NCBI GenBank assembly: GCA_017798125.1
Contig: CP059070.1
Span: 310,001 to 374,000 of the forward strand
Source: Cryomorphaceae bacterium
GTDB lineage: Bacteria; Bacteroidota; Bacteroidia; Flavobacteriales; ECT2AJA-044
DNA length: 64,000 nucleotides
Direction: 5' to 3'
Shown: positions 1 through 64,000 of the stretch, piece after piece
Position numbering within the stretch: the stretch's first letter is position 1
Layout: every line of letters begins with the position of its first letter
Translations under genes and position numbers: made by a program
Notes under the pieces: generated by a model
What the model was told of the DNA's origin: nothing
What the model saw: the letters and a program-made list of their open reading frames with translations, nothing else
Database searches by the model: none

Positions 1-1
1 T

Positions 2-1735
2 TTCGTGAATGCGGGCTTGCTTTCACTGGTAGAGTCGATCGGCGTAATTATGGGAGCAAATATTGGAACGACCTTGACCGCATGGCTCATCTCTATTTTC
101 GGCTTCAAAGTGAAGATTTCAGCGATGGCCCTTCCGATTATTGCGTTCGGATTCCCAATGCTGTTTTCCTCGAAAAGCACCGTGAAATCTTGGGGGGAAG
201 TACTCATTGGTTTTGCCCTACTTTTTATGGGCTTGGAGTTCTTGAAAGGCAGTGTTCCCGACCTTCAATCCAATCCAGAGGTCCTGGAATTCCTGAGCCA
301 CTATACGGATAAAGGCGTACTCTCCACCCTCATCTTCATTGGTGTCGGTAGTATTATTACCGTCGTGGTCCAGTCCTCGTCGGCAGCCATGGCCCTAACT
401 CTTGTGATGTGCTATCAGGGCTGGATTCCATTCCCAATGGCCGCAGCCATGATTATGGGTGAGAACATTGGAACAACCATCACGGCCAATTTAGCGGCAC
501 TGGTAGCCAACGTTCATGCTAAGAGAGCTGCCCGCGCGCATTTTCTCTTCAATGTTTTTGGCGTAGTCTGGATGATCATTGCCTTCCCGCTGTTCATCAA
601 CAACATCAACAACTACATGGCGGACAACCCGACCATGAGCGGTGTAGGAGGACGAACTTATTCATTCAATGAAGCCCCAGAAGAAGAAGCCTTCAATCAA
701 AATGTGACTACTCGTTTGGGAGAAGCCGCAGACTTTGTTTCATGGGATTGGTCGGAGCCTCAACGGCTCGATGTTCACTACGAGCTATTCAAAGCCTCAG
801 AAAACAACATCAATATTGATTCGGTCGCCCGCATTGCGTTCCAGGAAGAATTGAATGCGGCTGGACTGATCGCCGGTCAATACGAGGTTCAAAATGTCGG
901 GGCGCGCCCTATGGAAGAAGCCAGCGCCATTCCTATTGCCCTTTCCATCTTCCACACAACCTTCAACATTCTCAATGTACTTCTACTCGTCTGGTTCGTG
1001 CCCTTTATCGCGCGAATCGTGACTCGATTCCTTCCCGCAAAAGGAGTGGATGACGAAGTATTCCAGCTCAGCTTTATTGGCAGCGGCATGATGGGTACGG
1101 CAGAACTCTCCATCATAGAGGCGCGTAAAGAAATCAGCAAATTCGGTGAGATCACGGCAAAACTCTACGACGCTGTTCCTCAATTGTTGCACGCCACTGA
1201 AGAAAAGAAGTTCAAGAAGCTTCTGAAGCGCGTCGCCAAGTATGAGGACATGACCGACCGTATGGAATTGGAGATTGCCAAGTATTTGAGTAAGGCTTCT
1301 GAAAACGAGCTTTCCAAGGATGCATCGCGCAGAGTGCGCAGCATGCTCAGCATCATTTCGGATCTCGAGACCATTGGTGACTTGTGCTACCAGATTGCGC
1401 AGAACATGGAGCGTCGTCGGGAAACAAAGGCCTACTTCACCCCAGAACTGCGTCAAAAATCAGAACAGATGTTCCATGCTGTGGAGCGCTCTATTGAGTT
1501 GATGACAAAGAATCTGAACCAGGACTACGAAAAGGTCTCTTTGACCGAGGCTAAAGACTTGGAAGAAGAGATCAACGAATTGAGAAATCAACTTCGCAAT
1601 GAGCATCTCGAGAACATCGAAAAGGGACTCTACCCCATTCATTCTGGGATGTACTACAACGACCTCATCCACAGCTTGGAAAAGATCGGCGACCATGCCT
1701 TCGACGTATCGGAGGCCATTGTCCTAGAAGCTTAA
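2..1735 (+). CDS. Na/Pi cotransporter family protein with PhoU-like tail (5' end missing)
   Basis: Sodium-dependent phosphate transporter of the NptA/YjbB (PF02690) family in the inner membrane. The inverted repeat of the family is visible as paired motifs: GANIGTT near residue 20 and GENIGTT near residue 150, with one QSSSA motif near residue 122; its partner QSSS lies before the window. Several hydrophobic segments span residues 1-200 and 310-340. A periplasmic insert of about 110 residues separates them, and a helical PhoU-like domain fills roughly residues 370-565. The reading frame is open to base 2 and the first residues continue a membrane helix, so the gene begins upstream and the GTG at base 5 is not its start. 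The stop overlaps the convergent lipoprotein gene by 4 bases. Phosphate import is inferred from the family. Confidence 0.9.
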   Translation, partial: FVNAGLLSLVESIGVIMGANIGTTLTAWLISIFGFKVKISAMALPIIAFGFPMLFSSKSTVKSWGEVLIGFALLFMGLEFLKGSVPDLQSNPEVLEFLSHYTDKGVLSTLIFIGVGSIITVVVQSSSAAMALTLVMCYQGWIPFPMAAAMIMGENIGTTITANLAALVANVHAKRAARAHFLFNVFGVVWMIIAFPLFINNINNYMADNPTMSGVGGRTYSFNEAPEEEAFNQNVTTRLGEAADFVSWDWSEPQRLDVHYELFKASENNINIDSVARIAFQEELNAAGLIAGQYEVQNVGARPMEEASAIPIALSIFHTTFNILNVLLLVWFVPFIARIVTRFLPAKGVDDEVFQLSFIGSGMMGTAELSIIEARKEISKFGEITAKLYDAVPQLLHATEEKKFKKLLKRVAKYEDMTDRMELEIAKYLSKASENELSKDASRRVRSMLSIISDLETIGDLCYQIAQNMERRRETKAYFTPELRQKSEQMFHAVERSIELMTKNLNQDYEKVSLTEAKDLEEEINELRNQLRNEHLENIEKGLYPIHSGMYYNDLIHSLEKIGDHAFDVSEAIVLEA

Positions 1736-2253
1736 TTGATAATTATTGCGGGGGACTCAACCAAGTTACTCTCGGTAAAGTCTCGATCCACTAATCGAAA
1801 ATCGAAACGAATGGTATCACTTCCCGTGAAGGAAACATTCATGTCATAAACGATTTCGCCTTTCAGTGTCTTGTTCTTTCCTTCCGGAGTCAAATAAGGA
1901 ATACGCGCGCTAAAAGAAGGATCCAGATCGTCGATTAAATCGAAACTCCCTGTGGTGTCATTCCATTCGTAGTAATCGACCAATAAATTGTGGTAATACA
2001 AGCTGTCCGGATGGAATCGGCCTGTGGTATCGCTCTCGCGAAGTCCTACATTACCATCACCGTCGGTAAAGCCAATGGTCACAATGCAATAGGTATTTTC
2101 ATTACCCAATTGATCCACAGAATCGACCAACATGAAGCCGTCGAAGGTAATGATCGGCTCGGGAGGATACTCCTCGGTCCGCAAACAACCCGCTCCAAGT
2201 ATCGCTGCAATCAACGCAGTTAGTACTACCTTTGAACTTGACTTCATATTCAT
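1732..2253 (-). CDS. Hypothetical lipoprotein
   Basis: Small exported lipoprotein of 173 residues. The N-terminus has a basic start, a hydrophobic stretch and a lipobox (LGAGC, Cys near residue 23), so it should be lipid-anchored in the envelope. The mature part is polar and acidic, with a GDGNVG-type segment near residue 70, and looks like an all-beta domain; no enzyme motif is visible. Related proteins in Bacteroidota are annotated only as hypothetical lipoproteins. Two ATG codons six bases apart (2253 and 2247) could serve as start. It is transcribed divergently from the acyltransferase gene at 2284, with about 30 bases between the starts. Confidence 0.7.
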   Translation of the reverse strand: MNMKSSSKVVLTALIAAILGAGCLRTEEYPPEPIITFDGFMLVDSVDQLGNENTYCIVTIGFTDGDGNVGLRESDTTGRFHPDSLYYHNLLVDYYEWNDTTGSFDLIDDLDPSFSARIPYLTPEGKNKTLKGEIVYDMNVSFTGSDTIRFDFRLVDRDFTESNLVESPAIIIN

Positions 2254-2283
2254 AGTAACGGACTTTTAGGCCCTATCGTTTGC

Positions 2284-3276
2284 ATGGACCCCGTCGCTTT
2301 CAAAAATAAACTTTTTCGCTGCGCTGACGACGTAACACCAGACACATGGGCGCTAGAGCTGTTTCATTGGCAAGCAGAACAGGTCCCGCCCTATGCTGAA
2401 TATTTGAAACACCTAGGAGTCAATCATGCCCGAATTAACCGTGCAAAAGACATCCCCTACTTCCCCGTGGAAATGTTCAAAGCCCACGAAGTCAAAGCCT
2501 CAGGCTTCCCTACAATCAAAACCTTTAGTTCTTCGGGAACCACTGGTCAAGTTCCGAGTCTCCACCATGTCGTTGATCTCGAGGTGTACGAGCAAAGCTA
2601 TTTGAACACCTTCCGTTCCTTCTACGGTGACCCCAAAGAATATGTGGTTTTTGCTTTGTTGCCCTCCTACCTCGAACGAAGTGGCAGTTCACTCATCGAT
2701 ATGGCGCAAGGATTGATCTCACGGTCTGAGCACCCCGACTCGGGATTCTTTTTAAATGATTTAAAAGCGTTAAAAGCCCTGCTGACCAAGCACCTCGACT
2801 CGGACCGAAAAATTCTCCTACTGGGCGTTTCCTTCGCCTTGCTTGATCTAGCCGAGCAATACCCCATAGCTCTTCCTGAAAACGCGGTGGTCATGGAAAC
2901 CGGAGGCATGAAGGGCCGTCGCAAGGAAATGATCCGAACCGAGCTCCATCAAATTCTAAAAGAGGCTTTCAATCTCTCGGTTATTCATTCGGAGTACGGA
3001 ATGACAGAATTACTTTCACAAGCCTATGCCCCTACGGGGCGATGCTTCCGTACGCCTCCCTGGATGCGCCTCAGTCTCCGCGATACCGAGGATCCGCTTT
3101 CCCCCGCTCCTCCGGGAAAAACGGGGGGTGTCAACGTTATGGATCTCGCAAACATCTATTCGTGCGCCTTTATCGCCACGCAGGACTTAGGTCGCCCATG
3201 TCCAACGGGCGGAATAGAAATTCTCGGAAGATTCGACAATGCCGAAGTTCGAGGATGTAATTTGATGGTACAGTAA
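2284..3276 (+). CDS. LuxE/PaaK-like acyl-protein synthetase family protein
   Basis: A 330-residue member of the LuxE acyl-protein synthetase family (PF04443), an ATP-dependent carboxylate-activating fold related to PaaK. The P-loop-like SSSGTTGQVPS motif sits near residue 82, a VVMETGGMKGRR segment near residue 200 and SEYGMTEL near residue 238, in family order. In luminous bacteria LuxE activates fatty acids for the LuxC reductase. No luxC, luxD or luciferase genes lie here, so a bioluminescence role is unlikely. Bacteroidota often carry such stand-alone genes, with a probable role in acyl or aryl activation for lipid or surface-polymer modification. The substrate cannot be told from sequence. 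Confidence 0.85.
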   Translation: MDPVAFKNKLFRCADDVTPDTWALELFHWQAEQVPPYAEYLKHLGVNHARINRAKDIPYFPVEMFKAHEVKASGFPTIKTFSSSGTTGQVPSLHHVVDLEVYEQSYLNTFRSFYGDPKEYVVFALLPSYLERSGSSLIDMAQGLISRSEHPDSGFFLNDLKALKALLTKHLDSDRKILLLGVSFALLDLAEQYPIALPENAVVMETGGMKGRRKEMIRTELHQILKEAFNLSVIHSEYGMTELLSQAYAPTGRCFRTPPWMRLSLRDTEDPLSPAPPGKTGGVNVMDLANIYSCAFIATQDLGRPCPTGGIEILGRFDNAEVRGCNLMVQ

Positions 3277-3315
3277 GAGAGCCAGAGGAATCTGCGCCCA
3301 ACGAAGGAATCCGGA

Positions 3316-4584
3316 TCAGTCTACTTTAAGCAAAAAGTAGTTCTTCTTCCCTTTTTGAACCAGGAGGTATCGATTGTTGAGCAAGTCGCCTTCTCCTACT
3401 TCATAGGAATCTTGAACCTTCTCCTTGTTCAGTGATACCGCATTACTCTTGAGCATGCGTCGAGCTTCGCCTTTTGAGGCAAAAACAGACGTCTTTTCGG
3501 CTAGGAGATCCACAATATTCACTGCGAATTCACTGCGCGATACATCGAACTGAGGAACCCCTTCAAAGACGCTCAACAAAGTGTCCTCATCCAATTGAAC
3601 CAACTCTTCCTGTGTTGATTTGCCAAACAAGATTTTTGAAGCCGCCTGAGCCTTTTTGAGCTCTTCTTCGCTGTGCACACGGATGGTCAACTCTTCTGCC
3701 AGTGCAATTTGCATCAAGCGCATATGAGGCGCTTGAGCATGTTGCGCTTCTATAGCCTCTATTTCCTCTCTGCCTTTAAGACTGAAAATGCGCAACCATT
3801 TGGGAACATCTTCATCTGCAGCATTCAACCAATACTGATAGAATTTATACGGAGAGGTCAAGTTGGGATCAAGCCAAATATTTCCGCCTTCTGATTTTCC
3901 AAATTTGGATCCATCTGCTTTCGTAATGAGTGGGCAGGTCAGCGCATATGCTTCCCCAGCATCCATTCTGCGGATCAATTCTGTCCCTGCGGTGATATTT
4001 CCCCATTGGTCCGATCCTCCCATCTGCAGGATGCAGTCCTTTTCTTTTTTGAGGTGATAGAAATCGTAGCCCTGAATGAGCTGGTAGCTGAATTCGGTGA
4101 AGGACAATCCGGTCTCCAGCCTTGATTTCACGGAGTCCTTCGCCATCATGTAGTTAATGGTCAAGTGCTTGCCAACGTCCCGGAGGAAATCGAGCAGCGA
4201 AAAGTCCTTAAACCAGTCGTAATTATTGACAATTTGAGCCGCGTTTTCTCCTTCAAAAGAGAGAAACTTCTGCAGCTGCGCCTGCACTCCAGCGATATTT
4301 CGCTGAAGAACTTCTTCACTGAGGAGTTGTCTTTCCGCCTTCTTTCCAGAAGGATCTCCAACCATACCCGTTGCGCCACCAACCAAGGCTACCGGACAAT
4401 GACCTGCGCGCTGAAAATGAGTCAAAAGCATAATGGGCACAAGGTTCCCAATGTGCAGGGATTCGGCAGTAGGATCAAACCCTACATAACCCAATCGGCC
4501 GGGAGTATCTAGTGCCTCATCCGTTCCTGGCATCACATCGTGGATCATTCCACGCCACTTCAATTCTTCAATAAACGCGCTCAT
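3316..4584 (-). CDS. tyrS: Tyrosine--tRNA ligase
   Basis: Class I tyrosyl-tRNA synthetase that charges tRNA-Tyr in the cytoplasm. It has 422 residues, the usual bacterial length. The HIGN signature is at residues 44-47, the tyrosine-binding region with YQLIQGYDF follows near residue 170, and the KMSKS loop appears as KFGKSEGG near residue 230. The C-terminal 65 residues form the S4-like RNA-binding domain ([13 protein letters not shown]). The gene is convergent with the LuxE-like gene and divergent from the epimerase gene, with 43 bases between the starts. A minus-strand TAAATTTG box at 4605-4612 fits a promoter. Confidence 0.97.
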
Positions 4585-4604
4585 TATCGGGTCGATTTAG
4601 GGCG

Positions 4605-4612
4605 CAAATTTA
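4605..4612 (-). promoter_or_regulatory. Bacteroidota -7 box upstream of tyrS
   Basis: TAAATTTG on the minus strand matches the Bacteroidota consensus TAnnTTTG and lies 20 bases before the tyrS ATG. No good -33 TTTG is visible at the usual distance, so only the -7 part is supported. Confidence 0.4.
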
Positions 4613-4627
4613 ATGTAATTTAGTCGC

Positions 4628-5644
4628 ATGATTTTCGTAACCGGAGGTACGGGATTGGTGGGTAGCCATCTGCTCTACGAACTTGCTCAAGTTCAGAACC
4701 CAGGGGCGCCCAAAATTCGGGCCCTGTACCGTTCTGAAGCACGTAAAAACCATGTGCTCGAAGTCTTTGAGTTGTACTCCGGAAGTGCTCAGGAGCAGTT
4801 TGATAAGATCGAGTGGATTCGTGGAGATCTTTCGGACTTAGGCGTTCTCGAAGACGCGATGCGAGGGGTTGATCTCGTGTATCACTGCGCAGCACTCGTC
4901 AGTTTTGACCCCAGAGACCGCGATCGCCTATTCAAGGTCAACGAAGAGGGTACGGCAAATATCGTTCACACGGCACTCGCCTGTGGCGTTCGGAAATTGG
5001 CCTACGTCAGTTCCGTTGCAGCCCTTGGAAGAAGCGAGACCGGAGACAAAATCGACGAATCTACGAGCTGGAAATCGGGACCTGAAAATTCGCAGTACGC
5101 CATCTCCAAGTACGCTGCTGAACAACAAGTATGGAAAGGGACTCAAGAAGGTCTTCCCGCTGTAATGGTGAATCCGAGCATCATCCTAGGACCAGGCTTC
5201 TGGGAGGCAGGGTCATCTAAGATCTTCTCCAGTATTGCCGGTGGCTTTTCATTTTACTCGAAAGGCATCAATGGCTTCGTAGACGTGCGGGACGTGACGA
5301 GCGCCCTTGTGACACTTGCCTCCAGTGATTTGGAAAATGAACGCTTTGTGCTGTCCGCGGAAAATCGATCCTACCAGGAAGTCTTTACTTGGATAGCCGA
5401 AGGGCTAGGAGTGAGAGCACCGCATATCAATACGCCCGCTTGGTTGGGCAATGTGGTTTGGCGGATCGAATGGCTTCGGTCAAGGCTAACTGGAAAGTCG
5501 CCTATGGTGACTAAGGAGACCGCTGCTACCGCACAACAATTCGTTCGGTACGGCAGCGAAAAAATTAAAGAAGAATTCGGCTTTACGTTTCGGTCACTCA
5601 AAGAGACCATCCAAGAGACAGCGAAGCACTTTCCAAAAAACTAG
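4628..5644 (+). CDS. NAD(P)-dependent epimerase/dehydratase (extended SDR)
   Basis: A 338-residue extended short-chain dehydrogenase/reductase. The Rossmann nucleotide-binding motif TGGTGLVGSH opens the protein at residues 5-14. DLVYHCAALVSF near residue 80 and VSSVAALG near 125 follow, and the catalytic Tyr-x3-Lys is seen as YAISKYAAE near residue 157. The family acts on nucleotide sugars, dihydroflavonols or sterols; this one resembles the broad dihydroflavonol-4-reductase-like group and its substrate is unknown. Its stop overlaps the convergent DUF4296 gene by 4 bases. The neighbouring DUF4296, dihydroorotase and glycosyltransferase genes recur together in Flavobacteriia (from memory), which suggests a housekeeping location, not acquired DNA. 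Confidence 0.9.
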   Translation: MIFVTGGTGLVGSHLLYELAQVQNPGAPKIRALYRSEARKNHVLEVFELYSGSAQEQFDKIEWIRGDLSDLGVLEDAMRGVDLVYHCAALVSFDPRDRDRLFKVNEEGTANIVHTALACGVRKLAYVSSVAALGRSETGDKIDESTSWKSGPENSQYAISKYAAEQQVWKGTQEGLPAVMVNPSIILGPGFWEAGSSKIFSSIAGGFSFYSKGINGFVDVRDVTSALVTLASSDLENERFVLSAENRSYQEVFTWIAEGLGVRAPHINTPAWLGNVVWRIEWLRSRLTGKSPMVTKETAATAQQFVRYGSEKIKEEFGFTFRSLKETIQETAKHFPKN

Positions 5645-5994
5645 CGATCGCGGATTTGCTGCCGAGTAGCTTCCATTTGATTCAACTTCTCAATTACCCG
5701 AGCGTACACCTCATCAAATTCCTTTAGGTGCTCGCTGTACCACTCAAAAGACCGCGTGTACTCCTCTTCGGTAATGCCATGCTTTTCATACAAGAAGTCG
5801 TAAACAGCTTGCCCTGAAATGATGGTACTGTCCAAGGTGAGGATGGTCGTTTTCTCGATTCCTTCGGCCAAATGAACATCGACCATAACGTCCACCATCT
5901 TCGCCTTTCCCAAGACGTCCGCTGGTCGTTCTTCCTTGGCACAACCCAAGAGGATCAGCGAAGGCAATAGCCAATACAGTAAGCCCTTAGTCAC
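5641..5994 (-). CDS. DUF4296 domain-containing lipoprotein
   Basis: Small lipoprotein of 117 residues typical of Bacteroidota (DUF4296). After a hydrophobic leader the lipobox ILLGC is followed by a helical domain beginning VDVMVDVHLAEG. A later YDFLYEKHGITEEEYTRS segment is the hallmark of the family. No function is known. The start chosen is GTG at 5994, because it puts the signal peptide right at the N-terminus and overlaps the dihydroorotase stop by 8 bases, which suggests translational coupling. An ATG at 6030 would add a non-signal extension inside the upstream gene. Confidence 0.8.
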   Translation of the reverse strand: MTKGLLYWLLPSLILLGCAKEERPADVLGKAKMVDVMVDVHLAEGIEKTTILTLDSTIISGQAVYDFLYEKHGITEEEYTRSFEWYSEHLKEFDEVYARVIEKLNQMEATRQQIRDR

Positions 5995-7327
5995 GGTTAA
6001 AAAGTAAACGTTCCCCTCGGACACTTTCATCAATAGCCCCATTGCGGTATACCCATTGACCGTTCACAAAGGTGTGGATTACACGAGCCCGGAATGAGTT
6101 ACCTTCAAAAGGTGACCATCCACATTTATAGAGAATATTGTCCGAATTGACCGTCCAAGGGTTCGAAAGATCAAAAACGCATAGGTCGGCTTTATACCCT
6201 TCTCGCAAATAACCACGCTCTTCGACACGGAACAAAATGGCCGGGTTGTGGCACATCTTTTCAACGATGCGCTCCAGCGAGATGCGACCGCGGTGATGAT
6301 TCTCTAACATGGCAACAAGTGCGTGCTGCACCAAAGGGCCTCCTGAGGGCGCGCTGCCGTATTTGTTCTGCTTTTCTTCGAGGGTGTGCGGGGCGTGATC
6401 GGTGGCAATCACGTCAATGCGATCGTCGAGTAGCGCCTTCCACAAGCCCTCACGGTCCGCTGCTGTTTTCACCGCCGGGTTCCATTTAATGAAGGCCCCT
6501 TTTTCGGCGTACTCCTCATCCGAAAACCACAGGTGGTGTATACAGACCTCGGAAGTAATCAACTTGTCCTTTAGAGGAATCTTGTTGGTAAACTGATCTG
6601 TTTCCTTGGCTGTGCTCAAGTGAAAAACATGCAGTCGAGACCCGTGCTTTTTGGCCAGCTCTATGGCGTAACTGCTCGACTTATAGCACGCTTCCTCGCT
6701 TCGAATAATCCCGTGTTGATCAAAGGGAATGTCCTCGCCGTACTTTTCCACCGCAGCTTGATAATTGGCCTTTATGGTGGCCTCGTCTTCGCAATGGGTG
6801 ATGATCATTGTCGGGGCTTCAGAAAACAAGCGGTTCAGGACTTTTTCGTCCTCGACCAACATATTTCCGGTACTCGAACCCATGAAGACCTTGATCCCTG
6901 CTACTCGCCTTGGATCGGTCCGTAGGACCTCTTCAATATTATCCTCACTCACCCCCATGTTGAAGCTGTAGTTCGCCAGGGAGACCTGAGCAGCGCGCTG
7001 GTATTTATTCTCCAACAATTCCTGGGTCAAAGCCGCTGGCTTGGTGTTGGGTTGCTCCATGTAGGAGGTGATTCCGCCGGCGACGGCCGCGCGAGATTCG
7101 GATGCGATGTCGCCCTTGTGGGTCAGTCCGGGCTCGCGGAAATGAACCTGATCGTCAATGATTCCCGGCATGAGGTAACGTCCTTCGAGGTCGACGACTC
7201 GGACATTTCCATTACGCGGTGAGATATGGGTATCTATTTGTTCAATGCGATCGCCTTTGATCAAGAGGTCACCTTCAGTGATTTGACCTTCGTTGATCAT
7301 GCGTGCATTTTTCAGCAATATTTCCAT
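5987..7327 (-). CDS. pyrC: Dihydroorotase
   Basis: Amidohydrolase of 446 residues that interconverts carbamoyl-aspartate and dihydroorotate in pyrimidine synthesis; the family also includes allantoinases. The metal motif near residue 60 reads DDQVHFREPG, so the first His of the usual HxH is Gln. I recall this form from other Bacteroidota dihydroorotases. Downstream are MEQPNTKP, a candidate metal-bridging Lys in GIKVFMGSS, THCEDE, HVFHLST and the catalytic Asp in DVIATDHAPH. The start is ATG 7327 (MEILLKNA), since the upstream extension overlaps the glycosyltransferase gene. It lies between the DPM1-like gene, 4 bases upstream, and the DUF4296 lipoprotein. Confidence 0.93.
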   Translation of the reverse strand: MEILLKNARMINEGQITEGDLLIKGDRIEQIDTHISPRNGNVRVVDLEGRYLMPGIIDDQVHFREPGLTHKGDIASESRAAVAGGITSYMEQPNTKPAALTQELLENKYQRAAQVSLANYSFNMGVSEDNIEEVLRTDPRRVAGIKVFMGSSTGNMLVEDEKVLNRLFSEAPTMIITHCEDEATIKANYQAAVEKYGEDIPFDQHGIIRSEEACYKSSSYAIELAKKHGSRLHVFHLSTAKETDQFTNKIPLKDKLITSEVCIHHLWFSDEEYAEKGAFIKWNPAVKTAADREGLWKALLDDRIDVIATDHAPHTLEEKQNKYGSAPSGGPLVQHALVAMLENHHRGRISLERIVEKMCHNPAILFRVEERGYLREGYKADLCVFDLSNPWTVNSDNILYKCGWSPFEGNSFRARVIHTFVNGQWVYRNGAIDESVRGERLLFNRD

Positions 7328-7331
7328 GATG

Positions 7332-8066
7332 CTATTTCTGTGGGTACTTCTTGAACCAACTGCCAATCTTCATTGAAATTACACCAAAGATGGCTTCTGT
7401 AAAAATTCCTCGGCTCATTTTTGACTCCCCGTATTTTCGTTCCGTAAAGATGACCGGAACCTCGGCGATTTCGAATCCGCATTTCCAGGCCGTGAACTTC
7501 ATTTCAATCTGAAACGCATAGCCCACAAAGCGAATTTTATCCAAGTTGATGGTCTCCAGGACTTCTCTGCGGTAGCACTTAAAACCTGCTGTACTGTCGG
7601 CAATGGGGAGTCCCGTTACCATACGGACGTACTTCGAAGCAAAATAGGAGAGCAAAACACGACTCATGGGCCAGTTGACCACATTAACCCCTTTGACGTA
7701 ACGCGACCCAATGGCGACATCAGCGCCGTACTCGGTGCATGCCTGAAGCAGACGAGGAAGGTCCTTGGGATCGTGTGAGAAGTCCGCGTCCATTTCAAAA
7801 ATATGGGTGTAATCGCGCTCCAAAGCCCATCGAAATGCCGCTATGTATGCAGTACCCAAACCATTCTTGCCTGTTCTGCGTATAAGGTGTAGAGAATCAG
7901 GAAATTCAGACTGCATTTCTTCGACCATATCTCCGGTTCCATCCGGAGATCCATCGTCGATAATCAGTATGTTAAAACCTTGATTCAGTCCGAAAACGGC
8001 CTCAATGATCGCCCGAATATTATCGGCTTCATTATAGGTTGGTATGGTAACTAGAGTCTTCGTCAA
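7332..8066 (-). CDS. Polyprenol monophosphomannose synthase (GT2 family)
   Basis: A 244-residue GT-A glycosyltransferase of family 2, in the DPM1/polyprenol-phosphate-mannose synthase subgroup. It transfers mannose, or another hexose, from a nucleotide sugar to a polyprenyl phosphate at the inner membrane face. Visible motifs are TIPTYNEADNI at the N-terminus, IIDDGSPDGTGD near residue 36 and FEMDADFSHDP near residue 90 (the DxD metal site). GSRYVKG and the acceptor-region segment GYAFQIEMKF follow. There is no C-terminal membrane anchor, so it is the short bacterial form. Its product may feed GT-C enzymes such as those near 58.5 and 63.5 kb, which is inference. Confidence 0.9.
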   Translation of the reverse strand: MTKTLVTIPTYNEADNIRAIIEAVFGLNQGFNILIIDDGSPDGTGDMVEEMQSEFPDSLHLIRRTGKNGLGTAYIAAFRWALERDYTHIFEMDADFSHDPKDLPRLLQACTEYGADVAIGSRYVKGVNVVNWPMSRVLLSYFASKYVRMVTGLPIADSTAGFKCYRREVLETINLDKIRFVGYAFQIEMKFTAWKCGFEIAEVPVIFTERKYGESKMSRGIFTEAIFGVISMKIGSWFKKYPQK

Positions 8067-8083
8067 AATTCAACGTTAGCGCA

Positions 8084-8091
8084 CAAAAATA
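8084..8091 (-). promoter_or_regulatory. Bacteroidota -7 box upstream of the DPM1-like gene
   Basis: TATTTTTG on the minus strand matches TAnnTTTG and lies 17 bases before the ATG at 8066, in the short divergent gap with the T9SS gene at 8097. No clear -33 element is seen. Confidence 0.4.
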
Positions 8092-8096
8092 GGCAA

Positions 8097-9329
8097 ATGA
8101 AACTTACTTCCTCCCTCCTCCTAATTTGTTTCTGCCTCACGGCAGGATGGGCTCAATCCCCCAAAATTTACGGCATCTGGCGCGCCGGTCAAGGCCCTTG
8201 GGGCAACGCCACCACAGTGCCGATTGCACAGATGGATTTGACCACTGGTCTACCCATCACCATCGACAGCATCCAGAACGTCAATGCCGTCGTTCTTGGC
8301 TCCTCTACCTTTGACCAAGCGAATCAAGAATACATCTTCTCAGGGCCAGATTTGACTACTGGAGCTCAAACTCGCGTATTCCGTTTCAACGTCGCCAATG
8401 GTGGAGTCATCAATACACCAGCTTTAGGAGAAACGGTCAACGAGTATCAATATGATATGCAACAGCAGAAACTCTTCGGCTTGGGCGGTTACATCGTGGA
8501 CACTACAGGTCCCGTTCCGGATTACCGCACGCGCCTTTTGGCCGTCAATACCCTTACCGGGAATGTCACGGAGCTGTTTCAATTTCCAGAAATCGGCGCT
8601 GTAGTTGTAGGGTCTTCCACCTTCAACAGTGATAGTGCTCAAATCATTTTTGAAGGGCGCGATTCACTTGGTGTAGCGCGTATGTATGTGATTGATGTAC
8701 TCACTGGAGCCATCTTGCAAAATGCACCGATGACCAATCCAGCGAATACCTTTTTCAACGATTGGGAATACGATCACAACCTCGGAAAGCTATACGGCTT
8801 GTATCGCGACAACAACGTCAACATCTTGGGTTTTGTCGAATACGATCTCACCACGAACACATACTCCGTCTTAGATACCATTACAGGGCTAATTGGTTTG
8901 ACCCCCAGTGCTTCTGTTTATGACCACGCGACCTCGACGTATGTCTTTACCGGTGTGGATAACAACAGCGGAAACCGACTGATCTCCATTGACGCGATAG
9001 CTGGCCAGGTGGCAACCAATGTCGCTTTAAACGGATACTACATCGAGCTTGAGTGCGACAACAGTGCCTTCGGAGATGCGCGATACGGCTCCATTGGTCT
9101 CGACGAGCCCGAAAACTTGAGCTTGAATGTCTATCCGAATCCCAGCCATGGATCATTTACTGTTGAAGGTCCTGAAGGGGTTTACCGCTTGATGGATGTT
9201 CAGGGCCGGGTTGTGGGCGAATACATCGTGCCGCAAGGCACTCGCTCAAAAACTATTGAAGCACCAAGCCGCGGGGTGTACATTTTGGTGCACGAATCAG
9301 GTGCCCAAAATAAGGTTATGGTACAATAG
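8097..9329 (+). CDS. T9SS type A sorting domain-containing protein, propeller-like
   Basis: Exported protein of 410 residues with a signal peptide ending near WAQ (residue 20). The body has three or four repeats of the kind TGL..T.......VLGSSTFD.....Y.F.G.D, with recurring SSTF, YDHNLGKLYGL and TGVDNNSG segments, which suggests a beta-propeller. The last 75 residues form a Por/T9SS type A tail (VYPNPSHGSFTVEG, then RGVYILVH and a basic end), so it should be secreted across the outer membrane and anchored or released by type IX secretion. No catalytic residues are recognised. The next gene is also a T9SS substrate. Confidence 0.8.
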   Translation: MKLTSSLLLICFCLTAGWAQSPKIYGIWRAGQGPWGNATTVPIAQMDLTTGLPITIDSIQNVNAVVLGSSTFDQANQEYIFSGPDLTTGAQTRVFRFNVANGGVINTPALGETVNEYQYDMQQQKLFGLGGYIVDTTGPVPDYRTRLLAVNTLTGNVTELFQFPEIGAVVVGSSTFNSDSAQIIFEGRDSLGVARMYVIDVLTGAILQNAPMTNPANTFFNDWEYDHNLGKLYGLYRDNNVNILGFVEYDLTTNTYSVLDTITGLIGLTPSASVYDHATSTYVFTGVDNNSGNRLISIDAIAGQVATNVALNGYYIELECDNSAFGDARYGSIGLDEPENLSLNVYPNPSHGSFTVEGPEGVYRLMDVQGRVVGEYIVPQGTRSKTIEAPSRGVYILVHESGAQNKVMVQ

Positions 9330-9381
9330 AACTTAACCTTTGGTTAATATAGGGAAGGATCGGTGGCCAGAGGATAGATAT

Positions 9382-9389
9382 TACCTTTG
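9382..9389 (+). promoter_or_regulatory. Bacteroidota -7 box for the lamin-tail gene
   Basis: TACCTTTG matches TAnnTTTG and lies 20 bases before the ATG at 9410. The expected -33 TTTG is not at its place. A short palindrome (TTAACC-TTT-GGTTAA, 9333-9347) lies further upstream. Confidence 0.45.
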
Positions 9390-9409
9390 TAATCCTTAAA
9401 TTAGGCCTT

Positions 9410-10339
9410 ATGAAGAAAGCTTTATTCTCTATGTTGATCGTCGCTACTGCTTGGGGTGCCCAAGCGCAGTGTAGCGATTTATTTTTCTCTGAATACGTCG
9501 AAGGTTCAGGAAACAGTAAATGTGTCGAAATCTACAATCCGACACCCAATCCAATTGACCTTAGTCAGTACACGTTCAAGCGTTATTCGAACGGAGGAAC
9601 TTCCAATCCGGACGTCCTGACCTTGAGCGGAACCATCCAGCCGTATGATGTGATCATTATTGCCAATGGCCAAACCGATACGGTTGATTTAGGTGGCGGA
9701 TCTACCTCACCTCCCTGTGACCCTGCTTTGCAGGCATTGGCCGATATCTTGGACAATGATTACCCAGCACCGAGTTATTTTAACGGTGACGATGCCTTGA
9801 CCATTGAGAAAGGCGCAACCATCGTGGACATCTTTGGAAAAGTTGGAGAGGATCCAGGCGGTGCTTGGACGACAGATACGGCTGCGAACTTTACGGATGC
9901 CAACGGAGGACGATGGTGGACGCGTAACCACACCATGGTGCGTAAAGCAACGGTTGAGCAAGGTGTTACGGCAAACCCTGCACTATTTAACCCTGCTGTA
10001 GAGTACGACTCACTTCCACAAGATACTTGGGATGGACTTGGAGCGCACGAGTGTACGTGTGACCCGAATTTCATTTCGGTTGCCGAATTTCCAAAAGCGA
10101 GCTTGAGCTTGTATCCGAACCCTGTGAAGGCGGGTACATCTCTGACCTTGACGGCATCGGACCGCATTGAGTCTTACACTGTTTATTCTTTGGTTGGACA
10201 GCTTGTTGCTGAAGGCCGAATGACTCAGCCTGAGCAAAGCTTGACCTTGGTTGGCCTGAACGGCGAAGCAGGTGTGTACTTTGTAGAAGCTCGATTGAGC
10301 AACGGACAAACCGTCACGAAAAAATTCATCCTCCAATAA
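9410..10339 (+). CDS. Lamin tail domain-containing T9SS-secreted protein
   Basis: Exported protein of 309 residues. A signal peptide (cleavage near AQAQC, residue 20) is followed by a lamin-tail (LTD) domain. Its start is diagnostic: LFFSEYVEGSGNSKCVEIYNP, then PIDLSQYTFKRYSNGG. LTD domains in bacteria occur on secreted proteins, often beside extracellular nucleases. The C-terminal 75 residues are a T9SS type A tail (LSLYPNPVKAGTSLTL, GVYFVEARL, TKKFILQ). No nuclease domain is present in this copy. A strong terminator follows at 10361-10394, so it is probably transcribed on its own from the box at 9382-9389. Confidence 0.88.
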   Translation: MKKALFSMLIVATAWGAQAQCSDLFFSEYVEGSGNSKCVEIYNPTPNPIDLSQYTFKRYSNGGTSNPDVLTLSGTIQPYDVIIIANGQTDTVDLGGGSTSPPCDPALQALADILDNDYPAPSYFNGDDALTIEKGATIVDIFGKVGEDPGGAWTTDTAANFTDANGGRWWTRNHTMVRKATVEQGVTANPALFNPAVEYDSLPQDTWDGLGAHECTCDPNFISVAEFPKASLSLYPNPVKAGTSLTLTASDRIESYTVYSLVGQLVAEGRMTQPEQSLTLVGLNGEAGVYFVEARLSNGQTVTKKFILQ

Positions 10340-10360
10340 TGGAGGAATAAGCAAAATCAA

Positions 10361-10394
10361 AAGCTAGTAGGCCGAAACCTACTAGCTTTTTTTG
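10361..10394 (+). terminator. Rho-independent terminator after the lamin-tail gene
   Basis: A perfect 11-bp stem (AAGCTAGTAGG paired with CCTACTAGCTT), a 6-base loop and a run of seven T residues. It lies 21 bases after the lamin-tail stop codon and ends just before the ATG of the TonB-dependent receptor. Confidence 0.9.
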
Positions 10395-10403
10395 TCTTTG
10401 GTT

Positions 10404-13286
10404 ATGAAGCATTGGATCTCCTCCCTATTCCTGATTTTATCCTTTTCGGTATTTGCACAGACCGGAACGGTTCGAGGTGTCGTTAAAGACGCCGTTACCG
10501 GCGAAACCCTTCTTGGGGCCAATATCATTTACGGTCCGGGGCAAGGGATTGCCGCCGATTTAGACGGGGCTTTTGAGTTAGATCTAGCTGCAGGCACCTA
10601 TACCCTACAGTTCAGTTATGTGGGTTACGAGACCTTTGAACGTACGGTAACCGTTCAAGCCGGAAAGTCGGTTGATCTAAAAATCAACCTCAAAACCACT
10701 ACCCTCTCTGAAGTAGAGGTCGTTGCCGATGTAGCCATCGCTCGGGAGACGCCTGTGGCTTTCTCCAATATTACCCCCAAGCAAGTGCAGCGCGAATTGG
10801 CCTCGCAGGATCTTCCTATGGTGTTGAATTCCACTCCTGGAATTTACGCTACGCAACAAGGTGGTGGAGATGGAGATGCGCGGATCAACATTCGAGGATT
10901 TAGTCAGCGAAATGTTGCCGTGATGATTGACGGAGTACCGGTCAATGACATGGAAAATGGCTGGGTTTACTGGTCCAACTGGTTTGGACTGGATGCGATT
11001 ACCCAAAAAATGCAAGTGCAGCGCGGTCTGGGTGCCTCCAAATTGGCCATACCATCTGTTGGGGGAACCATCAACATATTGACCAAGGGCATTGAGCAAA
11101 AGAAAAGCTTTCGGGTCAAGCAAGAAGCGGGAAACAATGGTTTCTTGAGAACGACGGTCGGCGTGAACAGCGGGCGACTCGATAACGGATGGGGATTCAC
11201 CTTTGCCGGATCGTACAAACGGGGCGATGGCTGGGTGGATAATACCTGGACTGAGGGCTGGTTTTACTACTTCAAGATTGACAAGCAGCTCGGCAACCAC
11301 AACATCAGCTTAACCGGTTTCGGCGCTCCTCAAGAACACGCGCAGCGCAGTTGGAAAATGTCGATCCCAGATCACGATGCGCAATACGGACGCGACCTTT
11401 TTGAAGGGTCCGAGGATCTGTACAACGTCATGGTGGCCCACAACCAAGGAGATATTGCGGATGAAGACCTCGATCAAGCCTTGGAGGGTATTGGTGAGGA
11501 TCGAGACAGCTACAATCAAGCACTCGAGAACTTTGTCGACACCACGGACGCCTTGAATTACGGCATCCGATACAACCAACATTGGGGTCTTCTAGATCGC
11601 TACGACATCATCGACAACGACACCATTCGCAACGGCGAAGAGCGCGTCACGGAACGAAAGAACTACTACCACAAGCCACAGTTCAGCCTGAAAGACTTCT
11701 GGCGCATTAATGACAAAGTGTATTGGTCCAATGTGCTCTACCTTTCCTTAGGAAATGGTGGCGGAACGAGTTTGTCAGACAGTTCGCCGCCCAGAGACGA
11801 GCAAGGGCGTATTGATTTTCAGCGAATCTATGACGCCAACGCCTTTGGCCCATTCAGTATTGATCCTACCTACTCCGATACGGAGCACAAGTCGAGTGAC
11901 ATTTTACGAAGCTCCATCAACAATCACCGCTGGTGGGGATGGGTGAGCACCTTTACCTACAACCAAAGCGATCGATTCATCCACAGCGGTGGACTGGACT
12001 TTCGCTCTTATGTAGGGGAGCACTACCGTGAGGTCTACGACTTACTCGGTGGGGATTACTACGTGGATAATTCCAACTCAAACGCCGCTTCGCCGGTGCG
12101 CCGAGAAGGAGATAAAATCAGCTACCACAACGACGCCAAGGTGAACTGGGGAGGCGGTTTTTATCAGCTAGAGTACAAAGAAGGACTCTGGGCCGCATTC
12201 GTTAATGTATCGGCATCCATGAGCGGATTCCAACGAATCGACTACTTCCGCAAAAAAGACCTCGTCCTCAGCGACACGACCATGCGAGAAGCCATAGGAT
12301 ATCAAGACACCATCGAGTACAACGGCCAGTTCTACCACACTAACTCGGAAGAGACGCGATTCGCCACAACGGATTGGGTTTGGATCCCAAGCTTTACCTT
12401 CAAAACGGGAGCCAAGTACAACATAAACGAACGCAACAGTGTGTACGCCAACATCGGATACCTTTCCAGAGCCCCAAGATTCTCTAACGTCTTCTACTTC
12501 GACAACCGGAAATTCCAAAACATCGAGAACGAAGTGATCCGCGCTGCGGAATTGGGATATGCCTTCCGTTCCGATCGCTTTTCGATCAACATGAACAGCT
12601 ACTACACGCGCTGGGACAACAGACCTGCGCCGCGAGCTCCATCGGTCATTATCGATGATGAGCTGTTCCGGACCAACATTAATGGAATGGACGCCGTTCA
12701 CATGGGAATTGAATTCGACTTTGCCTATGAGTTCTTACCCAAATGGACCTTCCAAGGATTGGTCAGCTTGGGCGATTGGACCTGGCAAAGCACGGACAGT
12801 GTTCGGGTGACGGACGACGACAACAATCCCGTAATCGACCCCAACACCGGAGAAGAATTTGTGGTGTATTTCGATGCACGCGGTGTTCATGTAGGAGACG
12901 CTGCACAAACGCAGTTTGGTTTTAGCTTGGAATACGAGCCTGTTCGCGGTGCTTATATCCGCCTTCGCGGAACCTATTTCGATCGCTACTATGCCGACTT
13001 TGACCCATTGACCTTGAACGGTTCCAATGCAGGGCGCGATTCTTGGCAGATTCCAGACTACATGCTTTTTGACCTTCACGGAGGATATCGATTCAACTTT
13101 GGTGAGCAGTCTTTAAGTCTGCGCGGTTCGGTGCTGAATCTCTTCGACCTTCAATACATTTCCGATGCGCAGAACAACGACGGAAACGTTCTTAGTATCA
13201 ACTCTAACGACTTCAATGCAAACTCAGCCGGTGTCTTCTTCGGACAAGGACGCCGATTTAATATCTCTATTACATATGCGTTCTAG
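10404..13286 (+). CDS. TonB-dependent receptor with carboxypeptidase-like N-terminal domain
   Basis: Outer-membrane TonB-dependent receptor of 960 residues for energised uptake of a large or scarce ligand. After a signal peptide (SVFAQ, near residue 18) comes a carboxypeptidase-D-regulatory-like domain (GTVRGVVKDAVTGETLLGAN, residues 20-105). The plug follows, with NSTPGIYATQQGG, INIRGFSQRNVAVMIDGVPV and VGGTINILTKG. A 22-strand barrel rich in alternating aromatic residues fills the rest and ends in RRFNISITYAF with a terminal Phe. No SusD partner is adjacent, so it is not a classic polysaccharide locus. It overlaps the following secreted PLD-type nuclease gene by 11 bases, so the two are probably made together. 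The start is ATG 10404, which gives a proper signal peptide. Confidence 0.93.
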   Translation: MKHWISSLFLILSFSVFAQTGTVRGVVKDAVTGETLLGANIIYGPGQGIAADLDGAFELDLAAGTYTLQFSYVGYETFERTVTVQAGKSVDLKINLKTTTLSEVEVVADVAIARETPVAFSNITPKQVQRELASQDLPMVLNSTPGIYATQQGGGDGDARINIRGFSQRNVAVMIDGVPVNDMENGWVYWSNWFGLDAITQKMQVQRGLGASKLAIPSVGGTINILTKGIEQKKSFRVKQEAGNNGFLRTTVGVNSGRLDNGWGFTFAGSYKRGDGWVDNTWTEGWFYYFKIDKQLGNHNISLTGFGAPQEHAQRSWKMSIPDHDAQYGRDLFEGSEDLYNVMVAHNQGDIADEDLDQALEGIGEDRDSYNQALENFVDTTDALNYGIRYNQHWGLLDRYDIIDNDTIRNGEERVTERKNYYHKPQFSLKDFWRINDKVYWSNVLYLSLGNGGGTSLSDSSPPRDEQGRIDFQRIYDANAFGPFSIDPTYSDTEHKSSDILRSSINNHRWWGWVSTFTYNQSDRFIHSGGLDFRSYVGEHYREVYDLLGGDYYVDNSNSNAASPVRREGDKISYHNDAKVNWGGGFYQLEYKEGLWAAFVNVSASMSGFQRIDYFRKKDLVLSDTTMREAIGYQDTIEYNGQFYHTNSEETRFATTDWVWIPSFTFKTGAKYNINERNSVYANIGYLSRAPRFSNVFYFDNRKFQNIENEVIRAAELGYAFRSDRFSINMNSYYTRWDNRPAPRAPSVIIDDELFRTNINGMDAVHMGIEFDFAYEFLPKWTFQGLVSLGDWTWQSTDSVRVTDDDNNPVIDPNTGEEFVVYFDARGVHVGDAAQTQFGFSLEYEPVRGAYIRLRGTYFDRYYADFDPLTLNGSNAGRDSWQIPDYMLFDLHGGYRFNFGEQSLSLRGSVLNLFDLQYISDAQNNDGNVLSINSNDFNANSAGVFFGQGRRFNISITYAF

Positions 13287-15456
13287 ATTTTTCCTCCTCG
13301 CACTTTTGATCAGCGCAGCGGTCAGCGCTCAGGACATTGCTACGGCTCGCCAGCAAGCCATCGGAACTGTGGTTACGGTATCGGGAATTGTGACACACGG
13401 CGATGAGCTCGGGATTATTCGTTATGTACAAGATGCCACTGCAGGTATCGCTTGTTACCCCGGTTCTGGGTCCGTGCCATTCTCTGTAAACCCTGGAGAC
13501 AGCGTGAGCATAACAGGTCCACTCAAAGACTACAACGGCCTCCTCGAAGTGGATCCCATTACCAGCTATACGGTACACAGCTCAGGAAACCCAATCCCTG
13601 CCCCTGTGGTCATCACAGTCCCTCAAATGGACGAGCCCTACGAAGGACAATTGGTCCGCGTAAACGGAATTACCTTCACCAATGGTGGGGGAACTTTTTC
13701 GGTAGGAACCTATAACTTCTCCGATGCTGGAGGAAATGTGGGAACCATCTATGTTCGTAATGGGCATCCTCTATTGGGTGAATTAGTACCTCTAGGGTCT
13801 TTGGACATGGTGGGCATCATGAGCCAATTCACCTTTACTGGTTTTGGAGGATATCAGCTACTACCTCGAGACACTAGCGACTTGATTTTCGGAAGCTCTA
13901 TTGTCTTCGCCAGCGGTGTCGAACAAGACAACCTCAGCACCAGCGGTTTTGATTTGTCCTGGCTAACCAGCTCAAATGGATCTACCAATGTGCGATACGG
14001 ATTGACTCCAGCCTTGGAATTGGGAGACATCAACAACGGTGGATCCAACACCGGCCACGTCATCAGCTTGACCGGCTTGACTGCTGGGACCATATACTAC
14101 GTTCAACCATATTCGGTTAGTGGTAGCGACACCGCTTGGGGGAATCTAGGCGCCTATGCCACCGAGTCCAACAGTACCGGAGCGATGATGGTGTACTTCA
14201 ACACCTTAGTGGATACCAGCGTTGCGCTCTACGATCCGGCCATTACCTTGGATGGATACTTCAACGATACTATTGCAGCCTATATCGACAGAGCTCAGAA
14301 CACTTTGGATATTGCGATTTACAACGCAGATAACCAGCTCATCGCAAATGCCATCAATGCCGCACAAAATCGAGGAGTTCGGGTGCGCTTCCTCTATGAA
14401 GGAGGAAACCTCAACAACATCTTGAACGACTTAAACCCATCGGTTCCTGTGCTGGAACGTCCGGATGGACAAGCGGGAATCATGCACAACAAATTTGTGG
14501 TGGTGGATGCCGACGATGTCAACAACAGTTGGGTACTCACCGGTGCCACAAACTGGACTCCAGGGCAGCTCTTTGACGATCCCAATGACTTACTCATCAT
14601 TCAAGACCAAAGTTTGGCTCGCACCTATGAGCTTGAAATGGACGAGATGTGGGGTGGTTCACAAGCCACTCCGAACGCGAGCAACGCGAAATGGGGAGCA
14701 GACAAACTGGACAATACTCCGCATCAATTCAAGATTGGAGGCATCCCAACTCAGTGCTACTTCTCCCCTTCAGACGGAGTCACTGGAAAGATTGTCGAGA
14801 CCATCGAGACCACTCAAGAACGAGCGGACTTTGCGGTGATGACCTTCACCCGTGATGAATGTGCCGATGCCTTGATCGATGTAAATGGACAGTTCGGAAA
14901 GTCCGTTCAAGGAATCATTGAAAACATCAATGACCAAGGCGGCGAATACCAAACTTTGATCGATGCTGGGATTCCAGTAGTGGACGCTTCTGCGGTTTCC
15001 AACATCATGCACCACAAGTACATCATCATTGATTACGATCGGTTCTTCGACGCCAAGATTCTGACCGGTTCACACAACTGGTCTTCAAGCGCCGAAAACT
15101 CAAACGACGAGAATACATTGATCATTGAGAACCCCATCTTAACGGACCTCTACTTCCAATCGTTTACTGCCCTGTACAATGGGGGTGTTTCCGTGGAAGA
15201 GCGTCTCAATTTGGACATGACCATTTTCCCTCAACCATCACACGATATTTTCAATGTCGCTTTGACCGCTCCTGCAGCTGGAAAAGGTGCGCTCGTGTTG
15301 TACGACATGGAAGGACGCGTGGTTCTTGAAAGATCTACCGAGTGGACAGGCGCGGAACAAACGATTACTATTGATCACCACTTGCGCTCCGGAGTCTACA
15401 TGATGGAGTTGCGTGGTGAGGGATGGCACGCCTTTGACCGCATTGTTCGTCAGTAA
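13276..15456 (+). CDS. Secreted phospholipase D-like (putative nuclease) protein with OB-fold and T9SS tail
   Basis: T9SS-exported enzyme of 726 residues. The order is: signal peptide (AAVSAQ, near residue 18); an OB-fold domain (residues 20-195, GTVVTVSGIVTHGD, GDSVSITGPLKDYNG); a fibronectin-III-like segment (200-290); and two PLD half-domains. The HKD motifs are MHNKFVVVDADD, with GATNW shortly after, and MHHKYIIIDYD, with GSHNWSSSAEN. Paired HxK motifs make a two-lobed PLD active site; with an OB-fold, an extracellular nuclease or phosphodiesterase is the likeliest role. A T9SS type A tail (IFPQPSHDIFNV to the end) closes the protein. The start is ATG 13276, where the signal peptide begins. 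It overlaps the TonB receptor gene, suggesting degradation and uptake of nucleic acid or another phosphodiester. Substrate is inference. Confidence 0.85.
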   Translation: MRSRFFLLALLISAAVSAQDIATARQQAIGTVVTVSGIVTHGDELGIIRYVQDATAGIACYPGSGSVPFSVNPGDSVSITGPLKDYNGLLEVDPITSYTVHSSGNPIPAPVVITVPQMDEPYEGQLVRVNGITFTNGGGTFSVGTYNFSDAGGNVGTIYVRNGHPLLGELVPLGSLDMVGIMSQFTFTGFGGYQLLPRDTSDLIFGSSIVFASGVEQDNLSTSGFDLSWLTSSNGSTNVRYGLTPALELGDINNGGSNTGHVISLTGLTAGTIYYVQPYSVSGSDTAWGNLGAYATESNSTGAMMVYFNTLVDTSVALYDPAITLDGYFNDTIAAYIDRAQNTLDIAIYNADNQLIANAINAAQNRGVRVRFLYEGGNLNNILNDLNPSVPVLERPDGQAGIMHNKFVVVDADDVNNSWVLTGATNWTPGQLFDDPNDLLIIQDQSLARTYELEMDEMWGGSQATPNASNAKWGADKLDNTPHQFKIGGIPTQCYFSPSDGVTGKIVETIETTQERADFAVMTFTRDECADALIDVNGQFGKSVQGIIENINDQGGEYQTLIDAGIPVVDASAVSNIMHHKYIIIDYDRFFDAKILTGSHNWSSSAENSNDENTLIIENPILTDLYFQSFTALYNGGVSVEERLNLDMTIFPQPSHDIFNVALTAPAAGKGALVLYDMEGRVVLERSTEWTGAEQTITIDHHLRSGVYMMELRGEGWHAFDRIVRQ

Positions 15457-15479
15457 GACTGACGTAAACGCGTAAGGAT

Positions 15480-15487
15480 TACCTTTG
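15480..15487 (+). promoter_or_regulatory. Bacteroidota -7 box directly before a LytTR gene
   Basis: TACCTTTG matches TAnnTTTG and ends six bases before the ATG at 15494. A transcript started at the usual distance would have almost no leader. No -33 TTTG is seen, so a regulator may assist. Confidence 0.4.
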
Positions 15488-15493
15488 GCTTTA

Positions 15494-16360
15494 ATGAAAG
15501 CCCTGCTCGCATATTTCGCTCAACCCTATCCACTTCATATTGGATGGTTTAAAGCCATGCGCCAGGGACTCATCTTTGGCTTTTTCGTGGGTGCCTTCTT
15601 GGTCTTTTTCCGACCCTTTGGCCTGTACGAAGTCGACCGGAAATACGATTACCTCCTTTGGGGGTTCGGTCTGGTCACTTTCTTATCCACCGTGATTAAT
15701 GACGGAATCTTTCCGTCCCTTTTCCCTCAACTGTTTCGGGAGCGCACCTGGAATATCGGCCGAGAACTGCTCTTTATCCTCTACAACGTCTGGTTCATTG
15801 CCACGGCAAACTACATGTACCTCCTTCTTTGGACGAGTACGGAATTGAGTTGGTCGGCCTACGGCCGGATGTCTGCCTACACCATCGGAATCGGCCTTAT
15901 GCCCATTACCTTCGGCATCGCCTTCCGACAGAGACAACTATACGAACGCTACAAGAGACAGGCCGATAATATTCAGCCCACGGCTCCCCAAGAACCCGAC
16001 GACTCCCCCATTCTCATCGAAGGAAAGAACGACAACGAACGCCTAGAATTGAAAACGGGAGAATTGCTGTATTTGGAGGCGGAAGGGAATTACGTCATTG
16101 TCGGATACAAGCGAAAAGATGTGGTCCACAAAGAATTGATTCGCTCGACCCTCCGAGAGGTATTGGATCAGTTATCGGATCACCCTTCCGTGGAGCAGGT
16201 TCACCGCAGCTTTGCCGCCAATTTGGATCGCGTTGAAACGGTCACGGGAAACAGCCAAGGCCTTCAACTTCACTTCGCTGGTTCGGAGGTGTCGATTCCT
16301 GTATCGCGCCGTAAGGCGCCGGAAATAAAGGGCTTGCTGGAGCATACCGTTCGTCCCTAA
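15494..16360 (+). CDS. Membrane-bound LytTR family transcriptional regulator
   Basis: A 288-residue protein with four hydrophobic segments (about residues 20-140) and a C-terminal LytTR DNA-binding domain (about 180-285). The DNA-binding part carries the family signs LKTGELLYLEAEGNYV, VHKELIRSTLREV, VHRSFAANLDRVETV and VSIPVSRRKAPEI. No receiver or kinase domain is present, so the membrane part probably senses the signal itself, as in other Bacteroidota proteins of this layout. ATG 15494 is preferred over an upstream TTG because a TAnnTTTG box lies just before it. The stop codon lies inside the first unit of a 20-bp tandem repeat. The protein shares its layout with the one at 47244. Confidence 0.88.
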   Translation: MKALLAYFAQPYPLHIGWFKAMRQGLIFGFFVGAFLVFFRPFGLYEVDRKYDYLLWGFGLVTFLSTVINDGIFPSLFPQLFRERTWNIGRELLFILYNVWFIATANYMYLLLWTSTELSWSAYGRMSAYTIGIGLMPITFGIAFRQRQLYERYKRQADNIQPTAPQEPDDSPILIEGKNDNERLELKTGELLYLEAEGNYVIVGYKRKDVVHKELIRSTLREVLDQLSDHPSVEQVHRSFAANLDRVETVTGNSQGLQLHFAGSEVSIPVSRRKAPEIKGLLEHTVRP

Positions 16361-16410
16361 AGGCCACCACTCGTCCCTGAAGGCCACCATTCGTCACAAA
16401 ACACAGCCAC
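16351..16410. repeat. 20-bp tandem direct repeat, about three units
   Basis: Units at 16351-16370 and 16371-16390 are identical at 18 of 20 positions (core TCGTCCCTnAAGGCCACCA). The unit at 16391-16410 keeps TCGTC and the CCAC end but is degenerate. The first unit contains the LytTR stop codon and the block ends 13 bases before the -33 box of the next operon. A 20-bp period equals about two helical turns, as expected for paired regulator half-sites. Confidence 0.75.
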
Positions 16411-16422
16411 TCATCACGCTTT

Positions 16423-16454
16423 TTTGCGGCGCTGAGAAAGTGCCCCTACGTTTG
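16423..16454 (+). promoter_or_regulatory. Full Bacteroidota promoter of the 16.5-20.5 kb operon
   Basis: TTTG at 16423-16426, a 20-base spacer and TACGTTTG at 16447-16454 match TTTG-N19/20-TAnnTTTG exactly. Transcription should begin near 16461, about 20 bases before the ATG at 16482. The 20-bp repeats lie just upstream. Confidence 0.8.
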
Positions 16455-16481
16455 CTCCAGAACAACAAAAATTCTCACGCC

Positions 16482-17558
16482 ATGGAAATCTTAGACATCA
16501 CACGAATCATTCACATTTTTGCCGGCTTCACGGCCTTCTTTGCAGCGCCGATCGCGCTCATCATGAAGAAAGGAGGAGCCTCTCATATCCAAATCGGGAA
16601 GGCTTTTGTTTGGGCCATGGGCATTGCAACGGCCACGGCCTTTATTAACTCGCTGTTTATTTGGATTCCCTTCCTGCTCATGCTCAGCGTATTTAGCTTT
16701 TACAACGTGTTGATCGGAGTGCGCGCCATTCGCTTCTTCAGAGGTGAGGAGCCCAGCACATTGGACAATGTCATTCACCTCATTGCCCTGCTCTTCGCAG
16801 CCGCTCTATTTGGGTACGGCATTTACGGCTACGCTACGGCCCCGCAAAATTTCGTTTGGATCCTGTCCGTTGTCTTTGGAGCTTTAGGTATGTTTGGTAT
16901 CAGTAAAAATTACCGCATGATTCGCAAAGAACACGACCGCTCCACATGGATGCGCTTCCACATCTCAGGAATGCTCAGTGGATACATCGCTGCCGTCACA
17001 GCATTTTCCGCCACCAGCTTGGACTTTTTACCTGGGTTGGTTCAGTGGTTGTGGCCCACCGTACTCTTTACGCCAATCATTGCGTGGCACCAGCGCCGAG
17101 TCAAGAAGACTGTACTGGTTGGCGCTGCTGGTCTTCTCCTGTTCATGCCGGGAACACTGTTGGCTGGAAATCCTGACCTCTCACCGTGCCTTACTGGAGA
17201 TTGCGCGATACCCGCCAAGAAAGGAACCTTAACCATAACCGTCACCTCGGCCAAGAATGGGGGCGTCGTCTATCTCCGAGTCATGAACGCGGAAAATGAA
17301 AAAGTTGGAGAATGTAAAGGCGAAGTTGTGGACGGTCAAATGACCTGTACGGTTGACGGATTGGCTCCCGGTCAATACGCTGTTGCCGCTTTCCAAGATT
17401 TGAATGGAGATGAAGAAATGAATGCCAATATGTTCGGCATGCCCACAGAACCCTACGGCTTTTCGAACAACGCCCGAGGAAATTTTGGACCTCCATCGTT
17501 TGATGATCAACTCTTTGAGATGGACGGGGACAAATCCATTACCTTTAAAGTGAAATGA
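16482..17558 (+). CDS. Membrane protein (DUF2306-like) fused to a DUF2141 domain
   Basis: A 358-residue protein in two parts. Residues 1-225 hold seven hydrophobic segments starting IIHIFAGFTAFFAAPIAL, resembling DUF2306-type membrane proteins; an RFHISGMLSGYIAA segment precedes the last helices. Residues 240-358 form a DUF2141 domain (GTLTITVTSAKNGG, GLAPGQYAVAAFQDLNGD, TEPYGFSNNARG, FGPPSFDDQLF), a beta-sandwich normally found as a separate exported protein. The linker (LTGDCAIPAKK) has Cys residues and follows the last helix, so the DUF2141 part probably faces the periplasm. Function is unknown for both parts. The start is ATG 16482, the first codon after the promoter. It overlaps the next gene by ATGA. 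Confidence 0.8.
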   Translation: MEILDITRIIHIFAGFTAFFAAPIALIMKKGGASHIQIGKAFVWAMGIATATAFINSLFIWIPFLLMLSVFSFYNVLIGVRAIRFFRGEEPSTLDNVIHLIALLFAAALFGYGIYGYATAPQNFVWILSVVFGALGMFGISKNYRMIRKEHDRSTWMRFHISGMLSGYIAAVTAFSATSLDFLPGLVQWLWPTVLFTPIIAWHQRRVKKTVLVGAAGLLLFMPGTLLAGNPDLSPCLTGDCAIPAKKGTLTITVTSAKNGGVVYLRVMNAENEKVGECKGEVVDGQMTCTVDGLAPGQYAVAAFQDLNGDEEMNANMFGMPTEPYGFSNNARGNFGPPSFDDQLFEMDGDKSITFKVK

Positions 17559-18796
17559 AACAAGTCCGCTTCCTCTTTTTCGCCGTTTTGATTTTCGCCC
17601 TCACGGGCGGATGCGGGGTTTCGAAAAACGCGCGCCTTCGGGATTCTACGAAGGCCCCTCAGGAAGCATTTGTCGACAGCATTCCCTTTACTTGGAAGTA
17701 CCAAAGTATTGTCATCCAGATTCATGTTCCCGGTGCCGGTCGGCCCTGGGACATGATCTTTGACACCGGTGCGAGCTATACGGTTCTCAATCAGACCAAT
17801 GTTCAAACCATCAGTATCCGGCAAGTTTCATCCGTAAGCATTGGCGACACCCATGGCCGTCGTCAATCTACACCGGTGTTCTTGCTGGATTCTGTGCGTT
17901 TGGGAAGCACCACTTTTACACATCATGCCGCCGTCGGGGTTCCTTACTCGGAAAACAGCATCCTCAGATGTGTCGCAGCTGATGGAATCCTAGGAGCCAA
18001 CTTGATGAAGAAGTTGCACTGGAAAATCGACTACCAGCGTCAGATGATCTACTTTGCCTCGGAGCGCCAACTGCTTCCGCCAGCTCCAAACGATGAAGGA
18101 ATTCAGTCCTTTAAATACATTGGGAGTCGCCCGCACATCACTCTAGACATCAACGGTTACGAAGTATCAAATGTCCTGATGGACACGGGGTACAACGGGT
18201 TCATGGACGGATCGCCCAAATTGGTCAATACCTTAAAGGACAGCAATGGCGTTTGGAGCTACTACCGGAAATTTGACGGAACCACCTTTGGTCTGTACGG
18301 TGTAGCACAGGACACCTTGTACTTGAGTCCAGAGAACCAACTCACATTAGCAGATGGAAGCATTTGGTCCTACGAGATGGAAATCCAAAGGGGATCCGGG
18401 GCCAAAATCGGAAACGATCTCTTCCGTCATTACGACCTATATTTCTTCTTCCCTGACGATCAGGTGCAATGGGTAGCTATAGATACCGTTCGGCACATGC
18501 CGTCGGAGCCCGGTTTTGGTCTGGGCATGATCTTGACGAATAAGGGCGTTGAAGTCCGAAGTATAACGGAAGGTGGACCTGCTGATCAAGCCGGCATCCA
18601 GCTGGGCGATGTGGTTGAGCGAGTCAATCAGATTCCCATTGCAGAATTCAAAGGGCGAAATTGCGATTTCTACGACTATATCCGGTCTTTTTCGGATGAT
18701 CAAACCACGCTGAAGCTCGGACTTCGAGAAAAAGGAAACTTCGAATTAGAAAAAGCCTACTTCCCCGTAATAACTTCGAAACCATCCGAGCCATGA
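17555..18796 (+). CDS. Aspartyl protease family lipoprotein with PDZ domain
   Basis: Envelope protein of 413 residues. A lipobox (LTGGC) ends the signal peptide near residue 20. Two retropepsin-like half-domains follow: the first has the catalytic IFDTGASYTVLN near residue 67 and a DGILGANLMKK segment near 140; the second has VLMDTGYNGFMDG near 208. A PDZ domain occupies the end (GVEVRSITEGGPADQAGIQ, GDVVERVNQIPI). The pepsin-like DTG pair suggests an active protease, although many such Bacteroidota proteins are uncharacterised. The start overlaps the previous stop (ATGA) and the end overlaps the next gene the same way, so four genes are translationally linked. Confidence 0.85.
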   Translation: MKQVRFLFFAVLIFALTGGCGVSKNARLRDSTKAPQEAFVDSIPFTWKYQSIVIQIHVPGAGRPWDMIFDTGASYTVLNQTNVQTISIRQVSSVSIGDTHGRRQSTPVFLLDSVRLGSTTFTHHAAVGVPYSENSILRCVAADGILGANLMKKLHWKIDYQRQMIYFASERQLLPPAPNDEGIQSFKYIGSRPHITLDINGYEVSNVLMDTGYNGFMDGSPKLVNTLKDSNGVWSYYRKFDGTTFGLYGVAQDTLYLSPENQLTLADGSIWSYEMEIQRGSGAKIGNDLFRHYDLYFFFPDDQVQWVAIDTVRHMPSEPGFGLGMILTNKGVEVRSITEGGPADQAGIQLGDVVERVNQIPIAEFKGRNCDFYDYIRSFSDDQTTLKLGLREKGNFELEKAYFPVITSKPSEP

Positions 18797-19575
18797 AACA
18801 TCTCTTCTTCTTGATTGCCTGCTTTAGTTTGACCATTGTTCAAGCGCAATTCCACGTACTTCATACAGAAGAATCGAATTTGGAAGGAACCGAGGTGAAG
18901 CGCTATTCAGAATTCTACTTCCACAGCCACTATCTGCGGATGGATACCCGAACTGGTGATGTCGTGGAACAGAGCGTTTTATTTGATCGGGAAGACCAAA
19001 CGGTCTACATGGTTGACCAAGGATCGAGAAAGTACTTTAAGCTGGACAAGGAAATTGCCGAAAGTTTGAAGGCGCAGATCGAGCAAATGAAAAAGATGGC
19101 CGAAGAGCGGATATCCTCTCTCCCTCCCGAGCAACAAGAAATGGCTCGGAAGATGATGGAGCAGCAGATGGGTAATATTGAAGCGGACTACGGCATTGAG
19201 CCGACCGGAAAAAAGAGTGAAATCAATTCCTACTCATGCGCAGAATACCTAATGACGGAGGACGATGAAGTTAAGCGCAAGATGTGGGTAGCCTCGTACG
19301 GCGATCTCGAAATTTCTAAAAAGGAAGTTCAATGTTTAGAGGACTTTAGTTCTCTCATGGCTTCTTTTGCTGAATCCATGGGCTCCAATCTCGGTGACAG
19401 CAACTTTCTCTATCAAGAAGAAATACAAGGACTTCCGATTCGCTCCATCGACTACGATTACGGTCAGCCCGCCGGTCAAAACAATATCGTTCGCGTAGAA
19501 ACCTATACTCCGGATCGGGACTTCTTTAAAATCCCTCCAGGGTTTACAGAGCAGAAACTCAACGGCCCTCAGTAA
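18793..19575 (+). CDS. DUF4412-like exported protein
   Basis: A 260-residue protein with a clear signal peptide (cleavage after IVQAQ, near residue 18). The mature part starts with beta-rich sequence (YSEFYFHSHYLRMDT) and has a Met/Gln/Glu-rich helix at about residues 95-125 (PPEQQEMARKMMEQQMGN). A second beta domain with one conserved-looking Cys (SYSCAEYLM) follows. This layout matches DUF4412 proteins, which are envelope proteins of unknown role in Bacteroidota. It overlaps both neighbours in the operon by four bases and one base. Confidence 0.7.
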   Translation: MKHLFFLIACFSLTIVQAQFHVLHTEESNLEGTEVKRYSEFYFHSHYLRMDTRTGDVVEQSVLFDREDQTVYMVDQGSRKYFKLDKEIAESLKAQIEQMKKMAEERISSLPPEQQEMARKMMEQQMGNIEADYGIEPTGKKSEINSYSCAEYLMTEDDEVKRKMWVASYGDLEISKKEVQCLEDFSSLMASFAESMGSNLGDSNFLYQEEIQGLPIRSIDYDYGQPAGQNNIVRVETYTPDRDFFKIPPGFTEQKLNGPQ

Positions 19576-20459
19576 TGCAAAAACGATTAATTCTTATTTG
19601 CCTGAGCCTTTCGCTCAGCTTGGGTGTACAGGCTCAGTTTGATCTTCAAGGGCACCGAGGTTGTCGAGGAATAATGCCCGAAAACAGCATTCCCGCTATG
19701 ATACGTGCCGTGGAGCTCGGGGTGACCACTCTCGAAATGGATGTGGTGATGAGCAAAGACGGGATGGTGCTGCTCAGTCACGAACCATGGATGAGCTCTG
19801 GCATTTGCCTGGATCAGGAGGGTGAGGAAATACAAGACGATCCCAAGCGCTTTTCTATCTACGGGATGACCTATGAAGAAGTGAGGACCTTTGACTGCGG
19901 TAGTAAACCTAATGAGCGTTTTCCGGAGCAGGATCTTCAGGAATCACCAAAGCCTTCGCTGCAAGAAGTACTGGATACCGTCGCAGCCTACTGTGAAGAG
20001 CAAGATCTACCATTGCCCATGGTCAATATCGAAACGAAAATCACGCCGGAAGGTGATGGAGTATTCCATCCAAGTCCGGAGATTTTGGTCAAAGAGATTG
20101 CGGAAGTCGTGAATAACTCTCCGTTCAAAAAACTCATGTACTTGCAATCCTTTGACCCGCGAAGTTTGGAAGTGGCGCACGACACGCAATCGGATTGGAA
20201 ACTGGTGTTGCTGATAGAAAAAGAGCGGGACGTTAAAAAGGCCCTGGAAAGTTTGAGCTTTAAACCCGATGTCTACAGTCCATTCTTCGAACTTCTAGAC
20301 AAAGACGCGGTAAACTACCTGCATGATCAGGAAATCAAGGTCATCCCATGGACGGTCAATTTTCAGGTGTACGCCGAAGTAATGCGGGATATGGGAGTGG
20401 ATGGATTAATCACAGACTATCCAGATCGCATTTCACTTGAGTCCTTGGGTCTGGAATAA
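19575..20459 (+). CDS. Glycerophosphodiester phosphodiesterase family protein
   Basis: Exported GDPD enzyme of 294 residues; signal peptide to about GVQAQ (residue 21). It hydrolyses glycerophosphodiesters to glycerol-3-phosphate and an alcohol, acting in the periplasm. The TIM-barrel motifs are present: [13 protein letters not shown] near residue 26 (catalytic His and Arg), [18 protein letters not shown] near residue 54 (metal Glu and Asp, second catalytic His), NIETK near 150 and QSFDPRSL near 192. [11 protein letters not shown] closes the barrel. It is the last gene of the operon and overlaps the convergent queG gene by 27 bases. It could supply phosphate or glycerol-3-phosphate from lipid headgroups. 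Confidence 0.92.
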
Positions 20460-21380
20460 GTACTCGATGTTGCGCTTGAGGCCGGTAAACTTGGTTCTCT
20501 TTACCGCAGACTTTTTGAAGATCTCATTAAAGGTATCGGCTGTAAGTTCCTTCCATTCCGCTTTGTTCAACCGCAATAAATCAGGATGAGGCTCAAATGC
20601 GGGTTCTTGATGCGGCTTGGAAAAGCGATTCCATGGACACACGTCTTGGCAAACATCACATCCGAACATCCAGTTGTCGAACTGATCACCCAAGCCTTCT
20701 GGGAGCGCTCCCTTGAGCTCAATGGTGTAATGCGAAATACACTTACTCCCATCCACAACGTAGGGTTCAACTATTGCTTGAGTTGGGCAGGCGTCGATGC
20801 ACTTAGTACAGGTTCCGCAGTAGTCATTTATGGGCTCATCGGCCGGTAGCTCCAAGTCGCAAATAATCTCCGCTATAAAGAAAAAGGAGCCGGCCTTGGG
20901 GTGAATAATGTTGGTGTTCTTTCCCATCCACCCGAGTCCCGATTTCAGCGCCCACGCTTTGTCCAATACCGGTGCGGAGTCGACAAATACGCGTCCGTCG
21001 ATATCGCCGAAGGCCTCCCGTATCGAAGCCAATAACTCCTTGAGCTTATCCTTGAGCACAAAATGGTAATCGGTCCCGTAGGCGTATTGGGAAATCTTCG
21101 GGGCTTCGGGATCTTCTTGCTTGCTGCGCGTGAAGTAATTGAAGGTCATTGAAATCACCGACTTCGCTCCTGGAACGAGCTTTCGAGGGTCTAATCTCTT
21201 GTCAAAGTGATTCTCCATGTAGGACATAGAGCCGTGCATGCCCTTTTGAAGCCATTTTTCGAGCCTTGGAGCCTCTTCCTCCAAAAAATCAGCTACTGAT
21301 ATGCCGCAACCCATAAAACCGAGTCTGGCGGCCTCTTCTTTGATGAATCGTGCCCGCTCCTTGGGATTCGGGCGCGCCAT
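20433..21380 (-). CDS. queG: Epoxyqueuosine reductase
   Basis: A 315-residue cobalamin-dependent iron-sulfur enzyme that reduces epoxyqueuosine in tRNA to queuosine, the last step of the pathway. An N-terminal cobalamin-binding domain (residues 1-170, [40 protein letters not shown]) precedes the ferredoxin-like part. The two [4Fe-4S] motifs are [13 protein letters not shown] near residue 188 and [11 protein letters not shown] near 237. The length is the short form without the C-terminal HEAT repeats. The ATG overlaps the ruvB stop (TAATG), so the two genes form a coupled pair. Confidence 0.95.
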
Positions 21381-22402
21381 TAGAAAAGAGCGTTTTGGTC
21401 GCCCCCTGGCTTCAGACCAAGGTGGGTATAGGCCAATTCGGTGACTTGACGACCACGCGGAGTGCGCATGAGGTAGCCCTGTTGTATGAGGAAGGGTTCA
21501 TACACCTCTTCCAAGGTGCCTGCATTTTCTCCAACGGCCGTAGCAATGGTATTGAGTCCGACGGGCCCTCCCTTAAATTTTTCAATCATGGTGGAAAGGA
21601 TGCGGTTATCCATTTCATCCAGTCCATGTTGATCCACATTCAACGCTCCCAGGGCGTGTTGCGCAATGGCGATGTCAATGGACCCATTCCCCTTTACCTC
21701 GGCAAAGTCGCGAACACGTCTCAAAAGTGCGTTAGCGATTCGAGGAGTACCTCGGCTGCGTCCGGCAATCTCAACGGCGGCTTCATCCGTCATTGGGACA
21801 TCCAGAATTTCAGCGGATCTGTGGACTATGTGGGTCAACAACTCCACATCGTAGTATTGGAGTCGGCTATTGATTCCGAAACGCGCACGCAAAGGTGAAG
21901 TAAGCAATCCACTTCGGGTGGTTGCGCCGATAAGGGTGAAGGGATTTAAGTTGATTTGAACGGTCCGCGCATTCGGTCCGCTGTCGATCATAATGTCAAT
22001 CTTGAAGTCCTCCATGGCCGAATAGAGGTATTCCTCAATGACAGAGGACATGCGATGGATTTCGTCGATGAAGAGCACGTCGCGATCTTCTAGGTTGGTC
22101 AGAAGTCCAGCTAAGTCGCCTGGCTTGTCCAGGACGGGTCCACTGGTGACCTTGATGTTGACCCCGAGCTCGTTGGCAATGATGTGGGCCAAGGTTGTTT
22201 TCCCAAGGCCAGGAGGCCCGTGAAGTAGAACGTGGTCCAATGCATCTCCTCTACGGTTCGATGCCTCGACGAAAACTTCCAGATTTTCCGTGACTTGCCG
22301 CTGTCCCGCAAATTCGCCGAATCCCTTCGGCCGTAGGGCCCGATCTAACTCCTGTTCTTCCGAACTCCAATCCTCGCCGGTAGCGTCCAAATGCTCATTC
22401 AT
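21380..22402 (-). CDS. ruvB: Holliday junction branch migration helicase RuvB
   Basis: AAA+ motor of the RuvABC complex, 340 residues, which drives branch migration of Holliday junctions in recombinational repair. The Walker A motif GPPGLGKTT is at residues 62-70 and Walker B LFIDEIHR near 110. Sensor 1 (GATTRSG) is near 158, and the arginine-finger region and a C-terminal winged helix ([18 protein letters not shown]) follow. Length and order match the family. ruvA and ruvC are not in the window. queG follows with a one-base overlap. Confidence 0.97.
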
Positions 22403-22451
22403 AGGGTTCTAAGGTAAGGCAAATTCCCGCATCGCGCCGTGAGGCGCAGGC

Positions 22452-22487
22452 CAAAAAAAAGCTTCCCCTCTGGATGGAGGGGAAGCT
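22452..22487 (-). terminator. Rho-independent terminator of the candidate small RNA
   Basis: On the minus strand, AGCTTCCCCTC pairs with GAGGGGAAGCT around a short loop and is followed by eight T residues (plus-strand A-run at 22453-22460). It points away from the coxA end towards ruvB. Confidence 0.88.
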
Positions 22488-22583
22488 ACCAATCTAATGA
22501 TCTATTAACCCAAACTAAACCTTGACTGGCGGTTAGTAAGAGAAACTGATGGAGACAAAGAAAATAACACTCTTTACTAACCT
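22459..22583 (-). ncRNA. Candidate small RNA between ruvB and the respiratory operon
   Basis: About 125 bases without an open reading frame, with its own full promoter (22590-22621) and its own strong terminator (stem 22460-22487). A perfect 9-bp inverted repeat (22531-22539 with 22574-22582) would fold the 5' half into a long hairpin starting at the first transcribed base. The respiratory operon upstream is already closed by another terminator at 22657-22690, so this segment is a separate transcription unit. No known RNA family was recognised; 6S RNA or an unknown regulatory RNA are possible. The 5' end is estimated from the -7 box. Confidence 0.55.
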
Positions 22584-22589
22584 ATGACT

Positions 22590-22621
22590 CAAATGTAGGT
22601 GGGGGTGACTTAGGTCACAAA
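22590..22621 (-). promoter_or_regulatory. Full Bacteroidota promoter for the candidate small RNA
   Basis: On the minus strand TTTG (22618-22621), a 20-base spacer and TACATTTG (22590-22597) match the consensus exactly. The spacer contains a GTGA-N6-TCAC palindrome at 22606-22619. Confidence 0.7.
22606..22619. promoter_or_regulatory. CRP/FNR-like palindrome GTGA-N6-TCAC
   Basis: GTGACTTAGGTCAC is a palindrome with half-sites GTGA and TCAC, as bound by CRP/FNR-family regulators. It lies between the -33 and -7 boxes of the small-RNA promoter, a position where a bound protein would block RNA polymerase. A second site of the same form is at 62970-62983. Confidence 0.45.
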
Positions 22622-22656
22622 CCGAGATTCAGCAAAAATCACACATTCGACTTATA

Positions 22657-22690
22657 GAAAAACAAAAACTCCCGCCATTTAGCGGGAGTT
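22657..22690 (-). terminator. Terminator of the act-cox operon
   Basis: On the minus strand AACTCCCGC pairs with GCGGGAGTT around a 6-base loop and is followed by a T-rich run (TTTTGTTTTTC). It lies 33 bases after the coxA stop codon and closes the eight-gene respiratory operon. Confidence 0.9.
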
Positions 22691-22722
22691 CTGTGGTCTT
22701 TTGAATCACTGAGTGACCCATT

Positions 22723-24480
22723 TTAGTGCACTTCTTCGCCTTCTTGAAGGGGTACCGTTTGTGGTACAAAATCATCCTCCATTCCAGGCTTACTGTAGTC
22801 ATACGCCCAACGGTGTACTTCTGGAATTTCTCCAGGCCAGTTTCCGTGGATGTGCTCTACTGGAGTTGTCCACTCGAGCGTATTCGCTTTCCATGGGTTC
22901 TGTGTCGCCTTCTTACCGCGAGCAATGCTGTACAAGAAGTTGAACAAGAAGATCGCTTGAGCAGCAGCACTCAGAATAGCGAACATGGTCACCAGTACAT
23001 TGATGTCGGTCAAGTTGTCGAACATCGGGAAGGCCGTGTTGCTGTAGTAACGACGTGGCACACCCGCAAGACCGAGGAAGTGCATCGGGAAGAATACTCC
23101 GTAGGCGCCTACAAAGGTCAGCCAGAAGTGCCAGTATCCCATTTGCTTGTTCATCATCTTACCGAAAAGTTTCGGGAACCAATGATATACCCCCGCGAAC
23201 ATTCCGAAGATCGCGGACAGTCCCATTACGATGTGGAAGTGAGCTACTACGAAGTAGGTATCGTGTACGTTGATGTCCAAGGCGTTATCTCCAAGGATCA
23301 ATCCAGTCAATCCACCAGAAATAAACGTTGAAACCAATCCGATGGAGAACAACATTGCCGGTGTAAAGCGAATGTTTCCTTTCCAAAGGGTGGTGATGTA
23401 GTTAAAGGCTTTTACCGCTGAAGGAATCGCAATCAAAAGGGTCGTGAAGGTAAAGACAGAGCCCAAGAAGGGGTTCATACCCGTGATGAACATGTGGTGT
23501 CCCCATACGATAAACGACAAGAAGGCAATCGCCAAAATAGATCCTACCATCGCGCGGTATCCAAAGATGGGCTTACGCGCATTGGTCGAAATAATCTCTG
23601 AAGTAATTCCCAAGGCAGGCAAGAGAACGATGTATACCTCAGGGTGACCCAAGAACCAGAACAGGTGTTGGAACAATACAGGGGAACCACCATTGTTGGT
23701 CAATACCTCTCCTTGAATCATGATATCGCTCAAGTAGAAGCTCGTTCCCATCGAACGGTCAAACAACAACAGAAGCGCTGCAGACAACAATACAGGGAAT
23801 GAAAGGATACCGATGATTGCGGTTACGAAGAAGGCCCAAATCGTCAATGGAAGACGAGTCATGGACATTCCTTTCGTACGCAAATTTAATACAGTTACTA
23901 CGTAGTTCAAAGCTCCCAATAATGAGCTCGCAATGAACAAGGTCATACTCACCAACCACAAGGTCATTCCCATTCCTGATCCAGGAATAGCCTGAGGAAG
24001 AGCAGAAAGTGGTGGGTAAATGGTCCATCCTGCTGAAGCAGGTCCTCCAGTCACGAATAAGGAGGTCACCATGACTACTGAACTCGCAAAGAAGAACCAG
24101 TAGGAAAGCATGTTGATAAAGCCACTGGCCATATCACGAGCTCCAATTTGCAATGGAATCAAAAGGTTAGAGAATGTCCCGGATAATCCCGCTGTCAATA
24201 CAAAGAAGACCATGATGGTACCGTGGATGGTCACCAAGGCCAAATAGATATTGGGGTCCATGACACCATCCGGTGCCCATTTACCTAAGAAGGTTTCGAG
24301 GATAGGGAAACTCTCCCCTGGCCAAGCCAATTGTAGACGGAAAAATACGGACATAACCAATCCGATAAGTCCCATCAACAATCCTGTAATCAGGAATTGC
24401 TTGGCAATCATTTTGTGGTCCATCGTGAAAACGTACTTCGTGATGAACGTTTCTTCGTGATGTGCGTGATCGTGAGCCAT
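22723..24480 (-). CDS. ctaD: Cytochrome c oxidase subunit I
   Basis: Catalytic subunit of an aa3-type haem-copper oxygen reductase, 585 residues with twelve or more membrane helices. The CuB/haem ligands are visible: GHPEVYIVLLPALG (His and the cross-linked Tyr), WGHHMFITGM (two His) and HDTYFVVAHFHIVMG (haem ligands). An early His in TIHGTIMVFF fits the low-spin haem. The long N-terminus (HDHAHHEETFITKYVF) and C-terminal soluble tail are as in other Bacteroidota. It is the last gene of the act-cox operon, 23 bases after coxB. No separate subunit III or IV follows, as the terminator lies at 22667. Confidence 0.96.
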   Translation of the reverse strand: MAHDHAHHEETFITKYVFTMDHKMIAKQFLITGLLMGLIGLVMSVFFRLQLAWPGESFPILETFLGKWAPDGVMDPNIYLALVTIHGTIMVFFVLTAGLSGTFSNLLIPLQIGARDMASGFINMLSYWFFFASSVVMVTSLFVTGGPASAGWTIYPPLSALPQAIPGSGMGMTLWLVSMTLFIASSLLGALNYVVTVLNLRTKGMSMTRLPLTIWAFFVTAIIGILSFPVLLSAALLLLFDRSMGTSFYLSDIMIQGEVLTNNGGSPVLFQHLFWFLGHPEVYIVLLPALGITSEIISTNARKPIFGYRAMVGSILAIAFLSFIVWGHHMFITGMNPFLGSVFTFTTLLIAIPSAVKAFNYITTLWKGNIRFTPAMLFSIGLVSTFISGGLTGLILGDNALDINVHDTYFVVAHFHIVMGLSAIFGMFAGVYHWFPKLFGKMMNKQMGYWHFWLTFVGAYGVFFPMHFLGLAGVPRRYYSNTAFPMFDNLTDINVLVTMFAILSAAAQAIFLFNFLYSIARGKKATQNPWKANTLEWTTPVEHIHGNWPGEIPEVHRWAYDYSKPGMEDDFVPQTVPLQEGEEVH

Positions 24481-24503
24481 AATCAGTGTTTGATATCGGT
24501 ATT

Positions 24504-25472
24504 TTAACTATTCGCTAACGGAGTTTGTTCGCTCAGCCAACGGTCATATTCTTCTTGTGAAACAACCTTGATGGTCATTTGCATATTATAGTGCGCCGCA
24601 CCGCAAATCTTGTTACAAAGTAGGATGTAATCGAACTCCGGATTGCTGGTCTCTTGACGCATTTGTTCCGTAGTCTTGGTCGGCGTGAAGGCAAACTGAG
24701 TATTCATTCCAGGAACACAGTTCATCTGCACACGGAAGTGTGGGAAGTACGCCGAGTGCAAAACATCCTGACTGCGGAACTTAAAGAGCATAGGTTGATT
24801 GACCGGAAGTACAATCTCACCTCTGCCGATGAAGTCGTCTTGTCCGAACTCATCTTCCATGTTCACCCCAACGATGTTCGCTCCTTCGATGTTACGAACA
24901 TTTGCTTCACCCAGGATTCCATCTTCTCCAGTATAACGTGCTGTCCAGTCAAACTGACGAGCGTAAAACTCGACTACTTGAGCATCGCTGGTGTCCTTGT
25001 TCACAATTCCAGACCAAGTCTTGAGACCGTATACAATGAGTACGGTCAATACGATGGCTGGAATAGCGGTCCACACCAACTCTAGTTTGTTGTTATGTGA
25101 CACGTATGATGCCGTGTTCCCTTCCTTACCTCTGTAGCGGTAAGCAAACCAGAACAACAACGGCTGGGTTATAAAGAATACGATGATGATAATTCCCATA
25201 GTGATGGCCATGAGGTTATCGATCTGAACACCGTGCTCAGAAGAGGCACCTGGAAGCATTAAGTGATCCCATTTAGCCCACATCCACAAGAACGATCCCA
25301 TCATGCCGACCATGAATAAGAACATCAGCATGGCTTGATTGCGGTTGTCCTTGTTGGTCACCGCATTCGTATTTCCTCCGCGAAGTTCGCTGGTCAATTC
25401 CATGATGCGCACCACCTGAACGACGGCAGCAACAACTAAAACGACAGCGACTATGATTAATACTTGAGTCAT
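24504..25472 (-). CDS. ctaC: Cytochrome c oxidase subunit II
   Basis: Electron-entry subunit of the oxidase, 322 residues. Three hydrophobic segments lie at about residues 3-22, 48-66 and 85-110, then another at 135-155. A periplasmic cupredoxin domain follows. The CuA site reads LLCNKICGAAHYNM near residue 285 (Cys-x3-Cys-x3-His-x2-Met), with the partner His in DVLHSAYFPHFRVQMN near 232. No haem c motif is present, so it receives electrons from a cytochrome c or directly from the alternative complex III. The first membrane segment before the usual two is a Bacteroidota-type N-terminal extension. Confidence 0.95.
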   Translation of the reverse strand: MTQVLIIVAVVLVVAAVVQVVRIMELTSELRGGNTNAVTNKDNRNQAMLMFLFMVGMMGSFLWMWAKWDHLMLPGASSEHGVQIDNLMAITMGIIIIVFFITQPLLFWFAYRYRGKEGNTASYVSHNNKLELVWTAIPAIVLTVLIVYGLKTWSGIVNKDTSDAQVVEFYARQFDWTARYTGEDGILGEANVRNIEGANIVGVNMEDEFGQDDFIGRGEIVLPVNQPMLFKFRSQDVLHSAYFPHFRVQMNCVPGMNTQFAFTPTKTTEQMRQETSNPEFDYILLCNKICGAAHYNMQMTIKVVSQEEYDRWLSEQTPLANS

Positions 25473-25490
25473 TTCTTAGCTCTATATCAA

Positions 25491-26927
25491 TTAAATATGG
25501 TGCAATTCGCTCTCTTTCAACATCGGGTGATTCTTCTGAATCAACGGAGCCTTAGACAACGTGTTGAACACAACCAAAATGAACAGACCGGAGTAACCGG
25601 CAAGACCACCGAGTTCTACGATTCCGAAGTGCCATCCGTCCTTCATGGTTCCTGGCATGATCATGCAGAAGAAGTCGAGCCAGTGACCGAAAAGAATAAT
25701 TATACCAGCGGTAATCAAGAACCCAAAGTTTCGTTTGGAGTCTCTACTCATCAGTACCAATAACGGCATGATAAAGTTCAAGACCAATGCCATGAAAAAT
25801 GGCACTTTATAATCGTCAAAGCGAGCCATGTAATAAGTTACCTCTTCCGGGATGTTCGCATACCAGATCAACATGAACTGGCTGAACCACAAGTACGTCC
25901 AGAATACGCTAAAGGCAAACATGAACTTACCCAAATCGTGAATGTGGTTTTCATTCAAGGTCTCCAAGTATCCGTGACGTTTGAGGTAAACGGCAATCAT
26001 GGTCATGACCGTCAATCCGCTCACAAACATTGAAGCAAAAACATACCAGCCAAATAGCGTGCTGAACCAGTGGGTATCGATGGACATAATCCAATCCCAA
26101 GCCATGGTTGAGCTCGTTACCGCGAAAAAGACCGTGAAAATGGCCGAGATCTTTACACTCTTGCGGTAGTTGTCCATTCCTCCTACTTCGTCTTCACGTA
26201 AACTCAACTTTCGAAGCAGACGAGTTGCCCAGATCCATCCGAGTAGATAGATAATTGCGCGAAGAATAAAGAATCCAAAATTCAAAAACGGAGTTTTACC
26301 GGCAATGATGGAATCGTAGTGCGGGTTTTCAATGACTTCTTCCCCGTCCATTCCTTCATAATCTGCAGCGTACATATGATGACCGCTACCGTGATCGTCG
26401 CCATGAGTCTCTTCACCGTGGCTATCGTGGTGAGCTTCCTCGCCGTGACCTTCACCGTGATCATCTCCATGTGCTTCTTCACCGTGACCGTCACCATGCG
26501 CTTCTTCGCCATGCGCTTCTTCACCGTGATCTCCACCGTGATGCATCATTGCTGCTTCGTGCTCTCTGAGCTCAGCAACGGTTACCTCTTCGGTGGTAAT
26601 GAAGGTATCCATCCAGTGATACATGTGGTGCAAGTGCATACCACCTGCAACGATAATCACAATCATGATTCCACCAGTAATGGGCAAAAAGCTTCCCATG
26701 GCTTGCATGATCCGATTCACCTGAACCGACCATCCTGCCTGAGCGATGTATTGAATCCCCAAGAAAAAGGTTCCAATCAAGGAAATTCCCAAGAAGAAAA
26801 TATTGTTGACCATCAACGCTGGCCACGCACGATGTGCATCTGCAATAAATCCATAACCGAGGGCCAAAACACCGACCGCGATTAGGATGTAAGCAAATCT
26901 TTTCAGTTTAGCAGTTACTTCAAACAT
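25491..26927 (-). CDS. actF: Alternative complex III membrane subunit ActF with His-rich loop
   Basis: Membrane subunit of the quinol:cytochrome c/oxidoreductase alternative complex III, 478 residues and about ten helices. The core resembles other Bacteroidota ActF proteins (DWIMSIDTHWFSTLFGWYVF, FWTYLWFSQFMLIWYANIPEE). Unusual is an insert at about residues 125-190. It is made almost only of His, Gly, Glu, Asp and Ala in repeats such as HGEEAHGDDHG, encoded at about 26375-26550, and lies between membrane segments. The antisense of this low-complexity stretch gives spurious reading frames. It is the sixth act gene and precedes coxB by 18 bases. Confidence 0.92.
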   Translation of the reverse strand: MFEVTAKLKRFAYILIAVGVLALGYGFIADAHRAWPALMVNNIFFLGISLIGTFFLGIQYIAQAGWSVQVNRIMQAMGSFLPITGGIMIVIIVAGGMHLHHMYHWMDTFITTEEVTVAELREHEAAMMHHGGDHGEEAHGEEAHGDGHGEEAHGDDHGEGHGEEAHHDSHGEETHGDDHGSGHHMYAADYEGMDGEEVIENPHYDSIIAGKTPFLNFGFFILRAIIYLLGWIWATRLLRKLSLREDEVGGMDNYRKSVKISAIFTVFFAVTSSTMAWDWIMSIDTHWFSTLFGWYVFASMFVSGLTVMTMIAVYLKRHGYLETLNENHIHDLGKFMFAFSVFWTYLWFSQFMLIWYANIPEEVTYYMARFDDYKVPFFMALVLNFIMPLLVLMSRDSKRNFGFLITAGIIILFGHWLDFFCMIMPGTMKDGWHFGIVELGGLAGYSGLFILVVFNTLSKAPLIQKNHPMLKESELHHI

Positions 26928-26934
26928 AGCCGTC

Positions 26935-27528
26935 TTAATTTGCAGATTCGAGATCAGATTTCAACTTCATGACGTAGCTGGTAATTTTCCAGCGCTCTTC
27001 CGGTGTAATCTGAGAAGCATGAGCTCCCATGATATTTCTACCATAAGTAATCACATGATAAACGCTTCCCTCTGTGATGGCACGTCCTGCATCATCATAG
27101 GAAGGAACCCCTAAAATCTTCTCGTTCTGAACCAAAATTCCCTGACCCATTCCCTTTGCTCCGTGGCAGTGGTCACAGAAGATGTCGTATAACTCCTCTC
27201 CTTCTTCCAACCACTCTTCTTGATGGTCAGCCATCGCTACCGCGTAAGGATTGGTCAATGTCGCCTTTGCTGAATCGTATCCCGGCTCCGAATTCGGGTA
27301 CTCGTAGGGTACAAACCCTCTTGGAATACTTCCGTCAACCGGCTTCAATGCACTGACCTTATCAGCAAAGAGGTCGCTTTCTTCGTACGTATCAATGTAC
27401 TCCGATCGGTACATGTCCGGCATGTACTCAATTCCAGGAGTCTTGTTGTCCTTCTGGCATGAAGTACCTACAATGGCAAACATGGCCAATGCTCCTAGTC
27501 CAACCAGACCGTTTTTCAAATACTTCAT
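26935..27528 (-). CDS. actE: Alternative complex III monohaem cytochrome c subunit ActE
   Basis: A 197-residue lipoprotein cytochrome c. The signal sequence ends in a lipobox (IVGTSC, near residue 23). The only haem-binding motif is CDHCH near residue 123, followed by GAKGMGQG; the distal Met is probably in MGAHASQI near residue 170. It carries electrons within or out of the complex to the oxidase. The start is ATG 27528, which leaves one base after the actD stop; the upstream ATG at 27546 would overlap actD. Confidence 0.92.
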   Translation of the reverse strand: MKYLKNGLVGLGALAMFAIVGTSCQKDNKTPGIEYMPDMYRSEYIDTYEESDLFADKVSALKPVDGSIPRGFVPYEYPNSEPGYDSAKATLTNPYAVAMADHQEEWLEEGEELYDIFCDHCHGAKGMGQGILVQNEKILGVPSYDDAGRAITEGSVYHVITYGRNIMGAHASQITPEERWKITSYVMKLKSDLESAN

Positions 27529-27529
27529 C

Positions 27530-28051
27530 TTATGCTTCTTTTTCATTTACTTCAACCGCTCCAGAAGCCTTGAGTGCTTCCGCGATATGATCGCCGTTTC
27601 CATCAGACTCGATTTCCACCATGAACATATCATCTGTGGTGCGCACGTCTGGATTCTGGCGTTCGCTTCCTGGGAACATGCCATTTCGAATCAAGAAAGT
27701 AATGACCATCAAGTGACCAGCGAAAAGAACCGTACACTCAAACATGATGGGTACAAATGCCGGCATGTTTAAGAAATAGGTGAAGTTTGGCTTACCACCG
27801 ATATTTTGAGGCCAATTCGCGATCATCATGTAGTACATCATAGAAATCGCAAAGGTCAAACCGATACAGCCGTAGATAAAACCAGCAATTGACAAGCGCG
27901 TTGGCGCTAAGCCCATTGCGTGATCTAATCCGTGAACCGGAAAAGGGGTGTAGACCTCCTTAATTCGAATTCCTTTTTCACGAAGTGCTTTCACTCCCGA
28001 AAGCAACACGTCGTCGTCGTTGTATAGACCGTGGATCAACTTCTTACTCAT
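27530..28051 (-). CDS. actD: Alternative complex III subunit ActD (DUF3341)
   Basis: A 173-residue membrane subunit. A soluble N-terminal domain (residues 1-50, LIHGLYNDDDVLLSGVKALREKG) is followed by two helices (about 55-80 and 98-120) with FLNMPAFVPIMFECTVLFAG between them. A short acidic tail ends the protein. This layout defines DUF3341/ActD, which packs beside ActC in the complex. The start overlaps the actC stop by 8 bases. Confidence 0.93.
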   Translation of the reverse strand: MSKKLIHGLYNDDDVLLSGVKALREKGIRIKEVYTPFPVHGLDHAMGLAPTRLSIAGFIYGCIGLTFAISMMYYMMIANWPQNIGGKPNFTYFLNMPAFVPIMFECTVLFAGHLMVITFLIRNGMFPGSERQNPDVRTTDDMFMVEIESDGNGDHIAEALKASGAVEVNEKEA

Positions 28052-29420
28052 GGTGATGCTTTTTTTGCTCTTCTCCAGAGGACTTCAAAATTGTCTTCAA
28101 TTCTGCCTGAGCGATTACCGGGAAGGTTCTCGAGTAAAGCAAGAAGAGTACAAAGAAGAAACCAATGGTTCCGATGAAAATTCCGATATCCACAAATGTT
28201 GGAGAGAACATGGTCCAACTCGATGGCAAGTAATCACGATGAAGCGAAGTCACAATGATCACGAAGCGCTCAAACCACATTCCGATGTTTACGATAATGG
28301 ACAAGAAGAAAGTGAAGACGATACTTGTGCGAAGCTTCTTGAACCACATCAATTGTGGTGAAATCACATTACAGGTCATCATGGACCAATAGGCCCACCA
28401 ATAAGGTCCTGTCGCACGATTAAGGAATGCGTACTGTTCGTACTCTACACCAGAATACCAAGCCATAAAAAGCTCAGTGATGTAAGCAATACCCACAATT
28501 GAACCCGTCAGCATGATGACGATGTTCATGAGCTCAATGTGCTGAATAGTGATATAGTTTTCCATGTGTACCACCTTTCTCATAATTATCAAGAGGGTCT
28601 GTACCATAGCAAAACCAGAGAAAATCGCCCCAGCTACGAAGTAGGGAGGGAAAATCGTGGTGTGCCAACCTGGAATAACTGAAGTAGCAAAGTCAAAGGA
28701 TACGATGGTGTGTACCGAAAGTACGAGAGGTGTTGCCAATCCGGCAAGAACTAAGGACAGCTCTTCAAATCGCTGCCAGTGCTTCGCTTTACCACCCCAT
28801 CCAAAGCTCAATACCGTATAAATCTTCTTTTGCATCGGCTTTACTGCACGATCACGAATCATCGCGAAATCGGGAATCAATCCCATGTACCAGAAAACCA
28901 GAGAAATAGAGAGATAAGTAGAAATGGCGAATACGTCCCAAAGAAGAGGAGAGTTAAAATTCACCCACAAGCTTCCAAAGTTGTTCGGAATTGGGAAAAC
29001 CCAGTACGCGTTCCAGACCCGTCCCATGTGGAATAATGGGAACAATCCAGCCTGAACAACGGCGAAAATAGTCATCGCCTCTGCAGAACGGTTGATGGAC
29101 ATCCGCCACTTCTGACGGAAAAGCAACAATACCGCGGAAATCAAGGTACCGGCGTGTCCAATACCAACCCACCAAACGAAGTTCGTGATGTCCCAGGCCC
29201 AACCGATGGTTCTGTTCAATCCCCAAACTCCAATTCCTGTTCCTACTGTGTAAGCCAAACAACCCATTCCCCAGAGGAACATGGCTGCTGAAATTCCGAA
29301 TACAATCCACCAAGAGCGTCCGGCGGTTGTTTCGATCGGCCTTGCCACTTCCTCGGTAATGTCGTGGTACGACTTATTACCGGTAATTAGTGGCTCGCGT
29401 ATGGGCGATTCGTAGTGCAT
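28044..29420 (-). CDS. actC: Alternative complex III quinol-binding subunit ActC (NrfD-like)
   Basis: A 458-residue NrfD/PsrC-family integral membrane protein with about ten helices. Recognisable segments are WWVGIGHAGTLISAVLLLFRQ near residue 87, FPLFHMGRVW near 127 and SVHTIVSFDFATSVIPGWH near 240. The His and Asp residues in these helices form the quinol site and the proton path in known structures. It is 26 bases downstream of actB. The N-terminal 25 residues (PIREPLITGNKSYHDIT) are a typical ActC lead. Confidence 0.95.
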   Translation of the reverse strand: MHYESPIREPLITGNKSYHDITEEVARPIETTAGRSWWIVFGISAAMFLWGMGCLAYTVGTGIGVWGLNRTIGWAWDITNFVWWVGIGHAGTLISAVLLLFRQKWRMSINRSAEAMTIFAVVQAGLFPLFHMGRVWNAYWVFPIPNNFGSLWVNFNSPLLWDVFAISTYLSISLVFWYMGLIPDFAMIRDRAVKPMQKKIYTVLSFGWGGKAKHWQRFEELSLVLAGLATPLVLSVHTIVSFDFATSVIPGWHTTIFPPYFVAGAIFSGFAMVQTLLIIMRKVVHMENYITIQHIELMNIVIMLTGSIVGIAYITELFMAWYSGVEYEQYAFLNRATGPYWWAYWSMMTCNVISPQLMWFKKLRTSIVFTFFLSIIVNIGMWFERFVIIVTSLHRDYLPSSWTMFSPTFVDIGIFIGTIGFFFVLFLLYSRTFPVIAQAELKTILKSSGEEQKKHHHE

Positions 29421-29446
29421 ATTATTCTCCTTTATCTAAAACTCGG

Positions 29447-32400
29447 TTAGGCTTTGTTTCTCACTTTAGTTTGGTAGAATACGGATGGTTTCGTTCCGAT
29501 TTCTTCCAACAGATAGTAGCGTCTTGGCTCGTCGCGCAATTTGTGCACTCGGCTATCAGGATCATTCACATCACCGAAGGTAATGGCACCTGTATCACAA
29601 GCACTGGCGCAAGCAACGGTGAAGTCACCGTCCTTAACTGGGCGACCTTCGCGCTTGGCTTCGAGTTTTCCCAATTGAATGCGTTGCAAGCACATGGTAC
29701 ATTTCTCCATTACCCCACGTGCACGCACAGTTACATCTGGATTCAATACCATTTTACCCCATTCGTCCTGTGCAGGATTCACACCGGTAAACTTCGAATA
29801 TGTTGGGTAGTTGAACCAGTTAAAGCGACGCACTTTGTACGGACAGTTGTTCGCACAATAGCGGGTTCCGATACAACGGTTGTATGCCATGTGATTCAAC
29901 CCTTCACCGGAGTGAACCGTGGCTCCCACTGGACATACCGTTTCGCATGGAGCGTGGTTACAGTGCTGACACATGACTGGTTGGAAGACCACTTCAGGTG
30001 CGTCTGCTGGTTCTTCCATGGCCAAGTACATATCAATGGCTCCAAGATCCTCTTCAGCTGCGACTTTTTTAGTCATATCACTGCTGTAGTAGCGATCAAT
30101 ACGCAACCAATGCATGTCACGAGAACGGCGGATCTCATCTTTTCCAACAACAGGAACGTTGTTTTCAGCCTGACAAGAGACTACACATGCCCCACATCCT
30201 AAACAGTTGTTCAAATCGATGGACAAGTTCCACCAATGACCTGTGGTTTTGTCAAACTCTTCCCAGAGATTTACCTCAGAAGCAGGCTTCACTCCTTCGT
30301 GCGTTTCGAATGACGGTTCGTCATTCCCCGCACTTGGATTATTGATGAACTCAGCCAGAGTCGTTTCTTTGACGATGTCACGACCCATCATTGTATGAGC
30401 CAACTGGATGCAAGCAAATTCGTGCAACCCATCCACCTTTTCAATGGAAACGCCAGAATGAGAAGTACTGCTACCTGCGTAAAGAGGATAAGCGTTAACC
30501 CCTACTCCGTCTCCAACAGCTCCTGCCGCAGTTCGTCCATATCCTAAAGCCAATCCTACAGAGCCCTGGGCCTGTCCTGGTTGGATCATTACAGGAACGT
30601 TCTCAACAGTAACACCATTTACGGTTACGTTCACCAGGCTTCCATTCAGTGCCCCGTTGGATGTATTCTCGTTGACCAATCCCATGGACTCCGCATCCAA
30701 GCGAGATACAGTCAAATAGTTGTCCCAAGAAGTACGAGTAATCGGATCTGGAAGCTCTTGAAGCCATGGATTATTGGCTCCTGAACCCGACCCTAAAGCA
30801 GTGGTAGCATAGAGCTCAAGCTCTATTTCACTGCCCTTGATTTGTGCAACGTTACGAGCTGCAGCGCTCACGTCCACCATATCTGAAGCGACAGCATCTT
30901 CTGTTTCGCTTGATGGCGGTGCCACGTAGTATCCGTCATGAACGCTCTGGTTCCAAGACCCAGCTCCTGCTACAAGAACATTGCTCTCCCAGTGCTCTTT
31001 CATATACTCATAAGCCGAACCTTGTCCAGTCCATGCGAGCATGTTTTCAAAAAGACTACGCGTATCGAATAATTTCTGGATGGTCGGTTGTGTGATGGTA
31101 TAATATCCTTCAATCGGCATTCCATCCCCCCAACTTTCCAAGTAGTGATTTGCAGGTAAAAGGTAATTTGCTCCTGCGGCAGTTTCCGTCATGCGGTCAT
31201 CAATCACTACAGTAGTTCCAACCTTCTTCATGGCTTCTGCAAAAGCAGCGCCAGAAGCGTGGCTGTACACTGGGTTGACGTCAGACATGACGAGCACCCC
31301 TACTTTTCCAGCTTGCATATCGCTTAGCAATGTTGCTACATCGGCATCGCTACCTTGCTTAGTAACGTTAGCTGTGCTCATTTGAGCAGTGGCTCCGTAG
31401 TTCATCAACATCTGGTTGATGGCGATAACAACAGTCTGAATATTCTCGTCATTGGCTCCAGCCAAAACCAAGCTTTTACCTCGAGCAGCCCAAAGCTTGT
31501 CAGCAAGGACTTTAACTTCGGCGTCGTAAGCTGTTTGACCTCCACCAGCTGAAGCTTGTCCGCTCTTTGATGCTATAGCATTATAAAGAGCAAGGGCCAC
31601 TTTACCTTGTTCGCTAGGTTTAATCATAACCCGCTTGTCGGCATTGGCCCCTGTAATGGTCATATTGCTTTCGAACTGCCAGTGCTGGGACATTTTCCCT
31701 TTGCGTGGATCACGCATTTTCACGTAATCTCTGGCGTTTCCAAAATTCAACTGTTCTCCAAGGAAGTCGGCGTTGATCCCCACCACAACCTCGGCTTTAT
31801 CAAAACGGTAGTGAGGTATCGCGCGCTTTCCGAAAGCATTCTTGTGCGCATCTAAGATACCAGCGTATGAAATGGCATCATAGCTGATGTGAACTGCATT
31901 CTCTTTATCCGCCATAAAGGAAGTACCCAAGGCGTTCACAGAAGGTGATGTAATACTATTGGTCAAGAAGACAACCTGCTTGCCAGCGGCAAAGGCATTG
32001 TCCATTGCCTTTACAATTGTCGCGTCTGCCTCAGACCAAGAAGTTTCCACTCCATCTTTCATGGGGGACTTAGCACGAGCCGTATCGTACAACGAAAGTA
32101 CACTCGCTTGAACACGAGCACTCATAGCTCCATTCAACGGAGCATCGTTGTTGTTTTCGATTTTGATCGGACGGCCTTCACGCGTCTTCACCAATACGCT
32201 GGCGAAATCGTGTCCATCAGAATAAGTAGAAGCGTAGTAATTCGCTACCCCTGGAGTAATCTCCTCAGGCTTTACAACGTATGGAATAACTTTTTGAACA
32301 GGCGTCTCACAGGCGGCCAGTGTTGCAGCTGCCGTTGAAAATCCCATAAATTTCAAAAAGTCGCGTCGCGAAGTTGTGCTTTCAGCGTTTCCTTGTTCTC

Positions 32401-32515
32401 CCAAAAAATCGGCGGTTGCTACATCCTCGGGAAATTCGTTTTTGGCTAAGTCTTGAACAGCAGCTTCGTTGTGCAACTCTTCAATGCCTTTCCAATATTT
32501 CTTCGTTGTTGACAT
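29447..32515 (-). CDS. actB: Alternative complex III iron-sulfur subunit ActB (molybdopterin-oxidoreductase-like)
   Basis: Large periplasmic subunit of 1022 residues. A Tat motif (SRRDFLKFMGFS, near residue 49) followed by LAACE gives a Tat-exported, lipid-anchored start. Residues 80-700 resemble the molybdopterin oxidoreductase fold but without the usual N-terminal cysteines, as in other ActB proteins, where no molybdenum is bound. The C-terminal 270 residues carry cysteine clusters for Fe-S centres: CLGCGACVVSCQ, CQHCNHAPCETVCPVG, CIGTRYCANNCPY and CTMCLQR with CASACD. It passes electrons from ActC-bound quinol to the haems of ActA and ActE. Confidence 0.95.
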   Translation of the reverse strand: MSTTKKYWKGIEELHNEAAVQDLAKNEFPEDVATADFLGEQGNAESTTSRRDFLKFMGFSTAAATLAACETPVQKVIPYVVKPEEITPGVANYYASTYSDGHDFASVLVKTREGRPIKIENNNDAPLNGAMSARVQASVLSLYDTARAKSPMKDGVETSWSEADATIVKAMDNAFAAGKQVVFLTNSITSPSVNALGTSFMADKENAVHISYDAISYAGILDAHKNAFGKRAIPHYRFDKAEVVVGINADFLGEQLNFGNARDYVKMRDPRKGKMSQHWQFESNMTITGANADKRVMIKPSEQGKVALALYNAIASKSGQASAGGGQTAYDAEVKVLADKLWAARGKSLVLAGANDENIQTVVIAINQMLMNYGATAQMSTANVTKQGSDADVATLLSDMQAGKVGVLVMSDVNPVYSHASGAAFAEAMKKVGTTVVIDDRMTETAAGANYLLPANHYLESWGDGMPIEGYYTITQPTIQKLFDTRSLFENMLAWTGQGSAYEYMKEHWESNVLVAGAGSWNQSVHDGYYVAPPSSETEDAVASDMVDVSAAARNVAQIKGSEIELELYATTALGSGSGANNPWLQELPDPITRTSWDNYLTVSRLDAESMGLVNENTSNGALNGSLVNVTVNGVTVENVPVMIQPGQAQGSVGLALGYGRTAAGAVGDGVGVNAYPLYAGSSTSHSGVSIEKVDGLHEFACIQLAHTMMGRDIVKETTLAEFINNPSAGNDEPSFETHEGVKPASEVNLWEEFDKTTGHWWNLSIDLNNCLGCGACVVSCQAENNVPVVGKDEIRRSRDMHWLRIDRYYSSDMTKKVAAEEDLGAIDMYLAMEEPADAPEVVFQPVMCQHCNHAPCETVCPVGATVHSGEGLNHMAYNRCIGTRYCANNCPYKVRRFNWFNYPTYSKFTGVNPAQDEWGKMVLNPDVTVRARGVMEKCTMCLQRIQLGKLEAKREGRPVKDGDFTVACASACDTGAITFGDVNDPDSRVHKLRDEPRRYYLLEEIGTKPSVFYQTKVRNKA

Positions 32516-32536
32516 ACTCAGATTGAGATTATCGGA

Positions 32537-33832
32537 TTAGTAGTGGCACTTGCCACACTCCAATCCACCGATTTTATCTACCGTAATTTTCTCGCCTTTG
32601 TACTGTTCCGCGAGTTGGTCGTGAAGCTTGTCGTAGTATGGATTATCCTCCATCTTGACTTCAGTTTCACGGTGGCAATTGATACACCAGCCCATCGTCA
32701 AAGAAGAGTACTGATATACTTCTTCCATTTCTTCGATAGGGCCATGACAAGTCTGACATTCGACCTGACCTGCAACAACGTGCTGGCTGTGGTTGAAGTA
32801 AGCCAAGTCTGGTAGGTTGTGGATGCGAACCCATTCGATGGGCTTTTCTTCGTAATCTTCGATGTAGGCACGAGAATCTTTATCCCAACCAATAGCAGCG
32901 TAGATTTTCTCAATTTCTTTAGTCCCTTGCTCAGACTGCCCTTCTGCGATGTACATATGGCAGTTCATACAGACATTTGCCGATGGAACTCCAGCAGATT
33001 TTGAATGGCGTGCACTGCTGTGGCAGTAGTTACAGTCCACTTGGTTCTGACCAGCGTGAATCTCGTGGGAGAAGGCAATAGGTTGAGTCGGCTGATAATT
33101 CTGCTCAACACCAATTCCTTTCAAGAAACCCCAGAGTCCGTTAAATGCGAAGATCAAAACGATGACCACAGCAAACCCAACAAGCTTTTTGTTGGCGGCA
33201 AATGCCTCTAGGTAAATGCGAAGGTCAAAGATCTGATCCACGAATGATCTGGGCTCTACACCCTTCATCACGAGAAGAAGATTCTTGATGCGGACCAGAA
33301 TAAAGACGATGATAATCAGGAATACCACCAAACCCGCTAGCACAGGAACAATGTCTAAGCCTCCAGCAGCTTGGCCTCCTCCTGCAACGGCTCCACCGTC
33401 ACCCTCGGCCACCGTAGGCGCCATCTTTTCTGCATAAGACTGGTCGATGTAGGCCAATAATCCCCGAATGTCATCATCCGAAAACTGAGGATAATTGGGC
33501 ATCGCCAATCCGTTGTATTCTTCGTAGATCGCAATAGCTTGGGCATCTCCGCTTTCGCGGAGTTCCTGGTTATTTCGAATCCAAGAGATGAGCCATTCCT
33601 CATCGTACTTCTCAGTAACTTGACCTAAGGCAGGTCCAATGAGTTTGGCGTCGACTTTGTGACACGCTGCACAATTCGCTTTCCAAAGTTTCTCCCCGAC
33701 AGCTGGATCCCCGCCTGCTGCCGCAACGGCAGTAGAGTCTTGGGCCATGGTCATGGAAGATACAAGTGTGAATGCAGCAGAGATTAAGAACGTGAATACC
33801 GCACTAAATCTCGGGAGAAGGGCGTTTTTCAT
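32537..33832 (-). CDS. actA: Alternative complex III multihaem cytochrome c subunit ActA
   Basis: Multihaem subunit of 431 residues. After a signal peptide (SMTMAQ) comes a cytochrome c domain with CAACH near residue 50. A Gly-rich linker and a membrane helix follow (about 155-180, VLAGLVVFLIIIVFIL). The pentahaem part then has CNYCH, CMNCH, CQTCH, CINCH and CGKCH, the last one at the C-terminus. Six CxxCH motifs in one chain mean that the usual five-haem ActA carries an additional N-terminal monohaem domain. The start is ATG 33832; ATG 33841 is also possible. First gene of the eight-gene act-cox operon. Confidence 0.93.
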   Translation of the reverse strand: MKNALLPRFSAVFTFLISAAFTLVSSMTMAQDSTAVAAAGGDPAVGEKLWKANCAACHKVDAKLIGPALGQVTEKYDEEWLISWIRNNQELRESGDAQAIAIYEEYNGLAMPNYPQFSDDDIRGLLAYIDQSYAEKMAPTVAEGDGGAVAGGGQAAGGLDIVPVLAGLVVFLIIIVFILVRIKNLLLVMKGVEPRSFVDQIFDLRIYLEAFAANKKLVGFAVVIVLIFAFNGLWGFLKGIGVEQNYQPTQPIAFSHEIHAGQNQVDCNYCHSSARHSKSAGVPSANVCMNCHMYIAEGQSEQGTKEIEKIYAAIGWDKDSRAYIEDYEEKPIEWVRIHNLPDLAYFNHSQHVVAGQVECQTCHGPIEEMEEVYQYSSLTMGWCINCHRETEVKMEDNPYYDKLHDQLAEQYKGEKITVDKIGGLECGKCHY

Positions 33833-33861
33833 AGCAATCATCACAGAATTTCCGTTGGGCG

Positions 33862-33869
33862 CAAAAATA
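33862..33869 (-). promoter_or_regulatory. Bacteroidota -7 box for the act-cox operon
   Basis: TATTTTTG on the minus strand matches TAnnTTTG about 30 bases before the actA ATG at 33832. The -33 region is poor, so activation may be needed. Confidence 0.45.
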
Positions 33870-33901
33870 AGGACTAAAGCACGATTTCTGGACGGCAGAA
33901 G

Positions 33902-33909
33902 TACTTTTG
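33902..33909 (+). promoter_or_regulatory. Possible -7 box for the SPOR gene
   Basis: TACTTTTG matches TAnnTTTG on the plus strand. It would give a leader of about 90 bases before the ATG at 34009. No -33 element is seen. Confidence 0.3.
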
Positions 33910-34008
33910 CACTAATTTATATTCGTTCTAAATAGTCTTGTGATTGCGCTTAAAATACGAAAAAAGAGAACTTAAAAACTAGCTTTGCTTCACGATAATC
34001 CGCTTTCT

Positions 34009-34497
34009 ATGAACATTAAAAATCTCTACCTATTTGGAGTCATCTTCTTCTCCGTATTCACTGCCCTAGGCCAAGAGCGAGATTCATCCTATACCGATCC
34101 AGTAGATACTTTGGCTTCACAGACGACCTTTGACGCCTATCCCGTTCAAATGGACGCAAGCCTTGTGGACCTCATTGATCGAGACGTCAAAATAAAGGCC
34201 GACAATCGATCTTCGGATGGATTCAGAATTCAATTGTACTATGGAAAACGGGAACAGGCTATGCGGCTTAAAGCCGAATACCAAGAATTGCTCAAATCCG
34301 AGCGTATTTACGTCGAATATGAGCAACCTTATTTTAAAACTAAAATCGGAGACTTTAGAACATCTCTAGAAGCAGAAAAGTACATGCGCTCTTTAGGCGA
34401 GCACTGCTCAGGATGTTTTGTGGTTCAGGACGAAATTGAGTTTCCGGACCTTATTCCAATGTCCGTTTCACCTCAACTTCCTGATACGCCTCAATGA
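34009..34497 (+). CDS. SPOR domain-containing exported protein
   Basis: A 162-residue protein with a signal peptide (FSVFTALGQ, near residue 20), a spacer of about 45 residues and a SPOR-like domain (residues 68-145: [39 protein letters not shown]). SPOR domains bind denuded septal peptidoglycan, so a role at the division site or cell wall is likely. ATG 34009 was chosen over TTG 33985 because it starts directly with the signal peptide. Its 3' end overlaps the convergent infB gene by 47 bases. Confidence 0.8.
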
Positions 34498-37243
34498 TAT
34501 CCCCGACTTTGATGTCGTTGAAGTTCTCGATGTTCAATCCACATTCAAACCCTTTGGCTACTTCTTTGACGTCGTCTTTAAAGCGCTTCAAAGAACCGAG
34601 TTTCCCTGTGTAGATTACAACGCCGTCGCGGATAATCCGGACGTCATTGTTTCGGTGGATTTTTCCGTCGAGCACCATACAACCTGCAATAGTTCCCACT
34701 TTGGAGATCTTGAAGGTCTCTCTGATCTCGAGGTTGGCCACAATCTCTTCTTTGAGTTCTGCAGACAACATACCTTCCATCGCATCCTTGATCTCATTGA
34801 TCGCGTCATAGATGATCGAGTAGGTACGAATGTCTATTTGCTCGGTTTCCGCCAATTTCCGGGCTCCCATACTTGGACGCACCTGGAAGGCCACGATGAT
34901 CGCATCAGACGCTGATGCCAAGAGCACATCTGACTCTGTCACAGCACCAACGGCTTTGTGGATGATGTTGACTTGGATTTCCTCGGTCGAGAGCTTTTGT
35001 AAGCTATCACTCAAGGCCTCAATAGATCCATCCACATCACCTTTAACGATGATATTCAACTCCTGGAAGTCTCCGATGGCCAAACGACGACCGATTTCGT
35101 CCAATGTAATATGCTTCTGCGTCCGCATGCTCTGCTCACGCTGCAATTGCTGACGCTTGGTGGCAATGTCCTTAGCTTCTCGCTCGTCTTCCATCACCTT
35201 GAACTTATCTCCAGCCTGTGGAGCTCCATCCAATCCAAGGATCGAAACGGGTGTTGAAGGGCCGGCCTCAGTAACAGGGTGAGAGCGCTCATCAAACATC
35301 GCTTTTACCTTACCAGAGTATTGACCCGCGAGGATATAATCTCCGATGCGAAGCGTTCCGTTCTGAACCAGAATCGTCGTGGTATATCCACGACCCTTGT
35401 CCAAAGTAGCTTCCACTACGGAACCACTCGCCAATCTTTTCGGGTTGGCTTTGAGGTCAAGTAATTCCGCTTCGAGCAAGACTTTTTCTAGAAGTTCCTT
35501 GACGTTCAATCCAGTCTTGGCAGAAACCTCTTGACTTTGGTATTTACCACCCCAGTCTTCAACCAAGAGGTTCATACCCGCCAATTCTTCCTTAATCTTC
35601 TCGGGATTTGCAGCGTCACGATCCACCTTATTCAAAGCAAATACGATCGGAACGCCCGCAGCTTGTGCGTGACTGATCGCTTCTTTCGTTTGGGGCATGA
35701 CCGCGTCGTCAGCCGCAATAACGATGATAGCGATATCCGTCACTTGAGCACCACGTGCACGCATCGCGGTAAACGCCTCGTGACCTGGTGTATCAATGAA
35801 GGCGATGCGCTGACCGCTATCAAGGGATACCGAATAGGCTCCAATGTGCTGTGTAATTCCTCCAGACTCTCCGGCGATCACATTCGCATCACGAACGTAG
35901 TCAAGAAGAGACGTCTTACCGTGATCAACGTGACCCATAACGGTTACAATCGGAGCGCGACCCATCAAGTCTGCTGGATCATCCTCCTCCTCTTGAACAG
36001 CCTCTTGAACATCGGCAGAAACGAATTCTACTTCATAGCCAAATTCTTCAGCAACGATACTCAAAGTTTCTGCATCCAGACGCTGGTTCATGGTTACCAT
36101 GATTCCCAGCTCCATACATGAAGCAATAACCCTAGTTGTAGGTACGCTCATCATGGTGGCCAACTCAGCGACGGTTACAAACTCAGTAACCTTGAGCTTA
36201 GCACCTTCTTCAGCGCGCTTCATTTCTTCCATTTGCTCGCGCTCACGACGCTCTTCTCGCTTGTCGCGGCGATTTTTGGAAGACTTGGATTTCCCTCGAT
36301 TCGTTAGCTTATCAAGGGTCTCTTTGATTTGCTTTTGGATTTCCTCCTCAGTAGGCTCCTCCTTTTGAATGTTCTTACCTCCTCGGCGTTGAGCGCCGCG
36401 GCCCTTGGCAGGTCCGGTATCGCTACTGATGCGTTTACGACGACGCTTTTTGCTGTCGTCATCCTTGGGCCCACTCGAACTTGCTACCTTCTTCTTCTTA
36501 GGCTTGAATTGGTCTAGGTCGATGGTTTTTCCAACGAACTTTGGCCCATCTAATTTTTTATACTGAGTCTTAATAGAACCTGAATCAGTAGCAGATTCTT
36601 CAGTCTTTTCTGACTCTTTCGCAGGCTCTTCGACCTTTTCTGCGGCTGGGGCCTCGGGTGCAGCCTCAGCCTCAGTCTCAGCTTTAGCTGGTTCCGTCTG
36701 CTCTGCTGGAGTCTCTTCAGTCTCCGCTGCCGGAGCTTCTTCCACTTCAGCAACTTCTTCGGCTGCAGGTTCCTCGACTTCAGCCGTCTCTTCGACGACC
36801 TCTGCTGCAGGAGCTTCTTCAACAGGCTCTTCTGCGACTTCCTCATCCACGGGCTGCTCTTCCACAACCTCTTCTTCCTCTTCTTTGGCTTTACCGCCAT
36901 CGAGGTCAATCTTGCCTACGGTCTTAGGACCGGACATATCTGCCTTGGCACGAATAACCTCTTCTTGAGCCGGCTGCGCTTCCTCTTCCTCTTTCTCTTG
37001 TTCAGCACGAAGGGCTTCTTTCTCCTTCTGCTTCTGAATCGAAATCGCTTCAGCCTTTAGTTTCTTACTCTTGTCCTGATCAAATTCATCGACGAGCATC
37101 TCATAGATGTCGCCTTCGATCTTCGTATTCGGCCGGGCATCGATCTCGATACCCTGTTCTGCCAAAAACGTGACCGCACGATCAAGGGAGATATTCAACT
37201 CCTTGATCACTTTATTCAATCGGACACTCTTCACTTCAGCCAT
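34451..37243 (-). CDS. infB: Translation initiation factor IF-2
   Basis: GTPase of 930 residues that places initiator tRNA on the 30S subunit. The N-terminal third is low-complexity: residues 60-230 are rich in Glu, Ala, Pro and Val ([18 protein letters not shown]), and a Lys/Arg-rich block follows at 245-330. The GTPase domain begins with [16 protein letters not shown] near residue 435 (P-loop); G3 is [11 protein letters not shown] and G4 is NKVD. IF2 domains 2-4 follow, with [10 protein letters not shown] and [10 protein letters not shown]. Third gene of rimP-nusA-infB. The Glu/Ala repeats create long antisense frames that are not genes. Confidence 0.97.
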
Positions 37244-37264
37244 ATAGCTTGCTTACAGTTTCTC

Positions 37265-38497
37265 TTATTCAAATTCTTCGCGAAGGATGCGCTGTACATC
37301 TCTTGCGGTTTCTTCTTCAAGTTCCGTTCTCTTGACAATTTCGTCAACGGTTAACTCCAATACGCTGCGAGCAGTGTCGCAACCAATATTCTTCAATTCG
37401 CTGAGTACCCACTCATCGATTTCGTCGCGGAATTCCATCAATTCCACATCCTCCTCCTCATCAATATCGCGGTATACGTCAATTTCGTACCCCGTCAATT
37501 GACCGGCGAGACGAATATTGAATCCTCCTTTACCAATCGCCAAAGAAACTTGGTCTGGCTTGAGGAACACTTCAGCGCGGCTGTTGTCCTCATCGATAGA
37601 GATACTCGTGATTTTTGCTGGGCTCAAAGCACGTGTAATAAACAACTGGGTATTGTTGGTGAAGTTGATGACATCAATATTCTCGTTTCCGAGCTCACGG
37701 ACGATACCGTGAATACGAGAACCTTTCATACCCACACATGCTCCTACCGGATCAATACGATCGTCGTAAGACTCTACCGCTACTTTGGCTTTCTCACCCG
37801 GAACACGAACGCAGCGCTTCACGGTGATCAAACCATCAAACACTTCGGGGATTTCCTGCTCAAATAATTTCTCCAGGAATTTTGGTGAGGTACGGCTCAA
37901 TTTGATGATAGGCTTCGTACCACGTAGTTCCACATCGTGGACTACCGCACGTACGGTATCTCCTTTCCTCCAGAAATCACTTGGGATTTGCTGGTCTTTC
38001 GAAAGGATCAATTCGTTCTGCTCATCATCGTAAACAATGATTTCACGATGACGAATGTGGTGAACTTCACCGCTGATGATCTCACCGATCATATCCTCAT
38101 AGCGCTTGAAGAGATTGCCATTATCGTGCTCGTGTATACGAGCAATTAAGTTCTGGCGCAAGGCGAGAATAGCTCGACGTCCAAAGTGGAAGAGCTTCAC
38201 TTCCTCGGACACCTCTTCACCTACTTCAAAGTCCTCCTCAATCTTTTGTGCATCTGAAAGTGAGATTTGCGCATTGTCATCCTCAACTTCTCCGTCGGGA
38301 ACAACCTCGCGGTTTCGCCAAATTTCCAAGTCACCTTTATCGGGATTCACGATGATGTCAAAGTTCTCATCTGATCCAAACTGCTTGGTCAATGTCGCTC
38401 TAAAGACTTCTTCCAAGATGCTCATCAAGGTCACCCGATCGATGTTCTTGTCGTCTTTAAACTCAGTAAATGATTCAATCAGCGCCAAATTTTCCAT
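37265..38497 (-). CDS. nusA: Transcription termination/antitermination factor NusA
   Basis: A 410-residue RNA polymerase partner that modulates pausing, termination and antitermination. The N-terminal polymerase-binding domain (residues 1-130), an S1 domain (about 135-205, ISGEVHHIRHREIIVYDD) and two KH domains (DPVGACVGMKGSRIHGIVREL; LAIGKGGFNIRLAGQLTG) are in order. The end has an acidic linker and a short helical repeat (SVLELTVDEIVKRTELEEE), the length usual in Bacteroidota. It sits 11 bases after rimP and 21 bases before infB. Confidence 0.97.
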   Translation of the reverse strand: MENLALIESFTEFKDDKNIDRVTLMSILEEVFRATLTKQFGSDENFDIIVNPDKGDLEIWRNREVVPDGEVEDDNAQISLSDAQKIEEDFEVGEEVSEEVKLFHFGRRAILALRQNLIARIHEHDNGNLFKRYEDMIGEIISGEVHHIRHREIIVYDDEQNELILSKDQQIPSDFWRKGDTVRAVVHDVELRGTKPIIKLSRTSPKFLEKLFEQEIPEVFDGLITVKRCVRVPGEKAKVAVESYDDRIDPVGACVGMKGSRIHGIVRELGNENIDVINFTNNTQLFITRALSPAKITSISIDEDNSRAEVFLKPDQVSLAIGKGGFNIRLAGQLTGYEIDVYRDIDEEEDVELMEFRDEIDEWVLSELKNIGCDTARSVLELTVDEIVKRTELEEETARDVQRILREEFE

Positions 38498-38508
38498 TGT
38501 CCGTCTAA

Positions 38509-38973
38509 TTAAAAGGGGAGCACAACTTTAGTCTCCGCCACTTCATCCAATTTGTATTCTCCCGTGTACTCCACGGTCTGTTTTTTCTTTTTCCCTTCTA
38601 CCTTTTCTCTTTTGGACCATCGTAAAAACAAGGTCTCATTTTCCGCTTTTTCGAGAATTCCTTTTACTTCGGTTCCGTCCTGCAAACGGACTTTTACCTC
38701 ACGGCCCACATTCTTGACAAACTGCGGCCACACTTTCAAAGGGTTCCCAACTCCAGCGCTGGAAACGGTAAGCTCAAAGTCCTCAGCATCACGATCCAAT
38801 TGACTCTCGATAGCGCGAGAAACGGATACACATTTCTCAATGGCTACAGGACCCATCGAATCAACCAATACCTTGATCTGGTTCGAAGAGGTAATGGTCA
38901 AATCGACCAGGAATAAATCCTGCTCGGAACAACGTTCCTCAGCCCAACCCTTAACTTTTTCGATGTCGATCAT
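38509..38973 (-). CDS. rimP: Ribosome maturation factor RimP
   Basis: A 154-residue 30S assembly factor. The N-terminal domain (LFLVDLTITSSNQIKVLVDSMG, then EKCVSVSRAIESQLDRD) and the C-terminal SH3-like domain (VSSAGVGNPLKVWPQFVKNVG, EVKVRLQDGTEVKGILEKAE) are clear. The start is ATG 38973 (MIDIEKVKGW). The in-frame extension to 39060 would run through a terminator-like hairpin and the promoter, so it is rejected. It heads the rimP-nusA-infB operon. Confidence 0.93.
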   Translation of the reverse strand: MIDIEKVKGWAEERCSEQDLFLVDLTITSSNQIKVLVDSMGPVAIEKCVSVSRAIESQLDRDAEDFELTVSSAGVGNPLKVWPQFVKNVGREVKVRLQDGTEVKGILEKAENETLFLRWSKREKVEGKKKKQTVEYTGEYKLDEVAETKVVLPF

Positions 38974-38981
38974 TTGCGGTA

Positions 38982-39008
38982 CAAAAAGAGGGGACTTTGT
39001 GGTCCCCT
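38982..39008 (-). terminator. Terminator-like hairpin in the rimP leader
   Basis: On the minus strand AGGGGAC pairs with GTCCCCT (7 bp, 6-base loop) and is followed by CTTTTTG. It lies downstream of the sirtuin stop, but also between the rimP promoter (39034-39065) and the rimP ATG. It may therefore end the sirtuin transcript and also act as an attenuator in the rimP-nusA-infB leader. Confidence 0.65.
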
Positions 39009-39033
39009 CGTCAATCCGTCCCTTAAGCTGTCG

Positions 39034-39065
39034 CAAAGATACAACAAATCTGTTTTTCAAGCAAA
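39034..39065 (-). promoter_or_regulatory. Full Bacteroidota promoter of rimP-nusA-infB
   Basis: On the minus strand TTTG (39062-39065), a spacer of exactly 20 bases and TATCTTTG (39034-39041) match the consensus perfectly. Transcription should begin near 39027, about 54 bases before the rimP ATG. Confidence 0.82.
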
Positions 39066-39068
39066 GAG

Positions 39069-39767
39069 CTAACGCTTTGCTATAAATTCCTTAACCCAGA
39101 TGGGCAGTGCTTCACCCGCGGGTTTTTGAATATGCTCTGCTCCATCTATGGGCGCGTGATCCATCGTGCCGGGATCAAAAACGTGCACCGGAATCCCCGG
39201 CGGAGCCGCATGAACCAAACCGGCAGCTGGATACACATTTAGGCTGGTTCCAATGACCAATAAACGATCTGCGCGTCGAACGATTTCGGCGGCCGGGTCC
39301 ATCATAGGCACCATTTCTCCAAACCAGACCACATGCGGTCTAAGTTGAGCTCCGTCAGGCCCAAGTTCTCCCCAATTCAGATCACCACCTTCTATATCCA
39401 AGATCAAAGCTTCGTCACCGGTACTTCGCGCCTTCCGCAATTCGCCGTGCAAATGGAGCACTTGAGAACTACCTGCCCGTTCGTGTAAGTCGTCAATATT
39501 CTGAGTGACGATACTCACGTCGGCCACGGTCTCCAACTCGGCTAGGGCGCGGTGTGCTGGATTTGGGGAAACACCGAGCAATTGGCGACGTCGAAGATTG
39601 TAGAAGTGCAGCACTTTGTGAGGGTCCGCCGCCCATGCCTCCGGGGTGGCGACCTCATATACGTTGTACTCTTCCCATAATCCACCAGAATCCCGAAAAG
39701 TCTTCAAGCCACTTTCCGCACTCATTCCCGCACCGGAAAGCACAACGATATGTTCACGATCAGACAT
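39069..39767 (-). CDS. Sir2 family NAD-dependent deacylase, zinc-less
   Basis: Sirtuin of 232 residues that removes acyl groups from lysine using NAD. The motifs are GAGMSAESGLKTFRDSGGLW at the start, TQNIDDLHERAG near residue 98 and the catalytic His in LHLHGEL near 115. GTSLNVYPAAGL follows near 185. FYNLRRRQLL near 60 keeps the Tyr-x2-Arg pair typical of class III (desuccinylase-like) sirtuins such as CobB. The small domain between HGEL and VVWFGE has no cysteines, so the structural zinc of CobB is absent. The start is ATG 39767, which avoids overlap with the divergent Rieske gene. Confidence 0.9.
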   Translation of the reverse strand: MSDREHIVVLSGAGMSAESGLKTFRDSGGLWEEYNVYEVATPEAWAADPHKVLHFYNLRRRQLLGVSPNPAHRALAELETVADVSIVTQNIDDLHERAGSSQVLHLHGELRKARSTGDEALILDIEGGDLNWGELGPDGAQLRPHVVWFGEMVPMMDPAAEIVRRADRLLVIGTSLNVYPAAGLVHAAPPGIPVHVFDPGTMDHAPIDGAEHIQKPAGEALPIWVKEFIAKR

Positions 39768-39794
39768 CGACCCTAATTTCTTAATTTCCGATCG

Positions 39795-40166
39795 ATGAAG
39801 CACGAAGATTTGGATTGGATTGCATTCTCACCGGAAACCCAGGCCGAATTGGCTCGTCATTCGGAAGAAGGCTTCATGATCATCGTTCAGCAAAAAAGAG
39901 TCGGAGACATAGTGCTGACGTACCATAATGATCGTTGGCACGCCATGAAAAATCGCTGTCCGCATCAAGGCTTTTCCTTTGTGGGAGGGCGAATTACACC
40001 AGCCGGAGAAATCGAATGCCCCATTCACAAATACCGGTTCAACTTGAATGATGGGAAAGAAAAGAGTCAAACCTGTCCTTCAGTTCCCATTTATCCGATT
40101 AGGGAAGAGGAAGGGCGATATGAAATTGGAATAAAGAAGTCGATATGGAGCTTTTTGAGATTTTAA
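39795..40166 (+). CDS. Rieske 2Fe-2S domain protein
   Basis: Small cytoplasmic ferredoxin-like protein of 123 residues. The Rieske cluster ligands are Cys55 and His57 in CPHQG and Cys75 and His78 in CPIHKYRF, the normal spacing for a stand-alone domain. Such proteins serve as electron carriers for oxygenases or have unknown partners. No oxygenase lies near. Its stop lies 22 bases inside the following antiporter gene, so the two are probably co-translated. It is divergent from the sirtuin gene. Confidence 0.88.
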
Positions 40167-41383
40167 CTGAACTCACCGTCATCGCCGCTCTATTCGGGTA
40201 TGTGAATGTTCGGTTTTTAAAACTACCCAGCACCATTGGCCTCCTGGCGATGGCACTTGTCAGCACCGTTGGCATCCTCATTATTGGCCAATTTCAACCC
40301 GGTATACTCGCGCGTGCAGAGGCCGCCGTTTCGGCCATTGACTTTCAGCACCTATTGCTCGATGTGATGTTGAGCTTCTTGCTGTTCGCAGGTGCCTTAC
40401 ACACCAAGCTCGATCAGCTCGAAAAACTGCGCGGACCCATCATTGCCTTCGCGACCCTGGGCGTTCTAATTTCCACAGCTATCGTCGGAGGACTGGTCTA
40501 CGGACTGCTCCAACTCTTCGGACTGGACGTGGCTTTTATATACTGTCTCCTTTTTGGGGCCTTGATATCCCCAACCGATCCCATTGCCGTTCTCGGAATC
40601 CTCCGACAGGTCGGTGCGCCCAAAAAACTAGAAGCCATGATTGTCGGCGAGTCCTTGTTTAACGATGGAATTGGCGTGGTGGTCTTCCTTTCCATTTTCG
40701 GTATTGCCGCCGGAAGCGGTCATGTCAGCGCTGGCGAAATTGGCCTGCTCTTTTTGGAAGAAGTAGGCGGGGGAATTGCGCTCGGACTACTGCTGGGATA
40801 CTTCGGCTATCGACTCATGCATTCGGTGGACCATTATGAAACGGAAGTCATGCTCTCCCTCGCCCTGGTCATGGGCGGTTACCTCCTGGCGAGCTCCCTT
40901 CACTTCAGCGGTCCACTGGCTATGGTGGTCGCCGGGCTTTTCATCGGAAACAAGGCCCGCGATGGCGCTTGGTCCGACGAAACGGAGCTCTACCTCGATA
41001 AATTCTGGGAGCTACTGGATGTCTTCCTCAACGCCATCCTCTTTGTATTGATCGGCTTGGAACTTCTGATTATCGAAATCGACGGACGCAGCTTGTGGCT
41101 GGGAATTCTGGTGATTCCTGTAACCCTTTTTGCCCGTTATTTGGCCCTCTACGGGCCGATAAGAATCTTCAGAAAGAGACTCGATCTCATGCGCGGTACC
41201 GACATCATGATGACCTGGGGCGGCCTTCGAGGTGGAATATCCATTGCACTCGCGCTCAGCTTGACGGCTCAAATGGAACGAGACCTATTCCTGACCATGA
41301 CCTATGTAGTGGTCATCTTCAGCATTCTTGTACAGGGCTTATCGGTTGGTAAAGTAGTTCGACGCTTTACCTCAACAGGGTGA
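40145..41383 (+). CDS. Na+/H+ antiporter (CPA1 family)
   Basis: Sodium/proton antiporter of the CPA1/NhaP type (PF00999), 412 residues and about 12 helices in the inner membrane. [14 protein letters not shown] near residue 83 and [14 protein letters not shown] near 142 are present. The ion-binding Asn-Asp pair appears in [15 protein letters not shown] near 172, and [17 protein letters not shown] near 360 completes the signature. No large cytoplasmic tail is present. The start ATG lies inside the Rieske gene. The end overlaps the convergent gliding-type T9SS gene by 17 bases. Confidence 0.95.
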
Positions 41384-43010
41384 GGAATCCGGACTTTTCG
41401 GAAAAGACTTCTCCAAAGGCGAAGCCTCGAACGACAAAATAATACGTGCCCTCCGGACAGTCCTGCTTGGAGGAGTAATTGACGCCATTCCACCCCTCCC
41501 ACAAGTCTGGATTGTCGGAACCACCTTCAAAAACGATGACGCCCCAGCGATCGAAAATTAAGATCTCGATACGTTCCGGAGCGAACTCCCAAAAGGGATA
41601 CCAATTCTCATTTTCACCATCGCCGTTCGGCGTGAAGACATTAGGAGTTTCAATATCCACGCAAATGGCCCACCATACATCCGTGGTATCGGACCAGGAA
41701 CAACCGCGATAGTTCTTGCGGTAGGCCAACTGGTTCAGTCCTACCTGAAAGGCATTGGGATCAGGTTGAATTCCGGTCTGCTCCACCTCATTGACAAACC
41801 ATGTCCCTATTCCTTCGGCAGGAAGACTTGGAGAAAGGGACCAAAACGGCTCGTCCTGTGGAAAGCATGCAGAATCTGGACCGATAATCTCCAGTCCAAT
41901 ATCCGAATTGTACAGCCACAGATCGGATGAAGCCGTGTCGGAGCAGATGCCGTTCGAAGCAATCAGGGAAAGGACAAAAGCACCAGTATCTGGACGAGAA
42001 AGGTTCAGGATAGAATCCGAGCCTAAAGCCTCTTGTGTTCCATCGGGCAGCGTAAGGACCCAATTGTAGTCATCGAAATACTGTCCCGCTGCAATATAGG
42101 TTCCACTGGTTCCACTGCACGAGTCATTTTGCTCCACAATGACAGGTTGTGGTTCTGGCAAGCACTGGACCACGTTGACCTGAAAATCTCGCCAAGTCAC
42201 ATTGATCTGCTCACCATTGCGCCATTCAATGGCCCTAATTTGAGTCACGTACTGACCAATGGTTGTTGGGGTTCCCGTGATGATCCCGGTCACCGGATCT
42301 ATGGCAAAGGCAGGGTTGGCGTCGATCCAATCGTTGGTGCTGTATCCGGGCGCCCACGGGATGGGAAAAAAGGGCGGTGGTGATGGGATGGGTTGCGGAT
42401 TGGTTTGCGATCCTCCGGTGAAAGGGGTTCCAAAGGCGTAACTAATGGAATCTCCGTCCGCATCTATTCCGCTGTGGTCATAAAAGAAAGGAGTGTTCGC
42501 ACAGACCACGATCGGTGGAGGTAGCGGAAAATGAGGATTGGAATTGTTGACAATACTATCACGCGCCGGAATCCCAGTAGCGTAGGTGGCGCCATAATTC
42601 AATGGCGTTGGAATATTCAGAATGGTTGCGTTTCGGCAACAACGCTGGTAAATGAGGGTATAACCCCGAGTGCTGTCCGGCAGGGTGATGATTTCTCTGT
42701 AGTATCCTCGTTCGACGACCACGTCATCTCCCGTGCCGCTGGCGTAGCACGTATCATCGGCCAGTGGGACAAAGTTGATGCTGTCCAACATGAAGTTCAA
42801 GGTCAGTACCTCGGCTCCAAACTCGTCGACCACACCAAAGATAGCCGGGTTGTCGAAGGCTGGCCCACCGTTGGGATCGCGGTAAATCAGCATTTCAATA
42901 TCGTACTGTCCACCGCCTAGATAGGTGTAGCGAATTTCTCCTCCAATGATGTGCGTAGCCGAACTGGCCATTCCGCAAAGGACAAAGAAGAAGAGCAGAA
43001 TTCGTTTCAT
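41367..43010 (-). CDS. T9SS type B sorting domain (gliding motility-associated C-terminal) protein
   Basis: Exported protein of 547 residues; signal peptide ends near SSATHI (residue 19). Residues 20-290 resemble the ATHIIGGEI family of large Bacteroidota surface proteins: [19 protein letters not shown] is its usual beginning, with YQRCCRN near 118 and a cadherin-like [15 protein letters not shown] near 243. An immunoglobulin-like part follows. The last 85 residues are the type B tail ([40 protein letters not shown]), which directs type IX secretion and surface attachment. An adhesin or matrix role is inferred. A TATATTTA box five bases before the ATG is close to the -7 consensus. Confidence 0.88.
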
Positions 43011-43048
43011 GTTCCTAAATATACGCAGAGGATGCGTTCAGGGTTGAG

Positions 43049-44677
43049 TTATTGATGAATAAGCCGATATCCGTACTGTCTGTTCACCTTAATATAATAG
43101 GTGCCGGATGCAAGGTTCGATAACTCAATTGTCAATTCACTTTGACGCTTGGAAATAGGGAATTCGCGAATCAAACGACCTTGCCCATCGATCAATTCCA
43201 AATGCTGGACGCTCTTAGCGGGCCATCGGACCGTAACATTGGTCGAAGCGGGGTTCGGAAGAATCTCCACCTCGGGTTTACGGAACTCGCCTTGACCGCT
43301 GATTTGATTCCAAGCAAAATCTACGACTACGGGTAAATGGTCAGAGGCGTCATAGGCCAGCTGAGTGGAAACGACGAAGGACTTTTCGGCCCGTAGGGCA
43401 TAATCACTGTAAAACACATAATCCAGGCGACCCGGATAGTAGCTCGAGGTCTGACCGGGCCAGGTATAGCTCTGGCGCTGCGTGTTCTGAAGAGGAATGG
43501 GATCCGCGATCGGCGAACCGTCCCAATCGGGTAAGAAGTCCGTTCCAAAGGTGGCTTCATCCTGAATGTCACCGGTGAGGATGGTCTCCAATTGCTGCTT
43601 ATCGCCCACGAGGTTCATATCGCCCATCACCACGAAAGCCGTTCCAAAAGGAACATCAATTTGGCCTCCCGAAGTTTGAAGGTCGCGATAGAAGTTTACC
43701 AAGCCGTCCACTTGTTCTTGGCGTCGATCATCGGCGTTGCAGCACTTGAGATGAAGATTGGCAACGACCAAATCCGTAGCGAACGAAGAAGGTAGGTCGA
43801 TGGTACTTACGAGAATGCGATCTTCGGGATCGTGCTGATAAGACTGGGTAATGGGGAACTGGCTGGCCGTGACATTTCCGTCAAACAACTTGGCTGTGTA
43901 CCAACCCACCGGAAGGGGCATTAATGTGTCAAGAATCTGTTTGACCTGAGCGGCCGGAGTATCCCACAGTTCATTAAAGGTGATGATGTCCGGAGCTACT
44001 TGATTAATCACCTGGGCAATCTTTGGGCCCAAGAAGGGATCCACCAATCCGTCGTGTTCCACGTTGTAGGTCATCACGCGCAGATGCGTCGGATCTTTTT
44101 GAAGACCGATGGGTGTGTAGGGAAACTGCAAGCCACCGAGGACATGATCAATATGGCCGCTGTCCGGAAGTTTATCGTCTGCTCCATTCATCGATACCCA
44201 TGCAAAGCGAATGCTGTCGCCAAATTGCAATGGTCCGTTGCGATCAAAGGATACCTCAAATCGGTCCGAAGTCACCGTTGGGGCGCTGAACATGCCCACT
44301 TGATGGTGCTGTACGGTTTGTCCGTTCCACGTTCCTTCGCGATCGTAGAAACGCCACACGAGATCAGCTCCCATTCCTTCGTAGGCCTGACCGGTTTGGG
44401 CATTGGCATCCAAATCCAGATAGAGGGTAAGTCCGTATTCCGAGTTCAATTGCCAATCCTGAGCTCCGTGAATTTGAAAACTCACAAAGGAAGAGTCGCT
44501 GTAGACACGGGTCTGCAGTAAATCAAAATACGTGTGATCGCCGGCGGGATCATTGACGATCTGTAAGCCATCCCAATCATTGAAGTTGCCTTCTATGGTG
44601 ATTTGGGCGTGCACGGAGGAGCAGAATATGGCACAGAGGGCCAGGATGAAACTAAAGGAGAGAATGATTTTTCGCAT
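43049..44677 (-). CDS. Secreted endonuclease/exonuclease/phosphatase family protein with T9SS tail
   Basis: Exported protein of 542 residues; signal peptide ends at SVHAQ (residue 25). Residues 26-190 form a beta-sandwich of the kind seen in carbohydrate-binding or DOMON-like domains (EGNFNDWDGLQIVND). The EEP catalytic domain follows: RVMTYNVEHDG near residue 200, TFNELWD near 240 (metal Glu), VANLHLKC near 305 and VMGDMNLVGD near 350. SSYYPGRLDYVFYSD and DASDHLPVVVDF end the domain. The C-terminal 80 residues are a T9SS type A tail (VEILPNPASTNVTVRWP). It probably cleaves extracellular DNA, RNA or another phosphodiester. Confidence 0.87.
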   Translation of the reverse strand: MRKIILSFSFILALCAIFCSSVHAQITIEGNFNDWDGLQIVNDPAGDHTYFDLLQTRVYSDSSFVSFQIHGAQDWQLNSEYGLTLYLDLDANAQTGQAYEGMGADLVWRFYDREGTWNGQTVQHHQVGMFSAPTVTSDRFEVSFDRNGPLQFGDSIRFAWVSMNGADDKLPDSGHIDHVLGGLQFPYTPIGLQKDPTHLRVMTYNVEHDGLVDPFLGPKIAQVINQVAPDIITFNELWDTPAAQVKQILDTLMPLPVGWYTAKLFDGNVTASQFPITQSYQHDPEDRILVSTIDLPSSFATDLVVANLHLKCCNADDRRQEQVDGLVNFYRDLQTSGGQIDVPFGTAFVVMGDMNLVGDKQQLETILTGDIQDEATFGTDFLPDWDGSPIADPIPLQNTQRQSYTWPGQTSSYYPGRLDYVFYSDYALRAEKSFVVSTQLAYDASDHLPVVVDFAWNQISGQGEFRKPEVEILPNPASTNVTVRWPAKSVQHLELIDGQGRLIREFPISKRQSELTIELSNLASGTYYIKVNRQYGYRLIHQ

Positions 44678-44681
44678 GGTT

Positions 44682-44689
44682 CAAAGGTA
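44682..44689 (-). promoter_or_regulatory. Bacteroidota -7 box directly before the EEP nuclease gene
   Basis: TACCTTTG on the minus strand ends four bases before the ATG at 44677. Initiation at the usual distance would make the transcript leaderless. No -33 TTTG is seen. Confidence 0.4.
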
Positions 44690-44776
44690 ATCAAGCCAAA
44701 GCATAGTCACGATATGCAGGCCTGCGAACATTTTATTAAATTCACTCTTAATTGAAAGTACTGAAACTAAAAGCAT

Positions 44777-46720
44777 TTGTACGATTACCTCTTTATCGGA
44801 TACGGAGCCAGCACTTGCCTGATGCTTCGCGCACTCCTCCGCAACGGAATGCTGACCGGGAAATCTGTGGCCATTATTGATCCGGATTACCAGCGAGGGA
44901 ACGACAAAACGTTTTGCTTTTGGTCTGAAGAACACGACCCCATTCTCGATCACAATCGTGACCTCATCGACAAGAGTTGGAGTAAAATTCGGGTCGATGA
45001 ATGGGAGGAAGAAGCCCTCTCCCCCCTCTCCTATCATCACATCGAAAGTAAGCGCCTCTACGACACCACACGGGCCATGCTGGAACGGTACGCCGTGGAT
45101 TGGTTCGAGGCGTCTGTGGATGATCTTCAACCCCTGAAAAGAGGGGTCCGGATTCAAGCCGGCACCATTGAGGTGAAAGCGAAAAAGATTTTCGATAGTA
45201 GACCTGCCGGCTTTGAACGGAGCGATCGCAAACCCTTTGTCTGGCAAAGTTTTTTAGGATACCGCGTTCGGGTGAACGATCCAGTTTTCGACGCCGAGGT
45301 CTACCACAAGATGGATTTTCAAATCCCTCAGGATGGGGCCACTCAATTCGTTTATGTCCTACCCTTCAGCGAAACGGAGGCTTTGGTAGAGTGGACGAGG
45401 TTTGGAGTGGACCGCGTTGATCATGCATCGGCCCGTGAGGGCCTCGACCAATACATTCAAAACCGCTTTGGCGCGTACGAAATTGTGAGAGAGGAAGTCG
45501 GGGCCATTCCGATGGCGACGGGTTCTGCCAAGGTGGAAGACCTACCTCGCGTGCAATCGATTGGGACGCGGGCCGGGAAGGTTAAGCCAAGTACGGGCTA
45601 TGCTTTTAAGCGCATGTACGATCACGCGGAAGAGCTGATCTCCGGTGCTACCCAGTCTAAATCCGCGGAGCGATTCGCTTGGTATGATCACCTTCTGCTC
45701 TGGATCCTTGTGTATCAGCCGCAGTGGGGTCGATCGATCTTTAAAACGCTCTTCAAGACGCAATCCGCGGTTTTTGTTCTGCGCTTCCTCGATGAGCAAA
45801 GTAAACTCTATCAAGAGATTCCGATGTTCTTGCGCCTGCCCTTGAGACCGTTCATTCATTCGGCCATGGTGTACATCGGTCAGTGGATGCGCGATCGGTG
45901 GGAAGTCTTTTTCACCCCAGTTTTGGCTGCGCTTTTGGTAGCGCTGGCCCAGTGGAATTCGGCCCTGGCGCTTCAAATTGGCATCCCGCTATTGGTCTTT
46001 GGATTCTTGTTGGTCGGCTTACCGCATGGAGCCCTCGACGCGTATTTGGAACGGGGGAAACGATCTCTTCCCACGTTCATCGGACGCTACCTGGCCCTGA
46101 TGGCCGCCATGCTCTTCATGTGGTGGTTGGCCCCACTCCTGGCCCTCATCCTCTTTGTCGCCTACAGTGCCCTTCATTTCGGACAAACCGACACCGAAGA
46201 ATGGGGACTCAAAAATGCCGGTCTCGCCTTCCCATGGGGCCTCGGCCTTCTCTCCATTCTCTTAATCAGCCATTGGTCCGAAACAGCCGAAATCCTGAGT
46301 GAATGGGGGATTTATTTAAGTGCCTCCACGGCACGATGGGAAACGCCCACGCTCCTATTCCTCTTCGCAGGCAGTACAGCCCTGGCCCTCTATCATCGAA
46401 AAGAAGCCTGGCTGGCCAGCTTGGCCACCCTCGCCTTGGGGACGCAGCTTCCGCTCTTGGTCGCCTTTGGACTTTACTTTGTAGGTCAACACAGCCTCAA
46501 TGGCTGGAAGCACCTACAACGCTCCCAAGGCTGGAGTCACACAGGCATGTACCTGCGTGGACTTCCCTACACCTTGGGAGCTGTTCTGTTCTTTGCGATG
46601 GTCTGGTGGATGGATGCCTCCTTACTCACGGCTCAATGGAGTTGGCTTTTTGTCGCCCTCTCCGTGGTGAGTTTTCCCCATGTGGTGGAGATGCACCGGT
46701 TCTACGAGCGGCGCACTTAG
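44777..46720 (+). CDS. Lycopene beta-cyclase fused to Blh-type beta-carotene 15,15'-dioxygenase
   Basis: One 647-residue protein with two enzymes. Residues 1-380 are a CrtY-type lycopene cyclase: dinucleotide-binding start YDYLFIGYGASTCLMLRALL, IDPDYQRGNDKTFCFW, YVLPFSETEALVEWTRFG near 195 and TGYAFKRM near 280. It makes beta-carotene from lycopene. Residues 390-647 are a polytopic Brp/Blh domain that cleaves beta-carotene to two retinals. Candidate iron ligands are His417 (GLPHGALD), His467 (ALHFGQTD) and His572 or His579 (GQHSLNGWKH). Direct channelling of product is inferred. An in-frame stop at 44768 leaves TTG 44777 as the first start. No rhodopsin gene is in the window. The stop overlaps the convergent ExbB-like gene by 4 bases. 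Confidence 0.9.
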   Translation: MYDYLFIGYGASTCLMLRALLRNGMLTGKSVAIIDPDYQRGNDKTFCFWSEEHDPILDHNRDLIDKSWSKIRVDEWEEEALSPLSYHHIESKRLYDTTRAMLERYAVDWFEASVDDLQPLKRGVRIQAGTIEVKAKKIFDSRPAGFERSDRKPFVWQSFLGYRVRVNDPVFDAEVYHKMDFQIPQDGATQFVYVLPFSETEALVEWTRFGVDRVDHASAREGLDQYIQNRFGAYEIVREEVGAIPMATGSAKVEDLPRVQSIGTRAGKVKPSTGYAFKRMYDHAEELISGATQSKSAERFAWYDHLLLWILVYQPQWGRSIFKTLFKTQSAVFVLRFLDEQSKLYQEIPMFLRLPLRPFIHSAMVYIGQWMRDRWEVFFTPVLAALLVALAQWNSALALQIGIPLLVFGFLLVGLPHGALDAYLERGKRSLPTFIGRYLALMAAMLFMWWLAPLLALILFVAYSALHFGQTDTEEWGLKNAGLAFPWGLGLLSILLISHWSETAEILSEWGIYLSASTARWETPTLLFLFAGSTALALYHRKEAWLASLATLALGTQLPLLVAFGLYFVGQHSLNGWKHLQRSQGWSHTGMYLRGLPYTLGAVLFFAMVWWMDASLLTAQWSWLFVALSVVSFPHVVEMHRFYERRT

Positions 46721-47094
46721 TCCTTTTGAAGCCACGCACTCAAGCCCAGCCAAAGTGCTAGTGCTATGACGTAGATGATCAGGCCGTACATGGTCGGGAT
46801 CATGCTCACTTTGAATCCACCGGCAAGTAGCGCGGGTGACACGTCCACGAGTTTTAGCTCAATGGCTTTGAAGGCCGAGAATAGTCCAATGAGTTGTCCC
46901 AAGAGTCCAACAATGAAGGCGAAAAGTCCAATGGATCGGGTATAAGTCAACTGACGACTAATGTTTTCGAGTCCGCTTACTTGACCTCGTGTGATGCGCA
47001 AGACTTGGACAACCGTGACGCTGATCATGGCGATGAAAATGAGGGTTAACAAGCCCATAAAAAGAGCTCCTCCTTGATAAAATAATTCCAACAT
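46717..47094 (-). CDS. MotA/TolQ/ExbB-like proton channel family protein
   Basis: Small membrane protein of 125 residues with three hydrophobic segments (about 8-32, 55-75 and 95-120). The segment IGLFAFIVGLLGQLIGLFSA and the following SPALLAGGFKVSMIPTMYGLII match the conserved core of the ExbB/TolQ/MotA family, whose members form proton-driven channels with ExbD/TolR/MotB partners. It is much shorter than full ExbB (about 240 residues) and lacks the large cytoplasmic loop. No ExbD-like gene is adjacent. Its function is therefore open. Confidence 0.7.
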   Translation of the reverse strand: MLELFYQGGALFMGLLTLIFIAMISVTVVQVLRITRGQVSGLENISRQLTYTRSIGLFAFIVGLLGQLIGLFSAFKAIELKLVDVSPALLAGGFKVSMIPTMYGLIIYVIALALWLGLSAWLQKD

Positions 47095-47243
47095 GTTCTG
47101 TTCTATTTTAGTGGTGAAACATTGATGGTGTAAATGTGCTCCAGGAGGTGTTTTCCCGCAAGGTCGTATCCGGTGCTAAACCTGCAGTTTACCGATAAAT
47201 ACTGGGATTGTCGAGATGAATTTCGATTTTAGCGCCGAATCTC

Positions 47244-47999
47244 ATGAAAAAGCGAACGCTCGTACATATTCTCTTTTGGCTCGTCATTCTGGCCTTCTTG
47301 ACCATTTATTTTGGAGCGCAGTGGAAGAGTCGCATCCTGGCCTTTTATTTCTCGAGCATGTTGCTCCCGATCGTCGTTGGCACCACCTATTATTTCAACC
47401 TCCGTCTGGTTCCCAAATATTTCTTGACCGGCAGGTTTAGTCATTTTGGACTCTACTTCTTTTATCTACTCGTCATTTCCCTGTATGCCGAGATGATGGT
47501 GGCCTTGCTTTCCTTCGTTATCCTGGCCAATTACCAAGCGGATGTGATGAACTTAGGCAGTCTTTCGATATTCAATCTAGGCTTGACCCTCTACGCCATC
47601 GTTTTCGGGACCAGCTTTATTCGCATGGGCATTCAATTTCGTCAGCACTCGGCTTTAATCGAGGAGCTGAAAGAAGAAGCGGAGAAAAAAGCCGTGGGGA
47701 CCCTACAGTTCAAATCGGACCGAAAGAACGTTCAGATCGCCTTTTCCGATCTGCTCTACTTGGAAAGCCTGAATGAGCAAGTCCGGGTGGTGTCTGTAGA
47801 TGGTGACTGGACCACTCGAGAGAAGATCACCCACCTGCACGATCGATTGTCCGATGACTTCTTGCGCATTCATCGATCCTTTGTGGTCAACAAACACAAG
47901 GTCAGTAGCTTTTCCCGAACCGAAATTCAGGTCGGAGATATTGAGCTGCCGATTGGGAGGACGTATAAGAAGGAGGTTGTGGAAGAGTTGGAAGGCTAG
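47244..47999 (+). CDS. Membrane-bound LytTR family transcriptional regulator
   Basis: A 251-residue protein with four hydrophobic segments (about residues 8-25, 30-52, 67-95 and 108-130), a short coiled linker (LIEELKEEAEKKA) and a C-terminal LytTR domain. The domain shows VQIAFSDLLYLESLNEQVRV, REKITHLHDRLSDDFLRIHR and the end-motif ELPIGRTYKKEV. It lacks a receiver domain. It has the same layout as the protein at 15494 and belongs to the older, GC-richer sequence. Its stop lies ten bases before the left repeat of the sulfatase island. Confidence 0.87.
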   Translation: MKKRTLVHILFWLVILAFLTIYFGAQWKSRILAFYFSSMLLPIVVGTTYYFNLRLVPKYFLTGRFSHFGLYFFYLLVISLYAEMMVALLSFVILANYQADVMNLGSLSIFNLGLTLYAIVFGTSFIRMGIQFRQHSALIEELKEEAEKKAVGTLQFKSDRKNVQIAFSDLLYLESLNEQVRVVSVDGDWTTREKITHLHDRLSDDFLRIHRSFVVNKHKVSSFSRTEIQVGDIELPIGRTYKKEVVEELEG

Positions 48000-48008
48000 G
48001 ACTTTGTG

Positions 48009-48030
48009 AGCACGATCAAACACAGCCTAA
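48009..48030. repeat. Left copy of the 22-bp near-repeat flanking the sulfatase island
   Basis: AGCACGATCAAACACAGCCT followed by AA matches the copy at 58169-58190 at 20 of 22 positions, same orientation. AATAGAnnAG follows in both, after a two-base offset. It begins ten bases after the LytTR stop. It may be an attachment or target site, or a dispersed repeat. Confidence 0.6.
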
Positions 48031-48267
48031 TTAATAGATGAGTCCTCAAGATTACGAGGGCCGTTCTTAGTTTCCGCCATTGTGGTTTTTCCAATTACAG
48101 CGATTGATAGAGGCACTGAGACGTTGAGTAAAAGGAAACTTTTTAAGATTGACTGTTGGATTTCCTTGCCGTTTCGAGACTGACCTGAGAAGGTACGGTC
48201 GCAACCTCGATAACCTTTCCAGGGAGACCGTAAATCATCACCGGCCTTAACGCTCATATTCAATGTG
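48031..48267. other. Gene-free left margin of the sulfatase island
   Basis: About 240 bases between the left repeat and the AraC-family gene. A 78-codon frame on the minus strand (48027-48263) has no recognisable domain and no clear translation signal. It may be the remnant of a lost gene. No promoter or integrase sequence was recognised here. Confidence 0.4.
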
Positions 48268-49218
48268 TCAACGACTGAAATTTCTCTTCCTTTTCAGGGT
48301 TTCTGACGGCAACTCGCCGATAAGCTGTTTATAATCCTTAGCGAATTGCCCCATATGCCAAAAACCTTGTTTGGCAGAGATATCGGCAATGGTTTGTGAA
48401 TGATGGGCTTGTTTAAGTAATTCATGAACGCGCCGAATACGGAAGTTAGTTACGTATTGCTTGGGGGTTAGACCATAGGTTTCTTTAAATAAATTTTGAA
48501 GTGTTCGTTCGCCCAACCCTATTGACTTGTGCAAATCGTGCATTCGAAAATCTCGAGCCGAATGCAATTTGAGCCATTGGGTAGCTTCTTCGATTATCAA
48601 TAGACCTTTTTCGTTTTGATCTCCTCTACCTTCTTGATGAGCAATAGCATTAAAAATAGCGTGAAGAATTTGTTCGGAGTTTTGAGCTACATTATGATTA
48701 GAAGCCAATGCTTCAAGGAAATACTTCGACAATGATCTCAAATAATCTGTTGTTCGCACATCCAAATCCCAAACATTCTCTCCCGCTACTGCTTGTTCTA
48801 AGCGTGTATTCTTTTTTGTTGCTAAAATCCGCTGAAAAACGTCTTGCCGGAATGAAAGTGTATACACATTAAAACTACTGTCTGAGATGCTGAACAGCTC
48901 TCCATTGGTTGGAAAAAGCGACAACGACCGACCGTGTAATGGCTTGTTCCTCCATGTATAGTGCACATTGTCAAAAGCTGGAATAACAAAGGTTCTGAAT
49001 CCCTCCGGTGTTAATCCCTGTTGCTCGAGTTTGCCGTAAAAATTTCCTTGACCAATCATTATCGTCTCCAAAAACCCTTGTGTAATCGAAAACTCAAACT
49101 TCCCTGCGCCCAAGGGTAAAAAGTCCAAATTCCAATCCACCACGTTTTCACGAAGCAAATCGAGATCATTAAATTTGGTCGAGACGAACATACTCTTGCG
49201 GATTTTTGATATCCTCAA
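48268..49218 (-). CDS. AraC family transcriptional regulator
   Basis: Regulator of 316 residues. The C-terminal 100 residues hold the two helix-turn-helix motifs of AraC/XylS proteins (DFRMHDLHKSIGLGERTLQN; TIADISAKQGFWHMGQFAKD) with the usual YGLTPKQYVTNFRIRRVHEL between them. The N-terminal 190 residues form a ligand domain with FYGKLEQQGLTPEGFRTFVI, resembling EutR-like AraC proteins. It is divergent from sulfatase 1, and a perfect 20-bp palindrome lies in the 53-base gap, so it probably controls the cluster. ATG 49218 is used; ATG 49191 is an alternative. The sequence is AT-richer than the genes to its left. Confidence 0.9.
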   Translation of the reverse strand: MRISKIRKSMFVSTKFNDLDLLRENVVDWNLDFLPLGAGKFEFSITQGFLETIMIGQGNFYGKLEQQGLTPEGFRTFVIPAFDNVHYTWRNKPLHGRSLSLFPTNGELFSISDSSFNVYTLSFRQDVFQRILATKKNTRLEQAVAGENVWDLDVRTTDYLRSLSKYFLEALASNHNVAQNSEQILHAIFNAIAHQEGRGDQNEKGLLIIEEATQWLKLHSARDFRMHDLHKSIGLGERTLQNLFKETYGLTPKQYVTNFRIRRVHELLKQAHHSQTIADISAKQGFWHMGQFAKDYKQLIGELPSETLKRKRNFSR

Positions 49219-49237
49219 ACAAATAAACTAACTAAAA

Positions 49238-49257
49238 TTGTGAATCTGATTTCACAA
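49238..49257. promoter_or_regulatory. Perfect 20-bp palindromic operator candidate
   Basis: TTGTGAA and TTCACAA, a perfect 7-bp inverted repeat with a 6-base centre, lie between the divergent AraC and sulfatase 1 genes. The half-site resembles TGTGA of CRP-type sites, but the centre is two bases longer. It ends 14 bases before the sulfatase ATG. Confidence 0.6.
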
Positions 49258-49271
49258 ATAACAAACAAGAC

Positions 49272-50984
49272 ATGCGAGTTAAGTACACATTATATGCCCT
49301 GACATTGTTTATAGGCATTTCTACCGTTTCGTTTGCCCAGAATGAAATCATTCATGATGCTGAGTATTACATACTCGAAGCCAAACATGGTGAAAAATGG
49401 GCCGAACAAGATCAGGAGCTGAAAGATAAACTCGAAAAGCTCGAAAAGAAATTTGGCACTCCGCCCAACATCGTGCACATAATGTGGGACGATATGCCTG
49501 TTGGAGAGATTGGTATTCCGGCGCTGCAAAAAAACAGAGGGTTTGAAACCCCTGTAATGAACCAGGTTGCGGAAGATGGAATTCTTTTTACTCGAATGAT
49601 GACCGAACCTTCCTGTACACCGAGTAGAGCGGCGGCCATGACCGGACGTTATGCAGTGCGTAGCGGAATGTATAACGTAGCCTTTCCATACGAATATGGC
49701 GGCATTGGTGCAGATGAAGTAACTATGGCAGAAGTGCTTTCTGAAGCGGGGTACGCGACAGCATTTTACGGCAAATGGCATTTAGGAGATGTAGAATCAA
49801 GTTACTGCAACAACCAGGGATTTGATGAAGCCTTATGGACTCCGTACAATCAGGTCCCAAGTTTGTACGTACCTAGAGGACAACAAGCCGCGCTTTATCC
49901 TGGTAGCATGTATCCAAATATGTATCCAGAGGATAAATATGCATTGGATAATGACTGGATTCCGGATGGTTTTGTTTGGGCTCTAGAAGGTAAGAAGGGT
50001 GAAAAACCCAAAGAGTGGGGAGACACTTCAAGCGATGATGATTACTACAAAATCGATGATGAGTGTGTGAAGAGAGCGAAAGCCTTTATGGCCAAAAACA
50101 AAGACGAAAAGAAGCCCTTCTATATCGCCTACTGGCCGATGATGCAGTCATTCTTGGGGAATCAGCCAGGAACTCCGAATAATACTGTTGCTGGAGTAGC
50201 CGTCCAAGAAGGATATGTAAAGGTTGATGGTTATGTCGGACAAATCATGGATGAATTAGAGCGACTTGGTCTAGCCGAAAATACTTTGGTTATCCTCATG
50301 GCCGATAACGGTCCAATGACCCACAATGGTCCTCCAGGATTTATTGAGCACATTTACCGAGGAGGAAAAGGAGATTTTACTGAAGGAGCCGTGCGTGTCC
50401 CTGCCATTGCAAGTTGGAAAGGTGTTATCGATGGAGGTCAAATTGTGGGGGACATGATTCATATCACGGACCTCTTCACCACGTTTGCGAATTTAGCCGG
50501 AGCAACAGAGAATATTCCAACGGATAGAATTATTGACGGGTTAGATCAAACCGCTCTTCTTCTAAATGGCGACGGGTTTGGCAGACGTGACTACAATTTC
50601 ATTTACACTGGAAATATTTTGGCTGCTAGTGTTAAAGGGCGGTACAAAAGGCATTGGGTTGGCGAACTTCCTGGACTAAGTGGAGCCGCATTTTATGATC
50701 TATATAACGACCCGCGCGAGGTAAGTGGAAAAATGCTTCCTGGCTTTACAACCAAAGGGATGTTTATGGAAATGAAGATTCGCCATGAATTGTGGAAGTT
50801 AAAGTATCCGGATAACGAGTTGACTCGTGACTTTCCTTTCAAAGGCTTAGAGAACCCTTCGGAAAACGTTAAAGCTGCGTCTGAACCGCGGGTTGACCCA
50901 AAAGACTTGCCGTTTGATCCAAGAGAGTTCATCAACTATCTCAACGAGTGGGAGAATACAGAGACGCTCTGGTACGATGACTAG
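49272..50984 (+). CDS. Arylsulfatase (sulfatase 1, type A)
   Basis: Exported sulfatase of 570 residues; signal peptide ends near SFAQ (residue 23) and a short charged helix follows. The core has HIMWDDMPVGEIG (metal-binding Asp pair, near 76), the modification motif CTPSRAAAMTG with Cys115 as the formylglycine precursor, FYGKWHLGD near 163 and LMADNGPMTHNG near 340. GGKGDFTEGAVRVPA is near 365. It should hydrolyse a sulfate ester in the periplasm once Cys115 is oxidised by a maturase encoded elsewhere. A strong terminator follows at 50991-51019, so it is expressed apart from the downstream genes. Confidence 0.92.
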   Translation: MRVKYTLYALTLFIGISTVSFAQNEIIHDAEYYILEAKHGEKWAEQDQELKDKLEKLEKKFGTPPNIVHIMWDDMPVGEIGIPALQKNRGFETPVMNQVAEDGILFTRMMTEPSCTPSRAAAMTGRYAVRSGMYNVAFPYEYGGIGADEVTMAEVLSEAGYATAFYGKWHLGDVESSYCNNQGFDEALWTPYNQVPSLYVPRGQQAALYPGSMYPNMYPEDKYALDNDWIPDGFVWALEGKKGEKPKEWGDTSSDDDYYKIDDECVKRAKAFMAKNKDEKKPFYIAYWPMMQSFLGNQPGTPNNTVAGVAVQEGYVKVDGYVGQIMDELERLGLAENTLVILMADNGPMTHNGPPGFIEHIYRGGKGDFTEGAVRVPAIASWKGVIDGGQIVGDMIHITDLFTTFANLAGATENIPTDRIIDGLDQTALLLNGDGFGRRDYNFIYTGNILAASVKGRYKRHWVGELPGLSGAAFYDLYNDPREVSGKMLPGFTTKGMFMEMKIRHELWKLKYPDNELTRDFPFKGLENPSENVKAASEPRVDPKDLPFDPREFINYLNEWENTETLWYDD

Positions 50985-50990
50985 GATTTT

Positions 50991-51019
50991 AAAGGCCTGC
51001 TCTTAGCAGGCCTTTTTTT
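50991..51019 (+). terminator. Rho-independent terminator after sulfatase 1
   Basis: AAAGGCCTGC pairs perfectly with GCAGGCCTTT around TCTTA and is followed by a T-run. It starts seven bases after the sulfatase 1 stop and separates it from the five-gene block 51047-57964. Confidence 0.92.
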
Positions 51020-51046
51020 ATGTAGACAGAACCCCAAAAACGAGAT

Positions 51047-52234
51047 ATGGCATCAAGAAGAAACTTTATTAAAACAGCTGGTTTGGCTGGGATTGCTGCG
51101 GCAGCCGTGCCTTCAGCATGCGCGCGAGGAGTTGATCCAGAAAGCAAAACTTCAAACGCCGTTATTCCGTCCAGTGAAAAGAGTGATGCAACCATAAAAT
51201 ATGAAACGGGCCCCATAGGTGAAGGTGAGCCGCTACTGTTGGCAGGGTACGATTATAGTCGGGTGAAACCATTAGTCGAAGGTAAGGTGAAGATTGAAGG
51301 GTGTTCCTTTAATTATCAAGTGTCAGGTATTGGGGCCTTAAACAATCACGCATTCTTTGGTTCCCAAGAACGCGATGTCACCGAGCTGGGGCTTATACCA
51401 TACTTGCTGGCCTATGCGAATGATGATTTTCAGGACTACAAACTATTGCCATTACCCGTTCTTCGTATGTTCCGGCACCGCAGCGTTTGGGTTCGAACCG
51501 ATGGTCCGATCAAGCGACCTGAAGACTTACGTGGAAAGAAAGTAGCTACCGTTGGATACTCCAGTTCTGGGTTAACCCATATTCGAGGTTGGCTAGCTTC
51601 TGAGTATGGCGTGATGCCTGAAGAAATAGATTGGATTTCGACAAAAAAGGATTCAGCCGCGAACCTTACCAGTGGTGTTTCGAAATACGAAAAAATCATT
51701 CCTGAAAATATTGAAATGGAGTTTGCCCCAGATGGAGAAGACGAGTCTTCATTGCTTCTTTCAGGCCAAGTCGATGCAATTTTTCATCCGGCTGAACCGA
51801 AGTGTTTTCAGGAACGCAACCCAAATGTCCGACGGTTATTCACAGACTTCAGAACGGAGGAAATGGGGTATTTCACCAAGACAGGCATCTATCCAATTAT
51901 GCATACCGTTGCCATGAAGAGAAGTACCATCGAGGCCAATCCATGGATGCCAAAAGCCATTTTCGAGGCGTACTGCAAAGCAAAGGCCATGGATCTGAAA
52001 CACATGCAGCTCTTAGGTTGGGCTTATGATTCCCTGCCTTGGTACGGACAAGAATTTGATAATACACTCAATGAACTAGGACCAAACTTTTATGCCTATG
52101 GCATGGATAGAAGCCGGAAGGCGTATGAAGCGGCTTTCAGGTTTGTCTATGACCAAGGACTAGCGAAGCGCAAAATTTCGGTAGAAGATATTTTCGAAAC
52201 CTCAACATTGGATTTAAAAGATGCGATGTCTTGA
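51047..52234 (+). CDS. Tat-exported 4,5-dihydroxyphthalate decarboxylase-like / periplasmic-binding-fold protein
   Basis: A 395-residue protein that begins with a twin-arginine signal (ASRRNFIKTAGLAG) and a possible lipobox-like Ala-Cys (PSACAR). The body has the fold of type-2 periplasmic binding proteins (NMT1-like). Several segments follow the 4,5-dihydroxyphthalate decarboxylase pattern: RHRSVWVRTDGPIKRPEDLR, YPIMHTVAMKRSTIEANPW and the ending FRFVYDQGLAKRKISVEDIF. That family decarboxylates an aromatic diacid in the cytoplasm; an exported version is odd, so it may bind a ligand instead. It starts the block of three sulfatases and ends within four bases of the frame of the next one. Function is uncertain. 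Confidence 0.75.
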   Translation: MASRRNFIKTAGLAGIAAAAVPSACARGVDPESKTSNAVIPSSEKSDATIKYETGPIGEGEPLLLAGYDYSRVKPLVEGKVKIEGCSFNYQVSGIGALNNHAFFGSQERDVTELGLIPYLLAYANDDFQDYKLLPLPVLRMFRHRSVWVRTDGPIKRPEDLRGKKVATVGYSSSGLTHIRGWLASEYGVMPEEIDWISTKKDSAANLTSGVSKYEKIIPENIEMEFAPDGEDESSLLLSGQVDAIFHPAEPKCFQERNPNVRRLFTDFRTEEMGYFTKTGIYPIMHTVAMKRSTIEANPWMPKAIFEAYCKAKAMDLKHMQLLGWAYDSLPWYGQEFDNTLNELGPNFYAYGMDRSRKAYEAAFRFVYDQGLAKRKISVEDIFETSTLDLKDAMS

Positions 52235-52245
52235 AAAGGATTGAA

Positions 52246-54021
52246 ATGATTTTGAACAAAGGTCTTTACGCCTGCTGTAATTGGGTAAAAGGGAATCTGT
52301 TTAGGGCTTGTTTTTATATGCTTTCAGCTCTAATCATCTCGATTGGTTTCTCGGCATGCCAATCGAACAACGAAGAACCCAATGAGTTGAGGCCGAACAT
52401 TCTTTTGATTGTTGTGGACGACGCCGGATTTTCTGATTTCAGTAGCTATGGTGGAGAGATCAGTACTCCAAATATAGATCAGCTGGCAAGTAACGGGGTT
52501 CAATTCACTCGCTTCTACACGCAGCCCATGTGTGCGCCCACGCGTGCTTCAATTTTGTCTGGCGTTGATAACCATCAGAATGGCTTAGGAGCTATGCCAC
52601 CTATGCATACTCAGAATCAATACATGCAACCCGGATATGAAGGATACTTAAATGAAAAAGTGGTCACCCTTCCCGAAGTGCTGCGTGATAATGGCTATCA
52701 AACGTACATGAGTGGTAAGTGGCATTTGGGTTGTTTGGATTCGACTCAATATCCAAATGGAAGAGGATTTGAAAGAAGCTTTGCGCAAATGGCCGGAAGT
52801 GCGGGTCATTTTCAAGACGGTTTCGCTACAGGGCCGATTGACGTTCCAGTCACTTTTTATGTGGAAGACAACCGGCGAATTGAGGAGTTGTCGGAGAATT
52901 TCTACACGACTAAAGACTACACGGACTACATGATTCAATACATCAAAGAATCAGATGAGGAAAAACCAATCTTCGGGTACTTAGCTTATACGGCTCCTCA
53001 TGACCCGCTACATGTCACCGATGAATATATTGACAAATACAAAGGCGCCTACGACGAAGGTTTTGATGCCATACGTAGAGCGCGACTTGAGCGGATGAAA
53101 AATATGGGTTTAGTTGATGAATCCGTTCCGTACAATCCGGGTACGGGTAATTTCACTCAATGGGACTCTTTAACGGCAGATGAAAAAGTTATTCAGGCAA
53201 GAAGAATGGAAGTTTACGCGGCAATGATCGCTTGTGTAGATGACCAGATTGGCCGGTTGGTTGAAACTTTAGAAGCAGAGAAAAGGCTTGAAAACACGGT
53301 GTTTATTGTTATGTCGGACAACGGCCCAAATCCATATGATCCAGAGTTTTATTACTTGGGCAGTGTTGACGAGTTCAATAAACAAGGGTTTGATAATAGT
53401 TTAGAAAACATGGGAAGAGATAACTCTTTTATATCGCTTGGCGGCGCTTGGGCTGAGGTAACCGCTACTCCATTTAGCTACTACAAAACCACTACCGGGG
53501 AAGGCGGCATTCGGACACCTTTGATCATTTCAGGCGTTGGAATTGAGGCGAATGGTGTAAAAGATATAACGGTTCATGCTGCTGACATTTATCCGACAGT
53601 TCTAGAGCTTGCCGATGCCAAACGTCCTGAAACTTATCGAGGAAATCCAATGAATCCATTATTTGGTCGTTCAGCCAAGCCCCTTCTTGAAGGTGAAGAG
53701 GATCACGTTAGGGATACAGAGATTGAGCCATTGTGTTTTGAGATTAGCGGGTACAAGACAGTTATTCAGGGAGATTGGAAATTGATGCAAGGCAAGGCTT
53801 TTAAGAATGGAGGTAAATGGGTGCTAATCAACCTCGAGGAAGACCCGACCGAAAAAACGGATCTTTCCGAAGAGTATCCAGATAAGGTTAAAGAGATGGC
53901 GGAGCACTGGGAAGAATATAGCGTGAAACACGGGTATATTCCCCCCGAAGGAAACATGTATGTCATTGAAATTGGTGCAGAGACCTTTTACAACTATGGA
54001 CGGGATTACCGTGTAAAATAA
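52246..54021 (+). CDS. Arylsulfatase lipoprotein (sulfatase 2, Pseudomonas AtsA-like)
   Basis: A sulfatase of 591 residues with a long leader ending in a lipobox (GFSAC, near residue 38). It follows the Pseudomonas arylsulfatase (AtsA) pattern throughout: VVDDAGFSDFSSYGGEISTP, the CAPTRASILSG motif with Cys96 to be formylglycine, MSGKWHLG and APHDPLHV. A RRMEVYAAMIACVDDQIGR helix, VMSDNGPNPYDP and TTTGEGGIRTPLIISG follow. AtsA enzymes act on aryl and alkyl sulfates. The start is ATG 52246, because AAAAGGA lies five bases before it; a TTG at 52231 overlapping the previous stop is the alternative. It overlaps sulfatase 3 by one base. Confidence 0.92.
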   Translation: MILNKGLYACCNWVKGNLFRACFYMLSALIISIGFSACQSNNEEPNELRPNILLIVVDDAGFSDFSSYGGEISTPNIDQLASNGVQFTRFYTQPMCAPTRASILSGVDNHQNGLGAMPPMHTQNQYMQPGYEGYLNEKVVTLPEVLRDNGYQTYMSGKWHLGCLDSTQYPNGRGFERSFAQMAGSAGHFQDGFATGPIDVPVTFYVEDNRRIEELSENFYTTKDYTDYMIQYIKESDEEKPIFGYLAYTAPHDPLHVTDEYIDKYKGAYDEGFDAIRRARLERMKNMGLVDESVPYNPGTGNFTQWDSLTADEKVIQARRMEVYAAMIACVDDQIGRLVETLEAEKRLENTVFIVMSDNGPNPYDPEFYYLGSVDEFNKQGFDNSLENMGRDNSFISLGGAWAEVTATPFSYYKTTTGEGGIRTPLIISGVGIEANGVKDITVHAADIYPTVLELADAKRPETYRGNPMNPLFGRSAKPLLEGEEDHVRDTEIEPLCFEISGYKTVIQGDWKLMQGKAFKNGGKWVLINLEEDPTEKTDLSEEYPDKVKEMAEHWEEYSVKHGYIPPEGNMYVIEIGAETFYNYGRDYRVK

Positions 54022-55448
54022 TGATCATGAAAAGAATAGTCCTTTCGCTGGTTCCTGTTTTCTTGCTCCTTGCCCTCAACACTAAAGGCCAGCAAAAGCC
54101 AAATGTGGTTTTGATCATGATGGACAACTTGGGATGGGGAGAGCTCGGGTGTTATGGAGGCGGTGAACTGCGCGGTGCTCCAACCCCTAATATTGATCAG
54201 CTTGCCTCGGAGGGTATGCGTTTTTTGAATTTCAATGTAGAGGCGCAATGCACTCCAAGTAGGGCGGCTACTTTAACCGGAAGGTATGCGGTACGAACGG
54301 GTAATGCCAGTATTCCGATTGATTCACCTGTCTACGGACTAACACAATGGGAATATACTCTTGCTGAAATGTTCTCCGACGTAGGGTATTCAACCGCGAT
54401 GTTCGGCAAATGGCATTTAGGTCAAACGGAGGGCCGGTTCCCCACGGATCAGGGTTTTGATGAATGGTATGGGATTCCAAATTCTTCAGACGAGGCCTTT
54501 TGGCCTGATGACACCCGATACAAACCAAGTGCTCACCCATTTGCTCAAAGCACCTACATTATGGAATCTGTCAAAGGCGAGCAGCCAAAAGAATTGACGA
54601 TTTATAATTTAAGTCAACGGGCTATAATCGACGAGGAAATAACGTCCAGATCAGTTGATTTTATCAAGCGACAAGCTAAAAACACAGGTCCTTTCTTTCT
54701 TTTCATTCCCTATACACAAACCCATATGCCAACCACGCCTCATCCGCAATACAAGGGCAAAACAGGTAATGGAGACTTTGCTGATGTTCTGGTTCAAATG
54801 GATGATTACGTCGGCCGAATAATTGAAGCACTTGACGAACAAGGGCTCAACGAGAATACTATTCTCATATTCACCTCTGATAATGGGCCTGATCCACAAA
54901 CACCCTACCATGGGTTTAGTGGCCCGTGGAGAGGCTCCTACTTTACCGGGTTTGAAGGCTCATTGCGAGTCCCATGTATTATGAGATGGCCCAATAAAAT
55001 CCCCGGTGGAACGGTTACCAACGAGATTGTCCACGAAATGGATTTATTTCCAACCCTTGCAAGAATTGTAGGGGGAAAGATTCCCGATGACCGAATAATT
55101 GACGGAGTAGACCAACTCGACTTTCTATATGGGCGACAAGATTCGTCAAATCGTGAGAGTGTTATCATATACGTGGGTAATGAGATTTTTGGAGTAAAAT
55201 GGCGAAACTTCAAACTGATGACAAAAGAAATTGACAAAGCTTGGGGAAATGCAACGAGATCGTACAGTGTTCCCTTGTTTTACGATTTATATACCGATCC
55301 TAAAGAGGAGAATCCCTTGGACCCAAAGTGGATCGAAACGACATGGATGCGCTGGCCAGCTGGACAAGCCTTGACTGACCATCTTAAATCTTTAGAAGAG
55401 GAGCCTGTAATTCGGCCGGGAGCATTAGACCCATATCTTCCCGAGTAG
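54021..55448 (+). CDS. Arylsulfatase (sulfatase 3, type A)
   Basis: Exported sulfatase of 475 residues; signal peptide ends near NTKGQ (residue 24). It resembles sulfatase 1 more than its direct neighbours: CTPSRAATLTGRYAVRTGN (Cys77) against the nearly identical motif in sulfatase 1. The first metal motif reads MMDNLGWGELG, with Asn as second residue where Asp is usual, as in some arylsulfatases. FGKWHLG, HMPTTPHP, FTSDNGPDPQTP and FTGFEGSLRVPCIM complete the site. ATG 54021 overlaps the sulfatase 2 stop; ATG 54027 is equally possible. Confidence 0.92.
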   Translation: MIMKRIVLSLVPVFLLLALNTKGQQKPNVVLIMMDNLGWGELGCYGGGELRGAPTPNIDQLASEGMRFLNFNVEAQCTPSRAATLTGRYAVRTGNASIPIDSPVYGLTQWEYTLAEMFSDVGYSTAMFGKWHLGQTEGRFPTDQGFDEWYGIPNSSDEAFWPDDTRYKPSAHPFAQSTYIMESVKGEQPKELTIYNLSQRAIIDEEITSRSVDFIKRQAKNTGPFFLFIPYTQTHMPTTPHPQYKGKTGNGDFADVLVQMDDYVGRIIEALDEQGLNENTILIFTSDNGPDPQTPYHGFSGPWRGSYFTGFEGSLRVPCIMRWPNKIPGGTVTNEIVHEMDLFPTLARIVGGKIPDDRIIDGVDQLDFLYGRQDSSNRESVIIYVGNEIFGVKWRNFKLMTKEIDKAWGNATRSYSVPLFYDLYTDPKEENPLDPKWIETTWMRWPAGQALTDHLKSLEEEPVIRPGALDPYLPE

Positions 55449-55481
55449 GCTGTTTATAAGAACATTATATCACGATTAAAC

Positions 55482-56228
55482 ATGATTGTAGGATTGTTAA
55501 CTCTGTTTTCCATTTTGTTTTTTGGAGGATCACAAGAGTATTTTCTAGTAGAGAAACTGGAAAAAGGAGTAAAGGAATATGTCATTGAAAAAGATCGCAA
55601 GAAAGAAATCTTGTCTGACCTCGACATAACGGTCAAAACCATAAAGGTCTTTAATAAAAACCGCGAGAAGACATTGAGGGAGTATCACGATTTGAATGCC
55701 TCGTATTCGAGTACGAAAGCGGATTTCGACACTTTTTTGCAATCATTAAAAGAAGAGCGTGTGGCTTTTCAAAAAGACATTTTGGAACAACGAGTAATGG
55801 TCGTAGCCAAGATTACACCTGAAGAATGGTCCAATATCATTGAATACTCGAGTGAAAAGACAGAAAAACGTCTTGAAAAAGAGAATAAGAAAAAAGAGAA
55901 GGATGCTTTCTCAAAGATTAAGCAGAAAATAGATTCAGAGATTAGTGATGATGAGAAGCGAAACTCGGCACTTCAGGCCCTTGAACAGATTCAACTAAAA
56001 TTCAATGAGCTCGGAGACACCTATGCATCTTTAAACGCTCTCGAAAACAATCTGGTTAAAGATCAAAACACCACTCTTGAAGAAGGTGAAAAGTTAGGTG
56101 CACAGCTTAATGAACTCCGCACAGAAATGCACTTTGCAGTTGTTTCTTTTCATTTTGCTATCAAGGATCTATCAGATGAGTCGACCTTCGAAAGAATCAT
56201 GAAAACCGTAAATAAGGTCATCTTATAA
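55482..56228 (+). CDS. Unknown membrane-anchored coiled-coil protein
   Basis: A 248-residue protein not recognised. A hydrophobic N-terminus (IVGLLTLFSILFFGG) serves as anchor or signal, and the rest is almost wholly charged helix: YVIEKDRKKEILSDLD, RLEKENKKKEKDAFSKIKQK, then heptad-like LEQIQLKFNELGDTYASLNALE. It has no cysteine and no enzyme motif. It lies between sulfatases 3 and 4, with gaps of 33 and 14 bases, so it is probably co-expressed. It might hold or space envelope proteins. That is inference. Confidence 0.65.
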   Translation: MIVGLLTLFSILFFGGSQEYFLVEKLEKGVKEYVIEKDRKKEILSDLDITVKTIKVFNKNREKTLREYHDLNASYSSTKADFDTFLQSLKEERVAFQKDILEQRVMVVAKITPEEWSNIIEYSSEKTEKRLEKENKKKEKDAFSKIKQKIDSEISDDEKRNSALQALEQIQLKFNELGDTYASLNALENNLVKDQNTTLEEGEKLGAQLNELRTEMHFAVVSFHFAIKDLSDESTFERIMKTVNKVIL

Positions 56229-56242
56229 TTACCGGTGCGTAT

Positions 56243-57964
56243 ATGATATATTGTTCTAAAGAGTCTTTCTCGTCGCCATTTTCCTTGCTTACCATCCTAT
56301 CATGGACTGTACTTGCTGGCTGTTCACCCCAAAACCCTACGGCGCATAAAACAACAAGTAAGCCGCCGAACATCATCCTGATTGTCGCTGATGATGCAGG
56401 GTTTTCTGACTTTTCATGTTACGGTGGGGAAATCTCCACCCCTAATATTGATCGCCTGGCTAGTGCCGGCATGCAGCTAACCGATTTTCATGTTACGCCG
56501 AATTGTGCTCCTACGCGTGCAGCATTGCTCACAGGGAAAGACAATCATTTAGCCGGGATGGGTACGATGAGTGAGCTCATTACCGAAAATCAAATCGGTC
56601 AACCCGGTTATGAAGGTTTTTTGCGTCAAGATTTGAAGACACTGCCCGAAGCCCTCAAAGAAAACGGATACCGCACATACATGGTAGGTAAATGGCATTT
56701 GGGAGCCAAGCAGACCTCAATGCTTCCGTTTAACCGAGGATTTGACCGCACCTTTTCTATGCTCGCAGGAGGAGCAAGTCATTGGAGCGACAACAAACCA
56801 CTCATACCCGGGAAGTCCAGTCTGTATACACACAATGGGAAGATCATTGAAGAACTACCGATGGATTTCTATTCAACGGAGTCCTACACAGATAGCATTA
56901 TTTCATTTATAGACGAAGATATTCAGAAAGACAGACCATTTTTTGCATACGTAGCATACACTGCCCCACACAATCCGCTACACGCACCTAAAGCTTATAT
57001 CGAAAAGTATAGAGGGAAATATGACTCGGGGTGGTCGGTTCATGCCGAGAATCGGCTGAGTCAGATGAAGGATCTCGGAATAATCCATGGCGACCAAGTT
57101 GCTTACGAATTTCCCGATTGGATTAGCCCTTGGAACGAGCTCAGTGATGAGCAAAAGGCTTCTCGAGCAAGAGACATGGAGGTATATGCAGCGATGATTG
57201 ACTACATGGATATGAGCATAGGACGATTATTGGAATATTTAAAATCAATAGAGGCATACGATAATTCCATAGTCATTTTCATGTCGGACAACGGAGCAAG
57301 CAAAACCACAATAAATGATTACGCAAGTTTAGGTAGAGAAATTGAAGAGCATTTGGCATCTTTTGATAATTCCTTGCCAAACAAAGGGCTGCCAAATTCC
57401 TATCCGGACATCGGTCCGGGTTGGGCTTGGTCATGCAACACGCCATTTCGACATACCAAAGGATATCCTACAGAAGGTGGAATGCGGGTACCGTTGGTCA
57501 TCAAGCTACCTGCCGAGACCCGATTGAAGCCACAAAGAATCTCAAGCTTCGCGTATGTCACCGATATTATGCCCACATTACTTGATTTGGTTGGCGCCGA
57601 ATCTATAGAAGATGTTGAACCAGACGATGGCATGAGCAACTTAGGACAATCATTACTCCCTGTTTTGACCGGGAATTCTGAGGCCGGTACGGAGCGCCAA
57701 ATGGGATTCGAGCTTTACGGAATGCGAACCTTTAGATCTGGCATGTGGAAAATAAACATGTTGCCCACGCCATACGGAACTGGGGAATGGACCTTACACA
57801 ATTTGCAGAGCGACCTTTCCGAACAAATTGATCTTTCCGAGAAAGAACCTGAAAAACTAAAAAGGATGATCAAGAAATACGAGGCCTATGCAGAAAAAGT
57901 AGGTGTGGTTGAGCCAGATCGTCCCGTTGGATATTCAAAACCTCCTAAAGAGGGTGCCTATTAG
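56243..57964 (+). CDS. Arylsulfatase lipoprotein (sulfatase 4, Pseudomonas AtsA-like)
   Basis: A sulfatase of 573 residues with a lipobox (VLAGC, near residue 28). It is a close relative of sulfatase 2: VADDAGFSDFSCYGGEISTP, CAPTRAALLTGKDNH with Cys88 as formylglycine precursor, MVGKWHLGAK and YTAPHNPLHAP. A RDMEVYAAMIDYMDMSIGR helix, FMSDNGASKTT and TEGGMRVPLVIK follow. The C-terminal FELYGMRTFRSGMWKINMLP segment is typical of the AtsA group, which cleaves aryl and alkyl sulfates. Last gene of the island; no terminator is evident after it. Confidence 0.92.
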   Translation: MIYCSKESFSSPFSLLTILSWTVLAGCSPQNPTAHKTTSKPPNIILIVADDAGFSDFSCYGGEISTPNIDRLASAGMQLTDFHVTPNCAPTRAALLTGKDNHLAGMGTMSELITENQIGQPGYEGFLRQDLKTLPEALKENGYRTYMVGKWHLGAKQTSMLPFNRGFDRTFSMLAGGASHWSDNKPLIPGKSSLYTHNGKIIEELPMDFYSTESYTDSIISFIDEDIQKDRPFFAYVAYTAPHNPLHAPKAYIEKYRGKYDSGWSVHAENRLSQMKDLGIIHGDQVAYEFPDWISPWNELSDEQKASRARDMEVYAAMIDYMDMSIGRLLEYLKSIEAYDNSIVIFMSDNGASKTTINDYASLGREIEEHLASFDNSLPNKGLPNSYPDIGPGWAWSCNTPFRHTKGYPTEGGMRVPLVIKLPAETRLKPQRISSFAYVTDIMPTLLDLVGAESIEDVEPDDGMSNLGQSLLPVLTGNSEAGTERQMGFELYGMRTFRSGMWKINMLPTPYGTGEWTLHNLQSDLSEQIDLSEKEPEKLKRMIKKYEAYAEKVGVVEPDRPVGYSKPPKEGAY

Positions 57965-58168
57965 CTTTAATCAATGAAACCCGAGGTTTCCAACAAGCTA
58001 GCATTGACTTTTCAATCCCGGCAACAAACAATAAAAGGACAAGTCACCTTAGCTGAAGTCACCTTCAAACGGGCAGATTCTGGCCCTTAGCATGTTGCCC
58101 TGTACTGGTTTTTAATGGTGTGTTCCGTCCGACTTAAGAATTTTGCTCAAGCGTATGGGGACCGAGCA
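57965..58168. other. Gene-free right margin of the sulfatase island
   Basis: About 200 bases without a supported gene, between sulfatase 4 and the right repeat. It contains a 10-bp direct repeat (AAGTCACCTT at 58041-58050 and 58056-58065). No integrase, insertion-sequence end or promoter was recognised. Confidence 0.4.
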
Positions 58169-58190
58169 AGCACGATCAGACCCAGCCTAA
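58169..58190. repeat. Right copy of the 22-bp near-repeat flanking the sulfatase island
   Basis: AGCACGATCAGACCCAGCCT followed by AA; 20 of 22 positions equal the left copy at 48009-48030. It lies five bases beyond the terminator of tRNA-Gln, on the side of the tRNA 3' end. Confidence 0.6.
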
Positions 58191-58194
58191 ATAG

Positions 58195-58219
58195 AAAAGC
58201 CCCCGCAAATGCGAGGGCT
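58195..58219 (-). terminator. Rho-independent terminator of tRNA-Gln
   Basis: On the minus strand AGCCCTCGC pairs with GCGGGGGCT (one G-T pair) around ATTT, followed by TTTCT. It lies 20 bases after the tRNA 3' end. Confidence 0.85.
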
Positions 58220-58238
58220 GTTCCTTCCTTTTTTCTTG

Positions 58239-58309
58239 TTGCCCGACTAGGACTCGAACCTAGACTGACGGTACCAAAAACCGCTGTCCTGCCATTAGAC
58301 GATCGGGCA
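58239..58309 (-). tRNA. tRNA-Gln (anticodon UUG)
   Basis: A 71-base cloverleaf on the minus strand. Acceptor stem TGCCCGA pairs with TCGGGCA and the discriminator is A. The D arm has GTC/GAC and the anticodon stem GCGGT/ACCGT with loop TTTTGGT, giving anticodon TTG. The T arm is CTAGG-TTCGAGT-CCTAG. CCA is not encoded. Its own promoter and terminator are visible. The 3' side faces the right repeat of the sulfatase island. Confidence 0.96.
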
Positions 58310-58327
58310 ATCATCCTATAAGGGCTG

Positions 58328-58357
58328 CAAAGATAAAGCAATTTTTCATCCTCCAAA
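58328..58357 (-). promoter_or_regulatory. Promoter of tRNA-Gln
   Basis: On the minus strand TTTG (58354-58357), an 18-base spacer and TATCTTTG (58328-58335). The start would fall near 58321, about 12 bases before the tRNA. Confidence 0.65.
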
Positions 58358-58497
58358 ACAAAATTTGAGGGGCTGTGGAGGTGGACATCGGGCCGTAGGC
58401 CCAGATCTCTTGCTTTAGCTTTTGGGAAAACCTTAACGGCTGTACCCCAAGTGCTGTTCAAATATTGGTTAAATTCGCCACCGATAAGCTATTTAAG

Positions 58498-60555
58498 ATG
58501 GGCAAACGCTACGATTTCATCAACAATGTTTCCGGCTGGGTGGTCTTCGCGATCGCGGCCGTGACATACCTCTCTACGATTGAACCCACAACCAGTTTTT
58601 GGGACTGTGGGGAGTACATTTCAACCGCATTTAAGCTACAGGTAGGGCACCCTCCCGGTGCGCCGATGTTCCAAATCCTGGGAGCCTTCTTTGCGCTCTT
58701 CAGCTTTGGCGACGTGACTCAGGTAGCCTTGATGATCAATGCGATGTCGGCCTTGTCGTCAGCCTTTACCATCCTATTCTTATTCTGGACCATCACAGCC
58801 TTTGGTCGTCGCATTGCCGAGCGCAGCGAAGAGGATATGGGAGAAGGAGGCATGTATGCTATCATCGGTGCTGGTGCCGTTGGGGCCTTGGCCTACACCT
58901 TCAGTGATTCTTTTTGGTTCAGCGCCGTCGAAGGTGAGGTATATGCGATGAGTAGCTTCTTTACCGCGATCATTGTTTGGATGATCTTTAAGTGGGACCG
59001 CGACTACGGCAATCCACACGCGAATCGATGGATCATTTTGATCTCCTTAATGATTGGAATGGCCGTTGGTGTTCACATGTTGGCATTGTTGGCCTTCCCT
59101 GCCGTGGGCATGGTCTACTACTTCAAAAAGTACACGGTAACGCCCCGCGGGTTTGTGATCGCAAACGTGGTTATGTTGCTGATTCTAGGCGTCATCTTTA
59201 AAGTGGTCTTCCCGGTTGTATTGAACTTCAGTTCTTGGATGGAAATCACCTTTGTCAACGGCATGGGGCTTCCTTTCTACTCCGGGACTATTCTGGCCTT
59301 TGTCATCATTATTGGAGCCATTGTTTTCGGCTTGCGATACACCAAAAAGCGCGGCTGGGACCTAGGGCATATGGCGGTTTTGAGTTTCGTTTACCTGTTG
59401 ATCGGTTACTCAACCTTTTTCAGCCTGGTGATTCGCTCCAATGCAAACACACCTATTGACGAGAACAACCCGGAAGATGCTCCGAGCCTTCTGGCCTATC
59501 TGAACCGTCAGCAGTACGGGGATTGGCCGATTGCCTATGGATGGTACTACAACTCTCCATTGGACCGACGCACGCCTTTTAAAGACGGAACGCCCATCTA
59601 CGAAAAGGATGAGGAGAAAGGGGAATACGTGGTAGTGAATGACATGAAGAATGCCATTCCAAACTACGACTCGGACTTCATGAGTATTTTCCCGCGGATG
59701 TGGGATCGAAATGACCCGAATCACGCCACCACTTATAAGGAATGGGGAGGAGTAACAACTCCAGACAGCGAAAAGCCTTCTTTTGGAGCCAACCTGCGCT
59801 TCTTCTTCCGCTATCAAGTCAACTACATGTATTTCCGATACTTCATGTGGAACTTCAGTGGTCGACAGAACGATGAACAGGGACGAGGCGGTATAACCGA
59901 AGGGCAGTGGATCTCTGGTATTAAGTTCATTGACGAACCACGCCTAGGACCTCAAACGAATTTGCCGCTTAAGCAGACCGGCAGCAAAGGCCGGAATGTG
60001 TACTTCATGCTGCCTTTCCTATTGGGATTGGTCGGATTGATTTGGCACTGGAACAAGAACAAGCAAGATGCGTGGATTGTCACCCTGCTCTTTGGACTTA
60101 CGGGATTGGCGATTGTGGTCTATGTGAACCAGTACGCCTATCAACCGCGAGAACGGGACTACGCCTATGTGGGTAGTTTCTATGCCTTTGCCATCTGGAT
60201 TGGATTGGGCGTCATGGCCATCTTTGACCAGCTGCGCAAGAAAGCACCGGGCAAGGTGGCGGCTATCGCCGTGACGGGAGTTTGCCTTTTGGCTGTTCCA
60301 GGAATCATGGCCAAAGAAAACTGGGATGATCACGATAGATCCGGACGTGTATACCGCTCAAGACAGATGGCGCATGAACTATCTGGACAGCTGTGCTCCG
60401 AACGCCATCCTGTTTACCAATGGGGACAACGACACCTTCCCTCTTTGGTATGTGCAAGAAGTCGAGGGCTACAGAACAGATGTCCGTATTGTCAACTTGA
60501 GCCTGTTGAACACCGATTGGTACATCGATCAGATGAAGCGCGCTGCCTACGATAG
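58498..60555 (+). CDS. DUF2723 membrane protein, N-terminal part (frameshifted)
   Basis: First two thirds of a DUF2723 protein, a GT-C-fold membrane glycosyltransferase-like family of Bacteroidota. The N-terminus NVSGWVVFAIAAVTYLSTIEPT and the motif SFWDCGEYISTAFKLQVGHPPG are diagnostic: an acidic residue in the first periplasmic loop is the usual GT-C catalytic site. About ten membrane segments follow, then the conserved RERDYAYVGSFYAFAIWIG. From about residue 618 (base 60349) the frame leaves the family pattern and reads through unrelated sequence to a stop at 60555. The true continuation is in the next frame. The start is ATG 58498 (MGKRYDF), not an upstream TTG. Protein O-glycosylation is the suggested role. 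Confidence 0.88.
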   Translation: MGKRYDFINNVSGWVVFAIAAVTYLSTIEPTTSFWDCGEYISTAFKLQVGHPPGAPMFQILGAFFALFSFGDVTQVALMINAMSALSSAFTILFLFWTITAFGRRIAERSEEDMGEGGMYAIIGAGAVGALAYTFSDSFWFSAVEGEVYAMSSFFTAIIVWMIFKWDRDYGNPHANRWIILISLMIGMAVGVHMLALLAFPAVGMVYYFKKYTVTPRGFVIANVVMLLILGVIFKVVFPVVLNFSSWMEITFVNGMGLPFYSGTILAFVIIIGAIVFGLRYTKKRGWDLGHMAVLSFVYLLIGYSTFFSLVIRSNANTPIDENNPEDAPSLLAYLNRQQYGDWPIAYGWYYNSPLDRRTPFKDGTPIYEKDEEKGEYVVVNDMKNAIPNYDSDFMSIFPRMWDRNDPNHATTYKEWGGVTTPDSEKPSFGANLRFFFRYQVNYMYFRYFMWNFSGRQNDEQGRGGITEGQWISGIKFIDEPRLGPQTNLPLKQTGSKGRNVYFMLPFLLGLVGLIWHWNKNKQDAWIVTLLFGLTGLAIVVYVNQYAYQPRERDYAYVGSFYAFAIWIGLGVMAIFDQLRKKAPGKVAAIAVTGVCLLAVPGIMAKENWDDHDRSGRVYRSRQMAHELSGQLCSERHPVYQWGQRHLPSLVCARSRGLQNRCPYCQLEPVEHRLVHRSDEARCLR

Positions 60556-61558
60556 TGATGCAGTTCCCTTCAGTATGACACGGGACAAGTACGTAGCCAA
60601 TCGTCGAGAGATTGTGTACTACGTAGACAAAGGTGTGACCAACCGCTGGACTGTGGATGACTTCATTCGCTGGATTGCGAGCGATGATCCACAGACGAAG
60701 GTGAGCAGTGGTCGTCAACAGTTTGATTTCTTCCCAACGCGCAAGATTCGCGTACCGGTGCAGAAGGAAAACGCCTTGGCCAACGGAATTGTCGAAGCGG
60801 AACGCGCAGATCAAATGGTCGACTACATCGATATTGACTTTGGTCAGCGCAACAGCTTGCTGCGTCGAGATGTGATGATCTTGGATCTATTGGCGACCAA
60901 TGATTGGCAGCGTCCGATTTACTTCGCCATCACGGTAGGAAACCGTCCTCGCGACTTCATGTATTTGACCGACTACTTTGAGTTGAGCGGTATGGCCTAT
61001 CACTTGGTTCCGATTCGCCAGGAGCGCGATCGCACCGGGCAAATTGGAGGAGTAAACTCCGATGTGATGTACGATGTGGTCATGAACAAGTTCCAGTGGG
61101 GGAACATGAATGACCCAGGCGTCTACATGGATGAGACCAACCGCCGTATGACCTTGAACTTCCGGAACAACTTCGCTCGATTGGCGAATAAATTGAATCA
61201 GGAAGGCAAGAATGATTCGGCTATTGCCGTCTTGGACAAGGCCATGGAGCAAATGCCAAACGAGGTGGTGCCGTACAACTACTTTAACTTGCCTATGGCC
61301 GAGGAGTACTTCTTGGCGGGGGCGAAAGACAAGGGAACGGAAATTCTGACCACCTACGGAGATATTATTATCGAGGAGTTGGAGTATTACGCTCAATTCC
61401 CGAGGACCAAGCAGGAATTGGTCGCTACGGAGATTCAGCGCGATTCTCAGTTCTTGCAGCAGGTCGTTCAATTGGCACGACGTTACGCGGATCAGGATGT
61501 ATCTGATGAGCTCAACACAAAGTTGACTCAGGCGCTCAGCCTCTACGGAATCCAGTAA
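60326..61558 (+). CDS. DUF2723 membrane protein, C-terminal part (after frameshift)
   Basis: Soluble periplasmic C-terminal third of the same DUF2723 protein. The family sequence resumes at base 60350 (YTAQDRWRMNYLDSCAPNAI, then LFTNGDNDTFPLWY), directly after DDHDRSGR in the other frame, so one extra base (G at 60349 or nearby) separates the halves. Later segments TNDWQRPIYFAITVGN and SAIAVLDKAMEQMPNEVVPY (TPR-like) are usual for the family. ATG 60326 is only the first start in this frame and probably not a natural one. Joined, the two parts give about 1,020 residues, the normal length. Confidence 0.85.
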   Translation: MITIDPDVYTAQDRWRMNYLDSCAPNAILFTNGDNDTFPLWYVQEVEGYRTDVRIVNLSLLNTDWYIDQMKRAAYDSDAVPFSMTRDKYVANRREIVYYVDKGVTNRWTVDDFIRWIASDDPQTKVSSGRQQFDFFPTRKIRVPVQKENALANGIVEAERADQMVDYIDIDFGQRNSLLRRDVMILDLLATNDWQRPIYFAITVGNRPRDFMYLTDYFELSGMAYHLVPIRQERDRTGQIGGVNSDVMYDVVMNKFQWGNMNDPGVYMDETNRRMTLNFRNNFARLANKLNQEGKNDSAIAVLDKAMEQMPNEVVPYNYFNLPMAEEYFLAGAKDKGTEILTTYGDIIIEELEYYAQFPRTKQELVATEIQRDSQFLQQVVQLARRYADQDVSDELNTKLTQALSLYGIQ

Positions 61559-61563
61559 GCCAC

Positions 61564-62181
61564 GTGAACCCCTTTGTGGTCCAAACACTGAAGCGTCTGA
61601 TGCCCGCTGCTCAATGGCGGGTTGAAACAGAGGCGAAAGAGGTATACCTCACTTTTGACGACGGCCCCATACCCGATGTCACCGATTTTGTGCTGGATGA
61701 GCTCGAGCACCACGGGGCAAAGGCAACCTTCTTTTGCTTAGGCGGCAACGCTTTAGGACATCCAGAGCTGATGCGCAGAATCCGATTGGAAGGGCACACC
61801 ATTGGCCATCACACCCATGACCATACCAATGGTTGGAAGACGAGTACCCAAGATTATTTAAGGGAAGTTCAGCGCGGAGCTGTTGTGACTGGGGGTCGCT
61901 TGTTTCGTCCTCCTTATGGCCGAATGACTCCAGCCCAATCCAAGGCCGTTGATCGGCATTTCGACATCATCATGTGGGATGTTTTGTCGAAAGACTACGA
62001 TGTTAAATTGAGTGGTGAGGACTGCTTGAGAAGAGTTCAGCAGTATGTGCGGCCGGGCAGCATCATTGTCTTTCACGACTCCGTGAAAGCTTGGCCCAGA
62101 CTGCAAGAAGCATTACCCGCGACCTTGAGTTGGCTCAAGGCCGAGGGCTATGCGATGCGCGCCCTGAAAGAGCGCGAGTGA
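61564..62181 (+). CDS. Polysaccharide deacetylase family protein (NodB homology)
   Basis: Carbohydrate esterase family 4 protein of 205 residues. The five NodB motifs are present: TFDDGP near residue 30 (metal Asp), GHTIGHHTHDHTN near 78 (His-x3-His metal pair), RLFRPPYGRMT near 118, MWDVLSKDYD near 138 and IIVFHDSVKAWPR near 168. It removes N-acetyl groups from a polymer such as peptidoglycan, chitin oligomers or an exopolysaccharide. No signal peptide is obvious. The start is GTG 61564, five bases after the DUF2723 stop, so they probably share a transcript. Confidence 0.92.
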   Translation: MNPFVVQTLKRLMPAAQWRVETEAKEVYLTFDDGPIPDVTDFVLDELEHHGAKATFFCLGGNALGHPELMRRIRLEGHTIGHHTHDHTNGWKTSTQDYLREVQRGAVVTGGRLFRPPYGRMTPAQSKAVDRHFDIIMWDVLSKDYDVKLSGEDCLRRVQQYVRPGSIIVFHDSVKAWPRLQEALPATLSWLKAEGYAMRALKERE

Positions 62182-62182
62182 T

Positions 62183-62608
62183 TTACTCGACTACGGGTTG
62201 GCCCGAGCGACTCCAAGCGTCGTACCCACCGGCCAAATTATAGACTTCGGAGAAGCCCATTTCGTGCATCATGCTCATGGCTTTTGCACTTCGTCCGCCA
62301 GCTTTACAGTAGACGTATACCGGGGTTTCGGGATCTAGCTTGGCCAGCTGATCGGCGAAATCGGCATCGTAGATGTTGTGGTGTACCGAGCCCTCTAGGT
62401 GGCCAGCGTTGTACTCCTCCGGAGTGCGCACGTCCAGAACAATACCTTCACCAGAAGCAACGAGCTCGGCAAAGCGTTCAACGTTTACGTCTTCAGCTGT
62501 TCCGGAGGCCTGCTCCACTACCTCTTCTGTTGCAGTGTCTTCAGTGGGCATCGTGCCGCAGGCACTAAAACTGATCAGGGCCAAAGCGCCCAACAAGAGA
62601 TTCTTCAT
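62183..62608 (-). CDS. Rhodanese-like lipoprotein
   Basis: Exported single-domain rhodanese of 141 residues. A lipobox (SFSAC, near residue 17) gives an envelope lipoprotein. A short Thr/Glu-rich linker is followed by the rhodanese fold with IVLDVRTPEEYNAGHLEGSV and the active loop CKAGGRSAKAM near residue 102; Cys carries the persulfide. YNLAGGYDAW completes the pattern. It may move sulfane sulfur in the periplasm. The start is ATG 62608 (MKNLLLG), two bases after the stop of the upstream rhodanese gene. Confidence 0.9.
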   Translation of the reverse strand: MKNLLLGALALISFSACGTMPTEDTATEEVVEQASGTAEDVNVERFAELVASGEGIVLDVRTPEEYNAGHLEGSVHHNIYDADFADQLAKLDPETPVYVYCKAGGRSAKAMSMMHEMGFSEVYNLAGGYDAWSRSGQPVVE

Positions 62609-62610
62609 GG

Positions 62611-62922
62611 TTAGTCGATTTTGTGCAAGCGGACATCGGTCCATCCTCCACCGTTATGTACATCTTCAAAGCCTTGAGCCGAAAGGTAGGCGGTAGCATT
62701 TCCACTACGGGCACCTGAACGGCAACACAAGATGAGTGGGCGAGACATGGCGCGAAGCTCCTCGATTCGGGCCTCGACTTCGTCCAAGGGGATATTGATG
62801 GAGCCATTGAGGTGGCCGCTTTCAAATTCGCCTACCGTGCGTACGTCGACGATGGTGGCGTTGGGGTCGTTGATTTTATCTGCGATCATGCGTTTGCGTT
62901 TTCTATTGAATAAAAACATCAT
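62611..62922 (-). CDS. Rhodanese-like domain protein (cytoplasmic)
   Basis: Short single-domain rhodanese of 103 residues. After a basic start (FNRKRKRMIADK) come TIVDVRTVGEFESGHLNGSI and the active loop CRSGARSGNAT near residue 72, then GFEDVHNGGGW. No export signal is present. It probably carries sulfane sulfur from or to a thiol in the cytoplasm. Two bases separate its stop from the next rhodanese gene. A good -7 box (62940-62947) lies upstream. Confidence 0.92.
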   Translation of the reverse strand: MMFLFNRKRKRMIADKINDPNATIVDVRTVGEFESGHLNGSINIPLDEVEARIEELRAMSRPLILCCRSGARSGNATAYLSAQGFEDVHNGGGWTDVRLHKID

Positions 62923-62939
62923 TCGAATTTAATGAATTG

Positions 62940-62969
62940 CAAAGGTACGCGCGTGTAGGAGTCGTTAAA
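62940..62969 (-). promoter_or_regulatory. Promoter of the two minus-strand rhodanese genes
   Basis: On the minus strand TTTA (62966-62969), an 18-base spacer and TACCTTTG (62940-62947), a perfect -7 box. The CRP/FNR-like palindrome at 62970-62983 adjoins the -33 side, centred about 43 bases before the likely start. Confidence 0.6.
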
Positions 62970-62983
62970 GTGACCTGAATCAC
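62970..62983. promoter_or_regulatory. CRP/FNR-like palindrome between divergent rhodanese genes
   Basis: GTGACCTGAATCAC has half-sites GTGA and TCAC six bases apart. Its distance to the leftward promoter fits a class II activator site; it could also serve the rightward gene at 63012. Confidence 0.45.
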
Positions 62984-62998
62984 GCGGGTGCAATTCAT

Positions 62999-63006
62999 TA
63001 TATTTG
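62999..63006 (+). promoter_or_regulatory. -7 box for the plus-strand rhodanese gene
   Basis: TATATTTG matches TAnnTTTG and ends five bases before the ATG at 63012, which suggests a leaderless or nearly leaderless transcript. No -33 TTTG is seen. Confidence 0.4.
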
Positions 63007-63011
63007 GAAGG

Positions 63012-63527
63012 ATGAAGCGCTATGTCATCTTTTTAGGATTGCTGCTAGGTTACGCCTGCAGCCACGGTCAAGATCGACCTAAAGTATCGTCGGGCACCTA
63101 CGAAACCATGCTCAATGGATTGCTGACCCGCGATGTACCAGAGGTCTCAGTGAAAGAACTGGACACCACCGCTCAGAATGTGCTCTTACTGGATGCGCGT
63201 GAGCGCGGAGAATTCGAGGTCAGTCATTTGGACGAGGCACGATGGGTGGGTTATGACGATTTTGATCTTGAACGGGTTGCCGATATTCCGAAAGATTCTG
63301 CCATTGTCGTCTACTGCAGTGTAGGCTATCGAAGCGAGCGGGTGACCGAACAGCTTCAGGAAGCAGGATATACCAACGTCCGCAACCTGTATGGAGGTAT
63401 TTTCGAATGGTCCAATGAAGAACTGGAAGTGGTCGACCCAGAGGGAGATCCGACCAGCAAGGTCCATGCCTATGACCGCGTCTGGGGCGTTTGGCTCACC
63501 AAGGGCAAAAAAGTCTACAAACCTTGA
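63012..63527 (+). CDS. Rhodanese-like exported protein
   Basis: Exported rhodanese of 171 residues. The leader GLLLGYACSHGQ holds Cys near residue 14 and may be a lipobox. The fold shows VLLLDARERGEFEVSHLDEA, the active loop CSVGYRSERVT near residue 101 and NLYGGIFEW. The C-terminal 35 residues (VHAYDRVWGVWLTKGKKVY) are an extension found in related Bacteroidota proteins. It is divergent from the other two rhodanese genes and overlaps the next gene by TTGA. The start is ATG 63012, not the upstream ATG at 62988, because the latter precedes the promoter box. Confidence 0.88.
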   Translation: MKRYVIFLGLLLGYACSHGQDRPKVSSGTYETMLNGLLTRDVPEVSVKELDTTAQNVLLLDARERGEFEVSHLDEARWVGYDDFDLERVADIPKDSAIVVYCSVGYRSERVTEQLQEAGYTNVRNLYGGIFEWSNEELEVVDPEGDPTSKVHAYDRVWGVWLTKGKKVYKP

Positions 63528-64000
63528 ACATTCACTGGGGCAGAACCGCTTGGTACGCGTTGCTGGTCGCCTCAGCCGTCGGCTACTTTGCCCTGGCCTA
63601 CCACACCGAGCGGAGCAACTTTCCTCAGCTCATCTCCATTGTCGCGGGTCTCTTTGGGGCCTATGCGGTGCTTACTGCCTCTCAATTTCGAAATTCCACG
63701 GCCCTGTTGGTGGCTTTTTTCGCCTATCGCTTGATTTGGATGGGCGCGTTGCCAGAACTCTCCGATGATTACTTCCGCTTCTTGTGGGACGGGAGACTCT
63801 GGGTTGAGGGCATTAACCCCTTTGCTTATCTGCCCTCTGAAATCCTCGCCCAAGAAGTCTTACCGGACGGAATTTCCACCGAACTATTCCAGAATCTCAA
63901 CTCACCCGAATACTTTTCGGTGTACCCGCCCATTGCACAATTGACCTTCGGCTTGGCGGGCTTGTTGTTTCCCCAGAACGACCTCGCCGCCGTCGTGACC
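63524..64000 (+). CDS. GT-C type membrane glycosyltransferase (3' end beyond window)
   Basis: Open frame from TTG 63524 to the end of the window, 159 codons so far. Hydrophobic segments lie at about residues 8-27, 35-55 and 62-78. They are followed by SDDYFRFLWDGRLWVEGINP and YLPS, then NSPEYFSVYPPIAQL, the pattern of Bacteroidota membrane mannosyltransferase-like proteins with a catalytic acidic residue (Asp-Asp) in the first outer loop. It would use a polyprenyl-phosphate sugar. The start overlaps the rhodanese stop (TTGA), which suggests translational coupling. Confidence 0.75.
   Translation, partial: MNIHWGRTAWYALLVASAVGYFALAYHTERSNFPQLISIVAGLFGAYAVLTASQFRNSTALLVAFFAYRLIWMGALPELSDDYFRFLWDGRLWVEGINPFAYLPSEILAQEVLPDGISTELFQNLNSPEYFSVYPPIAQLTFGLAGLLFPQNDLAAVVT

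Follow-up and report, generated by a model that had tools for sequence, protein, structure and literature searches.

A lycopene cyclase-Blh fusion as a probable lycopene-to-retinal enzyme in aquatic Bacteroidota

The gene at positions 44777-46720 (plus strand) of the window, the 64,000-nucleotide stretch of a Cryomorphaceae genome analysed here, joins a lycopene cyclase (CrtY) to a retinal-forming dioxygenase (Blh). Its product is very probably a bifunctional enzyme that converts lycopene to retinal for the proteorhodopsin of the cell; we infer the activity of each half from its domain and conserved residues. The N-terminal flavoprotein half would cyclise lycopene at both ends to form beta-carotene, which the C-terminal Brp/Blh membrane half would cleave at 15,15' to yield two retinals. 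The fusion occurs in many aquatic relatives, mostly beside a rhodopsin gene. It is a stable and widespread variant that is apparently undescribed: no earlier published CrtY-Blh fusion was found in the literature searched, with subscription journals and preprints outside the search.

Many aquatic Bacteroidota carry a rhodopsin proton pump, and their supply of retinal is usually inferred from a separate blh gene. In a large clade the retinal step is a cyclase-dioxygenase fusion, often accompanied by another cyclase that serves the remaining pigments. Looking for blh by protein length may mislead, as may crediting bulk beta-carotene synthesis to a fused crtY.

Domains and conserved residues of the fusion

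The reading frame (647 aa, stop codon included in the coordinates) contains no internal stop. Its TTG start is backed by several homologues that start at the same place, ahead of the GxGA dinucleotide motif. The CrtY half, a flavoprotein lycopene cyclase, spans 44777-45886 (plus strand, about aa 1-370) and leads almost directly into the first membrane helix of the Blh half at 45899-46717 (plus strand, about aa 375-647). The first-pass annotation had read a lycopene cyclase and a retinal-forming Blh in one 647-residue chain. Pfam upheld this reading, as both domains scored above the curated cut-offs: Lycopene_cycl (PF05834) at aa 3-310 (E 2e-41, 142.8 bits against 23.4) and BCD (PF15461) at aa 409-637 (E 3e-30, 106.2 bits against 28). 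Among fused proteins, the family profiles of the two halves abut or lie 1-31 residues apart. The NCBIfam Blh model TIGR03753 also scored above its cut-off (111.2 bits against 95.25). The cyclase models TIGR01790 (95.3 bits against 209.5) and TIGR01789 (64 against 215.2) matched the CrtY half below theirs. None of 61 panel genomes, described below, reached the TIGR01790 cut-off, and this model therefore seems blind to the cyclases of these lineages. The CrtYcd-type cyclase domain, PF18916, had no Pfam match in the fusion protein; the CrtYcd of the genome sits elsewhere.

Most motif columns examined in the CrtY half were nearly invariant, in fused sequences with as little as 33-40% identity to the fusion of the window. 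The GxG nucleotide motif is present (G8, G10). The acidic residue E205, in ALVEWTRF (codon 45389-45391, plus strand), was kept in 102/102 CrtY sequences, 87 of them fused and 15 standalone, and is presumably the catalytic acid. In the Blh half, three histidines are probable metal ligands: H417 (46025-46027), H467 (46175-46177) and H572 (46490-46492; all plus strand). Each was invariant in the 137 aligned Bacteroidota Blh sequences, as was D421. We equate these histidines with His21, His78 and His188 of the Blh of uncultured marine bacterium 66A03 by order and spacing, not by alignment to the 66A03 letters. That protein belongs to the same Brp/Blh family and is standalone; less than 5% of its activity was left after change of His21, His78, His188 or His192, according to the accessible part of PMC9227343. 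Its fourth histidine is placed differently from that of the fusion, on the same unaligned comparison. The place of His192 (i+4 of H572) is G576 in the fusion and glycine in 82/87 fused proteins, and a histidine stood there in 0/137 aligned Bacteroidota Blh. A fourth histidine, H635 (46679-46681, plus strand), was invariant in the 135 aligned sequences with a letter at this position. We propose H635 as a candidate fourth ligand of Bacteroidota Blh, in place of His192.

For the whole chain, AlphaFold gave a model (pLDDT 91.7, pTM 0.80) with a flavoprotein fold whose best PDB match was the geranylgeranyl-reductase-like 3oz2 (E 3.6e-13). Modelled alone (pLDDT 92.3), the Blh half is predicted to be an all-helical membrane protein, and neither sequence nor fold searches of the PDB returned a solved relative of it (best fold E 0.5). 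A sequence search of the PDB with the CrtY half gave no match, and a profile of the fusion gave weak matches with thioredoxin reductases on top. Both domains of the fusion are complete and retain their conserved residues.

An Exo_endo_phos gene with a type IX sorting tail (43049-44677, minus strand) precedes the fusion gene, and an unrelated MotA/ExbB-like ORF (46717-47094, minus strand) converges on it with a 4 bp overlap. The GC3 of the fusion gene (0.63) falls at the upper end of the range of its neighbours (0.40-0.64) and gives no clear sign of recent transfer. Further along the window, an AraC-type regulator (48268-49218) precedes a group of four PF00884 sulfatases (49272-57964) that also encloses an NMT1/THI5-like protein; this looks like a region for sulfated-glycan utilisation.

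Distribution and history of the fusion

The first-pass annotation had proposed looking for the same fusion in related genomes. We searched 395 genomes of this order for Blh and obtained a match in 96, of which 24 carried it in a fusion-length frame of 587-700 aa; one more fusion (G351) was cut by a contig end. All fusions in the order sample belong to family f8 (genera g45, g55 and g61), save that of the window's own genome (family f1). In a profile search of genome contigs, the best 80 of 305 relatives all covered nearly the whole fusion query. The titles of these 80 records name Schleiferiaceae, Cryomorphaceae, Crocinitomicaceae and Chitinophagaceae as well as Cytophagaceae, Saprospiraceae and Sphingobacteriia, a few titles looking mislabelled, and single-cell genomes are among them. 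The patterns for this search of named records were built from fused proteins, so that the result is silent on the rarity of unfused pairs. These results reject a fusion unique to this genome: the earlier domain identities and the fusion itself stood, and its standing as a curiosity of a single gene fell away, the arrangement being common in Bacteroidota.

The CrtY tree (79 sequences) separated 65 fused sequences from 14 standalone ones, the latter from Flavobacteriales only (SH-aLRT 99). A single origin of the fusion is likely on these trees, because the fused CrtY halves form one clade. In the Blh tree (109 sequences), the standalone sequences of G089 and G343 fell in with 70 fused ones (support 98), and two changes of state were needed in this quick tree. 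Constraining the fused rows to group together improved the Blh tree by 4.8 log units, and one origin was not rejected (p-AU 0.615); multiple origins were set aside. Both trees left out three partial fused frames (L050, L061, L127) and near-copies above 85% identity. Distances in the CrtY and Blh halves of 87 fused proteins were correlated (0.92), in keeping with halves that have remained joined. The fusion has a long and stable history.

Overlapping crtY-blh pairs were found in six panel genomes (G371, G177, G168, G319, G242 and G089), with overlaps of 4-28 bp. These pairs share the gene order of the fusion and differ from it in encoding two chains, with a CrtY outside the fused clade. One of them, in G089, is the source of a standalone Blh that groups with fused Blh.

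Other carotenoid fusions are known. According to the accessible part of PMC10016063, Thecamonas trahens has a four-domain CrtI-CrtB-CrtYc/d-Blh protein, which likewise holds a lycopene cyclase and a C-terminal Blh in one chain. Unlike the fusion described here it is eukaryotic, its cyclase is of the unrelated CrtYc/d type and it includes two extra enzymes; its Blh falls among other lineages in that paper. Successive carotenoid enzymes are also joined in the natural CrtBY, CrtIBY and CrtIB fusions, but none of those in the accessible part of PMC10284914 has a retinal-forming step.

Rhodopsin and a second cyclase

In the DNA fetched, 65 of 102 loci had a rhodopsin gene no more than 1 kb from the fusion. 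Nearby rhodopsins were upstream and divergent (29), upstream on the same strand (29) or downstream on the same strand (8), with one of the 65 loci holding two. After removal of duplicates, the count was 54/90 distinct proteins. Restricted to distinct loci with enough DNA on both sides, it was 54/78; the other 24/78 had no nearby rhodopsin, as in the window. Somewhere in the genome, a rhodopsin was found in 24/25 fused genomes of the panel. At locus L038 (5036-7027, genome G222) the fused crtY-blh is flanked by a rhodopsin gene on each side. Next to a full-length blh frame, G217:C7:313253-313525 and L059 show what is left of a rhodopsin gene, broken by an internal stop, possibly an ongoing loss of phototrophy.

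The only other sampled member of the genus and family, G014 (a draft genome, 97% complete), keeps CrtYcd. Rhodopsin and Blh were not found in it, and its search for CrtY gave nothing beyond short N-terminal matches. Its pigment cluster has other DNA at the expected place of the rhodopsin, from the upstream gene to CrtD. Genes to the left of the fusion in the window occur in the same order in G014 up to 44677, the end of the Exo_endo_phos gene that faces the fusion, with no match beyond. Protein and DNA matches to a fusion or rhodopsin remnant in G014 were at chance level; aligning the rhodopsin gap locally gave a score of 229, compared with a shuffled maximum of 255.5. Rhodopsin and fusion are thus absent together in this one draft genome while the other pigment cluster stays. 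Proximity in relatives and this joint absence both connect the fusion with rhodopsin.

The window's own genome (2.84 Mb, one contig; window at C1:310001-374000) holds one Blh, one rhodopsin, one phytoene synthase and one CrtYcd. Its sole true CrtY is the fused one. Two more PF05834 matches span just 35-39 positions, at the N-terminal end of the profile, and were taken as the nucleotide-binding part. The first-pass annotation had described the fusion gene as standing apart from other carotenoid genes and from any rhodopsin gene, and had suggested looking for such genes elsewhere. Both points were confirmed: rhodopsin, crtB and crtI-type genes are present, the nearest other carotenoid gene found being phytoene synthase at C1:1651970, and the rhodopsin at C1:1676475 lies 1.3 Mb from the fusion.

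The rhodopsin cluster runs in the order rhodopsin, CrtD, CruF-like, CrtZ-like and CrtYcd. CrtD matched NF042421 (702.8 bits against a cut-off of 500). The CruF-like protein matched PF04240, with NCBIfam CruF models below cut-off. The 158-aa ORF has no family match and looks like CrtZ by its histidine motifs. The CrtYcd-type cyclase (C1:1679865-1680554), unrelated to CrtY, ends the cluster. The genome therefore has two unrelated lycopene cyclases. The presence of CrtD and CruF suggests that its other pigment is probably monocyclic, saproxanthin- or myxol-like; the CrtYcd of Algoriphagus, a single chain, acts as a monocyclase according to the accessible part of Klassen 2010 (PMC2889829).

In a second cluster, a CarH-like regulator (CarH model below cut-off) precedes crtI, phytoene synthase and IPP isomerase. 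This MerR/B12-domain regulator and a putative ECF sigma factor, recognised by eye, occupy L079 3281-5432 (C1:1648280-1650431); their position before crtI and phytoene synthase suggests light-controlled carotenoids. Several photolyase/cryptochrome-like ORFs, also recognised by eye, lie between the carotenoid clusters (C1:1655947-1657254, 1659254-1660645 and 1667781-1670809). The closest solved relatives of the rhodopsin are proteorhodopsins. Its RYIDWTLTVPLMCVE helix marks it, in our reading, as a green-type DTE proton pump, and we assign its residue 141, a glycine, to the position of the antenna glycine of xanthorhodopsin. The antenna glycine criterion is described for xanthorhodopsin in the accessible part of PMC12308411.

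We compared cyclase content with CrtY-Blh linkage in a panel of 61 genomes: 25 fused genomes, G014, and 35 chosen from the 71 remaining genomes of the order sample with Blh (those of f8 included). Where CrtYcd and CrtY were both present, CrtY was tied to Blh in 26/26 genomes (22 fused, 4 overlapping pairs). Where CrtY was the only cyclase, it was tied to Blh in 5/14 (3 fused, 2 overlapping) and unlinked in 9/14; the three fused genomes without CrtYcd are 74-91% complete. CrtYcd without CrtY was seen in 20/61 genomes, 19 of them with Blh, and G035 had neither cyclase. Many genomes get by with CrtYcd and a standalone Blh, which weighs against the proposed role of the fusion. For the association of linkage with a second cyclase, Fisher p was 7e-6 by genome and 0.0047 by genus (linked/unlinked 6/0 versus 1/7), these values being uncorrected for descent and indicative only, because panel genomes are related and the 35 of 71 unfused Blh genomes were a chosen subset. 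Among 50 further fused loci from the best 80 of 305 records, with order-sample records left out and completeness not given, CrtYcd was found in 36. This is weaker than 22/25, and the tendency of a second cyclase to go with CrtY-Blh linkage is therefore suggestive and not a rule. Linkage is also not obligatory, because flavobacteria with separate CrtY and Blh carry rhodopsin as well (six of seven f3 panel genomes).

Proposed function and competing explanations

Published work on Nonlabens spongiae supplies a reason for linking CrtY to Blh beside a second cyclase. According to the accessible part of PMC11855829, its CrtY alone in E. coli gave beta-carotene, and CrtY with CruF gave mainly 1'-hydroxy-gamma-carotene; a free cyclase thus loses product to CruF. 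The identity of this flavobacterial CrtY is 47% with CrtYm of P99-3 and 26% with Pantoea CrtY, and unlike the fusion it is standalone and lies within a myxol cluster (same source); it would belong to the same Pfam family as the CrtY half.

We propose that the fusion would reserve one cyclase for retinal where a CrtYcd/CruF/CrtD route makes the bulk carotenoid, so that beta-carotene would meet Blh before other enzymes could take it. The first-pass reading of the two domains and their fusion holds; with a CrtYcd beside the rhodopsin, the fusion is better taken for a retinal-only branch than for the general source of beta-carotene. We infer an advantage in the joining itself: it probably keeps the pump pigment apart from the other carotenoids of the cell. 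Direct hand-over of beta-carotene between the halves is plausible. If beta-carotene is passed internally, the fusion would be a naturally occurring single-chain enzyme from lycopene to retinal, of use in producing retinal, and would clearly exemplify how evolution has separated two uses of one intermediate. A fuller scheme is offered tentatively and is open to considerable doubt. It places a partition at the lycopene branch point, with lycopene in, retinal out and no free pool of beta-carotene. An overlapping crtY-blh pair would have given rise to the fusion a single time in Bacteroidota, and the fusion would have been favoured beside a CrtYcd/CruF/CrtD/CrtZ route to a monocyclic xanthophyll, perhaps the accessory pigment of the rhodopsin, with neither cyclase competing for the product of the other.

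Quite possibly the fusion is a mere convenience, fixing co-expression and the membrane placement of CrtY at a one-to-one ratio with neither hand-over nor partition. The overlapping pairs of six panel genomes would already give co-expression, and fusion would be a small further step. Plain co-expression, however, does not predict that linkage tracks the second cyclase (26/26 versus 5/14), and the fused form has been retained across a very diverse clade.

It is unlikely that the Blh half acts on a different bond or on a different substrate, such as gamma-carotene or hydroxylated carotenoids, to give another apocarotenal or retinal plus apo-lycopenal. The absence of histidine at the His192 place and the probable monocyclic carotenoids of the genome would fit such a reading; however, the same substitution is seen in standalone Blh of genomes with rhodopsins close by, and fused genes adjoin rhodopsins, which need retinal. 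A CrtY half reduced to a dead tether or membrane regulator, with beta-carotene coming from CrtYcd, is more improbable still. The cell does have CrtYcd, and standalone Blh occurs in genomes with CrtYcd only, but the invariance of E205 and near-invariance of most motif columns at 33-40% identity argue against it, as do the three fused genomes in which no CrtYcd was found. An assembly artefact (removal of a stop codon around residue 385, as the first-pass annotation had considered) or chance read-through of two genes can be dismissed, given the same layout in 24/96 Blh genomes of the order and in the best 80 of 305 named records, and a junction that is colinear in 19/19 aligned fusions (that of the window and 18 others).

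Four genomes of genus g55 carry the fusion, and others of this genus have a standalone, very divergent Blh beside rhodopsin, without CrtY. The genus thus forms a natural pair for comparing the fused and standalone-Blh solutions.

Follow-up and report, generated by a model that had tools for sequence, protein, structure and literature searches.

The window analysed here, a stretch of 64,000 nucleotides, carries at about 48.08-58.17 kb a set of genes that we interpret as a horizontally acquired arylsulfatase cassette, which entered just downstream of a tRNA-Gln gene, most likely via a crossover in the terminator region of that gene (we put the probability of this reading at about 0.72). The island is of an ordinary kind with slightly unusual edges, in that the terminator is duplicated and the tRNA is not, an edge structure that departs from the textbook att pattern. 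While it leaves the understanding of genomic islands unchanged, it provides a well-delimited example of probable cross-phylum sulfatase transfer into a Flavobacteriales-type bacterium, and sulfatase cassettes bear on the bacterial use of sulfated compounds. A narrow combined-term search of the literature found no paper on sulfatase islands.

Gene content of the island

The gene block occupies about 10 kb between a LytTR gene and a tRNA-Gln gene. Between the two copies of a flanking repeat, it encodes an AraC regulator, four exported Cys-type sulfatases, a decarboxylase-like protein with a Tat signal and a protein of 248 amino acids, in agreement with the first-pass annotation of this DNA, which had listed a regulator, four sulfatases and two accessory genes. 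The AraC-family gene (48268-49218, minus strand; Pfam HTH_18, 3.2e-20) is divergent from the sulfatase genes, and the AraC protein probably controls them as an operon. On the plus strand, sulfatase 1 (49272-50984; Pfam Sulfatase, 1.5e-38) is followed by the gene for the Tat-signal protein (51047-52234), by sulfatase 2 (52231-54021), which has a lipoprotein-type leader, and by the exported sulfatase 3 (54021-55448). The gene for the 248-aa protein (55482-56228, plus strand) has a GC content of 0.369; its product has a hydrophobic N-terminus and gave no Pfam or NCBIfam match above the cutoff. The last gene, sulfatase 4 (56243-57964, plus strand; Pfam, 4.2e-65), again encodes a lipoprotein-type leader and is about 42% identical to sulfatase 2.

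All four sulfatases combine the Pfam domain PF00884 with a C-x-P-x-R motif, as expected of type I (S1) sulfatases, the formylglycine motifs read from the translations being CTPSR, CAPTR, CTPSR and CAPTR for sulfatases 1 to 4 in that order. The best PDB match of sulfatases 1 and 3 was the arylsulfatase 7aj0 (E 2.1e-76 for sulfatase 3). Sulfatase 2 aligned with the Pseudomonas arylsulfatase (PDB 1hdh) over 517 residues (E 3.5e-122) and has the Cys-type CxPxR motif in common with it; unlike 1hdh, it carries a predicted lipoprotein-type leader. The decarboxylase-like protein aligned over 325 residues with 4,5-dihydroxyphthalate decarboxylase (PDB 9jp7, E 2.4e-52), which places it in that sequence family, and differs from 9jp7 by a twin-arginine leader (MASRRNFIK) suggestive of export. 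Homologs of this protein are often annotated as substrate-binding proteins.

No SusC/SusD pair and no glycoside hydrolase was found among the seven genes, and the block is therefore not a polysaccharide utilisation locus. The predicted substrates of the sulfatases are small sulfate esters, perhaps aromatic ones, from which sulfate would be released; an aromatic acid would be the substrate or ligand of the decarboxylase-like protein. The gene set appears to fit scavenging of small sulfate esters better than polysaccharide use. The lack of an integrase in the block, remarked on in the first-pass annotation, was confirmed and extends to relics: a Pfam and NCBIfam domain search found an integrase or recombinase in 0 of the 7 genes, and six-frame translation and alignment revealed no recognisable integrase remnant in the noncoding right end of the island, a stretch of about 200 bases (57965-58168).

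Composition and relatives of the island genes

That the block is rich in AT had been noted relative to its flanks, and it holds genome-wide: the island has a GC content of 0.439, compared to 0.496 +/- 0.018 in 10-kb genome windows, the genome composition being sampled from sixteen 20-kb stretches. On the left side, the change point in raw GC nevertheless falls at about 46.9 kb and not at 48.0 kb, about 1.1 kb outside the repeat. Codon usage gave the same result, with a GC3 of 0.39-0.45 in the island genes as against 0.561 +/- 0.065 in 196 sampled ORFs; all seven genes are within the lowest 1.5-4% of the sampled genome ORFs by this measure. The LytTR-domain regulator gene of the left flank (47244-47999, plus strand; Pfam LytTR, 9.3e-16) has a host-like GC3 of 0.635, and no ortholog of it was found in 40 relatives.

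Relatives were sought for five of the seven genes, namely the AraC gene, sulfatases 1 to 3 and the decarboxylase-like gene. Searches with sulfatase 1 came back empty both in the order (295 other genomes, cutoff 1e-60) and in a sample of the phylum Bacteroidota (394 other genomes, cutoff 1e-70). A homolog of the decarboxylase-like gene was detected in 1 of the 295 other genomes of the order, in the form of paralogs 24-30% identical to it. In a plasmid collection, the best relatives among the matches listed were on plasmids of marine or soil bacteria, mostly Proteobacteria, and the best plasmid matches of the AraC regulator include Ruegeria. Sulfatase 1 showed 38.5% identity over 91% with Ruegeria plasmids and joined three Ruegeria plasmid proteins in a tree of 23 sequences (support 100/99). 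In the same tree, sulfatase 3 was sister to a Photobacterium plasmid protein (support 98/96); its identity to the Photobacterium protein was 53%, compared to at most 43% in the 394 other Bacteroidota genomes, the plasmid and Bacteroidota samples being unmatched in size and breadth. The affinity of sulfatase 2 is ambiguous: a relative from the Bacteroidota matches it just as well (462 bits, 43%), and affinity to Proteobacteria is therefore not common to every gene. The long branches of the tree imply either an unsampled donor or a transfer that happened some time ago.

A plasmid of Ruegeria sp. AD91A (NZ_CP031947.1) offers a close parallel in gene arrangement. As in the island, its AraC homolog and its sulfatase-1 homolog (35% identity) are divergent neighbours. 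Unlike the island, this alphaproteobacterial plasmid has a small gene between the AraC and sulfatase genes, and its annotated neighbours within about 10 kb include neither a decarboxylase-like gene nor another sulfatase. Because the GC3 is foreign, about 300 genomes of the order hold no close homologs of the marker genes of the block, and sulfatases 1 and 3 have a proteobacterial affinity, the acquisition of the block is well supported.

A direct repeat of terminator DNA at the island edges

Near-repeats of 22 bp in the same orientation had been reported to flank the block, and they proved to be real and larger than claimed. The left copy, AGCACGATCAAACACAGCCTAA, is at 48009-48030 and the right copy, AGCACGATCAGACCCAGCCTAA, at 58169-58190; the two differ at 2 of 22 positions (20/22 identical). 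As had also been described, the left copy lies just past the LytTR stop, which ends at 47999, nine bases ahead of it, and the right copy just beyond the tRNA-Gln terminator. In the whole genome, a single contig of 2,844,510 bases, the 22-mer occurs at exactly two sites at up to 3 mismatches, and it had no match in shuffled window sequence; a dispersed repeat, the reading that many copies would have favoured, is therefore ruled out. A phage att site is likewise unsupported for the 22-mer, as its two exact matches in 2.9 million viral contigs are close to the chance level that we estimated from 18 specified bases. Sulfatase 1 had no match among viral sequences.

A longer, gapped repeat, about 60-66 nt in length, includes both the 22-mer, which is its best-kept part, and the tRNA-Gln terminator hairpin. 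Its copies, both on the plus strand, align from 48009 to 48074 and from 58169 to 58231 with one gap of 3 nt. The left copy combines the 22-mer with a degenerate terminator-like hairpin (stem 48042-48061) that still pairs (GTCCTC/GAGGGC), and the right copy combines it with the strong terminator of tRNA-Gln (stem 58198-58219). The right copy ends about 7 nt from the 3' end of the tRNA-Gln (TTG) gene (58238-58309, minus strand), which is intact according to ARAGORN and gave the sole match in an Rfam search (tRNA, 58.3 bits). Past the repeat itself, the two noncoding ends of the island show no likeness to each other.

The 25-mer core of the repeat is 88% identical. In a whole genome, such a match is less than overwhelming on its own: when the left flank (45000-48270) was used as a genome query, the right copy was not listed at E <=0.01. 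The long repeat, however, had a local alignment score of 41, compared to a mean of 17.9 (sd 2.2, maximum 28) for 1000 dinucleotide-shuffled pairs; the in-register remainder past the 25-mer, taken alone, gave p of about 0.02-0.03. As a control, we aligned 307 intergenic pairs, 2-20 kb apart, within 384 kb of the same genome; a score of 41 was equalled or exceeded elsewhere only inside two repeat-rich loci (L184 and L185). Each flanking repeat is a copy of the terminator of tRNA-Gln together with the DNA just downstream of it, and the two copies are old and have diverged.

The two repeat-rich control loci have features of their own. In L185 (2300-7500; genome positions 2.602-2.608 Mb), low-GC3 ORFs are separated by repeats of 55-95 nt with GCCTAAC...GTTAGGC ends, which resemble the attC sites of a chromosomal integron cassette array. 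In L184 (5780-13784; at 2.4 Mb), a large direct repeat with an alignment score of 1018 lies between two stretches without called ORFs.

Route of entry and alternative explanations

The first reading of the block was that of a tRNA-associated acquired island. Much of this stands, since the block is acquired, lies beside a tRNA, is bounded by a unique direct repeat and has no integrase. The part that did not hold concerns the repeat, which cannot be called a normal att site of a tRNA: it is wholly downstream of tRNA-Gln and contains terminator DNA but nothing of the tRNA gene itself, and no copy of the tRNA 3' end was found at the left edge, nor any tRNA fragment above chance in 48060-48267. With tRNA-associated islands and integrative elements, the block shares an intact adjacent tRNA, flanking direct repeats, an atypical, foreign composition, a patchy distribution and accessory metabolic cargo. 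It differs from them by encoding no integrase and by having its repeat in the terminator region instead of the tRNA 3' end. Integrase-type islands are described for Flavobacteriia such as Riemerella anatipestifer in one report (PMC6764341).

We propose that the island entered by a crossover in the tRNA-Gln terminator region, in which the resident DNA recombined with a copy that the island had brought along. Such an exchange could have been a homologous single crossover, or it could have begun as a site-specific event at the tRNA, with the integrase and the tRNA fragment since lost. We class the block as a decayed or never-complete tRNA-associated island, and it is apparently immobile.

At the right flank of the island, the tRNA-Gln gene and a TMEM260-like gene (58465-61558, plus strand) form a divergent, head-to-head pair that is kept across the order and is therefore old, whereas the DNA downstream of the tRNA varies between genomes. 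A survey based on the TMEM260-like neighbour returned family-level relatives only (at most 60% identity), with other DNA downstream of the tRNA. The TMEM260-like gene, an uninterrupted ORF of about 1030 amino acids in relatives, is split here by a single extra base near 60350, which reflects either an error in the sequence or a true pseudogene. Between the two genes, at 58390, is the palindrome GGGCCGTAGGCCC, a REP-like dispersed repeat with 7 occurrences in 384 kb sampled; many related short matches are also present in a genome of the same genus.

On a different account, there was once a second, tandem tRNA-Gln gene, and the left repeat copy is what remains of its terminator, the island having replaced or split the old pair. 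The repeat would then be left over from a duplication of the tRNA, as opposed to marking an insertion. Tandem tRNA-Gln genes do occur at the same locus in five relatives (L028, L036, L037, L044 and L051), and the two copies in the last of these each come with a terminator, the terminators being near-identical; a repeat made of a terminator and downstream DNA is also what a lost tRNA unit should leave. Beside the left copy there is, however, no detectable trace of a tRNA body, and only one tRNA-Gln is present in L024-L027, the relatives whose TMEM260-like proteins are the closest. We regard this account as possible and rather doubtful.

A further explanation, to which we give a similarly low weight, is the insertion of a classic integrative element at the 3' end of tRNA-Gln via a tyrosine integrase, with later loss of the integrase and the att fragment. 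Elements of this type exist in the sole same-genus genome compared (G001), which contains at least 3 copies of a related tyrosine-integrase element end, 74-91% identical (L076 375-396 on contig C86, L231 on C31 and L232 490-847 on C8). One such end adjoins an intact tRNA-Arg and a tyrosine-integrase N-terminus (Arm-DNA-bind_5), while another has an isolated, exact 22-nt tRNA-Gln 3' end with no tRNA attached; these elements show a tRNA-type site in use. Also in line with a classic element, the similarity of the left copy fades within a few bases of the expected tRNA start. On the other hand, the repeat holds no tRNA sequence, site-specific recombination within the tRNA would not on its own duplicate the terminator, and the edges of the island have only tRNA bases in common with the G001 element end. 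Judged from this comparison, the island is not the G001 element. At the orthologous counterpart, in the genome of the window, of the region beside the G001 tRNA-Gln fragment (position 1284512 onward), no tRNA gene was found in 8 kb. Of the three routes, which agree with the data to differing extents, we tentatively prefer the crossover in the terminator region to both an eroded integrase event and the replacement of a tandem tRNA. A generalisation of this preference, that integration targeted to tRNA terminators and downstream DNA, through homologous or unrecognised recombination and without an own integrase, is a recurrent entry route for proteobacterial metabolic cassettes into these bacteria, strikes us as improbable.

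Hardly credible, finally, is a sulfatase block ancestral to the lineage and lost elsewhere, with a repeat due to chance or to a shared terminator motif: a single other genome of the genus or family was compared and does not keep the locus, but the composition, the homolog distribution and a repeat score far above the shuffles all speak against it. In that genome, the tRNA-Gln/TMEM260-like locus is absent from the assembly; one contig matches the window genes at 34451-44677 and then departs, so that synteny is lost at 44680, before the LytTR gene. No empty site of the predicted form, with the LytTR gene next to tRNA-Gln and a single 22-mer, was found in the genomes compared. Just past the end of synteny, at 44777-46720 of the window, lycopene cyclase and Blh-type beta-carotene dioxygenase domains are present in a single ORF.
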